Origin: Sinohyriopsis cumingii
Taxonomy: Eukaryota; Mollusca; Bivalvia; Unionida; Unionidae
Length of the DNA stretch: 64,000 nucleotides
Direction of reading: 5' to 3'
NCBI GenBank assembly: GCA_028554795.2
Contig: CM068830.1
Coordinates: forward strand, 112,138,214-112,202,213
In this document: piece after piece, positions 1 through 64,000 of the stretch
How the letters are laid out: each line of letters starts with the position of its first letter
Numbering within the stretch: the first letter of the stretch is position 1
Translations under genes and position numbers: made by a program
The notes under the pieces: model-generated
Database searches by the model: none
Seen by the model: the letters and a program-made list of their open reading frames with translations, nothing else
Told to the model about the DNA's origin: nothing

Positions 1-417
1 TATTATGTTCATAGGGTGGTATTTGAAGTATTCAACGGATTAATCGAGAATGGGCTTGTGATTGATCATATTAATAATAATAAGACTGATAATTCTCTTG
101 TAAACTTGCAAGCCATCTCGCAAAGTCAAAATACCAAAAAAGGCCAAACTGGTAAGTTTTCAAAGCAAGCAAAAAGCGTCAAATCGTTTGATACATCAAC
201 GCACGAAGAAAAAATATTTCGGTCAATGAATGAGGCAGGAAAATATTTCGATATTTGTAGAGCCTCAATTCGATTTGTTGCAGAAGGAATACAGAATTCA
301 GCGATCTCAAAAAAAAAACGGACGCAAAATTCGATTTTCATATGTAACAGAATCCTCCGATTATATCAGCGAGTGACAAGGTCACCGGCGCCTATCGCGC
401 TGACGAAGTCGCCATGA
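1..417 (+). CDS. HNH homing-endonuclease-like protein, 5' end outside window (copy A)
   Basis: The frame is open from base 1, so the N-terminus lies upstream. The visible part has the HNH core seen in NUMOD4-type homing endonucleases: an IDHINNNKTDNS segment followed by NLQAI and a polar stretch, then a C-terminal NUMOD1-like motif (FRSMNEAGKYF, then VAEGI). Such enzymes cut DNA and spread as selfish genes in viruses and phages. A run of nine A at about 308-316 seems to have shifted the frame. Just after it the next frame reads a C-terminus resembling that of the second copy (8736-9252) and stops at 374-376, whereas the open frame continues to 417 with unrelated sequence. It lies directly upstream of ORF2, an arrangement repeated at 8736-9632. 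The family call is fairly safe; activity is doubtful. Confidence 0.7.
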   Translation, partial: YYVHRVVFEVFNGLIENGLVIDHINNNKTDNSLVNLQAISQSQNTKKGQTGKFSKQAKSVKSFDTSTHEEKIFRSMNEAGKYFDICRASIRFVAEGIQNSAISKKKRTQNSIFICNRILRLYQRVTRSPAPIALTKSP

Positions 418-503
418 CAAAATATTTCATACTAGATAACACACCTCGGGATTGATACGCAGGGTTCATTTTGTAAAATATTTTTTTTTTATTTAGAAAT
501 AAG

Positions 504-938
504 ATGTTTTATAAGAATATGAATATCGAATACATCAATAATATATTAACCGAGATTTCAAAATTAAAAAATCAAGGAATTGTATTATCTGATAAGCTTG
601 ATAACCAAAAAATATTGTCCGATTATGAAATTATTAACGAGCAATCAAAGAAAGGTCGATATACCTTGCCACGCGAGTATTCTTTTATAAAGCGATTACA
701 ATATACGATCAATGAAAACTTGTATGGCAATGACGTAAATGCATTTATTGGACTATTTACTGCCGTTGAGACAGTACGAAAAAAACTCGGACGGGCTTTT
801 GAACGACGTCGAGAAATCTCTAATAAAATTAAAAACATTAGAAGGATTATAGACGAAAACTCCGTGGAGTCCCCGATGGGACATATCCCCCCCGCCACAC
901 TCGGCGGGAAATTAGAAACTACGGAGCAATTGCAATAA
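504..938 (+). CDS. Conserved small virus-like protein ORF2 (copy A), unknown function
   Basis: A 144-residue hydrophilic protein rich in Lys and Glu, with no membrane segment or catalytic motif that I recognise. Its homologue at 9282-9632 shares LSDxLD, a YTLxxEYxFIKxIQ block and a basic C-terminal helix, so it is a real conserved gene of this element. The ATG at 504 follows a T-rich leader. The internal ATG at 519 gives a gap-free alignment with the second copy and may be the true start. The stop codon overlaps the next start (TAATG at 936-940), suggesting coupled expression with ORF3. In both copies it sits just behind an HNH gene. Function unknown. Confidence 0.7.
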   Translation: MFYKNMNIEYINNILTEISKLKNQGIVLSDKLDNQKILSDYEIINEQSKKGRYTLPREYSFIKRLQYTINENLYGNDVNAFIGLFTAVETVRKKLGRAFERRREISNKIKNIRRIIDENSVESPMGHIPPATLGGKLETTEQLQ

Positions 939-1831
939 TGGTAGGCGAATCACTTACTACTCGGCTAGCCAGACAGCGGCTAGTAGCGCTTAAAAAGTTC
1001 ATACCGTTACGAGACAGGGTCCGAAAACAACTTCAAACGCGGCAACAACTACAAACTGATTTTTCTGTTGGAAGCGAACAGCTCTTTGCTCCGATAAAGA
1101 GTGCAACTGTGCCCGTCCTCGGTGCGCTTGAAAAGATAGCGGCTCAGACCGAACAAACAAAAGAGTCTCTAAAAACACTTCCTGCGAAAATAGCGGTTGC
1201 TACAACACGGCCGCCACCACTCGCTATAACGGACCCACAAGAACCTTATGTTACAATGGCCGATGAAGAAGAACTAGGCGCCACCGAAGAAGAAATACTG
1301 GAAGAAATACCGGAAGAAATAGAGAAAGAGGGGAATATACCCCGTAATGTACTTAAAAAGAGCACAATAGACACAATTAGAAATCTCGGCTACGAAGAAT
1401 TAGTTGATTTTACTGTTACAAATTTTGATAAGGGCACACGAGAGATGTATATCAATAGCGGCTACGAGAAAAATATAAGGTCGTTAAAGGACTGGACAAG
1501 AATAGTGTATTTGGCAAATAAATATAAAAATGAATTACCACCGCGTGATAATAATTATATAATATTCCACAATAAAGTAAAAAGTGAAAGACCAAAGCAC
1601 GGAAAAGGATACTCTGTTGGTAAAGACGTTACTTGTCCTGGTAGTGTTCTCAGTGATATATCACGGCTGGAGGTATTAATCGGAGGAAAACGAGCCGGAA
1701 ATAACTCTCCGGAAATAATCAATGAGGCCGCTGATATTTGCAGGCGGTTATTTGCCGGTGGTATCATGGACATTAATGTATATCGAACGCTCATAGACGA
1801 ACTCGTGGACCACGGTCATTACAGCGATTGA
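938..1831 (+). CDS. ORF3 (copy A): acidic protein with conserved C-terminal SRLEVLxGGKRAGNNS domain
   Basis: A 297-residue protein. Residues 1-85 are basic and predicted helical, 105-135 form a Glu-rich acidic linker, 143-217 form a module (ELVDFT...F, then W..IVY.A..YK) that occurs twice in the copy B homologue, and 233-297 form the best conserved domain (CPxSVxxDxSRLEVLxGGKRAGNNS, then EIINEAxDICRRLF). I have seen the last domain in hypothetical proteins of related virus-like elements in invertebrate genomes, where its role is unknown. It starts at an ATG overlapping the ORF2 stop. Position just ahead of the capsid genes suggests a virion or assembly role (inference). The reading frame is intact. 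Confidence 0.75.
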   Translation: MVGESLTTRLARQRLVALKKFIPLRDRVRKQLQTRQQLQTDFSVGSEQLFAPIKSATVPVLGALEKIAAQTEQTKESLKTLPAKIAVATTRPPPLAITDPQEPYVTMADEEELGATEEEILEEIPEEIEKEGNIPRNVLKKSTIDTIRNLGYEELVDFTVTNFDKGTREMYINSGYEKNIRSLKDWTRIVYLANKYKNELPPRDNNYIIFHNKVKSERPKHGKGYSVGKDVTCPGSVLSDISRLEVLIGGKRAGNNSPEIINEAADICRRLFAGGIMDINVYRTLIDELVDHGHYSD

Positions 1832-1868
1832 TCAATCACTGGTGATCAATCACTGGTGATCAATCACT
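1829..1868 (+). repeat. 14-bp direct repeat at the ORF3 stop
   Basis: Three tandem copies of a TGATCAATCACTGG unit, the last partial. The first copy contains the ORF3 stop codon. The next gene's leader follows directly. It could be slippage or a regulatory repeat. Confidence 0.7.
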
Positions 1869-1901
1869 AATTGGAAAACACTGGTGTTTTTTATAATAAA
1901 G
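1868..1901 (+). promoter_or_regulatory. Conserved intergenic leader (GGAAAACACT ... ATAATAAAG) before the basic protein gene
   Basis: Copy A genes are separated by roughly 30-bp leaders with a 5' AATT(G/A)AAAACA(CT) block and a 3' AT-rich block ending against the ATG. This one has TTGGAAAACACTGG at 1871-1884 and ATAATAAAG next to the ATG at 1902. It is a likely viral promoter (inference from recurrence). Confidence 0.5.
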
Positions 1902-2378
1902 ATGATTATACACTACAACCATGATAAACCAGTCAGCGTCTACGTGGTAAACTCACGATTGCCTGTATACCGCGCGTGGTACGGAGACGGTCTCGGTAGC
2001 ACCATTGCGGGGTTATTTACAAGAATGGCTCCAAAAGTGGCGCCGTTAGCTAAACAATTAGGAATGAAGGCTATTGATGTTATTCGTGATAAGGGTATTA
2101 GTGCTATTGGAGATGTTGCCGGAAGGGCGTTTTCTGCAGCACGAGATAAACTAATGTCGTTGGTAAAATCCAAAGGATTTTCACGAAAAAGAAAACAGAA
2201 ACCACCGGTGATGCCATCAACGACAGTGATGCCTGCAAATGTCAGTAAAGTAATAAATAACGCCGTGGAAGAAAAACTAGAGTCGTTGGCGGCTCTGGCA
2301 AAGCCATCCACCGATGCAACAACCAACGCGCTCATGAACGCGATAGCGGGAAGTGGCCTACGACGAAAACGACGTTGA
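1902..2378 (+). CDS. Small basic virion-core-like protein (copy A)
   Basis: A 159-residue protein with a conserved N-terminus (VNSRLPVYR), a Gly-rich turn, an amphipathic helical stretch (APLAKQLGMKAIDVIRDK) and a strongly basic tail ending RRKRR. The composition recalls the small basic core or membrane-lytic minor capsid proteins of adenovirus-like and Polinton-like viruses, but this is analogy and not a confirmed family match. The ATG at 1902 is preferred over the GTG at 1884 because the copy B homologue (14821-15270) begins at the equivalent residue. It lies between ORF3 and the MCP in both copies. The frame is intact. Confidence 0.7.
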   Translation: MIIHYNHDKPVSVYVVNSRLPVYRAWYGDGLGSTIAGLFTRMAPKVAPLAKQLGMKAIDVIRDKGISAIGDVAGRAFSAARDKLMSLVKSKGFSRKRKQKPPVMPSTTVMPANVSKVINNAVEEKLESLAALAKPSTDATTNALMNAIAGSGLRRKRR

Positions 2379-2386
2379 TGAATTGC

Positions 2387-2417
2387 AATTGAAAACATCA
2401 ACATGATAAATAATAAA
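2387..2417 (+). promoter_or_regulatory. Conserved intergenic leader before the capsid gene
   Basis: AATTGAAAACAT at 2387-2398, followed by an AT-rich block ending AATAATAAA just before the ATG at 2418. It has the same layout as the other copy A leaders. Confidence 0.5.
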
Positions 2418-3845
2418 ATGTTTGCGCGAACCGCTGATCCCGCGTTTGATATGGAGGCCCCAGTGCGCAGGGATGATTCTGTCCGTGATTATCAATTTTA
2501 TTCCTATCAACCACCACAAGCCGACCTACGATCGCGAATTTAACTTCAAGTCCAAGATACCAGTAAATACTTTTTGCCGTGTGAAGCGTTTATCGAAATT
2601 GAGGGAGAACTTGTAACAAATGCTGCCGATAATGCACCATACGCAAATGACTCTCGTGTTCGAGTTGGTTTTGTCAACAACGGTATCATGGCGTTATTTG
2701 AGAGTGCCAGATATCTTATTGACGGGCGAGAAATTGAATCAATAGAACGCGAGGTTGACGTTGCAACGACGATAATTGGGCTAGCGAGATACTCAGATGA
2801 TTATACAAGATCGGCGGGCCCATCTATGATGTTCGCGAAGGATACCACTGATAACGCTGATCATATTCAGTACATTAATGTGCTGACACCACAAGATACT
2901 TCGGTTGCTAATCAAGCTGAAGCAGCCAACCCAGACCGCAGGACAAGACCAGGCGCTGATTTTACTATTATAAAAAGTACTAACGATAATTTCAATCTAG
3001 GGTTTGCAACACGAGTAGCAACATTACAAGGACAACGCCGACAGTTTTCATGCGCGATTCCACTCCATCACATATTCGGATTTTGCAGAAATGTTAGAAA
3101 AGTTATCTATGGGGCTAAGCACACAATCGCTCTAACGCGAAGGGGTGATGATAACAGTGCAATATGGCATGCTGCTGGTGTCGCTGCCGGTAAAGTCGTT
3201 TTAACTAAAATAGCATTGTGGATGCCGGTGTTGACTCCATCAGTTACCACGGAAGCACGATTGTTATCATTTATGGAACAGGGGGGAAAATCGTTGTTAA
3301 GTTGGCTAGCGGTAACAACTGATGCTAAAGAGGATAATGTCGCTGATACATTTACATGGCACCTGGCATCAAAACCGGGTGTTTCAGCCCCGCGTCATAT
3401 ATTTATAGCGCTACAGGATAGGAATCGATTGGGTAATCAAGAACACAGTCATATGATATTTGATCGATTAGGAGTCAGGGAGGTTTCGCTGAGAATAAAC
3501 GGACAACAGGAACCATCCGAGGATATACAGCTTAATTACGGCGACAACCATGTCGCACGTGTGTACCATCGATTGCTGTCATATATGGGTCGTGATCAAA
3601 ACGTTGACACCGGTTTGCAAATATCACAACTTGATTTTAAAAACCTATATCCGATTTATTACTTTTCGTTGGAACATCTTGATTTAACGAGACAGTCCGT
3701 CGTTGATATACACTTCCGAGCTCGTATAGCCCCGGGTGGTGTTAATTATAGAGCGGTTGCTGTCATTCTCAGCGATAAATCAATGCTGTTGGAAGGTGTT
3801 GGTGGACGAATGAGAATCGTTGATGCACCAGTGGAAAACATGTAA
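2418..3845 (+). pseudogene. Probable double-jelly-roll major capsid protein (copy A), one in-frame stop
   Basis: The ATG at 2418 opens a frame that meets TAA at 2541-2543 and then continues unbroken in the same frame to 3845, about 475 codons. The copy B homologue (13357-14805) aligns from the first codon across the stop position, so this is one gene with a single nonsense lesion. Recognisable conserved segments are FLPCEAF, VGFVNNG, TIIGLARYSDDYTRSAG, IPLHHIFGFCRN, the LWMP block, and a C-terminal SVVDIHFRARIAPGG region. I know this family from many invertebrate virus-like elements, where it is thought to be the double-jelly-roll capsid protein forming the icosahedral shell. The neighbouring adenain-like protease supports a capsid role. 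The fold assignment is from memory and not tested. Confidence 0.65.
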
Positions 3846-3874
3846 TTGAAAACATAAACGCGTTTACAATAAAA
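3844..3874 (+). promoter_or_regulatory. Conserved intergenic leader overlapping the MCP stop
   Basis: AATTGAAAACAT at 3844-3855 begins within the MCP stop codon (TAA at 3843-3845). The AT-rich ACAATAAAA block abuts the next ATG at 3875. Confidence 0.5.
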
Positions 3875-4348
3875 ATGTCGTATAATGTTGTCGGTGTAGA
3901 GTTGACCGATGGTCAAGTCAAGAAATTACGATCAAAGTCGGCTAAGCAATGTGGAACCACAATAACGTTAAAGCCGTCACAGATGGCAGGTGGTAATCAT
4001 AAGATATCGTTGACGGCGCGTCAAATAAAACATTTCAATGATGCGATGAAGAATAAAAAGGGTGTTCAAATAGATTTTTCGGCCGCAGCGATTAAAAACA
4101 TGGAAAAGACCGGTGGGATATTTCCGCTGTTAGCTGCGATTCCAGCGTTGATTGCCGCGGCGGCCCCAGCAGTGGCGAAGGCGGCGGCGTTAGGAGCCGT
4201 TGGTACCGCGGCGGGAATGGCATTGAAGAAGGCAACCGGGAAAGGCTATAAAAAAAAACGACCCGTAGCCGGAAAGGGTCTAAGACTACCGGGAACCCCG
4301 TATTCATGGTACTCGGGGAAGGGTCTAAGACTACCGGGAACCGTTTAA
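3875..4348 (+). CDS. Small structural-type protein with KLT-like repeats and Ala-rich hydrophobic segment (copy A)
   Basis: A 157-residue protein. The N-terminal half has two copies of a short motif (ELTDGQVKKL and SLTARQIKHF), a pattern I recognise in minor virion proteins of related elements. Residues 78-118 form a Gly/Ala-rich hydrophobic segment (GGIFPLLAAIPAL then A-rich), followed by a Lys-rich stretch. The C-terminus repeats GKGLRLPGT twice, at 4273-4298 and 4317-4341 in DNA, a local duplication not seen in copy B. The stop overlaps the protease start (TAATG). Membrane interaction or capsid cementing is plausible but unproven. Confidence 0.65.
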   Translation: MSYNVVGVELTDGQVKKLRSKSAKQCGTTITLKPSQMAGGNHKISLTARQIKHFNDAMKNKKGVQIDFSAAAIKNMEKTGGIFPLLAAIPALIAAAAPAVAKAAALGAVGTAAGMALKKATGKGYKKKRPVAGKGLRLPGTPYSWYSGKGLRLPGTV

Positions 4349-4773
4349 TGACTCCTATGTCTAATTTTGATTTAATAGATGCCGCAAACGCGTTAGCGAT
4401 AAAAAACTTCAGAGGTGTTTTTATGAGGGATCAATTACCGACAAAACCAAGGAATATTGAAACCGGTATAATTAACCTCGATAAATCCTCCGGAGCGGGG
4501 ACTCATTGGGTTGTATACGCAATTGATCCGCGTGCGATCGTCTATTTTGATTCATACGGGTTAGCCCCGCCAAACGAGTTCATGCGGTATATCCGGGCGT
4601 GTTCAGCCCCGGTTTTTTATTCCACGCTGCCAACACAACAATTAAGTGACCCACCGATATGCGGCCGTGAGGTATTGAACGTACTCGCGGCGATTTCATC
4701 ATCGCGGAAACCACCTCATGTGGTTGTAAACGAATACACTAGTGGGGTCGTAGAGGCCCGGCGGGTTAATTAA
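4348..4773 (+). CDS. Adenain-like cysteine protease (copy A)
   Basis: A 141-residue protein with the C5/Ulp1-type order His, Asp, Gln, Cys: GTHWV (His53), YFDSYG (Asp68), TQQ (Gln97/98) and PPICGREVL (Cys105). In adenoviruses and Polinton-like viruses such enzymes cleave capsid precursors during maturation. The length is short for adenain but usual for minimal members. The start at 4348 overlaps the upstream stop, and the protein then reads MTPMSN as in copy B. All catalytic positions are present here, while the copy B gene has lost its His. Presence directly after the MCP and minor protein supports a maturation role. Confidence 0.78.
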   Translation: MTPMSNFDLIDAANALAIKNFRGVFMRDQLPTKPRNIETGIINLDKSSGAGTHWVVYAIDPRAIVYFDSYGLAPPNEFMRYIRACSAPVFYSTLPTQQLSDPPICGREVLNVLAAISSSRKPPHVVVNEYTSGVVEARRVN

Positions 4774-4798
4774 AAACTGTTTTTTTTTTACAATAATA
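4768..4798 (+). promoter_or_regulatory. Conserved intergenic leader overlapping the protease stop
   Basis: AATTAAAAACT at 4768-4778 contains the protease stop. A T-run and ACAATAATA then run up to the ATG at 4799. Confidence 0.5.
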
Positions 4799-5933
4799 AT
4801 GATTGATATCTGGGGACGACCGGTTTCGGCGCTGAAAGAACCCACGGAAACGCTCGCCACCGATGACATAAAAAAAACTAATCGAGGATGAAATCGCTGA
4901 TACGTTAAATTTAACCAGTGTTGACCCGGGCGAAATAGTTGTATTTCAAGACCGCCAGGGCAAATTGAAATCCAGTAATGTGTCGCTGAATGACGTTTTA
5001 ATACGACAGCGTGATGCCGCCGAGAACAATATCGCGTTGTATACCGATGACGGACGACTTAAATCAGGTGAATCCATCTTGACGATAAATGGAAAAATAA
5101 GTACACTTGGCGACAATTATATAACCATGTCGGATTCGTTAAAAAATTTGTATGATAGACTTAACGCGCAAGCAAATCAGTTCGAGGGGATACAAAAGTC
5201 TGTCACCGATATACAACTCACTACTGCTAGTTTTTTTGGAACCCCGACGGTAACCGAACCGAATCTTGTGGGGATAAAAAGTACTATTTCGGAGTTTACA
5301 ACGCTGTCGGGCCAATTTTACATGTTACGAAAAAATTTTAACAGGGCTGATAACACCATTGATAAATTCTTTGGTAAAAAAAATACCAGACCGGATGAAA
5401 TTACAATAACTATAAATGATATCACTGCGTATGGACAGGAAATAGAAACAATCAAAAATGATGTTGAAACGATCAAAGCGGGGTTATACGTGCATATACG
5501 GGAAATAGGAACAATCAAACTTGATGTTACAGCGATCATAAATAATATAGACGCGCATACACAGGAAATAGGAACAATCAAAACTGATGTTGCAGCGATT
5601 AAAAACAGACTACCGGAAATGACAAAAATAAAAATCCCTCATGAAAACACCATCAACACAGTATACACGATTCAGCATGGACCATTCCCTTGGACTCCTA
5701 AACATAATATAATAAATATCACCGCAACTGTTAAGGGTATTTATCGATTGACACTGGTTTCAATGATGCAGTTTAATATATCATCGTCAAGTTCATCCGG
5801 GGTTAACAATACAATATCAACAATTATAGACAAGGACGCACCTGAACCGTTTACAATTAGAGCCGTTGATAAAAATTTAACCAGCGCAAACATTACATGG
5901 TATGTGGAATTTGTAGCGGATCTAAGTAATTAA
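4799..5933 (+). pseudogene. Fibre-like coiled-coil attachment protein (copy A), one frameshift
   Basis: The ATG at 4799 opens an N-terminus (MIDIWGRPV) matched at copy B 12421. An eight-A run at 4870-4877 carries an indel. Downstream, the frame ending at 5933 is open throughout and contains EIVVFQDRQGKLKSSNV, matched by copy B. The middle forms a shaft: three tandem 21-residue units of the type EIGTIKxDVxAIKN (about 5425-5615), a heptad coiled-coil pattern. A C-terminal beta-rich head follows. The layout (anchor, shaft, head) is that of fibre proteins that bind the host surface. The copy B homologue contains a phage-tail-fibre-type motif. The gene is broken by one indel only. Confidence 0.6.
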
Positions 5934-5958
5934 AAACACTAGCTCTTTTAAAATAAAA
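5928..5958 (+). promoter_or_regulatory. Conserved intergenic leader overlapping the fibre stop
   Basis: AATTAAAAACACT at 5928-5940 overlaps the upstream stop. An A/T-rich AAAATAAAA block abuts the ATG at 5959. Confidence 0.5.
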
Positions 5959-6531
5959 ATGACCACCAAGGTAATTGAATCAGAGGTATCACCGACGTCA
6001 CATCAGTATCGATTCAATACCGTAAAAGAATTCTCCGCGAATTTGAAAACGCTTTCCGAACAATACCGTATAAAAATAAAAAAATACCGCCGAAAAATAA
6101 CCACCATCGACGCGGTCGTGTACTCGGTGTCGGGTATAGTAGCCGGTACCGGTGTTATTTTATCCACGGTGACCATGATGGCCCCGATCGCTGTTCCAAT
6201 CGCTATCTCCGCGGCGACAACAATTGCTGGAGTCGCCAACGCAATCACTAGAAAGATATCATCGTGTTCTCAGAAAAAACTCAACGAGTATACAGTAAAA
6301 CATCAAATAGTATCCGACGCGTACTCGAAATTATCCGGGTTGATCTCGTTGGCGATAGATAATTCGTTTATATCCGATGTTGAATTCTCCACGATGGTCC
6401 AGTTGTATGACTCCGCGATGTCAAAAATCGAGGATTTTCAACTGGAAGCTGGAAACCACGTCGCTGAAACCACTTCAATGGGCTTAAAACATCCTCCTGA
6501 AAACAAGCAGGTTGTTAATATTCGGTGTTGA
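5959..6531 (+). CDS. Two-helix membrane-type structural protein (copy A)
   Basis: A 190-residue protein. Residues 1-50 are polar and basic, about 52-73 and 77-97 form two Gly/Ala-rich hydrophobic helices, and 100-155 form a conserved helical domain (KLSGLISLAIDNSFISDVEFSTM). I recognise this last pattern (repeated Leu/Ile, then ISDxEF) in small hypothetical proteins of invertebrate virus-like elements. A role in an internal membrane or in host membrane penetration is possible but not shown. Copy B carries a broken homologue at 11006-11530. The frame is intact, and the next gene follows after a 31-bp leader. Confidence 0.65.
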   Translation: MTTKVIESEVSPTSHQYRFNTVKEFSANLKTLSEQYRIKIKKYRRKITTIDAVVYSVSGIVAGTGVILSTVTMMAPIAVPIAISAATTIAGVANAITRKISSCSQKKLNEYTVKHQIVSDAYSKLSGLISLAIDNSFISDVEFSTMVQLYDSAMSKIEDFQLEAGNHVAETTSMGLKHPPENKQVVNIRC

Positions 6532-6562
6532 AATTAAACACTAGAAACAGCGAATAATAATA
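6531..6562 (+). promoter_or_regulatory. Conserved intergenic leader before the large structural ORF
   Basis: AAATTAAACACTAG at 6531-6544, then GAATAATAATA directly before the ATG at 6563. Confidence 0.45.
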
Positions 6563-7885
6563 ATGTCGCTGAACCCCGAAGGGTTTCAATTACTTCAACG
6601 GATCGCGGAGAACACCACTCCGGTACAAACAAGTATGATATCGATAACATCAACGAAGCCAGAATTCAGTATAAACTTCCCTTCTCCGATTCCAGTGAAG
6701 GAAATAGCGCTGGCAAAATTGCGAATATATCACAGTTGGCCTAATATCCGAGCGGAAGCATTTAACGGACAACAACCTAATAACTCGCTGGTTTTTGCAT
6801 GGACAAATAAACCCGATGGAACCCCAGACTGGAATGAGGTTACAATACCAACTGGGTCATACCAAGTAGAACAAATCAATAAAGAATTTCAACGCAGGAT
6901 AAAATCGATCACAGGAAAAGAATCAAAAATCGCTATTACGGTTCATGAACCGACGTTATCGTCGACGATTGAAATAAGCACACCGGGGTATATGGTTGAT
7001 ATTTATAACAGTTCAATAAGAACCATACTAGGTTGGCCCATGAATCCACCTAATGAAATCCCCGCGGACTTGCACACGAATGCGCAATCGTATCATGAAA
7101 TTATTACCAGTTATCTGGATGATTTGTCTATTATAAAAAGCACGTTATTACCCAGTAGTTTTATATTTCAAGACAGGAATACCATGCAATGGTATTTTCC
7201 GTATAAGGAAACTCCTGAATCGTCCGCAGTGGTCACAATTAATTTAAATGATATCGCTAGTGCTTTTAGCGAGATTAATCATGATTACCAATTTCAACTA
7301 AAACAACTACGGAAAACAAAAGCACGAAAACACGTTGAGGTGTTAAATCAACTTATATCAGACATGGAATATATCAATGAACGAATCGTTAAAATAATAT
7401 CCGATAACAGCGATGGTAATAAACAAAAATTCCTAATCGAGTATAATATCACAGAAGCCGATTTACCCGATTTCAAGTTTCCAGGATACAACGCGCCAGA
7501 ACTAAGAAAGTCTCTTAATGATTTTCTCGGTCCATCAACTATTCTCAGACACGATAACGGAGATGGTGGTAGGCATATTGCTCCATACAACGTAAATATC
7601 GCATCGGTGATAGCAATCAATCTAGTGTGTGATGTTATCGAAGGGAGTTACCAGGTAGATACCAAGCAATCAAATCAAGCTCAACAGGGATATATCCTTT
7701 ATTCATTTTCACCAACAGCCCCTCCCGGATTCTTAATCGTTGAGAGCCCAATTAATCCGGTCTATATGCGATGCCATAATCGGTTTTTAACGATAATTAA
7801 TTTTAGACTTACCGATCAGTCAAATAACCTAATTGATCTACAAGAGGAGGAGTTAGTAATCACTCTGTTTGTAAGATCATTGTAA
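6563..7885 (+). CDS. Large conserved virion-type protein (copy A), possible vertex or minor capsid protein
   Basis: A 440-residue protein. The N-terminal region (residues about 18-160) has the pattern FSINFPSPI, ALAKLRIYHSWPNI, TIPTGSYQVEQI, then a segment ending IRTILGWP. A central helical part follows. The C-terminal domain has SVIAINLVCDVIEGSY, LYSFSPTAPPGF, SPINPVYMR and a terminal LTDQSNNLIDLQEEEL. This two-part pattern is one I know from many invertebrate virus-like elements, always near the DJR-type MCP. It is probably structural, and penton-like placement is my guess. The frame is fully open. Copy B has a homologue at 9712-11082 broken in several places. Confidence 0.7.
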   Translation: MSLNPEGFQLLQRIAENTTPVQTSMISITSTKPEFSINFPSPIPVKEIALAKLRIYHSWPNIRAEAFNGQQPNNSLVFAWTNKPDGTPDWNEVTIPTGSYQVEQINKEFQRRIKSITGKESKIAITVHEPTLSSTIEISTPGYMVDIYNSSIRTILGWPMNPPNEIPADLHTNAQSYHEIITSYLDDLSIIKSTLLPSSFIFQDRNTMQWYFPYKETPESSAVVTINLNDIASAFSEINHDYQFQLKQLRKTKARKHVEVLNQLISDMEYINERIVKIISDNSDGNKQKFLIEYNITEADLPDFKFPGYNAPELRKSLNDFLGPSTILRHDNGDGGRHIAPYNVNIASVIAINLVCDVIEGSYQVDTKQSNQAQQGYILYSFSPTAPPGFLIVESPINPVYMRCHNRFLTIINFRLTDQSNNLIDLQEEELVITLFVRSL

Positions 7886-8145
7886 ATAGCCCCTTAGCAG
7901 CGGGGGGGGGGGAATGACATCGACGCGGTCGTCGCTGTGTTTACCGGACGCTGACGACGCTGGGATCGGCTCGCAGAAAAGTGTATTAAACCAGACGACG
8001 TCACCGTCGTGTAGGATGGACCGTCGTCGTTTTTTTTTTTACCGGCGCTGACGACACCGGATCCGCTGAGTGCAGAAAGTATTAATTAAGCAAAATAACG
8101 ATTGGACAAAATGTCGGATTCGCCCCCCCCCCCCGCTGCCCCCGC
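7886..8145. repeat. G/C-tract inverted repeat enclosing a 50-bp direct repeat
   Basis: A run of 11 G at 7902-7912 and a run of 12 C at 8123-8134 sit in matching contexts: 7893-7920 is the reverse complement of 8111-8139 apart from small gaps (ATGTC, ATT, C-run, GCTGC). Between them a roughly 50-bp sequence occurs twice in direct orientation (7943-7992 and 8041-8090: ACCGG, GCTGACGAC, GGATC, GCAGAAA, TATTAA). The tract separates the late-gene block from the minus-strand ORF. A replication origin, recombination site or transcription end is possible. Confidence 0.6.
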
Positions 8146-8404
8146 TAATTACAGGATCACGTTTATCTCGAGTAATCCACACGTCATTTTCATTATACAC
8201 GATAAATTTTATTCTGAGTATATATTTATCATCACCGAGTAGGTCAATTATCTTTTTAGCTCGTGCATCATTCATTGTAATATCAATATCATTTGTTCTC
8301 CACGTGGAACATACATGAGCTGCTCCATCATCGTAGAATTCCTTTTTGGCGAGATCTACCTGAGGAACAACATATTCAATATCATCGAGGTCGAATATCT
8401 TCAT
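8039..8404 (-). CDS. Hypothetical protein on the opposite strand at the end of unit A
   Basis: Starting from the ATG at 8404 the protein begins MKIFDLDDIEYVVPQVDL and has an acidic alpha/beta-looking body (about 80 residues) with no motif that I recognise. The tail passes through the C-run at 8123-8134 as a poly-Gly stretch and is probably not authentic, so the true end is uncertain and a homopolymer indel is likely. An upstream extension of the frame to 8548 has no support. Only 32 bp separate its start from the divergent Cys-rich ORF at 8437, suggesting a shared promoter. I see no homologue in copy B. Confidence 0.4.
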   Translation of the reverse strand: MKIFDLDDIEYVVPQVDLAKKEFYDDGAAHVCSTWRTNDIDITMNDARAKKIIDLLGDDKYILRIKFIVYNENDVWITRDKRDPVISGGSGGGGRIRHFVQSLFCLINTFCTQRIRCRQRR

Positions 8405-8436
8405 ATTATATTTTAGACAAATGCTTAATAAATAAG

Positions 8437-8592
8437 ATGAACAATTGCAAATGGCTGATTGGCTCGTCAAATTGCTGTAATAGATCGTGTAGAAAAGAAT
8501 ACTGCGGGATACATTTAGCTTACATAAAGCGAGGTGGAGTTGGTCCAACCAGATGTATCAGATGTAACGTCGGAATACGTGTATTTGTTTAG
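8437..8592 (+). CDS. Cys-rich zinc-binding mini-protein
   Basis: The ATG at 8437 opens a 51-codon frame with Cys/His spacing typical of a small zinc protein: CKW, NCC...SCRKEYCGIHL, then GPTRCIRC. Proteins of this style (cellular or viral, starting with a CxxC...YCxxH cluster) recur in large and mid-sized DNA viruses. The frame stops at 8592. The adjacent frame continues with another DCGGKK cluster and ends near 8647, so a one-base shift near 8580 may have cut the protein short. It stands in divergent orientation to the 8404 ORF. Confidence 0.45.
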   Translation: MNNCKWLIGSSNCCNRSCRKEYCGIHLAYIKRGGVGPTRCIRCNVGIRVFV

Positions 8593-8735
8593 ACTGTGGT
8601 GGGAAAAAATACAGAGAGCTGAAACGATATTACAATAAAAAATAACAAGACAGTGATCTCGCTATCAAATGCGAGTAGTGTTATATAGATAGATTTTCTG
8701 ACAAACTTTGATTTAGACAAATGTAATATTATATA
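8593..8735. other. AT-rich spacer between units A and B
   Basis: Contains the possible shifted tail of the Cys-rich ORF, then AT-rich sequence up to the HNH start at 8736. No other feature seen. Confidence 0.4.
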
Positions 8736-9252
8736 ATGAGTAAGATATTCAAGAAGCATCCAACCATTGATAACTACGAGGCATCGAGTAATGGAACAGT
8801 TAGAAATATCAAAACAAAAAATCAATCGTAACATGAATAATACTGGTTATCTTCATTTTAGAACCAGATGTCATCCAAGAAACGATTATCTGAATCACAG
8901 ATTCATTTAGGAATGTTTTCATGGATCAATTAAAAATGGATTAGTAGTTGATCATATTGATGGAAATCCACTGAATAATTCCATCGATAACCTCCAGGCC
9001 ATTACTTATAATGAAAACTCCGCAAAAGGTAATGTTGGTTATGGACGAAAAGTTTCCAGAGCAGTTAAATCAGTTAATATGGAAACCAGTGAAGAATTAT
9101 ATTTTCAATCGATGAGCTCTGCTGCAAAATATTTTGTTATTAATCAAGCTTCAGTACGCAGGGTTGCAGAGGGCATATATAAATCAACTTTCTCTTATAG
9201 ATTCGGTAGCTGGATCAAATTCAGTTATTATCCTCTGATATTAGATGAATAA
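8736..9252 (+). pseudogene. HNH homing-endonuclease-like pseudogene (copy B)
   Basis: The ATG at 8736 reads a NUMOD4-like N-terminus (YEASSNGTVRN) and stops at TAA 8829-8831. The rest is in the next frame from 8833, with a further in-frame TAG shortly after. It includes VDHIDGNPLNNSIDNLQAI, the HNH core, and a C-terminal VRRVAEGI motif, ending at 9252. It is clearly homologous to the partial gene at 1-417, and here the full domain order is visible. It is followed by an ORF2 homologue, as in copy A. Its orientation is +, although the rest of copy B is on -. Confidence 0.7.
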
Positions 9253-9281
9253 TCACATTTAGAATTAAGCTAATATAAATA

Positions 9282-9632
9282 ATGAACCAAGGAAATATTG
9301 ATAACATAACCAAATCCATTGAGGCGTTGAAGATCAAAGAGATTCCATTATCAGATGAGCTAGATGCTGATAAAATTACCATGGATTTTGAAACGCTGAT
9401 GCAAAACAAACAGGAGGGTAAATATACTCTGTCTTCCGAATACAGATTCATAAAGAAAATACAATCTGAGATGTACAAATCACTCATCAACATCGACGAC
9501 ACACAGATATCAGATTTTACTCCATTGGCTTGTGCTGTTGAGAAGATTCGATCAGCGCTATCTGACTAGTATGAATCAAAAAAAATGATTGATACTCGTG
9601 TGAGGCAACTGAGAAAGGTAATAGAGTGTTAA
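9282..9632 (+). pseudogene. ORF2 homologue (copy B), premature stop
   Basis: Open for 95 codons from the ATG at 9282 to TAG at 9567-9569. The same frame then continues with a basic helix similar to the end of ORF2 copy A and stops at 9630-9632. The shared blocks with 504-938 are LSDELD, a YTLSSEYRFIKKIQ stretch and an AVEKIR segment. It therefore marks the start of a second unit together with the HNH pseudogene. Function unknown. Confidence 0.65.
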
Positions 9633-9711
9633 TGTAATTGCTTAGCAGAAAAAAAACATAAAATAAAATTATTTTTTTTTTGTTTTTATTGTTTTTGCTA
9701 TAATTACAAAA

Positions 9712-11082
9712 TTAAGATTTTATTAACAGATTTAAGCTCAGAGTTTCCCCACGTATATCTAACAAATTTCCGGATTGATCAGTTAGTGAGAAATTCACTC
9801 TCGACAGCAGATTATTGTGACATCTCAAGTACACAGGATTGATCGGTTCTTGCACAAGTAAAAATCCAGGTGGAGATGCTGGTGAAAACGAATATAAAAC
9901 AAACCCGTTTTGCCTGATCAGACACAGACGCGTCTGCGCTGTAGCTGTTTGCGATGATATCACAATTAAGATTAACCGCGACAACATTTGTCATATTTAC
10001 CACATCGGGCGAAATATGCCGTCCGGTACCATCTGGTGCATTATCACGCTTAAGAACAGCTGCTGGTGGTATTGATTTTCTCCACACAGTGTGTAATTTA
10101 GAAAACATTTCATCAACGGTGTCATCGAGATTTTTTTTTTTAACTTGTCCATGTTATATCCCGGTAACTTAAAATTTTCTAACTGATCCTCAGTGATCGA
10201 GTATGCGTCCAAAAATTTTTGTTTATTATTTGGTTCTTTTATTGCCCATATTAATTTATCATTAAAATGTCATGTAAATGATGCGATTCCAATTAAAATT
10301 CTTATTTGTTTAGTAATTTTATCACATGAACTTGTTATATCAAAAATACACTCCTGAAAATAATTTCACAATAACTGTAAATCTTTATTATGAAATTGTT
10401 CATATTCATTAAATATTTCGATAACTTCGCTCAATTCAATATTACGACTACCACCATAAGCATAAAATGTCCATAACATATCTTTTTTTCTAATGATAAA
10501 ACTTGATATACCGAATCACGTAAACTCATATTTATCATATCTCACAAATGAACCACTTTCATATTCAAAATTAAAATTCTCTCTCTTAGGTTCTGGTGGT
10601 ATTGGTTGTTCTGACGGCGCAACCTCAGGCCAACCCAGTACGGTTCTTATTGAACTTGAATAAATATCGACCATATAATTTGAGCTCACTTCGATAACCG
10701 ATGTTAGTGTTGGCTCGTGCCCAGATATCTTTATTCCAGGATCCTCTCCGGTTATATTTTTTATTCTCCATGTTAATTCGTCGCTGATTTGCTCAATCTG
10801 ATAACTACCTGTTGGTAATCCAACTACAGTCCAATCAGGTGTTCCATCGGGTTTATTTTTATTAGCAAAAACAAATGATTTATTTGATTGTAATTTTCCA
10901 AATGATTTAGATCTGATATTTGGCCAGCTGTAATAAACTCTTAACTGTGCCAATGCTATTTCACTAATAGAAATAGGTGTTGGAAAATTAATACTGAACT
11001 CGGGCTTAGTCCAGCTCGCCGAGATCATTGTTGTTTTTTGCGGATTTGTGTTTGTCGCTATCTGCGTCAATAACTCTGTCAT
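9712..11082 (-). pseudogene. Large conserved virion-type protein (copy B), multiply broken
   Basis: The 11082-10516 section carries the N-terminal pattern (FSINFPTPI, ALAQLRVYYSWPNI, GSYQIEQI, TVLGWP). After stops and frame changes around 10513 and 10213, the stretch 10212-9990 carries ITEDQLENFKLPGYN. A further shift near 9910 leads to the C-terminal domain (LYSFSPASPPGF, EPINPVYLR, LTDQSGNLLDIRGE) ending at 9712. Its length over the lesions matches the 440-codon copy A gene. There are at least three lesions, so it is not expressible as one protein. Confidence 0.65.
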
Positions 11083-11530
11083 TATTTATATTGACATCTT
11101 TAATCGTTTGATTGCAAATCTTAGTCATCAGTGTGAACTCTGCATCAGATACAATACCATCGTTGAGGCTTTCTGATAACATCGAGGAAAATCTTGAGTA
11201 CGCCACCATCGCTGTGTTTAATTTATCTTTGTACTCGGTTAATTTTGCGCTGGTACATGAAGATATTTTTTTTTTGCTATTATACCGAACACACCGGATA
11301 GCGTGGTAGTCACAGAAACAATAATAGTTATCGTTGCCGGTGCTATCATTGTTAACGCGGATAATATTATTCCGGTACCGACAACAACGGCAGATACAGA
11401 ATAAACGGTAACATCAATTACGACTAATCTGTGCTGATATTTTTTATTTTTATTTGATAAATATCGATTATAATTTTAGAGACTCCTGCCACGCATGAGC
11501 CTGATTGTATCTGTATTTTGATGCACTCAT
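11006..11530 (-). pseudogene. Two-helix membrane-type protein (copy B), broken
   Basis: The ATG at 11530 on the minus strand begins the homologue of the 5959-6531 gene. The frame breaks early, and an extended A-run near 11270 adds another shift. The recognisable parts are the Val/Ile/Gly-rich hydrophobic segment (about 11420-11290) and the C-terminal helix ending SDAEFTLM within the open piece 11209-11006. The last part overlaps the start of the next gene by 77 bases. Confidence 0.55.
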
Positions 11531-11540
11531 TTTATATTAA

Positions 11541-12421
11541 TTAGAATGTTTTTAATACAAACTCAAGCAAATGTGAGTAGGTTGTTCCAAATAAAACATT
11601 ATCAATTGGCTGTAATTCAAATATTGCTTCAGTATCTTTTTGTAATTCAACTGTTACCGGGTGAGGCGATTCAATTGATAGTCCAGCTATAATTACTCTA
11701 AATTTCATTGGACTAATCACTGTTAATCTGTATATGCCAGCAACAGCTGGAGTATATTTTATTGTATTATTTGTTCTCGTCCACATTACAGATGTAGATG
11801 ATGATACCACACGAACTACGTCATCGAATAATTTTTTTTATTTCTGAGTATTGTATACTGATTGCAGGTGATCTACCAAAACATTCAATTATTTTGTTTA
11901 GTTCTAAAGTATTTCTTCTAAAACTTGTGAAGGTTATTATATGGGAATCATATTCCTCACGCAGAGTATGTAATTTTAAATTTACATCATCGACGTACTT
12001 TTTTGTTACAGCATCCTCATCTGCTGTTGGATTTCCCAGTGAAGATATTTTGTTTTTGCCCATATTGAGTTCTCCTGACATTGTATCGCCGGTAATTTTT
12101 ACATGATTGCCGATTCTTTGATGCACTAAATTATTCATAATTCCAATACCATCATCAAGTTTTTTGATATCTTCCTTAGCAGTATTAAAGTCGCCTACGT
12201 GAGTATTGTATTCATCTCGTTTGATTATGTCGCCTATCTTAACGTTGCTGGTCTTTAATTTCCCGTGCTGATCCTGAAAAACAGCAACCTCGTCAGGTCC
12301 TACTCCCGCTATCGATAAAAGATTGCTTAGGTAATCTTTTTTTTGCATATTTAGATAAATCAACCTCAACAGATTTTTTTCTCATGCGCTATGATAGAGA
12401 TCTACTGAAAATATCAACCAT
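11541..12421 (-). pseudogene. Fibre-like attachment protein (copy B), broken
   Basis: Starts at the ATG 12421. An early in-frame stop follows, then the open piece 12369-11821 and the C-terminal piece 11810-11541. The middle contains GDTMSGELNMGKNKISSLG followed by DEDAVTKKYVD, the motif typical of phage tail-fibre and viral fibre shafts, and a heptad-like helical region. The C-terminal piece is a beta-rich head with GIYRLT, as in copy A. It overlaps the protease end by a few bases. Lesions in at least two places. Confidence 0.6.
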
Positions 12422-12835
12422 TATTTATACCTGATTGATCTAATTTATTTGACATGTACTCGTGGACTGTTTTATGGTATGGTTTGTTAGATTTAGATAT
12501 CGCATCGAGTATATTAATCGCCTCATCACCGCAGATCGGAGGACCGGTTAGTGTTTGTGTTGGTAGCGTAGAATACCATGCTGGTATATTTAATTGAGAT
12601 ATGTAATTAAGAAACTCACGAGGCGGAGCTAATCCATATGAGTCCGTGTAGATAATCTCGTGCATTTATCGCGTAAGCAACCCATTGAGTACCTGGTCCG
12701 GTGTTTTTATCGAGATTTATAATTCCTGTTTCATATTTATTGGGGCGAGCTGGTAACTGATCTCGCATGAATACTCCTCTGAAAAATTTTATTTTTTTGT
12801 TTTTTAGCAGCGTTAATTAGATCTAAATTTGACAT
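12414..12835 (-). pseudogene. Adenain-like protease (copy B), broken and lacking the catalytic His
   Basis: The ATG at 12835 begins MSNLDLINAA, matching copy A. Frame changes occur near 12790 and near 12660. The position of the catalytic His reads GTQWV instead of GTHWV, so a key residue is replaced by Gln. The Asp (TDSYG), Gln (TQT) and Cys (PPICGDEAI) regions remain in the open piece 12665-12414. It is inactive by two independent criteria. Confidence 0.65.
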
Positions 12836-12840
12836 CGGTG

Positions 12841-13327
12841 TTATTTTACTAATCGAAGACCTTTCCCGTACCATGAAGGGGGTGTTCCTGGCAGACGATA
12901 ACCTCGACCTTTTTTTTACCGTATTTTCCACCGACTATCTTATTTACGGCTAATCCTCCTAATGATCCAACAGCGCCCAATGCAACGGCTTTTGCTATAG
13001 CTGGTGCAGCCGCGCGGTATCGCGGGTAATGCAGAGGCCTTTGCTGCGCTTAGTGCTGGTATCGCAGCTAACAACGGGAAAAATCCACCTGTTTTTACCA
13101 TATCTTTAATGGCACCAGCGGATAAATTAGCCTGAATTCCTGTGCTACCTGATTTAGCTTTACTGAAACGTGCTAGCTGTTTTTTGGTTAGAGATAGTTT
13201 ATTTGGTCCACCTTGAATTTGATCATGTTTCAATGTTAATTTTTGTCCCGCAGGTTTTTGTGATACTCGATTGTAATTTTTTTATCTGACCCGGAGTCAG
13301 AATTACGCTAAAGTGTTCGTATGGCAT
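12841..13327 (-). pseudogene. KLT-type small structural protein (copy B), broken
   Basis: The ATG at 13327 starts a frame homologous to 3875-4348 (LTPGQIKKL). A shift near 13230 moves to the frame 13233-12940 with SLTKKQLARF and the hydrophobic GGFFPLLAAIPAL segment, and another near 13010 lies in the Ala-rich part. The C-terminus (GYRLPGTPPSWYGKGLRL) ends with TAA at 12841-12843, six bases before the protease ATG. It has a single GKGLRL motif, not the duplicated form seen in copy A. Confidence 0.55.
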
Positions 13328-13356
13328 CTTTTTATAAATAAAACGATTGATTTAAA

Positions 13357-14805
13357 TCACATTTTCTCCACAGAAGCGTCAATAATTCTCATATGACCAC
13401 TAATGCCCTCAAGAATCATGGTTCTTTCGCTGAGTATAACAGCTATAGCTCTAAAATTATGAGCATCTGGATGAGCTGGATCAACTGGGTTAACTATTCT
13501 GGCTTTAAAATGTATATCAACAACAGACTGTTTTACTAAATCAAGATGTGTCAGTGAAAAATAATAAATCGGGTAAAAACTTTTAAAATCTAACTGAGAC
13601 ATTTGTAATCCGGTGTCTATATTTTGATCTCGTCCCATAAAACTCCATAATCGATGATATCCACGTGCTATTTCATTATGATCATAATCCAGTGAAATTT
13701 CTTCAATTGGTTCTTGGTGCCCATTTATTCTCAGTGAAAATTCACTAGCATTAAAATTATCGAAAATCATGTGACTTCGAAGTTTATTTAATCGATTAGC
13801 TCGCTGAAGAGCTATAAAGATATGTCTCGGTGCAGAAACACCCTGCTGTGGTGCTATATGCCAGGTAAAATTACCGTTAATGTTACTGGGCATACTATCT
13901 GTAACTGTTGTTAGCCAGGATATTAATGATTTGCCCCCCTGGTCCATGAAAGATAATAATCTTTCTTCTTCGCCTATTGACGGCGTCATCGATGGCATCC
14001 ACAAAGTGAGTTTAGATAATACAACTTTACCATTATCAGCAACACCAGTGCCAGCTTCTCTCCATATAGCGTCGCTTCGCTACTCTCAGGTTTCCGATAA
14101 AAGATGACTGTGTGTTTAGCCCCAAAAATAACTTTTCTAAAATTTCTACAAAATCCAAAAAATATGAGATAGTGGAATCACGCATGAAAATCTTCTGCGA
14201 GGATTCAATAACGTGCTTCTTCGCGCAGCAAATCCGAGATTAAAATTGGGATTAGTGTTATATAACATTGTAAAATCAGCACCGGGCTGAGCTACTGTTC
14301 CAGATGCCGCAGCAGCTGTAGAAGCAGCATTCATTCGAATTTTAAAATGTGGTTCATGATCAGCGTGATCAGTATTATCTTTTGCAAACATCATGCTGAA
14401 TCCAGCTGATCTAGTATAGTCATCTGAGTACCTTGCTAGGCCAATAATTGTTGTGGCAACGTCAAAGTTATCATTAATTGACTCAATTTCTTTCCCATCA
14501 ATCATGTAAGCTGCGCTCTTGAATAATGCCATGACACCGTTGTTAACAAATCCAATTTTAAAATCGGCTCCAAATGTGTCAATGGGACCAGCAGCAGGAG
14601 TAACTCTTATGATCTCACCAATAACCTCGATAAAAGCCTCACATGGTAGAAAATATCTGGCCGTATCGTGTACCTGTAATTCAGTTCGACTATAGCTGTT
14701 CGGGTCTCTTGCATCACATGAATAATATTGATAATCTCGCACTGAGAGATCCCTTTTTACTGGCTCATCCAGCTTAAAAGCTTCATTGGTTGTTTGCGAA
14801 AACAT
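13357..14805 (-). pseudogene. Probable double-jelly-roll major capsid protein (copy B), frameshifted
   Basis: The ATG at 14805 starts an open piece to 14146 with YFLPCEAF, IGFVNNG and TIIGLARYSDDYTRSAG, ending at the HIF motif where the frame is lost. A short stretch around 14100 is in another frame. The piece 14004-13357 carries the LWMPSMTPS block, HIFIALQ, the SFMGRDQNIDTGLQ segment and VVDIHFKARI to the end. The order and total length match copy A. The two copies are clearly diverged, so they did not arise from a recent duplication. Confidence 0.65.
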
Positions 14806-14820
14806 TATATTATAAATTAT

Positions 14821-15270
14821 TTATCTTCTAAAACGAACACCACCTCCGTATGCGCTGGTATTAATTATATCTTGTTGCGGCTGTGCTAGCAGATTAGCCG
14901 CCTCCTGCTCTAATGCCAGTGATGCTAGTTTTTCATTAGTAGAGTTATTTATTATCTCACTGACGTCACCGGGCATCTCAGCAGTACTCTGTAATTTTAC
15001 AGCGGGTTTTTTTGGTGGCACCACTTTTAATATTCTCTCCTTGACGGCATCAAATGCTTTACTGGCAGCTGATCCAACAACATTAACAGCTTTATCACGA
15101 ATAACATCTATAGCTTTCATTGACAACTGTTTAGCTATAGGACCAACTTTAGGAGCTATTCGTGTGAAAAAATCACCAAATCCTGACCCGTATTTGTATT
15201 TGTACACAGGTAACCGCGAGTTAACCACATAAACTTCTACTGGTCTCTGACGACTCTCGTAAATAATCAT
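14821..15270 (-). CDS. Small basic virion-core-like protein (copy B)
   Basis: An intact 149-residue frame. It shares the N-terminal VYVVNSRLPVYK, the amphipathic block APKVGPIAKQLSMKAIDVIRDKA (split here across positions 30-55) and a basic end (RFRR) with the copy A protein at 1902-2378. It is preceded and followed by the same neighbours as in copy A, ORF3 and the MCP. Function as for copy A: probable small basic virion protein, by analogy. Confidence 0.65.
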   Translation of the reverse strand: MIIYESRQRPVEVYVVNSRLPVYKYKYGSGFGDFFTRIAPKVGPIAKQLSMKAIDVIRDKAVNVVGSAASKAFDAVKERILKVVPPKKPAVKLQSTAEMPGDVSEIINNSTNEKLASLALEQEAANLLAQPQQDIINTSAYGGGVRFRR

Positions 15271-15289
15271 TTTATTATTATCTAATTGT

Positions 15290-16552
15290 TTAATCGCTGT
15301 GATAGTCAGCTAGCTCATCAATAAAATCACGATAAATAGTAACGTCAATGATACCACCCTAGAATAATCTTCTGCAGATATCAGTCGCCTCGTTGATTAT
15401 CTCGTGCGAGTTGTTTCCAGCTCGTTTCCCTCCAATTAAAACCTCTAATCGAGATACGTCATTGACAACACTATCAGGGCAAATAGAATTACAACCACTA
15501 CCTGTAGCACCTAAAGGTTGTTGCTGAGATTTTATTCTCTCATCTACGAGTCTTTTAAATTTTCTAAATAACGTATCTCTCTCATTAATCTCTTTTCCCG
15601 TTGATGCAAAATATACAAGAGGTGCCCATCTTTCTTTAGGTATTATATAATCAGCAAATTCTGGCTTTATATACTGATCTCTTTTATCATATTCAAACGC
15701 AGCAATATCAATTAATTTATCTTCATCTCTAAAATTATCAAGAGCGCGATCATTAAATATTGCAACAGGTTGTAGTTGGGATAAAAGTTCTGGAGAAATT
15801 GGACGAGGAGGTGGGGTACTAACGGGGGAAAGAGATATCAATGGTGGCTGTATAGTTCGCTTTAACGGACGAACTGATCTATCCATTGTGTCCTTAAATA
15901 ATTCATATTCTGGTCCTCTAGCCTGACTTTTACCAGAATGAATACGAAATACCCATTTATTCCAGTTCTCAGGAGAAATATATCTGTTATATTGTGGTTT
16001 TAAGTATTTTTCTCGTTTAAAAAAACTTTTGTTTGTAAACTCAACTAGATCGTCTAATTTTCTAATTGATTTTATTTCACTAATAGCAGATTGTGTAAAT
16101 TTTTCTGTTACATCATCCCTTTCTATAAATCGCTCTAATACAATTTCATCATCATCTATAAATACCTCATCAGACTGATCTTGAGGTTGAGGCTGAGGCT
16201 GAGGTTGAGGCTGATGAACAGCAGCAGCTATACCGGCTGGAAGATCCTGTAAAATCTCCTTTATTTTTTTAGCTCGTAATGCAGTTTTTTTTAGCACAGG
16301 AAGAATACCCTCCTTTTTTTCCTGAGGATCCTGAATATCTCCCAGAAGAATCCTTTCAGTTGTCTCCGCTGCTTTTTCAGTAGCTTTAGTTACTGGCTCA
16401 AATAATAATTCAGTTGATTCAGCAAATCCCACCTTCGCATCCTCAACTTCACGTATTTTTCTCTTAACTGATTCTCGTGTTGGTAAATATTTTCTTATAG
16501 CTTCTCGTCTTTCTCGTGCTATTCTTGATCTTAGTGATTCTCCAACATCCAT
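15290..16552 (-). pseudogene. ORF3 homologue (copy B) with duplicated central module, late in-frame stop
   Basis: Open from the ATG 16552 for 397 codons to TAG at 15357-15359. The same frame then continues with a match to the ORF3 C-terminus and ends with TAA at 15290-15292. Residues 1-110 are a basic helical N-terminus, 113-125 a (QP)n tract, 155-226 and 265-338 two copies of the module that is single in copy A (LVEF/LIDIA..., YLKP/YIKP, W..V/LVYFAS), and 355-397 the conserved SRLEVLIGGKRAGNNS domain. The stop removes only about 20 residues, so a product could still be made. Confidence 0.7.
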
Positions 16553-16922
16553 AATTTATTAAAACAGTATTAATTTTAATTATATAATTTTCTGATATAA
16601 CTTTCTGATCATAATCTTCTGTGTAATCTTTTAATTCCAACTCTACCCAATTAGATAATAGCAGCAGGGAGGGCACCTACCTAGAGTCGGTCGTATATAT
16701 AGAATCCAAAAAAATTAAAATTCATGTAGAGTATTTTTTTTCTCAGCTAAATCTTCAAACTAAGGTTTCGTTAATGGAACGGAGTTCAGTAACGAGTAAA
16801 CTTCCCCATGAAGCCTCTATTCGGTAAATATAGCACTCTACGGGAAAGTTTTCTCTGGAGGATTTACTTTTCGTCAGGAACTCTCTGGTCTGTTTGCCCT
16901 CCCTGTTGCTGTGATATATACA
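16553..16922. other. Right edge of the virus-like region, with a short inverted repeat
   Basis: AT-rich sequence follows the ORF3 start of copy B. TAGCAGCAGGGAGGGCA at 16658-16674 is mirrored by TGCCCTCCCTGTTGCTG near 16898-16914, enclosing about 250 bp. The first arm resembles TTAGCAGCGGGGG found after the last copy A gene (7894-7906). It may mark the boundary of the second unit or the insertion. No gene seen. Confidence 0.35.
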
Positions 16923-17158
16923 GATGTCCAATCTAGGCCATAGTTATGTATGGGATAATCCAAATTAGAATAAATTTTTTTAGGGAGTGTAGAGGTATAA
17001 ATAGCAAAATGCAGAGTTTTCCAAATTTGAGAACTAATTTTCATGAGGAATATATCACCAGTACAAAAGTTCAGCTATCGAATGAAGGTCTTGATTATTA
17101 GATTCCCAAGTCACATACATTTCATACTGCTGTCATAACAGTGGGTTAATTAAGAAGT

Positions 17159-17161
<3 letters not shown>

Positions 17162-17190
<29 letters not shown>
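17162..17190. repeat. (CT)n microsatellite
   Basis: Uninterrupted CT dinucleotides inside the foldback element. Confidence 0.9.
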
Positions 17191-17192
<2 letters not shown>

Positions 17193-17934
17193 CCCTTTTC
17201 AACTTGATTGCTGAAGAGAGAGAAGCAGAGCAAAATGAACTTTATAGTAGAAGAAGATAGTTGTGCTTTTTCTTTTTTCTGAAAAAAAAACAAAACAGAA
17301 AAGTACCGGTAGTTTAAAAAGTCAGATAAGCAAAGAAAGGAAAAAGGAATACTTCAGTGTCAATACCTGACACCCCTGACAAATGAATGATTGGACCCTT
17401 GTAAGCTTGTTCAGTTCTCACTCTTGACAATATGATGTATCACCCAATATAAGAAAAGGTTCTGTACATGACAGGCTTGTTAATAACGTTTACTACTAGT
17501 TTAGGGTTAACCCTAATGCAGATGACCTTCATATCAACACTTGGTATATTCCTGCAGAAAATGAATTCTCACATTTGGAAAACTCTCCACATTGCTGTTT
17601 ATACCTCTGCACTTCCAAAACACCAACAATGGTCAAACTTTATTCTAATAAGGACTATCCCATAGATATATTTGGTAATCAGTGGCAACTGGCTATGAGA
17701 CAGTTGTGAGATTGCAACTATAATAAACAGCCACCATACTGTTTACATCTATGCCCACTGTTGAAAACAGACTTTTCAGGGCAAACAAGTGTTGTAATAT
17801 TTGTTTCACAGATGTTCTGTTACAATGATGCTGAGCCGTGATCAACTGGACTATTTCTTACATGTGCTATCTCCCTGCTATTATAAGAACATGATTAATG
17901 ATTGGTCTAGATCACAGGGGCACATATCGCTGCT

Positions 17935-18006
17935 TATATTTAACTGTCAGTCATACCTTAGTATAAAATATTATTTTATACTACTGTATGACTGACAGTT
18001 AAATTG
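17935..18006. repeat. Hairpin with about 30-bp arms
   Basis: The left arm 17940-17970 and right arm 17973-18003 are reverse complements with few mismatches (core TAACTGTCAGTCATA). Confidence 0.75.
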
Positions 18007-18048
18007 CAAATAGTGATATGAACCCCTATAGCCTAGATTGGACATCCA

Positions 18049-21000
18049 TTGATGTCACTGTCCTGTGCCATAAATATACGATATCTGCACATAGAGCTTG
18101 ATCACGTTTGACAATAAATATATGTAGCAACATGGGGCAACAAAAGAGGACGATGGCGATCAATGTTAAGAGTTTCTCAAAATGGCAACTCTCATCACCC
18201 CTGGTACTTTCTCTGCTTTCTTATGTAAAAAGCAGACATTATTATTTCTGAATATATTCAGGCTTGAAAGGTCAGATTTCCATATTTAGCATATTAGGCC
18301 TTTTCTACAACATATTCAGCCAAAATAAATGAGAAAAACATTTTCAAAATGCTTCAAAACAACAGAAATAAATATATATGCTGATTGACGGTTATTTTTC
18401 AAATACTTTGGAGAACATTTTATGAAAATAATCCTTCAATGTGTGAGAATATTTGCGTATAACCTCATAATTATGCCTCTTATGAAAGTCACCCATGCCA
18501 GCAAGAACAGTAACTCTTCCTGGCACATGCTTACATAAAAAATGTCATAAGTGTCAACAATACGATATAAATTGCGTTAAAAAGTACACAGAAACTTCAT
18601 TTTATGAAAAGGGGACATTTATACCAAAGAATCAATTTTATAAACATGTCAACATTCAGTAAACTTAATATATACTAACATTTAGTTAAAACCTTCGTGC
18701 ATAATGTATTTTTAAGGTTAGAAGCGGACTTGGACGAATGAAAGGTGATACTGATACTATATAGTGATATTTATTATGATATATTTGTGACTGTGATCAC
18801 CTTGATGTTATGAACGTCAGATCATCTGCTCTATGTACGATTCTCATCTAGAAACAACAGTATTTAAATGAAAATTTACAAGTTTTGTACAGGTGAAAAC
18901 GATGTCAGATATAAACTACTTTGAATGATTTTGAAGAAAAGAAAACCAATTTGTGTTATTCTTTGTGAATATTAACCTGAACACATATCGTCATTATAAG
19001 GAAAATAAAACTTATCTGTGGTATTTCTCTATTGAATAAAGCAAAGCAAAACATAACCAGAGTTAATAATCAAGATAACCTGACTGGGGGAATGGGATAA
19101 AAGCATGCTGTCACAGATGACAATAAATGAAAGAACAAAACAGCTGTTCTAGTTGAATATAACAAGCAACTTTATAATGACTCCTTTTGTTTCTTACTAG
19201 TCTGATCCAGTACATTTTGCCATCTTCCAAAAGTTTGTAGTAGTAATGAAATCCATGTACACACCATATCACGCACCAAAACCACCACACTATATTAGTC
19301 ACAATGGGTTTAAAGTATCACACTTTCTGCTGGCACACCAGTTTACCTTTCTCACAAAATTATTTATTTTTAAAAAAACCACTAATAATTCTAGTAATTA
19401 TTTTTACGAGTCATATTCATTGTTATATGAAATTTACAGCAACATTGCAAAGAAGCAGTGTTCTGATTGGATGACAGCAATCAAGTCACACACCTTCTGA
19501 TTGGCTAGCAATAGCACAACAGTTACAGTGCCAATGGGAGAGCGCAAATTGTGTGTGCTATATACGCTGAGTGTAACTGTTTGTCAGACATTACAGACTT
19601 TATGAGGACTTTTACAATAACACGTGCTTCATCTCTTATGATCATTCTCAACAAGTTTCCGTCATCTATAAAAGTTCATAAAATAAACAACTTTAGCTTT
19701 CATTATTGTGTTCATTTCCGAATGTATCGAAATAAGTAGTTGACGAGAATCAAAACATGTTGAGATTTAGACAAAATGCAGTTCGTAAATTTGGATAAGT
19801 ATTTTGGGGTTAAGCGGCAAACTTATGAAGATTGTAACGAGATTCAGAAGTGCTAAAGCTGCTAGAATTGATAGTTCGGATAGGACAGTAGCTAAGTGTA
19901 AGAAAGTGTGTGATGCCTAGCTTAGTGTTTGGAATAAATCCTTACTTGGATTGACAAAATTCAGTATCACACTGATGGATGAACGAGAGCTATTTAAGAG
20001 GTACATTGACTGACCATACTTTTTTTATAATGCCCCTTGCCTTAGCCTGGTTAGTTCTAGTGTTTGTAGTGAAATGTATTCATCAATAGATCAGTAAATT
20101 ACGTTGACAAACAAACTCCTGCCCATTCACAAGCATATGTTTTGATAGCTGACTGACCATTAGCCCTTTTTTCGAGTAAGGTAGCAACTATCAATTTCCT
20201 GCATGATATCCTTTGATGATAAAATATACAAACATGTTTTTTAAGATCAGAATCGGTGATCTGGATATATATTAACTGCCTCTTGTACACTATTTCGTCA
20301 TAAAATTAGTTTGAAGCTGTAAGTAAACCAGTAGGTCTAACAGGAAATAATGGTGGACTTCACTAAGTCTGGGGTGTACCAGTTTATTAGATTGTCTGTT
20401 TTCGTACATCATCGGGCAAATATTTTCAGAAAAATATACAAATCACTGAAAGCAAAGCCAAGTATTATTTTATTAAAGATTTAACTTTAAACTGCACTAT
20501 ATGTTGGTCAGAAACTTAGAGGACAATGCTATGTTGTGGAATTCACGAGATGCCCTTTAAGGTCTTAGCTGATTTCTGACTTGACACGTATTTGCGAAAA
20601 TATGGGAAAAAAGCAGTAAATCAGTTACTATTTAACCACTGCCTAAAATTACAACAAGGATGTGGACAAATAAATAAACCACAAATTTGCAATCCTATCG
20701 ATGGACTGTTGTAATGAAGCTATATTAAAGTGAGTGATTGCATTACGGAAACCTCTCCATCTGAAAATAGATGCACTCACGTCTGTGTTGATTCTGTAGG
20801 AAAGAAGGGACTGCAACTTTTGATGGTGGGACTCCTATTTGTACCAAACTGGGAGTCCTGTACTCCTTGTTTTAAAATCCTAGCGAGATCTGACGCACAC
20901 ACAAGCAGGAACATCCTGGAAATCTCCAAGGCATCTAAACACACTTTAAATCTGGTTGTGTATAACTTGACCATATTTACAAATAATTATGCTTTCTATC

Positions 21001-21264
21001 TTTCACTCAAAAACAGTAATGAACTGTGATCTTGAAAATAAGGTCTCAGTCACTAAAGCCTACTCGAACCATGTAGACTTGAAATTAAAGTCATCGGACT
21101 CTACTCAATTTCTGAAGCCCTCTCAAGGCATTGAAATATCTAATTTGGTCTGTTTTGTTTCAATAGTTCTTTACGATAACTTGCTTTTTACATGGTCACA
21201 TTGATAGAAATTGCCACCTGCATTCTTCTGTACAAAAGTAACACCGACAAGTCAATGTCACCAA
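18049..21264. other. AT-rich non-coding stretch
   Basis: Only short open frames without recognisable similarity or codon structure. No repeat array or RNA gene seen. A 99-codon frame at 20730-21029 has no features that support a gene. Confidence 0.5.
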
Positions 21265-21838
21265 AATACAATCAGCGTTTGGAAACCTCATAATGGATCT
21301 ATACACCAAATTTCGTAAAGTTTCATTGTACTGTTACCTTTAACATTATGTCTGGGTGTCACGGCCACCAAGCCTTATGTAGATCTTGGAATTCTCTCAA
21401 GGTATCTAAATATTTAATTTGGTCTCAGGTTAACCTGCAATGGACTGGTCTCTAATCGAGGCAGGATCTTGAAGTCTTGATGCTTCACCTGATGGAAGTT
21501 AAGATACACGTTCGCCTCATAAATGGATTCAGAGTGAACTTTCATCACACATTCGCCCTCGGTTTAGTAACTGTTCTTTCCCTTCTTAGTGTTTTTCGGT
21601 CATCACTGTTGGGGGTAATGGAAGATGGCTTTGATAGGCATTTCCATTATTTGAGTAAACTGAATTAGAACAAAATTTTGTAATGGAGATTTTGCTGTAG
21701 GATGTTTCTATAATTTACATATCATACAATTACATGAATAAATGAAATATTTACAGAGACTAACAATCATCCGACCAAAAGGAATTACCAACACAGATGA
21801 GAGGTAACAACAATTTATATTTGATATTGTTTTGGCAA

Positions 21839-22245
21839 GATATCCCTTATGGTATAGCTATCATGTACAACCATAGTAAGGCATTCTGGTATAGCTGTCA
21901 TGTATAACAGTAGTAAGGCTTTCTGGTATAGCTGTCATGTACATCCGTAGTAAGGCTTTCTGGTATAGTTGTCATCCACAACTGTAGTAAGGCTTTCTGG
22001 TATAGCTGTCATGTACATCCGTAGTAAGGCTTTCTGGTATAGTTGTCATCCACAACTGTAGTAAGGCTTTCTGGTATAGTTGTCATCCACAACTGTAGTA
22101 AGGCTTTCTGGTATAGCTGTCATGTACATCCGTAGTAAGGCTTTCTGGTATAGTTGTCATCCACAACTGAAGTAAGGCTTTCTGGTATAGTTGTCATCCA
22201 CAACTGTAGTAAGGCTTTCTGGTATAGTTGTCATGTACATCCGTA
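21839..22245 (+). repeat. 37-bp minisatellite, about 11 copies
   Basis: Unit of the type GGCTTTCTGGTATAG then TGTCATGTACA then CCGTAGTAA, with two alternating variants (GTACATCCG and CCACAACTG). Non-coding. Confidence 0.88.
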
Positions 22246-22698
22246 AATTCAGCGTTTGGAAACCTCATAATGGATCTATACACCAAATTTCATAAAGTTT
22301 CATTACACTATTACCTTGACAATCAGGTCTGGGTGTCACGGCCACCAAGCCTTATTTAGATCTTGGAATCCTCTCAAGGTATCTAAATATTTAATTTGGT
22401 CTCATCACACATTCGCCCTTGGTTTAATAACTGTTCTTTCCCTTCTTAATGTTTTTTTGTCATCACTGTTGGGGCTACTGGAAGATGGCTTTGATCAGCA
22501 TTTCCACTATTTGAGTAAACTGAATTAGAACAAAATTTTGTAATGGAGATGTTGCTGTAGGATGTTTCTATAATTTACTTGATTGTACAATTATAGGAAT
22601 ACATTACCTATTTACAGGGACTAACAATCATCCAACCAAAAGGAATTACCAACACAGATGACAGGTAACAGCAATTTATATCTGATATTGTTTTGGCA

Positions 22699-24045
22699 AG
22701 ATATCCCTTATGGTATAGCTTTCATGTACAACCGTAGTAAGGCTTTCTGGTATAGCTTTTATGTATAACTGTAGTAAGGCTTTCTGGTATAGCTTTTATG
22801 TACAACCGTAGTAAGGCTTTCTGGTATAGCTTTCATGTATAACCGTAGTAAGGCTTACCGGTACAGCCTTCATGTATAACTGTAGTAAGGCTTTCTGGTA
22901 TATCTTTCATGTATAACCGTAGTAAGGCTTTCTGGTATTGCTGTCACGTATAACCGTAGTAAGGTATTCTGGTATGGCTTTTATGTATAACTGTAGTAAG
23001 GCTTTCTGGTATAGCTGTCACATATAACCGTAGTAAGGCCTTCTGGTACAGCTTTCATGTGTAACCGTAGTAAGGTCTTCTGGTATAGCTTTCATGTATA
23101 ACCGCAGTAAGGCTTTCTGGTGTAGCTGTCATGTATAACCGTAGTAAGGCTTTCTGGTATTGCTGTCACGTATAACCGTAGTAAGGCTTTCTGATATAGC
23201 TTTCATGTATAACCGTAGTAAGGCCTTCTGGTATAGCTGTCATGTATAACTGTAGTAAGGCCTTCTGGTATAGCTGTCATGTATAACCGTAGTAAGGCTT
23301 TCTGGTACAGCTTTCATGCACAACCGTAGTAAGGTATTCTGGTATAGCTTTCATGTATAACTGTAGTAAGGCTTTCTGGTATAGCTGTCATGTATAACCG
23401 TAGTAAGGCTTTCTGGTATAGCTTTCATGTACAACCGTAGTAAGGCCTTCTGGTATAGCTGTCATGTATAACCGTAGTAAGGCTTTCTGGTACAGCTTTC
23501 ATGTACAACCGTAGTAAGGCCTTCTGGTATAGCTTTCATGTATAACCGTAGTAAGGCTTTCTGGTATAGCTGTCATGTATAACCGTAGTAAGGTTTTCTG
23601 GTATTGCTGTCACGTATAATCGTAGTAAGGCTTTCTGGTATATCTTTCATGTATAACGTTGTAAGGCTTTCTGGTATAGTTGCCATGCACAACCGTAGTA
23701 AGGCTTTCTGGTACAGCTTTCATGTACAACCGTAGTAAGGCCTTCTGGTATAGCTTTCATGTATAACCGTAGTAAGGCTTTCTGGTATAGCTGTCATGTA
23801 TAACCGTAGTAAGGTTTTCTGGTATTGCTGTCACGTATAATCGTAGTAAGGCTTTCTGGTATATCTTTCATGTATAACGTTGTAAGGCTTTCTGGTATAG
23901 TTGCCATGCACAACCGTAGAAAGGCTTTCTGGTATATCTTTCATGTATAACTGTTGGAAGGCTTCCTGGTATATCTTTAATGTATATCCGTAGCAAGGCT
24001 TTCTGGTATATCTTTCATGTATAACCGTATTAAGGCTTTCTGGTT
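22699..24045 (+). repeat. 37-bp minisatellite, about 36 copies
   Basis: Same unit as the array at 21839, here with GTATAACCG variants. A block near 23470-23640 recurs near 23720-23890, showing higher-order duplication. Open frames inside it are artefacts of the repeat. Confidence 0.88.
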
Positions 24046-24660
24046 TGCTCCACAATCTTTGTTTGCCATGATGAATTAATAAATCCTGGTGTTTTCTCAC
24101 ATGTTTCCCTGAGGTATTTAATATGCAAAAGGAAAAGTCACTTACAGTAAACATAAGGCCTACAAATGTGATCTACTCCAATGAAGGGGAATAATAGAAC
24201 ATTTAAGATTGACTCCTGGATCCTCAGGAATTTTAATTAATCAATAAAACTGATTACACGGTTTCAGATTTAGAACTGTGAACTCATTTTCTTTTGACCG
24301 TTTCTGAACTCCTTTGAGGCAAATCTATCACACTTGTTGAACATTATGAATATTTCAGATATATCCACATACTACCAGTATGTTAAATTATAAAAATCCA
24401 ATCATACGTTTGTATTATCACCTTACAAGACAGTACAGATAAAAGCCTAAGTCAGATCCATTGACCGTAAAATAAATGTCTGAAGGCCTATACAGTATAG
24501 TTGGAAATGTTTTAGTGAGAACATCTTGTCACTCTATCAATTCAAGAGAAGGACAAAACAAGATAATCAAGATAGACACCACAGAGAATGTCAGATTAGA
24601 ACCTTCTTGATTACAACCAAATGACATCATATTAAGTATTTCAGTAACCATCACATATTG
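24046..24660. other. Unique non-coding spacer
   Basis: No gene or repeat recognised. Confidence 0.4.
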
Positions 24661-25565
24661 ATATGACCCCCAATTCATGTGTACCTGAAACTGCACACCT
24701 TGACAATTCCTAACATGGAAAATGGCAGCCAAAGATGACATGGAAAATGGCAGGCACTGAAAATGGAAAATACATGCACTAGAACATAACAAAAATAAAT
24801 GACATCAGTGGAAACTGTGTGTACTGGAAAATGACATAAACACAACAGTGGAAATTGCAAACACTGATGAATAACAGGCACATCTGTGCTGAACAGCAAT
24901 GGAAAACACAAACTGGAAAATTACAAACAAGTACTATACTGGACAATGCACAAACTGGGAAATGAAAAGCAAACACAGCAGTGAAAAATGCACACATGGG
25001 AAAATAACATATTTCAAGAACCGGAAAATGCATACACTGAAACATGACAGACACAAAGAAAGATAACATTTGCGTTAAAAGGTAACGATAAAAACTAGCA
25101 CCGCTTATATGATGAGGATAGGGATAAAGAATAATAAAAGTGCACTCAGAAAATAATAATGTTAACTAGAGAGCCGACAAGATTCGGTACATGTCAGCAT
25201 CTACCTTAACTTAAATCAGTTATGCATATCATTCTTTGGATGTCATTTTTCAGTGCATGCATTTGTTGGTAGTTGAGATGTCTGCTGCTTTTTCCATAGC
25301 TGTATTTATCATTAATTTTCTAGTGTGTGCAAAGAGTTTTCACTTCACATTTTTCTTTCATTTTTAATTTTGTGTTCCTTTTCCAATGGAGAATATGCAT
25401 TTTATTTTTCAGTAAGTGAATTTTCCAGTCCCGATCTAGAGAGAAGTGTCTGCATTTTCCAGTGTTGTATTTGTCTTTTAATTTCCAGTGTATGCATTTT
25501 CCAAACAGAGTCATTAAATTGTATCTTATTTTCGTGTGTTTATAATTTCCATGTGCTAAATCTGT
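24661..25565. repeat. Degenerate TGGAAAAT-type short repeats in inverted arms
   Basis: 24700-25075 holds many imperfect copies of (A)CTGGAAAATG separated by 15-20 bp. 25330-25510 holds the reverse complement (CATTTTCCAGT). For example AAAATGCATACACTG at 25025 faces CAGTGTATGCATTTT at 25486. Together they form a loose inverted repeat around an unrelated 250-bp centre. Confidence 0.55.
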
Positions 25566-25700
25566 CATTCATTTCACACATCAATAATTGTCCATAGTCA
25601 TGGATGGATGGATGCCATGGTGGCTATAATGTGTCATTCATTTCACAAATCAATAATTGTTCATAGTCATGGATGGATGGATGCCATGGTAGCTATACTT
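25566..25700 (+). repeat. Two-copy tandem repeat of about 65 bp
   Basis: TCATTTCACA.ATCAATAATTGT then CATAGTCATGGATGGATGGATG appears twice in succession with few changes. Confidence 0.8.
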
Positions 25701-25779
25701 TGTTATTCATTTCAGACCAACATCACAAGAAGTCATTTAGTGAAAACACTATGCAGATAAGAACATCTATTAAGTAGGA

Positions 25780-26900
25780 GTAGTGATGACAAGATTTTCA
25801 AGATGGCCACCATGGTGGACAGTCTGGGTGTTCAATGGCAATATGCTCATCGAGGTCAAACAACTTCATACAGGGTATTCCAGTGAAAACCCTGTTGCAA
25901 TCCAACCATCTATTCAAGACGAGTAGCAATAAGATTTTCAAGATGGATGTAGGCCATATTGGATGTTAAATCAGTACCATTTACATTCAAGATCAACTTG
26001 ACACCATAGGAAGTTATTTAGTGAAAATCCAGAGAAAAAGATTTTCAATATGGCCACCATGGTACCCATACTGGAGGTTAAATTACGATTTTCATTTAAG
26101 ATCAACTTGACACAAGTCAATTAGCAAACTCCATGTTTATGTGAAAATCCATGTAGCAAGAGTAGAAATAAAAAGATTAGGAGTTATGTAAGTGGTTTAA
26201 TTTTTTGGCAACATTTACTTTATGTATCTTTCCAACATATGTAGTAAACATTCTATGAAGATATAAGTATCCATTCAGCAGGATAAATGCCAACATTTTC
26301 CAAATGGTAATCATAGAGGCAATAATGAATAACTGATCAGCCCTACTTTCATTTAGGATTAACTAGCCATCATATGAAGCCGTTCAGTGAAAAAGACCAT
26401 ATTTTCAGGAAGATATTGACAATAAGATTTTCAAGATTGGGTGTGCACTGGATTGTCAGATCGGCAACACTTTTTGTTAAGGACCAAGTAGACATCAGAA
26501 GAGGTCTTTTAACCCCATGTTAATATGACTATCAACTGAAGGGTAGTGACATGATCTTTAAGGCTGCCACTATTGTGGCCATATTGTATGTCTGACAGGT
26601 ACCAGTTCCATTTAGGACCAACTAGACTTCATCAGGAGCCTTTTGGTGAAAGCCCATGTTGCTCTGGTCATCTGTTCAGGACAAATTTGACTTATCATCA
26701 ATCAAACATAATAAGACATCATTTAGTAAATACCAAGCATTGATATGGCTCATCCATTTAGGAAACATTGTGATAGCATGATTTTCAAAATGCCTGACAC
26801 CGTGGACATAATGTATGTCCAAAATCATTTTGTTTTCATTTAGAATCAACTAAAAATTCAGATGAATGTGTCTAGAAAGCATGGTGTCAACCTTCCCACT
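25780..26900 (+). repeat. Degenerate 110-140 bp repeats with AAGATTTTCAAGATGGCCA core
   Basis: The core occurs near 25790, 25930, 26038, 26425, 26560 and 26780 in variant form, each followed by CCATATTGGA, TCATTTAGGA(C/T)CAACT and CATA(A/G)GAAG blocks. The same family fills 39330-40450. Old, decayed tandem or dispersed repeats; no coding. Confidence 0.6.
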
Positions 26901-27133
26901 AGCTCAGTGCAAACAAACATGGGCAAAGGATGATGGATGAAAGTCCATCACATAAGATCCTTTGTTTATGGCCAATAGCGCTAAAATACATTTAAGCTGA
27001 GTGAACTAATTGATATATCTGTAATTCTTATTGATGGGATGGATGGTATAATAATTACCTAATCAGTGCAGGAGAAATTACATTCCAGGGTGGGACCCAA
27101 ACGCTTTCATCATATCTGAAAATATAGCAAGCC

Positions 27134-27137
<4 letters not shown>

Positions 27138-27193
<56 letters not shown>
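27138..27193. repeat. (AT)n microsatellite
   Basis: About 28 AT repeats. Confidence 0.95.
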
Positions 27194-27196
<3 letters not shown>

Positions 27197-27260
27197 TCAA
27201 CACCATTGTAAAGAATGAAATGATGTGATTTATATCAATCAACCATACAATGACTTTTGT

Positions 27261-27282
27261 TTGAGTGTGTGTGTGTGTGTGT
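27261..27282 (+). repeat. (GT)n microsatellite
   Basis: Short GTGT run close to the (AT)n tract. Confidence 0.85.
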
Positions 27283-27314
27283 AATTTAGATTTCTGATGT
27301 AGCTTTAACAATTT

Positions 27315-27560
27315 TAGTCATATTGCTATGATGTCTGCAGCGTGGCAGTTTATAGTGATATCTAGCACTGGGGCATCATGCCGCAGACATATATCATTAT
27401 CCTGACACCACGCCAACCAGTCCTAACACTTATCTCTTAATGTTCAGTGCAAGGCAGCATCTAATAGCATTTTTATAAGTCTCTGATATGACTTCGCTGG
27501 GGTTTGAACCCACAGACTTCAGCATCTGAGGCAGATGTTCTAACTCTTAGGACAGTGGAG
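27315..27560 (-). mobile_element. tRNA-derived SINE-like repeat, copy 1
   Basis: Read on the minus strand it begins with a tRNA-like head containing a B-box-like GGGTTCAAACCCC (27503-27515 on +) after AGAACATCTGCCTCAG. A body follows that is shared with 35650-35905 (ATTTTTATAAGTCT, CTCTTAATG, TAGCACTGG, TATAGTGAT, ATGTCTGCAG). Its diverged state implies an old insertion. Confidence 0.5.
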
Positions 27561-28194
27561 GGGTATCATCTGTAATGTGTTTGAATTAAAACTAAATGAG
27601 TTTGTACAAGCATAGGGAACATCTTGACAACTTGTCTGACATTTTTACAAAGCTGACATAGGTACAAAGTTAATACACATCTGTCCAAGCAGTCTGAAAT
27701 GTTTATCACAATTTGTAAAGACGTCATGAATGGTTTTGGTATGCTCTCAAAATGAAAGTAAAGTCGAAGAATTATTAAGTGAGAAAGAAACAGTGAGGCA
27801 GTTAGCCTGATGTCCACCATGCTTTATACAGACATTCGGAAGGCTTTGGAGTCCTGCTCTAAAGTAAAATGTGTGATGCGAAAGGAAGAATGAAATGAAG
27901 GAAGGAAGTATGGATAAACACAATTCTATAAATTAAAGCCAACAAATTCTTAATAATAAAAAGCATATGTGGACGACTAGTGCAATAAGTTTGTCAAGTT
28001 TAAAAAGGTACATTGAATGGCTTTAGAGTTACATTGAACCTGCCTTAACTGTTCACCTGTATTATGCAATCACCTTCTTCAAAAGTCACTTTACTTAGAT
28101 ATCTGATCCAAAACAATTGCTGAAATAAACCTCTATTAAGCAGCTGTAGGTTTTAGAAGTTCACTTGTCACTTTCTGCTACTGGCTGCTTGGAA
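27561..28194. other. Unique non-coding spacer
   Basis: No gene or repeat recognised. Confidence 0.4.
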
Positions 28195-31100
28195 TGCATT
28201 TGACCATCAGGACAATACATGTTCAACAAGAGAGGGATATATTAAGGCCATCAGGAAAATGCATGTTCAACAAGATAGGGATATATCAAGACCATCAGGA
28301 CAATGCATATTCAACAAAAGATAGGGATATCTCAAGGCCATCAGGACAATCCATATTCAACAAGATAGGGATATATCAGGGCATTAAGGAAAATGCATGT
28401 TCAACAAGAGAGGGATATATCAAGGCCATCAGGAAAATGACTGTTCAACAAGATGGGGATATATCAAGACCATCAGAACAATGCATAATCAACAAGATAG
28501 GGATATATCAAGACCATCAGGACAATGCATATTCAACAACATAGGGATATATCAAGACCATCAAGACAATCCATATTCAACAAAATAGGGATATATTAAG
28601 GCCATCAGGACAATGCATATTCAACAAGATAGGGATATATCAAGGCCATCAGCAAAATACATATTCAACAAGACAGGGATATATCAAGGCCACCAGGACA
28701 ATCCATATTCAACAAGAAAGGGATATATCAAGACCATCAGGACAATGTATATTCAACAAGATAGGGATATATCAAGGCCATCAGGAAAATGCATATTCAA
28801 CAAGATAGGGATATATCACGGCCATCAGGACAATGCATATTCAACAAGATAGGGATATATCAAGGCCATCAGGACAATCCATATTGAACAAGAAAGGGAT
28901 ATATCAAGACCATCAGGACAATGCATATTCAACAAGATAGGGATATATCAAGGCCATCAGCAAAATACATATTCAACAAGACAGGGATATATCAAGGCCA
29001 CCAGGACAATCCATATTCAACAAGAAAGGGATATATCAAGACCATCAGGACAATGTATATTCAACAAGATACGGATATATCAAGGCCATCAGGAAAATGC
29101 ATATTCAACAAGATAGGGATATATCACGGCCATCAGGACAATGCATATTCAACAAGGTAGGGATATATCAAGGCCATCAGGACAATCCATATTCAACAAG
29201 AAAGGGATATATCAAGACCATCAGGACAATGTATATTCAACAAGATAGGGATATATCAAGGCCTTCAGCAAAATACATATTCAACAAGACAGGGATATAT
29301 CAAGGCCACCAGGACAATCCATATTCAACAAGAAAGGGATATATCAAGACCATCAGGACAATGTATATTCAACAAGATAGGGATATATCAAGGCCATCAG
29401 GAAAATGCATATTCAACAAGATAGGGATATATCAAGACCATCAGGACAATGCATATTCAGCTAGATAGGGATATATCAAGGCCATCAGAAAAATGCATAT
29501 TCAACAAGATAGGGATATATCAAGACAATCAGGACAATGCATATTCAACAAGATAGGGATATATCAAGGCCATCAGAAAAATGCATATTCAGCAAGATAG
29601 GGATATATCAAGACCATCAGGACAATGCATATTCAACAAGACATGGATATATCAAGACCATCAGGACAATGTATATTCAACAAGATAGGGATATATCAAG
29701 GAAAGCAGGAAAATGCATATTCAACAAGATAGGGATATATCAAGACCATCAGGACAATGCATATTCAACAAGATAGGGATATATCAAGGCCATCAGGAAA
29801 ATACATATTCAACAAGGTAGGGATATATTACGGCCTTCAAGGCAATGCATATTCAACAAGATAGGGATATATCACGGCCATCAGGACAATGCATTTTCAA
29901 CAAGATAGGGATATATCAAGGCCATCAGGACAATCCATATTCAACAAGGGATATATCAAGACCATCAGGACAATGTATATTCAACAAGATAGGGATATAT
30001 CAAGGCCATCAGGAAAATGCATATTCAACAAGATAGGGATATATCAAGACCATCAGGACAATGCATATTCAGCTAGATAGGGATATATCAAGGCCATCAG
30101 AAAAATGCATATTCAACAAGATAGTGATATATCAAGACAATCAGGAAAAATAATATTCAACAAGATAGGGATATATCAAGGCCATCAGAAAAATGCATAT
30201 TCAGCAAGATAGGGATATATCAAGACCATCAGGACAATGCATATTCAACAAGATAGGGATATATCAAGGCCATCAGGAAAATGCATATTCACCAAGACAG
30301 GGATATATCAAGACCATCAGGACAATGTATATTCAACAAGATAGGGATATATCAAGACCATCAGGACAATGCATATTGAACAAGATAGGGATATATCAAG
30401 GCCATCAGGAAAATACATATTCAACAAGATAGGGATATATCAAGGCCATCAGGAAAATACATATTCAACAAGATAGGGATATATTAAGGCCTTCAAGACA
30501 ATGCATATTCAACAAGATAGGGATATATCAAGGCCATCAGGACAATGCATATTCAACTAGATAGGGATATATCAAGACCATCAGGACAATGCATATTCAA
30601 CAAGATAGGGATATATCAAGGCCATCAGGACAATCCATATTCAACAAGATAATGATATATCAAGGCCATCAGGACAATGCATATTGAACAAGATAGGGAT
30701 ATACTAAGGCCATCAGGAAAATCCATATTCAATAAGATAGGGATATATCAAGACCACCAGGACAATGCATATTCAACAAGACAGGGATATATTAAGGCCA
30801 TCAGGACAAGCCATATTCAACAAGATAGGGACATACTAAGGCCATCAGGAAAATACATATTCAACAAGATAGGGATATATCAAGACCATCAGGACAATGT
30901 ATATTCAACAAGATAGGGATATATCAAGGCCATCAGGACAATGCATATTCAACAAGATAGGGATATATCAAGGCCATCAGGAAAATACATATTCAGCAAG
31001 ATAGGGATATATCAAGGCCATCAGGAAAATACATATTCAACAAGATAATGATATATCAAGGCCATCAGGACAATGCATATTGAACAAGATAGGGATATAC

Positions 31101-31750
31101 TAAGGCCATCAGGAAAATCCATATTCAATAAGATAGGGATATATCAAGACCACCAGGACAATGCATATTCAACAAGACAGGGATATATTAAGGCCATCAG
31201 GACAAGCCATATTCAACAAGATAGGGACATACTAAGGCCATCAGGAAAATACATATTCAACAAGATAGGGATATATCAAGACCATCAGGACAATGTATAT
31301 TCAACAAGATAGGGATATATCAAGGCCATCAGGACAATGCATATTCAACAAGATAGGGATATATCAAGGCCATCAGGAAAATACATATTCAGCAAGATAG
31401 GGATATATCAAGGCCATCAGGAAAATACATATTCAACAAGATAAGGATATATCAAGGCCATCAGGAAAATACATATTCAACAAGATAGGGATATATCAAG
31501 GCCATCAACACAATGCATATTCAACAAGATAGGGATATATCAAGGCCATCAGGAAAATACATATTCAACAAGAAAGGGATATAATAACGCCATCAGGACA
31601 ATCCATATTCAACAAGATAGGGATATATCAAGATCATCAGGACAATGCATATTCAACAAGACAGAGATATATCAAGGCCATCAGGACAATCCATATTCAA
31701 CAAGATTGGGATATATTAAGGCCATCAGGACAATGCATATTCAAATGCTG
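28195..31750 (+). repeat. 44-bp satellite, about 80 copies, with higher-order structure
   Basis: The unit is GATAGGGATATATCAAGGCC, then ATCAGGACAATGCATATTCA, then ACAA. Variants alternate AAGGCC/AAGACC and GGACAATGC/GGAAAATAC. Larger blocks repeat: 28613-28852 recurs 308 bp later (7 units), and 30677-30916 recurs exactly 396 bp later (9 units). Because 44 is not a multiple of 3 the + strand gives long repetitive open frames of 44-residue period, which I treat as artefacts. Confidence 0.93.
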
Positions 31751-32195
31751 TACCAAATGAGTTCATTCCACGATTCAGAGCAATATCCTCTCATTTTACA
31801 CTTTGTAAATATTGCTAGCTTTACAGTGTTAATGAAATTCAAACATAAATGAGATCATACAAGTCTGAGTAGGTGCATCTAAAAATAGTTATATGCAGAC
31901 ATCAAAGAGAGCCCCTACGTGTAACCAGTTTCAATTTGTGATACAGATATATGGATCAAACAAATATAATCAATGTCAGATCAACCACGCAATACTAAAT
32001 GAGTATACATGCCACCCCCAGATGTATAGGTGTAATTATTGCTACTCTAAGGGGCAAAAGAAGCATAACCTGGTTCTGAAGCTGGTAAAAATTCTTGTCA
32101 CAAACTGCAAAATCTATATGGATTAGATCCAGAATACAAACACAAGATATATTCAACACTCACTTCAACTAGTCTACATATGTAACGTACACAGA
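31751..32195. other. Spacer between two satellite arrays
   Basis: Unique AT-rich DNA without recognised features. Confidence 0.4.
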
Positions 32196-32765
32196 ATGAT
32201 CACGACTGGAATACTACAATGATTATAGTGGTTTGCTAAAAGATCACGACTGGAATCCTGCAATGATCATAGTGAGGTGCAAAAAATCATGACAGGAATC
32301 CTGCAATGATCATAGTGAGGTGCAAAAATCATGACTGGAATCCTGCAATGATCATAGTGAGGTGCAAAAAATCATGACTGCAATCCTGCAATGATCATAG
32401 TGGGGTGCTAAAAGATCATGACTGGACTCCTGCAATGATCATAGTGAGGTGCTAAGAGATCATGACTGGAATACTACAATGATCATAGTGAGGTGCTAAA
32501 AGATCATGCCTGGAATCTTGCAATGATCACATTGAGGTGCTAAAAGATCAAGAGTGGAATCCTGCAATGATCATAGTGAGGTACTAAGAGATCATGACTG
32601 GAATCCTACAATGATCATAGTGAGGTGCTAAAAGATGATGAATGGATTCCTACAATGATGATAGTGAGGTGCTAAAAGATCATGACTGGAATCCTACAAC
32701 GATCATAGTGAGGTGCTAAGAGATCATGACTCGAATCCTGCAGTGATCATAGTGAGGTGCTCAGA
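32196..32765 (+). repeat. Second 44-bp minisatellite, about 13 copies
   Basis: Unit of about 44 bp: ATCATGACTGGAATCCTGCA, ATGATCATAGTGAGGTGCTA, AAAG. It is unrelated in sequence to the 28195 array but has the same length. Each unit holds the palindrome TGATCA. Confidence 0.88.
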
Positions 32766-34080
32766 TGTATTACATTACTATCATATTCTTCTTTTAAAGT
32801 TTGTAATGTGGTGTTGATTTGTCTCTTTTTCTGATCTGATGTTTTGAAGTTTGAAAAGATCCATCTGCTCTAATATTTTCCATCATATACCCTCCACTAC
32901 TCACATTGTAAAGTGTTCCACTTAACATCTAGTGAATTTTCTTAAAAATATATACTACTTCACTAACTAACTAGCATATCAATTAAATGAACCTGTTAAA
33001 CAAGGTTCACTTTTGAAGTAACATGTCTATTCTCTTGGAAATGGGTCATATATAGTTCCTATAAACAGCAAATAAGGAAAGTGAATGTATGCTATTCTTA
33101 CACATCAGTCACCTTTTAAAAGAATATTCTCAAATTTATATGAGTGAAATTAAAGAGATGATAATAAAAATGACAAAACAACTTGTATTGCTTTATTTTA
33201 ATTTTAATTTAATTTTTTAATCTAGCAGGAAAGCATAATCCATATATAGTTGAGCAGAAAATGTAATTTGTTTTAAAAAGGGTAATGATTATGCTAAAAG
33301 TTTAATGCTTGGCATGTACGAATAAAAATATAATAAAAAGGAAAATCAAATTATTTTACTTTTTTTAAAAATTGAAGATTCTAAATTTGGTACATATTTA
33401 ATAGAAAATCTGGAAATATCATTTTACATGTCCCATATAAATCTGTGCTTACATCTATGGAAGTACTGTCACAGTCTTTCTATTCTACTTCAGATCTTTG
33501 TCATCTAGATGATTTAATTATAATCAGAAAATTTGGATTCATGCTGCTGAACTGGTGACATGTCAGTCACAGTGTACTCCATGAACCATTGATTGTTGCA
33601 GCAGAAATTATTGCTCCTGTCTCACATCTCATTTTGATTTGCATTTCATCATCACACTCTTTATACAATAATTTCCCTGTTTTATTCTACTACCAGCACT
33701 TTGTAGTGGTATGTTACTGTGTTAATCAAAACAACATAAGCTCTACACCACTCATTAACTTTCTGGTCCATGTTCAAGATTAGTGAACAAAATTACACAA
33801 AATTTTCTGAAACCCATGTAATACATTTTAGTCGAGTGATTGCGAAAATTCCCACCACTGTTTAATCTTTCTACATTAATATTAAATTCTTACTAAATAT
33901 GCCTAAACTAAGAACATGCTGGTTCACACAGGTGACACTTGTACCTTCAATTAAAAATCAATAGTATATGGGTTGAATGCATGCATATACTGCCCAACCT
34001 CCAATCATGGACAAGTGCTTATGAAATATAGTGATAAAAGTGCAAGTGCTCTCTATCTCAAACATTCATGCACAAACACA
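32766..34080. other. AT-rich non-coding spacer
   Basis: No gene or clear repeat recognised. Confidence 0.4.
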
Positions 34081-34114
34081 TGGTATAAGGAAACAAAACA
34101 TTAAGCTATCACAC

Positions 34115-34265
34115 CTTAACATTACAGTGGTTCAAGGTATCAAACCTTGCCATTACAGTGGTTCAAGGTATCACACCTTGCCATTACAGTGGTTCAAGGT
34201 ATCACACCTTGCCATTACAGTGGTTCAAGGTATCACACCTTGCCATTACAGTGGTTCAAGGTGTC
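34115..34265 (+). repeat. 31-bp palindrome-bearing minisatellite, about 5 copies
   Basis: Unit ATTACAGTGG, TTCAAGGTAT, CACACCTTGCC. CAAGGT and ACCTTG within each unit are inverted. Confidence 0.9.
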
Positions 34266-34802
34266 ACTGTACAATTTAGTTTTCCTAAATATCATCTATA
34301 TTTCAAATTCTAACACAATAATAAAAAAACAAAGGGGAATACTATGTTTCTCATCTTAATTATCTGTTGTTACAAATATAAACAAATCAGCATGCCTAAT
34401 GTAGCATTTTCTTATACTGAACACCTGTCTTGCTAGTAATAACAACTATTATGGAATGTAAAAACAACTGATTGGCTCAGTAAGGGTAGTAACACCTTGA
34501 CCCAATATGGTTTCAGCCTGGAAGGGCATGTGTCAGCACACATAACAGTATTTAGCAATTTTTTTGAGTTGTCTCCCTTGCATCATACACTGTGACTTGG
34601 CAGAGTTGCAGACAGAATTACAATTGGACCAACTTAATTTCACTACAACTTATGACAAAAATATACTTTAAAAAGTAGAAATTGTTAAACATTTTTCTGA
34701 AGACAGTTTTACAATTTAAATCTTTTATTCCTTTCTTGATCACAAATAAGAAATATTAGAAAACTGTTTTTGTCTTAATATCTAGATAAGACAATGGATT
34801 AT

Positions 34803-34920
34803 TATTTACTTAATACCCTGACCAAATCAAACTAGCCCCTCTATCAAGCAGGAGATAATTACTTATTACCCTGACCAAATCAAACTCGCACCTCTATCAA
34901 GCAGGAGATAATTGCTTAAT
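34803..34920 (+). repeat. 57-bp tandem repeat, 2 copies
   Basis: Unit ACCCTGACCAAATCAAACT, then CCCTCTATCAAGCAGGAGAT, then AATTACTTAAT. The other duplication copy has three (36975-37140). Confidence 0.8.
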
Positions 34921-35649
34921 CACCTATTACTAAGCATCCAGTGCAGGCCACTTAAACATAGCATCACTCAAGCTTAATCCCTGGTAGTGGGTTTGGTATT
35001 TATTGAGTTAACCTACAAATTATCTACATCAATGTTGTTTGATATCTGTAATAATGGGCAAATCAGAACTGGAACAGCAAGAAATGTATCTTACTATAAT
35101 GTTAAAGTCACAGGTGCTTGTCAAAATGATGACATTAGTGACTTGGTAAGAAATCCCAGTATAAAGAAATTATGAAAGAGACAATTTTGGAGCAATAGGA
35201 TCAACTGTAGCTTACTGTAATTTTATACTATACTTTTAATAAGGCTTGGAACTCTATGCTGAAGTGCTTCCACCCCATCCTATCGTCTTCTGACTTTGTG
35301 GACTAGTTCATGGAAGCTAAAGAAGAAGATGAACATCTATCACGGTCATCAGAGCTAAACCCATACAAGCTTTTTCATCCCAGGATAGTGTGAGAATTCT
35401 ACAATACTGCAACAAAAGAACATAACACAAAGGAACAAGTCTGCAGTGAAAAATGATTTCTTTCACCCTAGTTCACAGAATCAATATGGCCTAACTTGGA
35501 GAGAAAGGTCAAAAGTGTGATTCAAGTAATTATTTAAATGAACCAAGAAAAAATATTTTAATCTTTCTTCTTTTCTAATCTATGGTTGCATTGTTGTCAC
35601 GTTTAAGATGTGTGTGTGTGATTAGGAATTTTAATGTAACTTTTTCACA

Positions 35650-35905
35650 CTTTTTCAGTCATATCTCTACAATGTCTGCAGTGTGGCTGTTTATAGTGAT
35701 GTCTAGCACTGGAACACCACGCCGCTGACACGTAGCATAATGTCCCACCCAATCACATTCTCCTGACTCCAGGCCAAGAAGTCCTAACAATAAGCTCTTA
35801 ATGCTAAGTGCCTAACAAGGCAGCTGTTAGTACCATTTTTATAAGTCTTTGGTATGACTCAGCCGGGTTTCAAAACCTGCAACCTCCCACACAGGAGGCC
35901 CACAC
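35650..35905 (-). mobile_element. tRNA-derived SINE-like repeat, copy 2
   Basis: Diverged relative of 27315-27560, sharing TATAGTGAT, TAGCACTGG, CTCTTAATG, TTTTTATAAGTCT and the end of the tRNA-like head. Confidence 0.45.
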
Positions 35906-36004
35906 AGGCTTGTTATGACATTTGTAGATTATCAAGTTGATAAATGATTTAAAACCTAGAACAAGAACAAGAACAAATAAAGTAAACAAAACATCAAGCT
36001 ATGA

Positions 36005-36440
36005 TACCTTGACATTACAGTGGTTCAAAGTATCTCACTTTGCCATTACAGTGGTTCAAGGTATCACACCTTGCCATCACAGTGGTTCAAGGTATTGCAT
36101 CTTGCCATTACAGTGGTTCAAGGTATTGCACCTTGCCATTACAGAGATTCAAGGTATCACACCTTGCCTTTACAGTGGTTCAAGGTATCACACCTTGCCA
36201 TTACAGTGGTTCAAGGTATCAAACCTTGCCATTACAGTGGTTCAAGGTATCACACCTTGCCATTACAGTGGCTCAAGGTATCACACCTAGACATTACAGT
36301 GGCTCAAGGTATCACACCTTGCCATTACAGTGGTTCAAAGTATCACACCTTGCCATTACAGTAGTTCAAGGTATCACACCTTGCCATTACAGTAGTTCAA
36401 GGAATCACACCTTGCCATTACAGTGGTTCAAGGTGTCAAC
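36005..36440 (+). repeat. 31-bp palindrome-bearing minisatellite, about 14 copies
   Basis: Same unit as 34115-34265. The long frames reading HTLPLQWFKV repeats here are artefacts. Confidence 0.9.
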
Positions 36441-36964
36441 ATAGAAATTAGTTTTCGTAAATGTTATCTATATTTCAAATTCTAACACAATAATGAAAAA
36501 CAAAGGGGAATACTATGTTTCTCATCTCAATTATCCGTTGTTACAAATATAAACAAATCAGCATGCCTAATGTAGCATTTTCTTATACTGAACACCTGTC
36601 TTGCTAGTAATTACAACTATTATGGCATGTAAAAACAAATGACTGGCTCAATAAGGGTAGTAACACCTTGAACCAATATGGTTTCAACCTGGAAGGGCAT
36701 GTGTCAGCACACATAACAGTATTTAACAATTTTTGGAGTTGTCTCCCTTGCATCATGCACTGTGACTTTGCAGAGTTGCAGACAGAACTACAACTGGAAT
36801 AACTTACTTTTACTTCAACTTTTGAAGAAAATATACTTTAAAAAGTAGAAATTGTTAGACATTGTTCTTAAGAAAGTTTTAACATTTAAATCTTTTTTTC
36901 CTTTCTTGATCACAAATAAGAAAGACTAGAAAACTGTTTTTGTCTTAATATCTAGATAAGACAA

Positions 36965-37142
36965 TGGATTATTATTTACTTAATACCCTGACCAAATCAA
37001 AATAGCCCCTCTATCAAGCAGGAGATAATTACTTAATACCCTGACCAAATCAAACTAGCCCCTCAATCAAGCAGGAGATAATTACTTAATACCCTGACCA
37101 AATCAAACTAGCCCCTCTATCAAGCAGGAGATAATTACTTTA
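36965..37142 (+). repeat. 57-bp tandem repeat, 3 copies
   Basis: Same unit as 34803-34920, one copy more. Confidence 0.8.
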
Positions 37143-37400
37143 TCACCTATTGGTGAGCATCCAGTGCAGGCCACCTAAATATAGCATCACTCAAGCTTTT
37201 TGATTAGGTAATCTCTGGTAGTGGTTTTGGCATTTGAGTATATGTTGCCTGAGTTAACTTTTAAATTGTGTACAACAAAGTTGTTTGATATCTGTAATAA
37301 TGGGTAAATCAGAACTGGAACAGCATCTGCATGCATTAAGATGCCAGTCAAGAAATGTATCTTACTATAATGTTGAAGTCACAGTTGCTGGTCAAAGTGA

Positions 37401-38075
37401 TGACACAATACTGCAACAAAATAATATATAACAAAGGATCAAGTCTGCATTATAAAATGATTTTCTTTCACCACAGTTCAGAGCAATAATGTGGCCTGGT
37501 TTAGAAAGGTCAAAAATGTGATTTATGTAGCTATTTAAATGAACCAAGAAAAAATGTTTAGTTAGCAATTCTAAAATATAAAGTAAAGGAAATAACAAAT
37601 GCACATGCATGTACATGTAATCCATCTGAAGTCCACTGAGGTCTGAAATAAGCACATTTGTTCATAAAATGTATTAATCCAAGTAGAGTAAGCACTGTTC
37701 TCTCACAAATGTGTATTCCCTACTTGAAGAATGTCATGAATTTATGTTGACTGAGACCTCATCTTTCTTGTGGGTTTTTTTGAATGTCTACAATGTTTTT
37801 CATTTGCATAATCCTTACTTGCCCAATATCCTGACTTCCTAGCCCCATCCATCCTACATCAGTCTTATATTCAACAGTGAAGCAGTCCTCATCAATGTTG
37901 ATCCAGTGCTAAATGTGGTCGATTGATTTCAAATGTTCTCTTGGCCAAGTTTTAGTCTTTAACAACCAGATTTAACATTTCAGCAGATTTCAGTTACAAA
38001 GTTCTGATATAATTCACTTGTAAATACTCATAATCCTGAACTCACTCTTAAACAGAACCTTTATTTTGGTATTGA
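37401..38075. other. Unique non-coding spacer, possibly decayed LINE sequence
   Basis: Lies downstream (on the minus strand) of the reverse-transcriptase remnant. No open frame of note. Confidence 0.3.
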
Positions 38076-38420
38076 GATCTCATGCAGGTAGCATATGAGA
38101 GAAATCAAAAGCTTTGCTTAAATCAATAAAGGAGATACATATTTGTTTCTTTTGTTTTCAAACATTTCTGATAACACATGTAAAGAAAGTAGTTGATATA
38201 CTGCTGAGTACCCAGCATGTAATCCAGCTTGGTTTCCTGCTATTATCTTGTGATGGCTGAGAAAACTTTTCATCACTGAGATCAGTATGGGGATAAACAA
38301 CAAAACAGCTAAGGATAGTAATTGGTCAGTAATTTTTAGCATTGGCGTGGTCTTTGCTGTGCTTAGAAACCGGTCTCATGATTCCAGGTTAAAACATGTC
38401 TCAAGTATAAAATTAAACTT
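38076..38420 (-). pseudogene. Non-LTR retrotransposon reverse-transcriptase remnant
   Basis: The minus-strand frame 38342-38118 reads KIIAGNQAGLHAGYSAVYQL and LSLHVLSEM, the pattern of the LINE reverse-transcriptase fingers domain (NQAGFRxGYSxxDxxxxLH). In the next frame, FIDLSKAFD (near 38130-38100) is the following conserved motif with the first catalytic Asp. Frameshifts separate them, so it is a dead fragment. RTE- or CR1-like, clade not determined. Confidence 0.65.
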
Positions 38421-39330
38421 GAATGGCATTAGTAAACTGAATGTAGTTTTAAAAATATTCATTAAATATACTGTAATTCAAAATGAGTTTTGTTGTCATT
38501 TAACACTTTAAAACATAAATTGATTCTTCCTGAGCCATCAGTGCATTCAATATGTCATCATCACTGTACAGCTAACTGATTTCATAACAAATTGACACAT
38601 AATTGTTTTATTGTACCATATCTGTACCTACAAATGAACATACATCAGTGACTGTCACTTTCTCCCTTGCAATTGGATAATATACTTTGGGCTGTAATGA
38701 GTCAGTTATGTTGCTAGTTTTGCAGGACGGGTACAATGTTACTGTATGCCATTGTTTGTTGACACAGAAACTCTACTTATGACATGCTGCTGCTTATCCT
38801 TTCTGTGATCAGTTGCTGTCCAAGTATCAATAAGCAAAAACCTCAACTGGTAATCTGTATTAATGGCAAGCTGTGATTCTAGGTCCTAACTAAATGAATG
38901 TGAAACCAACAATTTAATTAAATTAAATACACAATTTATTTCCCTTAAAATACAAACTGAAAATTCAAAACGACACAGTATTGTGAATTAAATGTCCAAT
39001 CACAATGGCCAAAAATAAAAAAAAAATTCTGAATGAATGTCATATACCAGTAGTCTTGAATGTCCTGTAATACAAATGATGAAATCCAGAATATCTTTGA
39101 AGGAATTCAGGAAAATCAAAGTGATGTATTAATCCAAAGTTAATGAGCACATTACAAGCTCAAATGTACAATTTAAATAATTATTCTTGAATTAGTTCTG
39201 AATTCAGTAATGAAACAGTAAACTAAATAGAATCCTAGAGATTGATCTAAAAATAGGAATGAATTACTTCTTAATAGTGTGATTTGATATAATTATATAT
39301 TACAGTAATTACATGATGCAGTCTGTGGTC
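38421..39330. other. AT-rich non-coding spacer
   Basis: No gene or clear repeat recognised. Confidence 0.4.
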
Positions 39331-40450
39331 ATTGACCCTGACAATCTCATTATGATGAACCACCAGACTTAGTCATTAGTATTAAAGACCAACTAAACAC
39401 CATAAGAACCATTATTCTGATGAAAACCCAATTTCAAAATGACTTTCCATTTAACTGGAGTAGAGAAAAGAAAGTTTTCAAGATGGCCATGTACTGGATA
39501 TCAGATCTTTATTTTAATTTCAGACAAACAAAACATTACGTTTGTGAGAACTCCATGCTGAGCATTTAATCAGGAGAAATAGTGATACCAAGGTTTTTCA
39601 GGTGGCCACTGTGGCATCCATAATAGATTGGCACCATTTTCATTTAGAAACTAACTAAACATCATAAGAAGTCCTCTGGTGGAAACCCCATATAATTATG
39701 ACTTCAAAGTCATGAATGAATAGTGATAATGAAATTTTCAAGATGGCCACTGTGACACCCATATTGAACCTCACACTGGCATCATCTGATTTAGAGCCAG
39801 TTTGATATCACTGGCAGTCTTTTGTTGAAAAACCCCATGTCAATATGAAGTAGTGATAACAAGAATTACACGATGACTATTGTGATGGACAATTTCAGCA
39901 TAAGAACAGCACCGTTTTCATTCAGGACAAACTTGACATCGTAAGAAGTCTTTGAGTGTAAACACCATGTTCATGATACCACCCAATCAGGAGGAGTAGT
40001 GATAAGACTGTCAACCTGGCTGCTGTGTGATGGTTATGTTGGATGTCAGATCAGTACTATTTTCATTGAACACAACTGGATATCCTAAGAAGTGTTTTGG
40101 TGAAAACCCCACATCAATATGTCTTTCAGTTCAGGTGGTAACATTTTCAAGATGACTGCTAAGGACACTATACTAGAATTCAAACTGGCAGCATTTTTTA
40201 AAGACAAGCAAGACATCGTGAAACTCACATTTTTATAATACCGTCCATGAGGAGTTGCAATAAAAAGCTCTTCAAGATGGCGGTTGTAGTGGTATATTGA
40301 AGTCGGTGTGGCACAATATTTGTTTAGGACCAACAACACATCAGCTTGACCTATGCACTTTTAGTTCATATGGCCATCCATTCAGGAGGAGAAGAAATAA
40401 TAAGATTTTCAAGATGGCTGCAATGGTGGCCATATTGGACATGGATGGGC
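39331..40450 (+). repeat. Degenerate CAAGATGGCC-type repeats, second block
   Basis: Variant cores near 39478, 39597, 39738, 40150, 40272 and 40410, with the same accompanying blocks as 25780-26900. One copy reads CAAGATGGCGG. Confidence 0.6.
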
Positions 40451-42113
40451 ACTGTTTGCTGGGTTCAAGAACTTCAGTATTGTCATAATGCATCAAGTCT
40501 GAATAACTCTGAAAATGCAAAGAACAACTGTATCAAGGGTTAAAAAAATATCTTATTTCATGTCATTATCCTGACATATTTAAGTAAGTCATCAAATCCC
40601 ATTCATACCATATCCAGTTCCAATAATTTTCTTACAACTTTTCATTCACAAAATCATGCCAAGCAGAATGTCAACATGCCATTTGCTTCATAATTTAAAC
40701 AAGCTAAATTGGTCACATGAATAAAGATATAAAATGTGTAATCCAACTGGTGGATGTCCCATTATGGGTGTATTGTCAAAGTCGTGATTTTTTCAATGTG
40801 GGTTCTTAGATCTGGAGTGTAAAGTTATAAAAGAATCCAGTCATCCATTCAAGTTACAGAATGTGCCTTCTACTCATGGGGTACATAGTTTAAGTTTACA
40901 GGGATTGTTGTCAATTACAAAATCATAAGAAAATAAATCATAATTATGTAATGAATCTCCTGCAAATCAGGCATGCAAAAATCCTTATTTATGAATTTAT
41001 GAATTTAATTTTGAAACCTTTTATTAAATCTGTTGCCTTTTTATAATATTTCCCTAATTTATTTCTTTTTCTCAAATGCCACAGTAACAAGACATACTCT
41101 TCTGGGTGCCTCATGTCAGAGGTCATCTCAAAATACCAAGCACTTTGGCACACTGGGGCTCATTACAAAGAAAATTAGGAGTATCATATATGAATAGATT
41201 GCTGGGGTTCCACCTATAACAGTGTACATTGCTGATACCACGTGGCTACTGGACCTCTGATGTTACTGTCCAAATATCAAACATGGGGTCGAATGGGTCA
41301 GAGGATGCTCCGATTTGGGGACTACATGACCACATTCCACAGGTACTTGATTCAAGGGGAAACTAACGATAACACCATACCCCAAGTAATGTTTAGAAAA
41401 AACGCACTTTAACAAAGATTAAAATGAAGATCTTGCCTTAGTTTGTTAAGGCTAATTCAAAGACTAACGTCTATTTGCCTTGAAATTACTTATACTTACT
41501 GTAATGCCATTTTTTTTACTGAAGTACAGCACAGGACTTTGAAGGCAGTTGCGAAATGAAATTCCTAAGACTTGTTTTGACATCCCATCCACATGGACCG
41601 CATCTGAGGACTAGAAGTTAAATAGAGAAAGTTCCACATACTGTTCAATGGATAGAACTGATGTCATTTACAACTATACGATAAATATCACTCTGGCATT
41701 TCCATCTGGCCGATAAATAATTATTTCACGACCTGACTCAAATGACAGAAATGTTCTGGTCGGTGTGACATATTGTTGTTGCTATTGTTGATGATTTTAG
41801 ATTCCTCTCGTACTTTATCATAGTGGTGGAGGGTCTTCCTAAAAACAGTAATGGTCATTAATGGAAACGAAAATACATTAATGTAAAATAATTCCAATAA
41901 TGGATATGCATATGGGGAGACTATACCATAATGGTGCTGTGTGTGTGTGTGTGTGTGTGTATGTATGCACATATCCAGTTAAGAGTCTGTTTTTGTTTCC
42001 TAAGTATGATTTCAAATCGTTAATCCATAAATTGGCACGCTGCATATTTTTGCAGAAAACGTTTTGAATAAAATATTATTTTGTTTTTATAAAGGCAGAG
42101 TAGAAAATGACTT
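40451..42113. other. Non-coding stretch with a (GT)n microsatellite
   Basis: A (GT)n tract lies at 41938-41962. Otherwise no gene or repeat recognised. Confidence 0.4.
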
Positions 42114-43516
42114 ATAGACAATTCGGCCCAAGACAATTCGGCCCAACTTTGCGATAGTTGTATAAAGTTATTTTTCTTCAAACAGCAAGTAGATACGATG
42201 TAAAATGTATGTGAGAGAGAGAGAGAGAGACAGACAGACAGAGACAACACAAACTAACATACATTGCGCTTTCTAATTAAAATACTTAACTGCATTTATT
42301 CTTTATATGCTAAAAAAATATATGCATCTGCACAACGACATTCTCAATTTAAATAGTCTGGTCAAATTATCTATAATTGATTTATCAAATAATAATACTT
42401 AACAGATAACATTCTACAGAATACGTTTACATTTTTCTAAGAGCAGCGACAGCGTACATGAGATATTATACTAATATATTTGATTTTAGGCTTCAGATTG
42501 TAACACTGCTTCATATATGAATGCCATATTTTCATGACCAAAAGGGATCCAAGAAAAGAGTGAAAACGATTACAGTTTTAATGAACAGTCTCTTGTCGTA
42601 TGTATCTGATACATACGTTATATTTTTGGAGTGACTAAAAAGGCATACACGTTGTAAACTTTCATGTTTATATTTTTGGATCGGAAACTGTTTTGGTTGG
42701 AATGGTATTAATTTGACAACTTAAAATATTTTTGGTGTTTTGAATATTCATTATCATCAATTTAAATGAAATTTAAAATATGAGTCTTTTTCGTAATTCA
42801 TAATAGCAAAACGCAACAATGCTCTGAATTAAATTTATGTGAAATTATCGCAAAATACCTAATTATGCAATTTTCAACCATTTTCCCCGTATCATTAATA
42901 AAATTCTCAAGCAAAATACATACAAGAGATCTTCTCGTATTTGAACGTATTTGTTATGATTTACAAATAATGTAAATCATAACAAATACGTTCAAATACG
43001 AGAAGATCTCTAGTAGCGTATGTATTTTGCTTGAGAGTTAAGATTCTGAGACCAAGTGGGAACGTGCCTAACAAAATCGACCTTCTTCCACAGGAGATAT
43101 GATGCATCTCATTATTGTCTACGTAACTCCCAAAGCATCATGTCCATCTCTACTATACTTCATTTTATCAGACGTCCTTTCTCCACAGTAATATTTGTCT
43201 TTAGAACGGTTTTCCTAAAGATATCAGAAAGCTCCTAACCATTATAACTTCGGAAAACATTTATCTAGTTCACCAAATGTTTCAAATTTTATTCTCAACC
43301 TATTCTATTTTACAAACTAATTAAAATGAGAATAAATAATTAAGTTACCTAATGCAAACATTTTGAACTATACGGTAAAAACATATTATATAAGCATTGT
43401 CAAAATATATGTTAAAAATAAATACTTGTTAAAACTATTGTCAGTTGTATTATAAAATTGGGCCGAATTGTCTTGGGCCGAATTGTCTTTGGTCTGAATT
43501 GTCCAACAGCCGTAGA
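42114..43516. mobile_element. Non-autonomous DNA transposon with GACAATTCGGCCCA termini
   Basis: Two tandem GACAATTCGGCCCAA units at 42117-42149 are mirrored by TTGGGCCGAATTGTC units at 43459-43488. The right end extends with a diverged third unit to 43516 that is missing on the left, so the left end may be truncated. The interior is non-coding and AT-rich, with a strong hairpin at 42906-43036 and a (GA)n tract at 42213-42230. Family unknown. Confidence 0.65.
42906..43036. repeat. Near-perfect long hairpin inside the transposon
   Basis: 42926-42964 is the exact reverse complement of 42972-43010 (39 bp) with a 7-nt loop. After a small internal bulge, 42906-42923 pairs exactly with 43018-43035 (18 bp). 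The low divergence suggests recent formation or active conservation. Confidence 0.92.
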
Positions 43517-43930
43517 AAATAATTATGTAATTCAAAACAAACCTCCTTTAAAGCTAACTTACCATTCTTAATGAGATATATTTATTCAAAAACAAGTAAC
43601 CTCTCACAAATCTCAGTTTATTGACGGAAATTGCCTTTCATTCGGAAATCTCTTTTTTTCCCCTTCAAAACATATAAATGATAGACTGTTGCCCCGATGC
43701 ACATGTAGAAAATGAGAAGGGTGATTTGGTACCATTCGGAATAATATTCTCTCTTTCTGTTGCGAGTATAAAAGAGAGTCGGAGGCTGAGTCAGACTACA
43801 ATTATTATTTGCTAAGTGTATCTTAAAACACATTTATTACTTTACCTGATAGACCTCAGTACTTGGTGACATCACTGGTTGACCAGCTCGTGTCTGTGTA
43901 CTAAAATGGTAAACAGATTGACTCCAGGGA
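43517..43930. other. Left flank of the Maverick
   Basis: Unique AT-rich DNA without recognised features. Confidence 0.4.
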
Positions 43931-43936
43931 AGTATC
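43931..43936 (+). repeat. Target-site duplication, left copy (AGTATC)
   Basis: Six bases directly outside the left terminal repeat. The right counterpart AGTGTC at 55010-55015 differs at one base. Confidence 0.75.
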
Positions 43937-44205
43937 AGTAGTAAATGGGGCACCCTAGCGACAATGGGAATTAGCATTACAAGACAACTTGGGCAACTCT
44001 AGCGACAATGGAAAATTAACATGGAGAAAAATCGTGGGACAATCTGGCGACAAGGGAAATTAACATGGAGAAAAATCGTGGGTCACTCTAGCGACAAGGG
44101 GAATTTAACATGGAACTATAGTGTGGGTCTGTCTAGCGACAAAGGGAAATTAACATGGGAATAGAGTTTGGGTTTGTCTAGGGACAAGGGGAATTGAATA
44201 TGGGA
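43937..44205 (+). repeat. Maverick left terminal inverted repeat
   Basis: Nearly identical to the reverse complement of 54740-55009. Inside, a unit of about 45 bp (CTAGCGACAA, GGGAAATTAACATGG, AAATCGTGGG) is repeated about six times. Confidence 0.93.
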
Positions 44206-44245
44206 TTTTTTTTTTAAATTTAAATTTAAATTTAAATTTAAAAAA
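44206..44245. repeat. Palindromic (TTTAAA)-type tract next to the left terminal repeat
   Basis: A poly-T run, four TTTAAATT-type units, then a poly-A run form a perfect-looking palindrome of about 38 bp. Confidence 0.8.
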
Positions 44246-44264
44246 AGGGGTAGGCAATGGAAAG

Positions 44265-44312
44265 GCTATCTCTTTTCGAGAAATATGGCTGGCCCTGAAA
44301 AGGGCCTTTGGG
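44265..44312 (-). terminator. Histone-mRNA-type 3' stem-loop after the left coiled-coil gene
   Basis: On the minus strand the sequence reads CCCAAAGGCCCTTTTCAGGG then CCAGCCA. The stem-loop is at 44291-44306 (six pairs, four-base loop) with the flanks of the metazoan replication-dependent histone 3' element (CCAAAGGYYYTTYTNARRRC then CACCCA). A purine-rich CTCGAAAAGAGA follows at 44267-44278, where the U7 snRNA-binding downstream element would lie. It sits 54 nt after the stop of the 44361-44720 gene. Confidence 0.7.
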
Positions 44313-44360
44313 TTTTCTTCTTCTTCTGCTTCTAATTTCTTCTTTTTCTCCACCAAGTTC

Positions 44361-44720
44361 TTATTTTATCTCAAACACTCTTTCTCTTCTTCTCTTTCTT
44401 TTCTCCTGCTCTTCTTTCTTCTTCTTCTCTTCCTCCTCTTCTTTCTTCCTCTTCTCATTTTCTTCCTCTTTTTCAATCTTTTCGTTCCATTTGCTTATTC
44501 TTATTCTTTCCTCTTCATCCTCCTTCTCCTCCTTGATCTCTTTTATGACACCACTAATCTTGTCCTTTACCTTTTTTAAGTTATTAATTTCCATCTTTAC
44601 ACGATGGGGACTATAGGAATAATGGTCTTCAACCAGTCTTATTAACATCTGCTCCATCATTCCTAAGTTGTCTAAAACGTCTTGTAATGTTTGTATTTTG
44701 TCCATTTGGTTAGAAGCCAT
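44361..44720 (-). CDS. Charged coiled-coil protein at the left end of the Maverick
   Basis: A 119-residue protein. Residues 1-55 form an amphipathic helical region with hydrophobic heptads (LQDVLDNLGMMEQMLIRLV). From about residue 65 onward it is almost purely Glu/Lys/Arg, a long charged coil. The DNA is correspondingly a purine tract, so a frame by chance is possible. A TATAAG box 53 nt upstream and a histone-type stem-loop 54 nt downstream argue that it is a real transcription unit. Function unknown. Confidence 0.6.
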   Translation of the reverse strand: MASNQMDKIQTLQDVLDNLGMMEQMLIRLVEDHYSYSPHRVKMEINNLKKVKDKISGVIKEIKEEKEDEEERIRISKWNEKIEKEEENEKRKKEEEEEKKKKEEQEKRKRRRERVFEIK

Positions 44721-44771
44721 CTTCTTTTTTTATTCTTTGCAGAATGGTTTGAACGACGAATACTATGGGTT

Positions 44772-44777
44772 CTTATA
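44772..44777 (-). promoter_or_regulatory. TATA box of the left coiled-coil gene
   Basis: TATAAG on the minus strand, 53 nt before the ATG at 44720. Confidence 0.5.
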
Positions 44778-44784
44778 CTTAAAG

Positions 44785-45080
44785 CGCGTACGTGAAGGAA
44801 AACATCCCCCTAAAACGTAAAATTGATCTTACCTAGATCATGACCAAACAACGCGCAAACGTGAAGGAAAACATCCCCCTACTTTTTCATTTCATATAAT
44901 AAAACCCAAACTATACTTTCTCATTTCATATAATAAAAACCCAAACTATACTCTCCACATACGCTAAGAAACAATAAACAAAATCCATAATCTACTATCC
45001 GCACAATCTTACGTGAGCGCTTACAAAACCCAAACTATACTCTTCACATACGCTAAGAACAATAAACAAATCCATAATCT
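44785..45080. repeat. Non-coding direct repeats between integrase and coiled-coil gene
   Basis: ACGTGAAGGAAAACATCCCC occurs near 44790 and 44850, and CTTTCTCATTTCATATAATA-type blocks occur near 44884 and 44917. A 55-bp block (CCAAACTATACTC.TCCACAT, ACGCTAAGAA) occurs at 44938-44994 and 45028-45080, the latter entering the integrase 3' end. Confidence 0.75.
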
Positions 45081-46068
45081 CGTTTGCCCACTTTTCGGGT
45101 TCTGCGTTCGAGAATGCTTTCGATGTCGTACACGTCGTCTTCTTTTTTGGTGACACGTTGTAACTCGGGCAAATAAAACGTTCCTTTGAGCACTTCTCCG
45201 TTCATGTCTTCCAATTTATAGACGGCAGGATGACGGCCATGCACCCGTCCAGTGACGCGAAACAATTCGGTCGTCCAGTTAGGTAAGTAACCTTTGTCGA
45301 AAGTGCGTTTGGTTTTGCCAATGAGCACCCAATCTCCTACGGCCAACTCTCCACTTTTTTTGGGGACAGCCCTCGTCGGGGACGTACCAAACAGGCGCTC
45401 AAACACCAACACTTCGTTGTCGGGATGCTTCGATGGTAAGATTGGTTGTACGCTTGCACCAGGTGCGGTAAGATGTCGATGTACTTCAGAGCGTGGTGAT
45501 GCGTAAAATATTTCCACATGCGTTCTTTCAAAGTGCGTTGAAAACGTTCCACGATGCTGGCTTTGGTTTCGGGATTCTCGGTGGTAAAAAAATGAATGTC
45601 ACGTTTCTTTAATTCTTTTTGGAAAGCTTGGTTCAGAAATTCGGTGCCTTTGTCCGTTTGCCATCGAAGAGGGTGACGACCGCTTTGTTTCAACACCCGT
45701 TGCAGGGCTCGAACTAACTCGCTGCTGGATTTGGAAGTCAAGGGCACGACCCAGGCAAATTTGGAAAAGACGTCGATGACACAAAACAAATATTTGTAGC
45801 CACGATTGTAGCTGGCCAAATGAGAGACATCGGCTAAATCGGCTTGCCATTGATGATCGATGCCTTCCACTCGGGTGCGACTTCTGGCAAACTTGCGTCG
45901 AATGGGTTTGTGTAAAGTGTAGGTAGCTTGTTCTTGTAACCATCGTTGCACTTGAGGTAAACGGAGACTTTTCAGTCGCGTTTTGGTAGCACGATACAAT
46001 TTTTGAACTCCTGCGTAACCTGCAGGATGGGAGGGATCGTAGTAAATGCTGGCCAAGACTTTTTCCAT
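45053..46068 (-). pseudogene. Maverick retroviral-type integrase (rve, DD35E), one frameshift
   Basis: Strand transferase that inserts the element into host DNA. From the ATG at 46068 the frame has an HPAGYAG N-terminus, a core with Asp77 (WQADLAD), Asp139 (QTDKGTEF) and Glu174 (IVERFQ), exactly 35 residues between the last two. The frame is lost near 45430. The C-terminal part is in another frame (45517-45053) with a VGDWVLIGKTKR SH3-like segment and a YKLEDMNGE chromodomain-like end. All three catalytic residues are intact, but the shift separates the core from the DNA-binding tail. Confidence 0.85.
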
Positions 46069-46089
46069 TTTTTTGTGTTGGTTGGTGTG

Positions 46090-46728
46090 TTAATAAGACA
46101 CCCACTCTTGGAGGATGCTACTCTTTTTCTCTTGGGGTATTTTCTTGGATTGCAATGCTTTGCGTGTGCGGCCAGCAATAGGTGTCGAAGAGGAGAAGGA
46201 TGTCTGAGCGGGGGATATCGGTTCTTGTTTCACTTCTGTCTTCACTTCTGTCTTCACTTTCTTTTTCTCTTGTGAGGAAGAAGGGGTGGCCATCATCTTT
46301 TTAATCCATCCAATTCTGGAGGTAGATGGTGTTGTTAACTTGCGTACTTTTTCTGGTGGAGTTTGAAACCCTTCCTCTTCTTCTCCTTTTTCTGTCTTGG
46401 TCACGGGTACTGGTGGTACTGGTACTGGTACTGGCGATGGTGCTGGACTTTTCATCAAGGTCTTAAAATCTTTCAGAGTGGGTAGAGCTGTTTCGTCTAA
46501 AGCTTTCTGGTGAAAGAGTTGCAGTCGTTGCAAGAGTTGACCGTACTTTTGCGATTTTTCTGTTTCGGACAAATCTTGGCGATCCATCAAGGACTGCAAT
46601 TCGTGTTGTAACTGGGACATCTCGCTCAAATGGGGATTGGGAGGTAAATGCGGGGTGTGTTGTTCTTGCCACCAATGGTATTCCATCCATCGTTTGTAAG
46701 GCACTAAAGCTAGTTTTCGTCCTTCCAT
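46090..46728 (-). CDS. Maverick accessory protein with LVPYKRW N-terminus
   Basis: A 212-residue protein. Residues 1-95 contain KLALVPYKRW and a helical DLSETEKSQKYGQLLQRLQLF stretch, which I recognise in Maverick and adintovirus-type hypothetical proteins located next to the capsid genes. From about residue 95 it is a Pro/Val linker and a Lys/Ser-rich disordered tail. A structural or assembly role is likely, given its usual neighbours, but no biochemical role is known to me. A GATAAAAAGG box lies about 45 nt upstream. Confidence 0.65.
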   Translation of the reverse strand: MEGRKLALVPYKRWMEYHWWQEQHTPHLPPNPHLSEMSQLQHELQSLMDRQDLSETEKSQKYGQLLQRLQLFHQKALDETALPTLKDFKTLMKSPAPSPVPVPVPPVPVTKTEKGEEEEGFQTPPEKVRKLTTPSTSRIGWIKKMMATPSSSQEKKKVKTEVKTEVKQEPISPAQTSFSSSTPIAGRTRKALQSKKIPQEKKSSILQEWVSY

Positions 46729-46770
46729 GGGGTTGTCAGGGGTCGATTCTGAGATCTTGGAACTTCCGAG

Positions 46771-46782
46771 GCCTTTTTATCT
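46771..46782 (-). promoter_or_regulatory. TATA-like box of the LVPYKRW gene
   Basis: AGATAAAAAGGC on the minus strand, about 45 nt before the ATG at 46728. The TAA in it is the stop codon of the upstream gene. Confidence 0.5.
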
Positions 46783-47163
46783 TGCTCCCACCAATCCTCC
46801 CAACATGGTTCCCAAGACTCCTTTCAGTATGGGGCCTAACAAGAGAGGTAAAATACCTCCACGTTGCATTAACATCTTCTTTTTTTGACGAATGGGAATT
46901 TTCATTTGAACCATTTGGCGAAGAACGTGACGATGTTTGCCTAAGCATTGTTTCTGGTGTTTGGACAAAGGGATCGTGCCTTTCAAAACGTTCAAACAAC
47001 ATTCGCACACGGTATCGATGACCTCTTTGGAGGCTGTTTGAATGAGTTTTTTTCGTAGGGGTGGAGAAGCTTTGGACAGGACAGATAACATGTCCCCATG
47101 TTTGGCTAAACGTGGTGGCAGTCCTTTCCTTTTCTTTCCTTGGGGTTTTCTGGAGGGTGACAT
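46777..47163 (-). CDS. Maverick conserved small basic protein with hydrophobic C-terminus
   Basis: A 128-residue protein from the ATG 47163 (the upstream GTG at 47193 is unlikely because the TATA box lies at 47218). It has a basic N-terminus, a central conserved block (VIDTVCECCLNVLKGTIPLS followed by HKQ...KHR), a Lys-rich helix and a terminal GGILPLLLGPIL hydrophobic stretch. This pattern is widespread in Mavericks and resembles a membrane-active minor virion protein. The frame is intact. Confidence 0.7.
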   Translation of the reverse strand: MSPSRKPQGKKRKGLPPRLAKHGDMLSVLSKASPPLRKKLIQTASKEVIDTVCECCLNVLKGTIPLSKHQKQCLGKHRHVLRQMVQMKIPIRQKKKMLMQRGGILPLLLGPILKGVLGTMLGGLVGAR

Positions 47164-47217
47164 CTTTGAGTCTTCAGGAGCACCAAAAAACACTGATACC
47201 CGACTTGGTCACAGGCC

Positions 47218-47227
47218 TTTTTTTATA
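47218..47227 (-). promoter_or_regulatory. TATA box of the small basic protein gene
   Basis: TATAAAAAAA on the minus strand, about 55 nt before the ATG at 47163. Its TAA is the stop codon of the 47223-48143 gene. Confidence 0.6.
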
Positions 47228-48143
47228 CTGGAACGTGTCGCCACTGATTGTCTTTACGTCGTATTAGTTTGAGGACAGGCATGACACGTCGTGCAGGGGT
47301 ACGTAACGGAATAAATCGAGCCAGTTCTTGCTTGGACAAATCCAGTAAACTTTGTAACATGCCCGATCTTTCTTGAACTTTGATTTTGGGAGAAGGTACT
47401 TTGTGAGCAGTAGCCACTGCCACTAAATTGGAAGGTCCTGCCACTGGGGAAGTTCTTTTGGGGGTCATCAACGGAGAAGTTCTTGGTGTGATCAACGTCT
47501 CCAAGTACTCTTCAGTTCTGGGTGTCATTAACGGAGAAGTGGACAAACGTGAAGCTGCCGGAGACGCAGTCACCGCCGTGGCAGGTCGTGGTTTGCGAGT
47601 GTAAGGTTGCGTCCTGGCCGAAGTGCCTCTCTTGCGACTAGTTTTCTGTGGACTTTTCTTTTTCTGGAGGCTTCTTTTCTTTTTCCGGGGTGGTGGTGGT
47701 GTCTGGTCAGAGGAGGGTCCTGCCACTGGAGAAGTTCTCCTTGGGGACCTGGTCTTTTTCTTCTTGGGGCTTCGTTGGACTTTTGTCTTGGGTATAACTT
47801 TGGGGGCATTAGGATCCCATCTTAAGAGCGAGCGAATGATGACCCCTCCTAGAGTAATGCTCCCTCTAGGTTTCAAAATGATTTGTTTTTTGGTTTGAGT
47901 GTCGATGCGGGGATCGGCCAGTTGGACCAAAGCGACTTTGTTTGGATCGAAAAAGCGTTTGGTTTGATGAGGAATCTGAATGATTCCTTGGAGTAATTGA
48001 CGTGCCGTCACCGTGAACCATCATAAGACTTCTTTGAGACTTTCTTCTAAGACACGAGCTCGTGTTTGTGGATTTTTTTCTCGACTGATGCCATACAAGG
48101 CACGAATCAATTTGACGGGAAGATGCGACTGAAGGGACGTCAT
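47223..48143 (-). pseudogene. Maverick Pro/Lys-rich structural-type protein, one in-frame TGA
   Basis: The ATG at 48143 opens a frame with a helical start (LPVKLIRALYGISREKNPQT) that meets TGA at 48021-48023 and continues in the same frame to 47223. The second part has FFDPNKVALVQLADP and RGSITLGGVIIRSLLRW, which match the conserved N-terminal half of a common Maverick protein. A long Pro/Lys/Ser-rich disordered basic middle with repeated TSPLMTPxR units follows, and a helical end. A TATA box lies 40 nt before 48143, supporting that start. Function unknown, likely virion or DNA-associated. Confidence 0.6.
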
Positions 48144-48180
48144 GTTCGCACTGTGTGAGACAGACGAAAAAGGGTCTGAG

Positions 48181-48189
48181 GTTTTTATA
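48181..48189 (-). promoter_or_regulatory. TATA box of the Pro/Lys-rich protein gene
   Basis: TATAAAAAC on the minus strand, about 40 nt before the ATG at 48143 and just after the ATPase stop. Confidence 0.6.
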
Positions 48190-48196
48190 GATTTTT

Positions 48197-48940
48197 TTAT
48201 GGGGAGTGAAATGAAGTCGAGGACGGAGACGTGTACAGGACAGGCCCTCCGTCTTGGCACCAGTGGTGAAACAAGTGGGTACGAAATCGCAAATCCTCGG
48301 GAGTCGTAGGTTTCAAATCGACGAGTAAATAGGCGTGTGGCGTTTGAGTGGCATCGTCGTACGCCTGAGTCAGCCAAGGCGTTCCTAACTGTTTGGCTAA
48401 GACTTGCACTTGCGATTTATCTCGAGGGCTTTTAAACAAGACCACGTAATGCGCATTGAGACTGATGGTGCGATGGGCTTTACTTTGTTGAAACAAATTT
48501 TGGGTGATGTAAACGACACTGGCATTACGGTGATGCCCTTTGCGCGTGAACCACAGTTTAATTTCTTCTTCGTCTTCTCCTAACATGTCGTCGAAAATGA
48601 CCAAATGGGTTTGACGGGAGTCAGAGACGATGCCGTCGTCTTCTTTAGGAATGCCTTCCACAAACACGATGGAATCGCCTTGACTTTCTCGCAAGAGGCT
48701 GTACGCCGATTGCCACTCTTTGTAACACCAAACGATCCGTTGAGGGGGCCGATCGATCAAATGATGTTTATGTTCGATCAAACGTTTGACGAATTCGGTT
48801 TTGCCTGAACCGCTAGGTCCAGCAATGAGCATGTTAAAGGGATGGCGAAGATACAAAGCCTCCCAACTGGCACGATCTAAGTGTTCGTCGATGACTTTGA
48901 CGGTAGAGGAAGAGGGAGCAGAGACAGTAGAGGTAGCCAT
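48197..48940 (-). CDS. FtsK/HerA-type genome-packaging ATPase
   Basis: A 247-residue protein from the ATG 48940. Walker A GPSGSGKT at residues 41-48, Walker B THLVIFDDM in the middle, then a VVYITQNLF sensor segment typical of the A32-like packaging ATPases of Mavericks and related viruses. It pumps viral DNA into empty capsids. The 48985 upstream extension is ignored because a TATATAAAC box lies at 48988-48996, about 50 nt before the ATG. The frame is intact, although the element lacks any capsid gene for it to serve. Confidence 0.85.
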   Translation of the reverse strand: MATSTVSAPSSSTVKVIDEHLDRASWEALYLRHPFNMLIAGPSGSGKTEFVKRLIEHKHHLIDRPPQRIVWCYKEWQSAYSLLRESQGDSIVFVEGIPKEDDGIVSDSRQTHLVIFDDMLGEDEEEIKLWFTRKGHHRNASVVYITQNLFQQSKAHRTISLNAHYVVLFKSPRDKSQVQVLAKQLGTPWLTQAYDDATQTPHAYLLVDLKPTTPEDLRFRTHLFHHWCQDGGPVLYTSPSSTSFHSP

Positions 48941-48987
48941 GGTGTGAGGAATGTCACTTGTGACACGAAAAAACAAACAAGACAAGA

Positions 48988-48996
48988 GTTTATATA
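48988..48996 (-). promoter_or_regulatory. TATA box of the packaging ATPase
   Basis: TATATAAAC on the minus strand, about 50 nt before the ATG at 48940. Confidence 0.6.
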
Positions 48997-49163
48997 CTTT
49001 TTCAGAACACGTTTATTGAATGTTTTTTTCAAACATGAATACGAAAGACAAAAATACATAAAAGCCAAAGGCTTAAGTACAAGAATAAAAGGCACATGAA
49101 CGTGGAATAAAAAACAAGTGTCTGTACAACAACCACATGTTTTGGGTAAAGTTCTAACCAGTT

Positions 49164-49433
49164 CTATAGTAGGGGTAAGGCCACACAAGTGTCCTCCCGA
49201 AAGGGTCTTTCAGGCCTGTCCACGACAGTCCTTTCCTGGGTGACGGGTTCTTCTGGCACCGTCACTAACACAGGTTGAAAAGTAACTTTTTTCCTTGAAT
49301 AACTCTCGTGCATACTAGGCCACATCTTGTGTCCAAGCCTCAAAACCCTGGTCTCGGTGATGTCCAACATTTGACTCCTAACCAATCTGGTTTCTTCTTC
49401 GTCAACGACATGGTAAGTTACTTCAATGAACAA
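49164..49433 (-). CDS. Small ORF after the polymerase gene
   Basis: An 89-codon frame starting a few bases after the polymerase stop, with no ATG (TTG at 49433). It has a beta/alpha-looking pattern (EVTYHVVDEEETRLVR, VTFQPVLVTVP). It could be the remnant of a short Maverick gene or a continuation by coupled translation. I do not recognise it with confidence. The 49000-49160 region between it and the ATPase TATA box looks non-coding. Confidence 0.4.
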   Translation of the reverse strand: MFIEVTYHVVDEEETRLVRSQMLDITETRVLRLGHKMWPSMHESYSRKKVTFQPVLVTVPEEPVTQERTVVDRPERPFREDTCVALPLL

Positions 49434-49437
49434 TGAA

Positions 49438-52400
49438 CTATCGATCTTGCCTAGGGTTCCTTTTCATATACAGACCAATACCGACGTGACCGTACGGTAA
49501 GGTGAAGTGATTGGGAAGTCGCACTCGCTTCTGGTATACAATTTGATAGACTTTTTCCAAGGGTCGACTGACGATGTGGTGAGTGGGTAAACGTACAATC
49601 TTGTTCGGTTGATAGGTGGTCACTTTAAAGTTTCCATCCTCTCCCGATTGCAAGGCTTCTTTCAATACCCCAAAGTTCACCACTCGACTGGTACGATGAT
49701 TCAGAGTCAGTCCTTTCACTTTGCACGTCGTGTGCACTTCTCCTTGTTTGTCCCGGTATTCGTAGCCGTAATTTTTGGGACCACCACTGACGAAACTTAG
49801 AATCTTGTCGTCGGGATGCTCGTCTGTCCAGGCTCCTAAACGGTCTCCTTCGATGTCAGGGTGCTGTTGAATCGGGTGATGGATGTAAATGCAACTGTTC
49901 GTGTCAAAGTACAGGACGCGTTCTTCTAACAGTTCTAAATCTTCGTACAATTTTAAGCGAGCATGAGCTGTCACGTAAGCCGCAATGATGACATTTCCAA
50001 AAGGGTCGTCTTGTACAAAGTCCAGATCTTCTTCGTAATTGACCAAGATCAAATCCTCTCGAACGACGTCCACGTGTTTCATGTATTTGGTTTTGTCGTG
50101 AATCATCTGGAAGTAGCGGGAAGGTTCTGTCAAATATTCCGTCTTGGGTAAACACGGTCGTTGTGCCATTTTACCCCACAAGCAATTTAACATCACTTTG
50201 GCAAACGATCGCCTGCCTTCGTTTTTTTCGATGTGGTCTAAAGAGATGCCTTCTTGTGCGTAGTATTTCTCTTTGAATTGTATTTGGTCTTCGGGAGTGT
50301 GACACCAGGAAGGATAGCCGCTGGCTTCTTGTTTCAGTTTCAAAAAGGCATCCACGTAGTCGGCGAAAATGCCTTTCTGAGTAGGGTCACCCTTGTGGTA
50401 CTGTTGTGTCTTGGGAAAGTGGCAAATTTCGTACACTTCTAACAGTTGGTATCCCATGTCCAGAGCTTTGAACAATTCCACGCTGACCCAGGTTCCCGTC
50501 AAGGCACGTTCTTCCTGGCTGTGATGGCAAGGTTGGTCCTGGTTGCAGGTTTCGGCACAAGTACGGCACAAGGGAAACATCAGTTTGCCTTGACAATGGT
50601 GAGGTAAGACGGGATGGTATAGGTTCGTGGGAGGCAAAACTTTACACTTGATCAAGCCTTCGTATTGTCGAATGTTTATCAGGTCGATGTGTTCCGTGAA
50701 CAATTGCGGGTGCCCTACAGGAAAGCGACAATAATTGCACACGTAGGGATACAGCGAACACACGTCCAAGTATTTGATTTCTTCTCCTTTCTCTTCGTCG
50801 GCTTGGTACAGCAAACAGGTGGCATTGGTCCTTCCTCCGTACAAACTATCCCTCGGGTTCAGCGGGTCCATGAACTGGTAACTTTCCATGAGGCGTTTAA
50901 ACTCGGGATCGGTTTTCAAACGGTGATCGTACTCGTGTTCCCACATTTCTACCACTTGGTATCCTTGCTGTTCTAACTTTAGGCGTCGCTGACAAGTGTC
51001 CTGGTACAAGTCTTCGATGGTTCGATGCAAAAACTGATTTTTAGTGTCACGGTCAGGGTAACAGATGGGACATCCGTGAAATAAGCAACCGTTAAACTCG
51101 TACACGATCTTGGGGTTTTCTAAGTCCCAGCCATCTACCGAATACGTTCCGATGGTCTTTTCGCCTCCTCCGTTGCGGGCATGCTGAATCCATTTGTCTT
51201 CCTTGTCGCACAAGTAATGTAACCAACGTAGGGCTTTGACCGAGTATTGACGCTTGACATAGTGGGTCGTTTGAGGACTGATGACAGCCACGGTGTTTTC
51301 AGGCATGAATCGTTGGCGGTACACTAAGGAACACGCTTTGGCAATGGTGCAAGCTTCTTTCAAAGGATCGACCCCTCCGTGTTCCATGAACAGTTCTCGA
51401 AATTTTCCACAGCAACGTCGTAAAATGTCCACGTCGGAACGACAATACTTTAACATTTCTTCCTGAAAGTCGAAGGGGTCAGAGGCATGAGCCTGGTACC
51501 AAGCGTAGAAAGCTTCTCGTTGTTCGGTACGCATGTTGTCCGGGTCGTAATAGTGAGCCTCAGGTAAATGGGGTAGAACGGCATGTTGATTGGCTTCTGT
51601 ATTAAAAAAGTGTGGAAAGTACCCTTTAGCCATTTCTGTCAGTCCAAACGTTTTAGGCATTCGACTCAAAGGCATGGCCAAGTAACTCATCTAATCTTTA
51701 AACTGTACTTGTCCCACTTGCATGAAAATGATTTTGGCTCCGTTCAAAGTGACTTTAGGACGTTCGGTGCCTTGTTCCGTATAGTATCTGAGAAGAAACT
51801 GTCCATGGTATCCGGAGAAATTGTGAGCCATCACCGTGGCATGACGATGACAATCTCCGTAACGTTCGATGTCCTCTTTGCTCCATGTCTTGTCGATGGG
51901 GTCTAAGACCCATTGGGCAAAATCGGCTAACGTGTTTGGTCCTCGAAAGATTTTTTCACGTCCTCCAGGAATCTTGCTGCAGTGAGGGCAATGACTGAAG
52001 ATAGGTTCTTGAATGCACTTCTCGCACGCTCGATGAGCCACGCAGAAATTAGGAATGTGAATGCCGGTCTCTTGCATGCATTCGAAATCGAAAAAGATGA
52101 AATTGCCTTTCTTCTTGTGACCGTCCTCTTCCTCTGGTGGGGGTTGGTTTTTTTGCACGTAACATTCGTGTTCCAAGTCCACGATGTGGTGACAAATGTG
52201 ACATTTTTTCTTTCCTCGACATACGTGTGCCTTGGTACTATTGGTACGTATGCCTTGTCCACACGTAGGGCACAATCTCAGGAGTTGACAAGCACATTTC
52301 TTCTGTGAACCTTATGTTTTCAAATGTTGCTGGTAACAGGTAGGACTGACAAACGGGCGCAGACAAGTTGAACAAGGCACTGGTTCTTCGCTCAGACAGG

Positions 52401-53502
52401 GTGGAGAGGCCAAACATCCTGGGCATTTCCATCCACAAGACTTGTGTTGCTCTCGATTGTTATAACCATAATCACATTTCTCACAATAATAACTGTATCC
52501 CAGGAATCCAGTGATACTGGTAATGGTATCGAAATGTTCATCGTGATAATAGACATGAATGTATTTTCCGTCCTTAAAATCTTGGCCTCAAAACAACAGA
52601 GTTCCACGCATTTCTTGAGGGTGCACTTTCAAGGTGTAGCGTGGAGCTAGGGCATCTTGCAATTTTTGCATCTCATGAATGCCACAGGGTGTGTCTTTGG
52701 ACAGTCCGGCTTGTTGTAACAGGAGTTCTGCTTCATTTCGTTGTTTGGCTCGATCGGATCGTTGAATAGTTTTCCAGCTTCTTTTCCATTCTACCGTGTC
52801 GTTCTTGTTGGCATAGGTTCGTCCCACCACGATGGCACGGGCTAAACACATCTGGTCTTGAGGGTTGTGAATTCGGACGAGACTTGTTTTGGTGTTGCGA
52901 AGGTTGTCCACCAATAACATCTTTTTGCGTCCTGTCCCTTGAGGAAGAGAGACGTGGGCCATTTTCAGTGTGGCTTTACCATCGGTGATGTAAAACTGGT
53001 CATTAGATTGTTGTACGTGTTGAATCTTGTCCATGATTTTGGAAGGGGTTAGTTCTGCGGGTCTGCTAAACTCGATCCAAACAGGGGATTTCAAACCGTC
53101 GTGATCTATGGATAGTGTCAAGCGATCGTCTTCTTTGGGTTGACATTGTCGCTTGAGTGCGGTGAGCAAAGAATCCCACATCTCGGTGATAAACCCTTCT
53201 GCTTTCTCCAAGGGTACGTCGGCCTTGAAATCTTTAAACTTCACCGTGTAGGTGTAAGCCGTGGTTCTAAATTTTCTAGAGGAGCGCTTTTCCGTCTCTC
53301 GAATGGAAAAGTACTTTTCAGGGTTGACTAAGGGTGGTGAACTTGGTTTAGAGGGTTCGGATTCTGGTTCACTCATGTCCTCTTCAAAATCATTGGCATG
53401 AATTTGTGCCAAGATTTCAGCCCTGGTACGAGGCGATAGATCACGTTTCTGCCTCTTACTTTCTTCTTCTTCTTTCTTCTCGAATGAATAGGATCGTTTC
53501 AT
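49438..53502 (-). pseudogene. Protein-primed DNA polymerase B (Maverick type), three in-frame stops
   Basis: Replicates the element from its ends. One frame runs about 1355 codons without a frameshift but with TGA at 52588-52590, TAA at 52312-52314 and TAG at 51691-51693. Order: acidic N-terminus; conserved SLVRIHNPQDQMCLARAIVV region; Cys-rich zinc-binding region (about 52470-52190); exonuclease motif I FDFECM; motif II HNFSGYHGQF, where the usual Asp after GY is His (51805-51807); motif III YCRSDVD; polymerase motif A LDVCSLYPYV (50743-50766); motif B NCLWGK (about 50165-50195); motif C YFDTNS, where the second Asp of DTD is Asn (49897-49899). The stops and two catalytic changes make activity unlikely. 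Confidence 0.88.
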
Positions 53503-53635
53503 CTTGAGTGCAAAACGTCAAATGACTCAAGTTCAAACACCATAGACTAATTTATAGTCATGGCAAACCAGCGTATATAAAAAGGGTGTGTCTTGTCCTT
53601 TCACTATTCATTTCACTCTCAAACCGAGGAGAACG
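53503..53635. promoter_or_regulatory. Divergent promoter between polymerase and zinc-knuckle genes
   Basis: TATAAATT on the minus strand (53549-53556) lies about 48 nt before the polymerase ATG. TATATAAAAAG on the plus strand (53574-53584) lies 52 nt before the zinc-knuckle ATG. The two boxes are 18 bp apart, back to back. Confidence 0.65.
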
Positions 53636-54118
53636 ATGGAAGAGACTAGCCAAATCGAACATTTCGTCAGAGCTTTGCGAGGGGTCATTAGAAAATTCTC
53701 TTCAGACCAGCCGACATACTACTCTCCTTCCTTTCGAGATAAGAGTAAGGATACTTGCTATATCTGTCAGAAGAAAGGGCATTGGTCTTCAGAGTGTCCA
53801 GACCGTCAAAAAAGAAAAAAAACAGGGGCTAAAAAAGACAAAAGTCAAGATACCTGTTATTATTGTAAAGAAAAAGGACATTGGTCTCCAGATTGCCCAA
53901 CAAAGAAACAAGAGGAGTCAGAAGAAAAGAAGGATTCTTCAGAAGAAGAGAGGGATTCTTCGGAAGAAGAGAGGGATTCTTCGAAAGAAGAGAGGGATTC
54001 TTCAGAGGAAGAAAGAAGACAATTCTATTTAAAAGAAGCAAAGAAACAGGAGAAGAAAAGAAGAAGGGAAGAAAATGAGGAAAAAACGGTGAAGAAATTC
54101 AAAAAACAGAGAGACTAA
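53636..54118 (+). CDS. CCHC zinc-knuckle protein with Ser/Glu repeat, opposite strand
   Basis: A 160-residue protein. Two CX2CX4HX4C knuckles, CYICQKKGHWSSEC (about residues 41-54) and CYYCKEKGHWSPDC (about 73-86), are single-strand nucleic-acid binding motifs like those in retroviral Gag and cellular CNBP. Next comes a fourfold 21-bp repeat encoding DSSEEER, then a Lys/Arg/Glu-rich coil. The ATG at 53636 is chosen because it follows a TATA box by 52 nt. The frame at 53586 on the same strand is a shadow. It is the only plus-strand gene in the element. Possible single-strand DNA or RNA binding in protein-primed replication (inference). Confidence 0.75.
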   Translation: MEETSQIEHFVRALRGVIRKFSSDQPTYYSPSFRDKSKDTCYICQKKGHWSSECPDRQKRKKTGAKKDKSQDTCYYCKEKGHWSPDCPTKKQEESEEKKDSSEEERDSSEEERDSSKEERDSSEEERRQFYLKEAKKQEKKRRREENEEKTVKKFKKQRD

Positions 54119-54342
54119 ACAAGGAGAAAGAAGAAGTCAATGAACTTTTAATTAAAGTGTTGTGCTGTGAATTGGATTGTAAAAATGGATAAAAGAATAC
54201 ATGAATGATATAAGGTAAGTGTCTTTGAGTTTTGATTTTAAAATAAGAAGCTACACTCACGCACTCATACACAGACACGTACTATAAGGGTAAAATGGGT
54301 GGGGTTTATTTTTGAGTTATTGGCAAATTGAAATTGTATTTT
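54119..54342. other. Non-coding spacer in the Maverick
   Basis: 3' flank of the zinc-knuckle gene; no feature recognised. Confidence 0.4.
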
Positions 54343-54385
54343 TTTTTCGAGAAATGTGGGTGGCCCTGAAAAGGGCTTTTTTATT
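54343..54385 (-). terminator. Histone-mRNA-type 3' stem-loop after the Gln-rich ORF
   Basis: The minus strand reads AAAAAAGCCCTTTTCAGGGC then CACCCACA, with the stem-loop at 54362-54377 and the exact CACCCA flank of histone 3' ends. TTTCTCGAAAAAA follows. It lies 26 nt after the stop of the 54403-54747 ORF. The block 54345-54376 is shared with 44274-44306 (TTCGAGAAAT.TGG.TGGCCCT), so both element ends carry the same signal. Confidence 0.7.
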
Positions 54386-54402
54386 TTGGTGTAGGGGTGA
54401 GT

Positions 54403-54747
54403 TTAACCAATCAACTTTAACTGCCTTAAGCCTTTGCCACGGCCAAGGCCTACTTCTGATGATTGGGTTGAAATCACTAAGGGTGGTACGATAGGCTTAG
54501 TGACAGGGTTGACGTGTTTAGCTCGGGAAGGTCGTATTCTCTTCGGTCGTGATAACGAAGTCTGATACATTTGTTTCAGACTTCTTAACTCCGCTAAAAT
54601 GTCCAACAGTACCGTAGCCGTTTGATTTTCACCCTCTTGTTTCTTTGCTGCTACTTCTTCTTGCTGTTGTTGCTGTTGTTTTTTTCTTACCTCTTCTTGT
54701 TGCTGTTGCTGTTGCTGTAGGAGAAAAGCTTGTTCCGTTTCCCATAT
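54403..54747 (-). CDS. Gln-rich coiled-coil ORF at the right end, start unresolved
   Basis: The minus-strand frame is open from about 54747 (just inside the terminal repeat) to 54403. It has two runs of Gln separated by EEVRKK, then LLDILAELRSLKQMYQTS (helical) and a basic tail (SRPKRIRPSRAKH). There is no ATG in this frame. An ATG in the adjacent frame begins at 54744, so an indel in the CAG/CAA repeats could have displaced the start. A histone-type stem-loop follows its stop, mirroring the left-end gene. Confidence 0.45.
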   Translation of the reverse strand: MWETEQAFLLQQQQQQQEEVRKKQQQQQQEEVAAKKQEGENQTATVLLDILAELRSLKQMYQTSLSRPKRIRPSRAKHVNPVTKPIVPPLVISTQSSEVGLGRGKGLRQLKLIG

Positions 54748-55009
54748 TCAATTCCCCTTGTCCCTAGACAAACCCAAACTCTATTCCCATGTTAATTTCC
54801 CCTTGTCGCTAGACAGACCCACACTATAGTTCCATGTTAAATTCCCCTTGTCGCTCGAGTGACCCACGATTTTTCTCCATGTTAATTTCCCTTGTCGCCA
54901 GATTGTCCCACGATTTTTCTCCATGTTAATTTTCCATTGTCGCTAGAGTTGCCCAAGGGGTCTTGTAATGCTAATTCCCATTGTCGCTAGGGTGCCCCCA
55001 TTTACTACT
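54740..55009 (-). repeat. Maverick right terminal inverted repeat
   Basis: Reverse complement of 43937-44205 with very few differences, including one extra G in the outer GGGGG run. It holds the same 45-bp internal units. Confidence 0.93.
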
Positions 55010-55015
55010 AGTGTC
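55010..55015 (+). repeat. Target-site duplication, right copy (AGTGTC)
   Basis: Directly outside the right terminal repeat; differs by one transition from AGTATC at 43931-43936. Confidence 0.75.
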
Positions 55016-56687
55016 AAACAAGTGTTTGACTGATGTGCAATTAAGTGACATTTTACACATCACTATCTTCGTTTTATAACATTTTAAACAATCTATATAG
55101 CTTTGTTAACCTTTTGAAGTCTACCAATCTAAACAATTTTCTCAACATATCTTTCAACATTTCAAAACAAATCAAATGTGAAATACACCATTGCACTTGG
55201 TACTATTTATTTTTCTTTCTCGGAATATATCTCAGATGGGTATTTATAAGTTTAGTAAACAAAATTATTCTTTCCTGACTTCGTTTAGTCTGGGAATTTA
55301 TTAAGCTTAATGTTAGGCTTGAATTAGAAATAATTTGAGAGGAATTATTTATTAAAACTATTCATTGGAATCACTAAAGTGCGCATGGATTTTCAGATTA
55401 ACACATTTCTTTGCACTTTAGTGAATTAATCCTAAAATAATCATAGAATTTTATCTTAAATCACAAATAATCCTTGACTTACAGACACAAATCCTAATAA
55501 TAAAAGTGTGATTAAACTTTAGTGGAAACCCAAATTAAACCCAATGCTTAAGTTGTTGATGTGCCTATGGTGCACCATATAATGCTGATGTACCATCTGT
55601 ATTTGGTTGGATCAAAATAATACAATCCAAGAATTAAATGCTTTTTTGAAATTTCATTATGAATTCAAGTCTTTATTTTCAAGAATGTTATTTTGAAGAA
55701 CAATTTGTATTTCTAGAGAAGAATAACTTGAATTAAATAATTTGAATAATTCAAATTCCAGCCCAAATGGATCTCTGGACACAACAATAATAGATTGATT
55801 CTGATAAGATCTTACAGCACGAATGACTAATTTAAAAAAAAGCAAGATTTATATTTTAAACAAAGACGTAACAAGAGACACAGGATAAAGGTCAAGAGTA
55901 CATTGTTCTAGAAGGATCTTTGTTATAACTAGAAAGTCCACTACCAAACCCACAATAAAACATGTGGCATTCATCATGTAGCTATAAAATAAACAATGTC
56001 GTTGATTCAACTTAAGATAATGGTATTCATTCAGTGTTTACAAAATTGCCATTGATTTTGGACAAGGTCAACATACTAGACACAACGTTATGTTTCCCAC
56101 GGCTCACGATGAAATAAAAAAAAAATAAAAGAAGCTAACAATCAATGCAAATTAAATATACCTGACACTATATTCTTCGCGTAGTAGGACATTCAGGATT
56201 ATTTGGTATTTAATTCCCAACACTGTAAGTGTCTGTTGAGTTTTCATTTTGTATTTCAGGGAAATAAATTATTTGTTGAATTTTACCTAAACTGTTGGTT
56301 TCACGTCTATCTGTTATAACAGGTGTCATCGGGCAAATCGATTTCTTTAAAACATTTAGGAGATTTAAAATTGAAACTGAAGTTGACTTTTCTTCTTCGG
56401 AATGTTTATTACCCCAAGAAAATATTCGTTATTTCTCAAAACTCTCCACTTCTGGATAAACACACATTTCGATTTAGCAAGGGAAAATCCAATTATTTGA
56501 TAGCTGGTGCTCAGTCAAAACGGTTGATAAAATATTACAATAACCTCATACAGCTTGTATTAATTAAAGAGTTCAAAATATGCATCTATCTTGTTGAGCA
56601 AGAAGTGTAGACGTTGGAAGATGCTGCTCCTACAGCTGATGGGAGCGTATTGTTTCGACCAGTTATGGTCGCCATTCAGGATGAACA
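55016..56687. other. AT-rich non-coding right flank
   Basis: A 95-codon frame at 56323-56610 (Lys/Leu-rich) is the only long one and shows no recognisable domain. I see no reliable gene. Confidence 0.35.
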
Positions 56688-57447
56688 CTACGGCCAGCAG
56701 CAGTCAAACCCGCCGTCATTACACACCCCCTTCATGATATCAGAAAATAGCAGCCCCTGTGCAGTCTGATGCCCAAACAGAATGTCGGCCTGGATAGGTA
56801 TACACTGCCTCACTATATATAGGACCCGATGGATGCTGATCTTGCCAATCCTTCCACAGACATCGTGCCTGGCCAGGATGTTCTTCTCCCAAACATCTTG
56901 TATGGCTGAAACGAGACATTCACGTTTAGTTCCAGATGAATCTTCTTTGGGGACACGGTACATAGCAGCATCGTGTTGATCTGTCACACGGACTGTTTTT
57001 TATTATTACTCTCGGGCTTAGTCTGATTGCACCCTAGCAGCTGAGGATGTAGTAATCAGATGCAAGCTAGGCTTCCATGACTCCAAACTTAAGGTCCCTC
57101 TTCAGATGCGCACACGGCAACCGAATGCGAGTTTGGCCTTTTTCCAGCCCGAAAAAAGGCGACGACCAGGTCGCTCACCGGTTTCTGGCCCTTGGAGAGC
57201 ATCCAGGTATTGCATAAGTTCCACGTCGGAGTTTTGGCGGTTGTATAATTCCTTGCTGCGCGAGTACACCAGAGCGTGCCAATGCTGTATGTGTCAATAC
57301 CTGCCAGTGGCCGCGATGCGTTCCAATGTCAAATGTCCAGACGGGTCTTCTGCATTCAGCAATTTAATAAGCAAGTGCTTTAACTCGAGATGCAAAGCTA
57401 GCGGCGATGTCGCCGCATTACGGCTTCACGTCGGAGCACCGATCTAA
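56688..57447 (-). pseudogene. Degraded coding-like patch, unidentified
   Basis: GC-richer than its surroundings. The minus frame 56987-56688 reads a plausible globular sequence (ECLVSAIQDVWEKNILARHD, then VCGRIGKISIHRVLYIVRQC). Upstream, another minus frame between about 57430 and 57100 reads LKHLLIKLLNAEDPSGHLTL and LYNRQNSDVELMQYLDALQG with a few stops. Together they look like one decayed protein gene of about 250 residues. I do not recognise the family. Host pseudogene and viral remnant are both possible. Confidence 0.35.
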
Positions 57448-57465
57448 TCTGATAATTTTACCCAC

Positions 57466-57466
<1 letters not shown>

Positions 57467-57503
<37 letters not shown>
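57467..57503 (+). repeat. (AC)n microsatellite
   Basis: About 17 AC repeats next to the degraded coding patch. Confidence 0.93.
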
Positions 57504-57506
<3 letters not shown>

Positions 57507-57795
57507 CCCAATTAGAGGTCGCGCTAAACTGGCAATAACCACACAATGAGGCTTACGAAACGTTTCTGTAGCGCAGACGTTGACGTCGTCTTTTATTTTT
57601 TACCACGTCCGGGGTTAAATTTCCTTTAGGCCGCACCGCCAGCTGAGTCTGTTTTGATGTTTCACAGAAACAAGGATACTACTTCACCATTCTTAATATT
57701 TTTCTTTTATATTTGATGCTTGTATGTATTTTGTCTTTACGGGGCCATATTGACACACTATATTAGTATTACACTGCAAACACTATAAACATTTC

Positions 57796-57922
57796 GGTGG
57801 TGGTGGTGCTGTGAGGTTTTACGCCATTTTTCAGCACACGATAGGCTATGTATGGCGGCCAGTATTATTGGTGGAGGAAGAACCCGGGAAAACCCCGGGA
57901 AGAACCACCGACCCACGAGAAT
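57796..57922 (-). mobile_element. 3' part of a tRNA-derived SINE, minus orientation
   Basis: Reverse complement of the SINE body at 59270-59375: TACTGGCCGCCAT, TATAGCCTAT, GTGCTGAAAAATGGCGTAAA. The head is missing. Confidence 0.7.
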
Positions 57923-58335
57923 AAACATTTCGGATTGCAGATAGTATGGTACGAGTAATAAGACTACTTAAGAAAAAGAAACATATGAGTCATTGTAATA
58001 CGGTGCATATATTGTGATTAAGTCCTAACATTGCACCAGTAAAACAATGGGTGGGTGAGCTTAATGAAGGGAACTTGGTACCTCTTATCTTTCCTTACCA
58101 ACATAGGTGCTTTATTAGAATGATACATAATGATGCAACATCTTTTATGGTACGTGTCAGATTGAACTAATTTGAGTAAAATGTGTCCTTTGAAGCAGTT
58201 ATAAAGCATTATCAGCAACAGTTATACAAACCAAGTAACACAAATAGAAACCAAATAAACTATATGCAGTGCGCATGGCCACGTAAGAAGTGCTTTCTAT
58301 TGGCCCTATTACGCGTACTTTTTGATAGCAGAATA

Positions 58336-58338
<3 letters not shown>
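57923..58338. other. Unique non-coding spacer
   Basis: No gene or repeat recognised. Confidence 0.4.

Positions 58339-58382
<44 letters not shown>
58339..58382 (+). repeat. (GA)n microsatellite
   Basis: About 21 GA repeats. Confidence 0.95.
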
Positions 58383-58385
<3 letters not shown>

Positions 58386-58560
58386 AGCTCTGAAGTTGCC
58401 AGATGTATATATAACACTCGGTGTTGAAATCATTCTTGTTTCTCCCGCAGGCGTCTGACAAGACTGTGTCCCCCAAAAATATTTAGAAAAAACAAACATT
58501 GGATTTCATAACTCTGCTTTGCTGCAAGTAATTCAGCAGAGCAGTATAAACAGATGCACA

Positions 58561-58563
58561 TGT

Positions 58564-58608
<45 letters not shown>

Positions 58609-58612
58609 TGTG
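58561..58612 (+). repeat. (TG)n microsatellite
   Basis: Long TG run with two small interruptions. Confidence 0.95.
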
Positions 58613-59025
58613 GTGGGGTTCATTATCAATCCTTAGTCTTTATTACTGTGACTAATCGGGAAGCCGAAGTATGTCACACTAAACTGAATCAGCATATGAG
58701 TTATTATACATCTGAATCTAAGTTACTGCGCATGTAGTCCCACTTTGACATTCACTAATTGAACTCATAAGAGGAAATTTAAAGCAGATAGTGACAGCAC
58801 GATAGGAAACAAGTATATTGTCTTTACTTAGATACAATGTAAATAAGTGCGTGAAAACAAAACTTAATTCATTAGACAATGCACAGGATTATGCGAAGCA
58901 CTAATTGTTTTTAGAACAATGTACTTATTGTTGCTAAAATAATTAGCGTGCGTGACTTGAAACTTCCTTTCAAAATGAAACTGGGACAAGTGAATCGGTC
59001 TTACATTTCTTAGGTCCTTTGCTGC

Positions 59026-59071
59026 ATACATACATACATACATACATACATACATACATACATACATACAT
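59026..59071 (+). repeat. (CATA)n microsatellite
   Basis: About 11 tetranucleotide units. Confidence 0.95.
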
Positions 59072-59145
59072 AGTACAAAAGACCATTAATGTTATAATTA
59101 CTACTCATCAGCCTGCAGCAAAGAACCTATATATGACTGGTCATA

Positions 59146-59405
59146 TGGGGCCCCGAATAGCCGAACGGTTAAAAGCGCTCATCGTTACGGATCACTGCCA
59201 TCTTACTTCTGTCTGCGCGAGTTCGAGTCTCGAATCCGGCCAATGTGGGTATGTGAGAAAGCTTGCCAGTAGCTTTTCGTGGGTCGGTGGTTCTTTCTGA
59301 GATTTTCCCGGGCACTTAGTCCACCATTATTACTGGCCGCCATGTATAGCCTATGGTGTGCTGAAAAATGGCGTTAAACCCCATAACAACAATAGCAATA
59401 ACAAC
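59146..59405 (+). mobile_element. Full-length tRNA-derived SINE
   Basis: The tRNA-like head has an A box (TAGCCGAACGGTT, 59158-59170) and a B box (GAGTTCGAGTCTC, 59219-59231), with long-variable-arm spacing as in Ser/Leu tRNAs. The body contains TTTTCGTGGGTCGGTGG, TACTGGCCGCCATGTATAGC and GTGCTGAAAAATGGCGTTAA, ending in an (ACAATA)-type tail. The body matches SINE modules I associate with molluscs. Confidence 0.75.
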
Positions 59406-59494
59406 GACCCAAGTGATTGTGCTATCTGAGCATTTCACAGTAAATATTTATAAGTCGGTCAAACTTCAGTGAGTAATACGAGAGACCTCTTATC

Positions 59495-59580
59495 CGGTTC
59501 TTCCTCCAACATTAATACTGGCCGCGATGTATAGCCTATCTTGTGCTGAAAAGTGGCGTTTAACCCTAAAACAAAAACAA
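59495..59580 (+). mobile_element. 5'-truncated SINE copy
   Basis: Carries only the 3' module (TACTGGCCGCGATGTATAGC then CTGAAAAGTGGCG) and an A-rich tail. Confidence 0.7.
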
Positions 59581-59633
59581 CAATGGTCATACATTGATGC
59601 ATATAATGCACGTAATTTTTGATAGCAGAATGG

Positions 59634-59638
<5 letters not shown>

Positions 59639-59702
<64 letters not shown>
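59639..59702. repeat. (AT)n microsatellite
   Basis: About 32 AT repeats. Confidence 0.95.
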
Positions 59703-59706
<4 letters not shown>

Positions 59707-60468
59707 CAAGGGTATTAAAATCTAAAAGAATCTAACAGTTGATATTTACAAAGATTGCCTGTATCACAAAGCCATACATTACCAAGATATCAATTTAATT
59801 AGATCCCACCGTCACGATATATGCAATATTACACTAATAATGTTGATCTTTCACATTGTAACAATTAAAGATATTAAGTGAATCAGTTCATATTTTGCCA
59901 TATGGCTATTGTCAATACTCTGACTTTATCATTTCAACTTCTAATTAAAAACTGCTTTCCAGATGCAGTAATAATTGTACATGTTCACTCTGTTTTGATT
60001 TAGCGAAATGTATTCTTTTCTTTAATCTTGTAAAATGCAAATTGTGTTAAAACATACACGCTAAAGTTTTACAGTTTCGGCTGTAAAACACAATTGTAAT
60101 CTATTGTTCACTATCAATTTAATTATATTTTTGTTTTATCACCCACACATCTATTTATGAATGCCTGTTACTAAAGACTAACATTGTTCAATGTGTTGCT
60201 TTCATTTTTGCGTCGCCAACGTGACTGTAACCATCCATCAGAAACGAAACGTATTCGTTTCCTGGTATTTACTGATGTGTAATTCTTACGGAACATAAAT
60301 GTGGGACAATTTTGACAATAGAATCAAACACTTGTATATCCTGTTCAATCAAATCAAGTGTAAATTTTGTCTTCAACGATTTTTAAAACAACATATAATT
60401 ATTTGTTATGCGTTTCTCTTAACTGAAATCAAATATAAGTTATAAGTTAAAAGTTATATGTAGGCATG
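59703..60468. other. AT-rich non-coding spacer
   Basis: No gene or repeat recognised. Confidence 0.4.
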
Positions 60469-61275
60469 AGTAGTAAGGTGGGCCGCCATAGCGACAATTG
60501 AAAACCCAGTCAAAAAGGTCGTGGGCCGCTCTGGCGACAAGATGAATTTAACATGGGGAATTTAATCGTCCACTCTAGCGACAATGAAAATCCCAGTCAA
60601 AAAGATCGCGTGGCTGTTTAGGGTCTATGGGAAGTTTAACATGGAGAAAAACCTTGAGGCTATTTAGGGTCGATGAAAATCCCAGTCAAAAAGGTATTGG
60701 GGCTGTTTAGAGTCTATAGGAATTTTAACATGGGGAAAATCCTTCGGGTTGTATATGGTTAATGGAAATCCCAGTCAAAAAATGTCTTGGACTACTTTAA
60801 CGTAATGGGGAAATGTAACATGGAGTGAATGGGGAATTGAATATAGCGACATGGGTTTGGGCCACTTTAGCGTCAATACGTCCCTAACGTTAAAACTGGG
60901 TATATTAAAATTGGCTCAATGGGAATTTAACAGGAATGTCACCTGGAGGTCAATGGGAATTGAACATTGGTGACATCATGGAGTTTATAGGGTCAAAACT
61001 ACTTATAGGGTGAAATGTACTTGTAGGGACATAGGGTTGAGAGGGACAAACATAGGCATGCAGAAGCAAACAAAGCGTCAATGGAAAACCCAGTCAAAAA
61101 GGTTGTGAGCTACTATAAGGTCAAGGGTTATTGAAATGTCGTGGGCCACTATAGCGTCAAAGGGAATTTAACATTGGGAATTGAACTGGCCACTATAGCG
61201 TCAAGGGGAATTGAAGATGGGAAAATTGAATGGGCCACTTTGGCGTCAAGGAGAATTAAACATTGGAATATTGGG
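60469..61275 (+). mobile_element. Terminal fragment of a second Maverick-type element
   Basis: Begins AGTAGTAAGGTGGGCC then GCCATAGCGACAATTG, closely parallel to the start of the Maverick terminal repeat at 43937. About 15-18 degenerate units follow with the same keywords (CTAGCGACAA, GGAATTTAACATGG, CCCAGTCAAAAAG, GTGGGCCACT). No Maverick gene follows, so it looks like a solo or truncated, longer terminal repeat. Confidence 0.65.
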
Positions 61276-63276
61276 GTTGTATATTCGTTATGTCTTAGAT
61301 TAAAATGTAAGTGGAGACAAAACCACAACACGATGCAACAGTTACCCAATTTAAAAGGTTTTATGCTGTTTTGTACTTGAATTTGACAACTGTGCGTGGT
61401 TCAATTTCTTCAATGAAATCATCCTTTATTTTGCTGGATTTATGAACCTAACTGCAATTCTGCTGTCTGTAAGAAATAACGGGTAATGGTCCAGTTATAC
61501 TAAAGGACGATGTACTTGATATTTGGTCTCCCATGCATAGGTATACAATGACATTTTAGACCTAGTGTTGATGCTTGTAAAACAAGGGTTTTTATGAGTT
61601 CTTATGCGTATGTTTTCTTTATTTTACCTGTTGTTTCATCGCATCACATTTAATATTGATAAATAATTATCGTCAGGCCTACTAGTTTTCATTTTGTTCT
61701 TACTCTGTAGAATACTTAACTACTCTGATTGGCAGAAATTCATTGTGCTATGAGGTAATCAATCTCATGCCAAATGAAATAAATCACATTTGCCCAATTT
61801 ATGATTTCTAATATTTCTATTATAGTTGATAAATATACTGTATTCTCTTCAACTGTATATGACACCTTGTGGCAAGATCTGAATTTAATGTTGCAAGTAA
61901 CAGCGTTATGATGATTGATTCGGATATCATTTAATATTGTGAGCTTGATGATGTTGTTTGACATTCTTTAAATTTGTTTCCTAAACATATGATTGTTCTG
62001 GAAATAGATTTGCTTCTACTTGATCTTGTCTAGTTGTTTTTTTTTTGTTTTTTTTTAGTTTTGATGTTTCAAAGCAGCAACCTTACCACTTAATTAATCC
62101 ACTTTGTCTGAATTAAAATTAAATTGTGTTATGCTTGCTCAAATGCTTCTTAATATATCACAGACATTAGTTTTACCTTGCTCATGCTTTTATTTAAAAG
62201 ACATGTGAATGTTATGTTTTCCAAATTGTCCTCAGTGGTTTTCTCGTCAATGAAGTTACATTTTCTGATAATTTAAAAACTTGTTTGCTTCTACCATTTT
62301 CTTCTATAGTCATATCAATATTTTGTCATGCTTTAACTACCTTTCATTTATTTTGATACAACATTAACTGTTAACATTAAACGGCAAAAACCTCCTTACG
62401 TGGATTTGATTTTAAGATTAATTTAAAGTTATTCCATATCGTGTTTAAAGTGCGTTTTTTATACCTTGAACTCAATGAACAATATTATTTTATGATGAAA
62501 ATATCAACATTGTAGCAGCAGATATTAACTGTAAAAATAGCACAAATTTAATGGACAAATAATAATGCTTCCGATGCTACAAACGTAAATATATCAGAGA
62601 ATTTACCAAAAGTGGACAATGAAATAACATAGTAGTTGAGGTAAATTGAATAAATGAAGAAGCGAAAAATGTATATTTAAGCAAATGCATGAAATAACAA
62701 TGAATATTTAAAACTATACAGCCTTTCAAGAAATACAGATGTTATAATCTATGAAACAAAACCGACGTAGGATACGTCAGTTGGAAAACATGTAAATCAA
62801 TCAAATAAATTACGTCTAACTTGACTAGCTTTCACAAACTGTGAAGTTGTAGGACGCTTGGAGATAGATCATGCTAATTTTAATTCTTTCGTTGGATTCT
62901 CTGATCCTAAAGAACACAAAATATTTCACTTGTAAACCGCACTATATATGCTAGGTTTTAAGAACAGATATAAAGGAAAACATTTAATGATAAAAGGAAA
63001 TATAATACAATATAAATGTAGATGCCCTAAAATGGTTGCTACTGATTAGATTTTAGCTAACATATTTTGTTTTGATGTACTCTAATTTGTATCTACTTTA
63101 ACATATTTAACTATATCATTGGTATCCACAACTTCTACAGTCATTGTTCAATTAATGCTTGCACGAACAACATCTAGTGTGTGAGTAATCTAATTAGTTA
63201 AAACCTTTTAGGTGTATTTAGTTTCATCGTTACAAAATTTCCGGACGATGTTTCAAAAACACACCGTACTTAAACG
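61276..63276. other. AT-rich non-coding stretch
   Basis: No gene, RNA or repeat recognised over two kilobases. Confidence 0.4.
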
Positions 63277-63950
63277 TTAGTAAGCTGGAATTATATGCTG
63301 ACATTGGTAATTCAAATTTACATTTTGAAAGCCCAGTGAAGTATTTGGTGCGGTACGCAGATAAGCGTCAACCAAAAGTCGGGGGTGCCACCCAAACAAA
63401 AAATGGGGTGACAATCCAGTGGAATGATGCTTAGCAGCATTATATGCATGGACAGTTGGAGCAATGTACGACTTCCAATCTTGATTTTGCTCTTCCTTCA
63501 AGGTCCATAGCATTTTAAGGCGTTCCATTCAAGTCTTCTCAGGTACCATTTCCCTGTGGGTGAACTGGGGTGGAGAGACACTTCTGTATGTTCGCTAATT
63601 TGCAATGCTCCTTTATAACATGCCCTCAAAATTACGTTCCTGATCACTGTCAAGCCTTTCCGGAAATCTGTAATATCAAAAAAATGTTCGTCAAGGACTT
63701 TAGCTGGAATCTGAGCCGTTTGGTTGCGGAAACGAACGGCCTGAGCGTACCTGGTGAAATCATCAGCTATCACCAAGATACTCTCAAACCCTCCCTTACA
63801 CGGTTCTCTAATGACACAAATTTTTCTATGCAGACAAGTTCCACATGACGAGCGATGTAAATTGGGGTTAATTCAACCATTGCCCTAACTGGAGTCTTTC
63901 TGCGTATGCACCGTTCGCAAGACTCTACATTGCTATTCACATGGCTCTCC
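63277..63950 (-). pseudogene. Ty3/gypsy-type integrase remnant
   Basis: On the minus strand: SCERCIRRKTP (zinc-binding end, near 63920-63890), then ILVIADDFTRYAQAVRFRNQ in the 63776 frame (first catalytic Asp and the usual TRYAQA motif), then MLWTLKEEQNQDWKSYIAPT and HAYNAAKHHSTGLSPHFLFG with a W/R-rich end in the 63528 frame. The section between, with the second Asp and the Glu, is scrambled by shifts. Dead fragment of an LTR retrotransposon; no LTR seen before the window end. Confidence 0.75.
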
Positions 63951-64000
63951 TGACCAAGGTAATAAAATCATTACCTAGCTAACCAGAATGTTTTCTTCTT

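Follow-up and report, generated by a model that had tools for sequence, protein, structure and literature searches.

To our knowledge, hardly any animal mRNAs end in the stem-loop considered here apart from those of replication-dependent histone genes. Mavericks (Polintons) are recognized by long terminal inverted repeats that start with AG and by a 6-bp target duplication. Hairpin-directed mRNA ends are reported for Mimiviridae (PMC4402537), where viral enzymes make the cut and add a poly(A) tail. The Maverick described here shares terminal inverted repeats, PolB, an A32-type ATPase, and an rve integrase with known Mavericks and adintoviruses, but differs from them in its histone-type 3′ ends; as in Mimiviridae, a hairpin would fix its mRNA ends, but the Maverick carries host histone signals in place of ends made by viral enzymes. 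With replication-dependent histone mRNA ends (Rfam RF00032; SLBP/U7 snRNP) its sites have in common the stem sequence, the 4-nt loop and the flanks, a purine element 13–14 nt past the stem, and a short distance from the stop codon, whereas the Maverick ORFs before the signal have no match to host histone proteins, some sites read AGCCA for ACCCA, and one site type has an outer A-U pair. The sequence-only reading of this locus knew of no such description in Mavericks, and we found none in the Maverick literature searched, from which the words histone and stem-loop are absent.

The window (the whole 64,000-nt stretch of DNA analyzed) contains a Maverick/Polinton copy with the following features.

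43931..43936, plus strand: possible left target-site duplication, AGTATC (identical to the right one at 5 of 6 letters)
43937..55009: Maverick/Polinton copy, reduced, about 11.07 kb, with inverted terminal repeats, PolB, A32-type ATPase, and rve integrase
43937..44205: left terminal inverted repeat, tandem units of about 45 nt, 98% complementary over 259 nt
44270..44277, minus strand: histone-downstream-element-like GAAAAGAG, 13 nt past the stem
44291..44306, minus strand: histone-type 3′ stem-loop GGCCCTTTTCAGGGCC, Histone3 35.6 bits over 44266–44311
44361..44720, minus strand: E/K-rich ORF, 119 aa, preceding the stem-loop, C-terminus unlike that of sister copies
45337..46068, minus strand: rve integrase (Pfam rve, E 1.5e-14)
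48197..48940, minus strand: A32-like packaging ATPase (Pfam Pox_A32, E 7.1e-8)
49438..51690, minus strand: DNA polymerase B ORF, 750 aa (Pfam DNA_pol_B_2, E 1.2e-34)
52588..53502, minus strand: ORF of 304 aa without Pfam family
53636..54118, plus strand: zinc-knuckle (CCHC) gene, neighbor without stem-loop, ATTAAA 32 nt past the stop
54339..54348, minus strand: altered downstream element GAAAAAAAAA, 13 nt past the second stem
54362..54377, minus strand: second histone-type stem-loop AGCCCTTTTCAGGGCC with a broken outer pair, Histone3 29.8 bits over 54338–54382
54403..54747, minus strand: Q-rich gene, C-terminal part, cut at the terminal repeat (complete at 186–197 aa in sister loci)
54740..55009: right terminal inverted repeat
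55010..55015, plus strand: possible right target-site duplication, AGTGTC

The terminal inverted repeats extend to AGTAGTAAATGGGG at either element end, as read into the flanks, and the terminal features are those of a Maverick/Polinton, with the 6-bp duplication just outside (AGTATC and AGTGTC) matching at only 5 of 6 letters. Pfam matches among the window ORFs supply the three genes named above, and the polymerase shares 43–51% identity with a chosen set of 13 relatives that includes an adintovirus and covers molluscs, cnidarians, insects, and others. Searching the window with tblastn recovered only residues 75–189 of the 189-aa Q-rich protein and did not recover three genes of sister copies: the 77-aa gene, the gene of about 310 aa located after the integrase, and the fourth stem-loop gene; we therefore regard the copy as reduced. 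The Pfam scan of 8 window ORFs gave no capsid family, in a copy that is reduced, and the proteins of the stem-loop-ended genes matched no Pfam family above its cut-off. The 20 relatives of the Q protein carry either no name or the label hypothetical and lie on contigs no longer than 2.3 kb. Elsewhere in the window, two stretches with Maverick-type capsid genes gave no Histone3 match, so the stem-loop is not a general feature.

The sequence-only reading had recognized histone 3′ stem-loops on the minus strand near both ends of the element, and a covariance-model search agreed, with both sites scoring above background and aligned over all 46 positions of Histone3. The first scores 35.6 bits (E 1.2e-6), above the gathering score of 34, whereas the second, at 29.8 bits (E 1.7e-4), falls below it. 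Several details needed adjustment. The CACCCA said to follow the stems is seen at the second site (ACCCA), while the first has AGCCA; conversely, the purine element is intact at the first site (GAAAAGAG at 13 nt), where the second reads GAAAAAAAA. The distance from stop to stem, given as 26–54 nt, was 54 nt at the first site but measured 25 nt at the second. A signal near each end is correct, although the arrangement is not simply one per end, since sister copies have two such genes at each.

In these sister copies, all of which come from this one host genome, at least four genes end in the signal, two near each element end, and at all four site types the stem-loop lies on the coding strand just past an ORF. 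The Q-gene and fourth-gene sites lie 0.87–1.17 kb further inward than the E/K-end and 77-aa sites. In most copies the stem begins 15–32 nt past the stop, and GAAAAG usually follows 13 nt past the stem, exactly so in 53 of the 57 distinct Maverick cassettes that passed a strict filter on the stem (the second window site did not). A purine element of the type predicted to pair with U7, about 13 nt past the stem, is thus found in the cassettes and absent at the second window site. By comparison, the host H1, H2A, H2B, H3, and H4 genes have a like stem 27–38 nt past the stop, with GAAAAG 13–14 nt after it. Spacers differ between the Maverick site types, three of which form separate groups by their upstream 8-mers. 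Two types played no part in the choice of loci: the stem-loop was present after the 77-aa gene in 24/24 loci with 0–1 mismatch (5–6 in the reversed control), and after the fourth gene in 8/9. No stem-loop was found 700–1700 nt downstream of the integrase in 20/20 stretches drawn from 150 scored matches among 50,921 candidates (best sense match 6 mismatches, antisense 3–6); another gene likely follows there, with the element end further on, and this null result speaks neither for nor against a signal at the ends.

Presence in related elements, on which the earlier reading depended, proved extensive: besides these unselected sites, the extended motif has exactly 13,976 exact copies in the 2.9-Gb host genome, compared with 0 for the reversed control. 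An 86-nt nucleotide query of the site returned no match from a search program that passes over very common words. On inspection, each of 38 loci (36 distinct places) corresponded to the ends of this element, and none matched host histone proteins. The Histone3 cut-off was exceeded by 75/75 of the host-genome candidates scored, out of 589,472 from a first look, and the best 8 of those scored were all Maverick ends when fetched. Outside the host, separate scans of viral contigs returned 0, 1, and 3 matches, which we attribute to chance: the ORFs around the single match (L009) resemble those of tailed phage, and the three matches are nearly one and the same site, also with phage-like ORFs. Three further matches in genome contigs were in bacterial records and were likewise taken as chance. 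No PolB relative was found in the viral contig collection, making it uninformative on metazoan Mavericks.

Sequence, position, and orientation of the Maverick stem-loops are joined by conservation and a compensatory change, both of which the sequence-only reading had proposed to look for. At the unselected 77-aa site (rows for the Q site had been picked by exact match), identity is.958/.972 in the stem, 1.0 in the loop, and.976 in the downstream element, falling to.83 in the spacer and.33–.61 from +50 to +115. The gene upstream of that site has a pS of.427 and a dN/dS of.14 over 23 intact ORFs, so that a stem-loop and downstream element 96–100% identical stand against a 43% difference at synonymous sites. 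At the fourth site, an outer A-U pair replaces G-C in 7/9 loci (7 Maverick rows of the alignment), keeping the stem paired; a second two-sided change occurs in host H1 only. In a chosen set of 23 sequences (18 from Mavericks), the covariation score was reached by 0/500 shuffles and the number of two-sided pairs by 69/500; the alignment rows were chosen by hand with variants over-represented, and counts from them are not frequencies.

Poly(A) words set the stem-loop genes apart from their neighbor. The 77-aa gene has the stem-loop in 25/25 copies and AATAAA or ATTAAA within 160 nt in 2/25, the fourth gene 7/7 and 0/7, and the zinc-knuckle gene 0/20 and 14/20; this last gene probably uses ordinary poly(A) signals. 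AATAAA or ATTAAA precedes the stem-loop in 7/24 Q-rich copies (in one unmatched copy, within 160 nt), with the Q-site counts biased by row choice through exact matching, and AATAAA lies within 160 nt in 2/5 E/K end genes, so some copies of both could be polyadenylated.

Together, the Histone3 scores, unselected sites, host-like spacing, focused conservation, and compensatory pair support an interpretation of the SLBP/U7 type, and we consider it very probable that, for some of its genes, this Maverick/Polinton lineage uses the host replication-dependent histone mRNA 3′-end pathway. Under this model, two genes near each end would each terminate in an SLBP-binding stem-loop, the purine element 13 nt after the stem would pair with U7 snRNA, and cleavage of the pre-mRNA would fall between stem-loop and purine element, yielding a non-polyadenylated mRNA kept stable and translated chiefly during S phase, the time at which the Maverick DNA could be copied. 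The sequence evidence strongly implies SLBP/U7 processing and coupling to S phase, and from it we infer that binding by SLBP and U7, cleavage, S-phase timing, and lack of a poly(A) tail would apply to the Maverick mRNAs themselves.

A single captured histone 3′ end might instead have been carried along passively as the element multiplied, without being used. The family is large, its best-scoring integrase copies are alike (91–100% identity among the 150 scored out of 50,921 candidates), and the Maverick motif resembles that of the host; yet the signal directly follows four different genes, with three site types separable by upstream 8-mers, the spacers vary among sites while the stem-loop and downstream element outlast synonymous divergence, and a compensated pair is seen at the fourth site, all of which leave passive copying unlikely. 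We think it highly unlikely that the hairpin acts at the DNA level, in terminal repeat binding, replication, or packaging: although in the window some 85 nt separate the E/K-end site from the terminal repeat, and in sister loci (L002 and L014, for example) terminal-repeat-like sequence follows the 77-aa site, the sites of the Q gene and the fourth gene lie well further in, every type has the motif on the coding strand just past an ORF, and the conserved GAAAAGA is one-sided and non-palindromic.

Giant viruses are reported to have hairpin-directed mRNA ends (PMC4402537), and a generic viral 3′-end signal of the Mimivirus kind would be handled by an element-encoded enzyme. The Maverick sequence is specifically histone-type, its downstream element is spaced as in the host, and no such enzyme was recognized among the scanned ORFs of the reduced window copy, making this very unlikely. 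About 14,000 genomic copies could conceivably serve as a sponge titrating SLBP or U7 away from host histone mRNAs, but the stem-loops follow ORFs, one with a dN/dS of.14, which favors expression of the Maverick genes themselves and reduces the sponge to a negligible prospect.

Use of the host pathway by selected Maverick genes, if true, would represent a novel link between S phase and gene expression in a virus-like element, and a Maverick with the signal on several non-histone genes would serve as a natural experiment on what stem-loop and downstream element can do alone. We lean slightly toward a two-class program in which the end genes would give stem-loop S-phase mRNAs and the others polyadenylated ones, and in which the multiplied ends may burden or reshape the host SLBP/U7 machinery. 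The exact Maverick-type motifs are about twentyfold more numerous than the 662 first-look histone-fold candidates in the genome, and histone stem-loop searches in such a genome return transposons by the thousands.

Histone-type stem-loops are present at both places where the sequence-only reading had claimed them, 44291-44306 and 54362-54377, each with a match to the covariance model for the replication-dependent histone mRNA 3′ stem-loop (Rfam Histone3, RF00032); the first exceeds the model's cut-off, while the second is matched below it.

Stem-loops of the window element
44306-44291, minus strand: stem-loop 1, GGCCCTTTTCAGGGCC, Histone3 35.6 bits, E 1.2e-6 (cut-off 34)
54377-54362, minus strand: stem-loop 2, AGCCCTTTTCAGGGCC, Histone3 29.8 bits, E 1.7e-4 (below the cut-off of 34)

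The alignment spans all 46 model positions at each site, and in the search giving 35.6 bits Histone3 was the sole Rfam family above its cut-off in the 64 kb window. The surroundings of the polymerase, ATPase and integrase genes of the element held no additional Histone3 match (E up to 5).

The element encodes DNA_pol_B_2, a Pox_A32-type ATPase and an rve integrase, and its inverted repeats, with 98% complementarity across 259 nt, reach outwards to AGTAGTAAATGGGG on left and right, with AGTATC / AGTGTC beyond. These terminal repeats (43947-44205 and 54740-54998) are mostly ~45-nt tandem units, and a further tandem repeat (53897-54022, 21-nt unit) lies within the zinc-knuckle gene. The search with the polymerase counted 1954 relatives. 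Identity is 88% for the top one of the 120 listed (JGI source) and 54% for the next; those with names come from oysters, mussels, other invertebrates and one adintovirus. This copy of the Maverick is reduced. By tblastn of the window, only residues 75-189 of 189 of the Q-rich protein were recovered, and the 77-aa gene, the fourth stem-loop gene and a ~310 aa gene (MSHENQFYLTLPSDSSMEVFP...) were not found. The last lies 3′ of the integrase in the five sister stretches, of 20, whose translations were inspected (L078, L081, L085, L094 and L097); the 20 integrase-downstream stretches have no blastn match within the window.

Among sister copies in the host genome, the stem-loop follows four types of Maverick gene.

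Maverick genes followed by the stem-loop
Type 1: 76-77 aa Arg-rich ORF; adjoins the terminal repeat; outward
Type 2: Q-rich ORF, ~190 aa; divergent from the 76-77 aa Arg-rich ORF; inward
Type 3: E/K-rich ORF; opposite element end; outward
Type 4 (site 4): ORF with terminus GARPGRC..; 0.87-1.17 kb before the E/K-rich ORF

The distance from stop codon to stem is 15-32 nt in the majority of Maverick copies, with outlying values in the window (54) and in sister loci L028 (7), L033 (40), L008 (-41) and L024 (-60), and of 86-95 at site 4 in L004, L006, L008 and L012; one site each in L010, L024, L027 and L035 has no suitable ORF ahead of it.

Host histone genes are arranged as ~8.3 kb repeats, mostly on small contigs (e.g. 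C531 and C561), and the two stretches fetched from them (L070, L071) contain H3, H4, H2B, H2A and H1, with Histone3 matches of 35.0-39.4 bits at 27-38 nt past the stop. Host H1 is 97% identical to one relative, the nearest named being from Mytilus, Saccostrea and Crassostrea, which points to a molluscan, probably bivalve, host. U7 snRNA includes the complement of AAAAGAG. The distance from stem to GAAAAG is 13 nt for host H3, H4 and H2B and 14 nt for H2A and H1; it is exactly 13 nt in 53 of the 57 distinct Maverick cassettes passing a strict stem filter, the other four being one site each in L002, L004, L029 and L033. Directly behind the Maverick stem, the next five letters read ACCCA (38), AGCCA (15), ACTCA (2), ACCAA (1) or ACTCC (1).

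Over the 2.9 Gb host genome Histone3 gave 589,472 candidates, and all 75 of those scored were above the cut-off. The exact pattern GGCYCTTTTCAGRGCCACC occurs 6,873 + 7,103 times (13,976), the reversed pattern 0 + 0 times. None of the five host histone genes in the two repeats matches it, differing in loop, stem or post-stem letters, and the 13,976 places are therefore not copies of those genes. We inspected the eight best-scoring Histone3 places (L001-L008) and the first 30 exact-pattern places (L010-L039), 36 distinct places in all (L015 and L020 duplicate L014 and L019). In blastn comparisons all 38 loci match end regions of the window element, the longest piece measuring 348-1987 nt; no match to host H1, H2A, H2B, H3 or H4 proteins was found in any of them; by extrapolation, the remaining exact-pattern places would be Mavericks too.

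Two site types allowed a check for absence from related elements, and the signal proved present in 24/24 (77-aa site) and 8/9 (site 4) loci. Upstream sequence assigns 24 of the 30 pattern loci to the Q-gene type, and their 77-aa site, which played no part in selection, lies 1050-1088 nt from the Q-gene site on the opposite strand; its 16-mer has 0 (19 loci) or 1 (5 loci) mismatches, against 5-6 for the reversed control. Site 4 was sought in nine loci chosen via the E/K-end site, where all except L023 have a stem-loop within two mismatches of the A-U form. Its outer pair is A-U, not G-C, in seven loci, L004 among them with a broken inner pair; these (L005, L006, L008, L012, L018, L027 and L004) also carry CTAGAAAAGA, and L001, with a broken outer pair, has neither. 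Site 4 seems to resemble the host histone form more than the other three types do.

Averaged over all pairs of the 24 unselected 77-aa sites, identity is.71-.84 in the preceding coding region,.958 in the final 8 nt before the stem,.958 /.972 in the stem, 1.0 in the loop,.83 in the 13-nt spacer and.976 in GAAAAGA, then.79,.61,.41 and.33 beyond it. For the 77-aa ORF pS is.427 and pN.086 (dN/dS.14; 23 distinct intact ORFs from largely the same loci); the stem-loop and downstream element are therefore kept above the spacer and far above synonymous sites. The Q ORF has pS.084 and dN/dS.39 (13 ORFs), and the zinc-knuckle ORF a dN/dS of.45 (18 ORFs). In a chosen set of 18 Maverick and 5 host sites (23 in all), 95.7% of the pair cells are paired, with two-sided change at two pairs, the outer in seven Maverick rows and the second in host H1 alone. 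Slid controls were far below the real alignment, and 0/500 shuffles reached its covariation score or its percentage paired, although kinship among sequences can beat shuffles even without structure; 69/500 reached the number of two-sided pairs and 500/500 the number of pair types.

Stem-loops (within 110 nt) and poly(A) words (within 160 nt) after genes
77-aa gene: stem-loop 25/25; AATAAA 0/25; AATAAA or ATTAAA 2/25
Site-4 gene: stem-loop 7/7; AATAAA 0/7; AATAAA or ATTAAA 0/7
E/K end gene: stem-loop 5/5; AATAAA 2/5; AATAAA or ATTAAA 2/5
Q gene (copies mostly stem-loop-selected): stem-loop 23/24; AATAAA 10/24; AATAAA or ATTAAA 10/24
Zinc-knuckle neighbour: stem-loop 0/20; AATAAA 6/20; AATAAA or ATTAAA 14/20

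Because these hexamers are frequent in AT-rich DNA, the contrast between genes is suggestive only. The histone-type 3′-end signals of this Maverick lineage are real and conserved, the sequence comparisons support each putative processing signal, and the lineage very probably uses them. In human histone pre-mRNA, SLBP binds the stem-loop, U7 snRNA pairs with the downstream element and cleavage falls at a CA between the two, and histone locus bodies contain the active machinery solely during S phase (PMC9756948). By analogy, Maverick stem-loop mRNAs would be cut after ACCCA, lack a poly(A) tail and be highest in S phase. Among the papers listed by literature searches, with subscription literature mostly outside their reach, none dealt with 3′ ends of histone type in Mavericks or in any other mobile element, though an earlier report may exist; the terms 'histone', 'stem-loop' and 'polyadenyl' are absent from the main text of two Maverick papers (PMC8097293, PMC4028283), and a third paper mentions histone-like proteins in related viruses, a term search of it giving no stem-loop (PMC11071296). 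The element is of a known kind, as is the host machinery concerned; the histone-type ends would be the new feature.

Elsewhere in the window, ORF stretches at 504-7885 (plus strand) and 10516-16552 (minus strand), both of which include a gene of the double jelly-roll capsid type, are probably other Mavericks, and have no Histone3 match (E up to 5). About 0.9 kb outside the element, a near-perfect ~100-nt hairpin (42917-43020), whose microRNA-model matches are far below cut-off, is perhaps a small inverted-repeat transposon.
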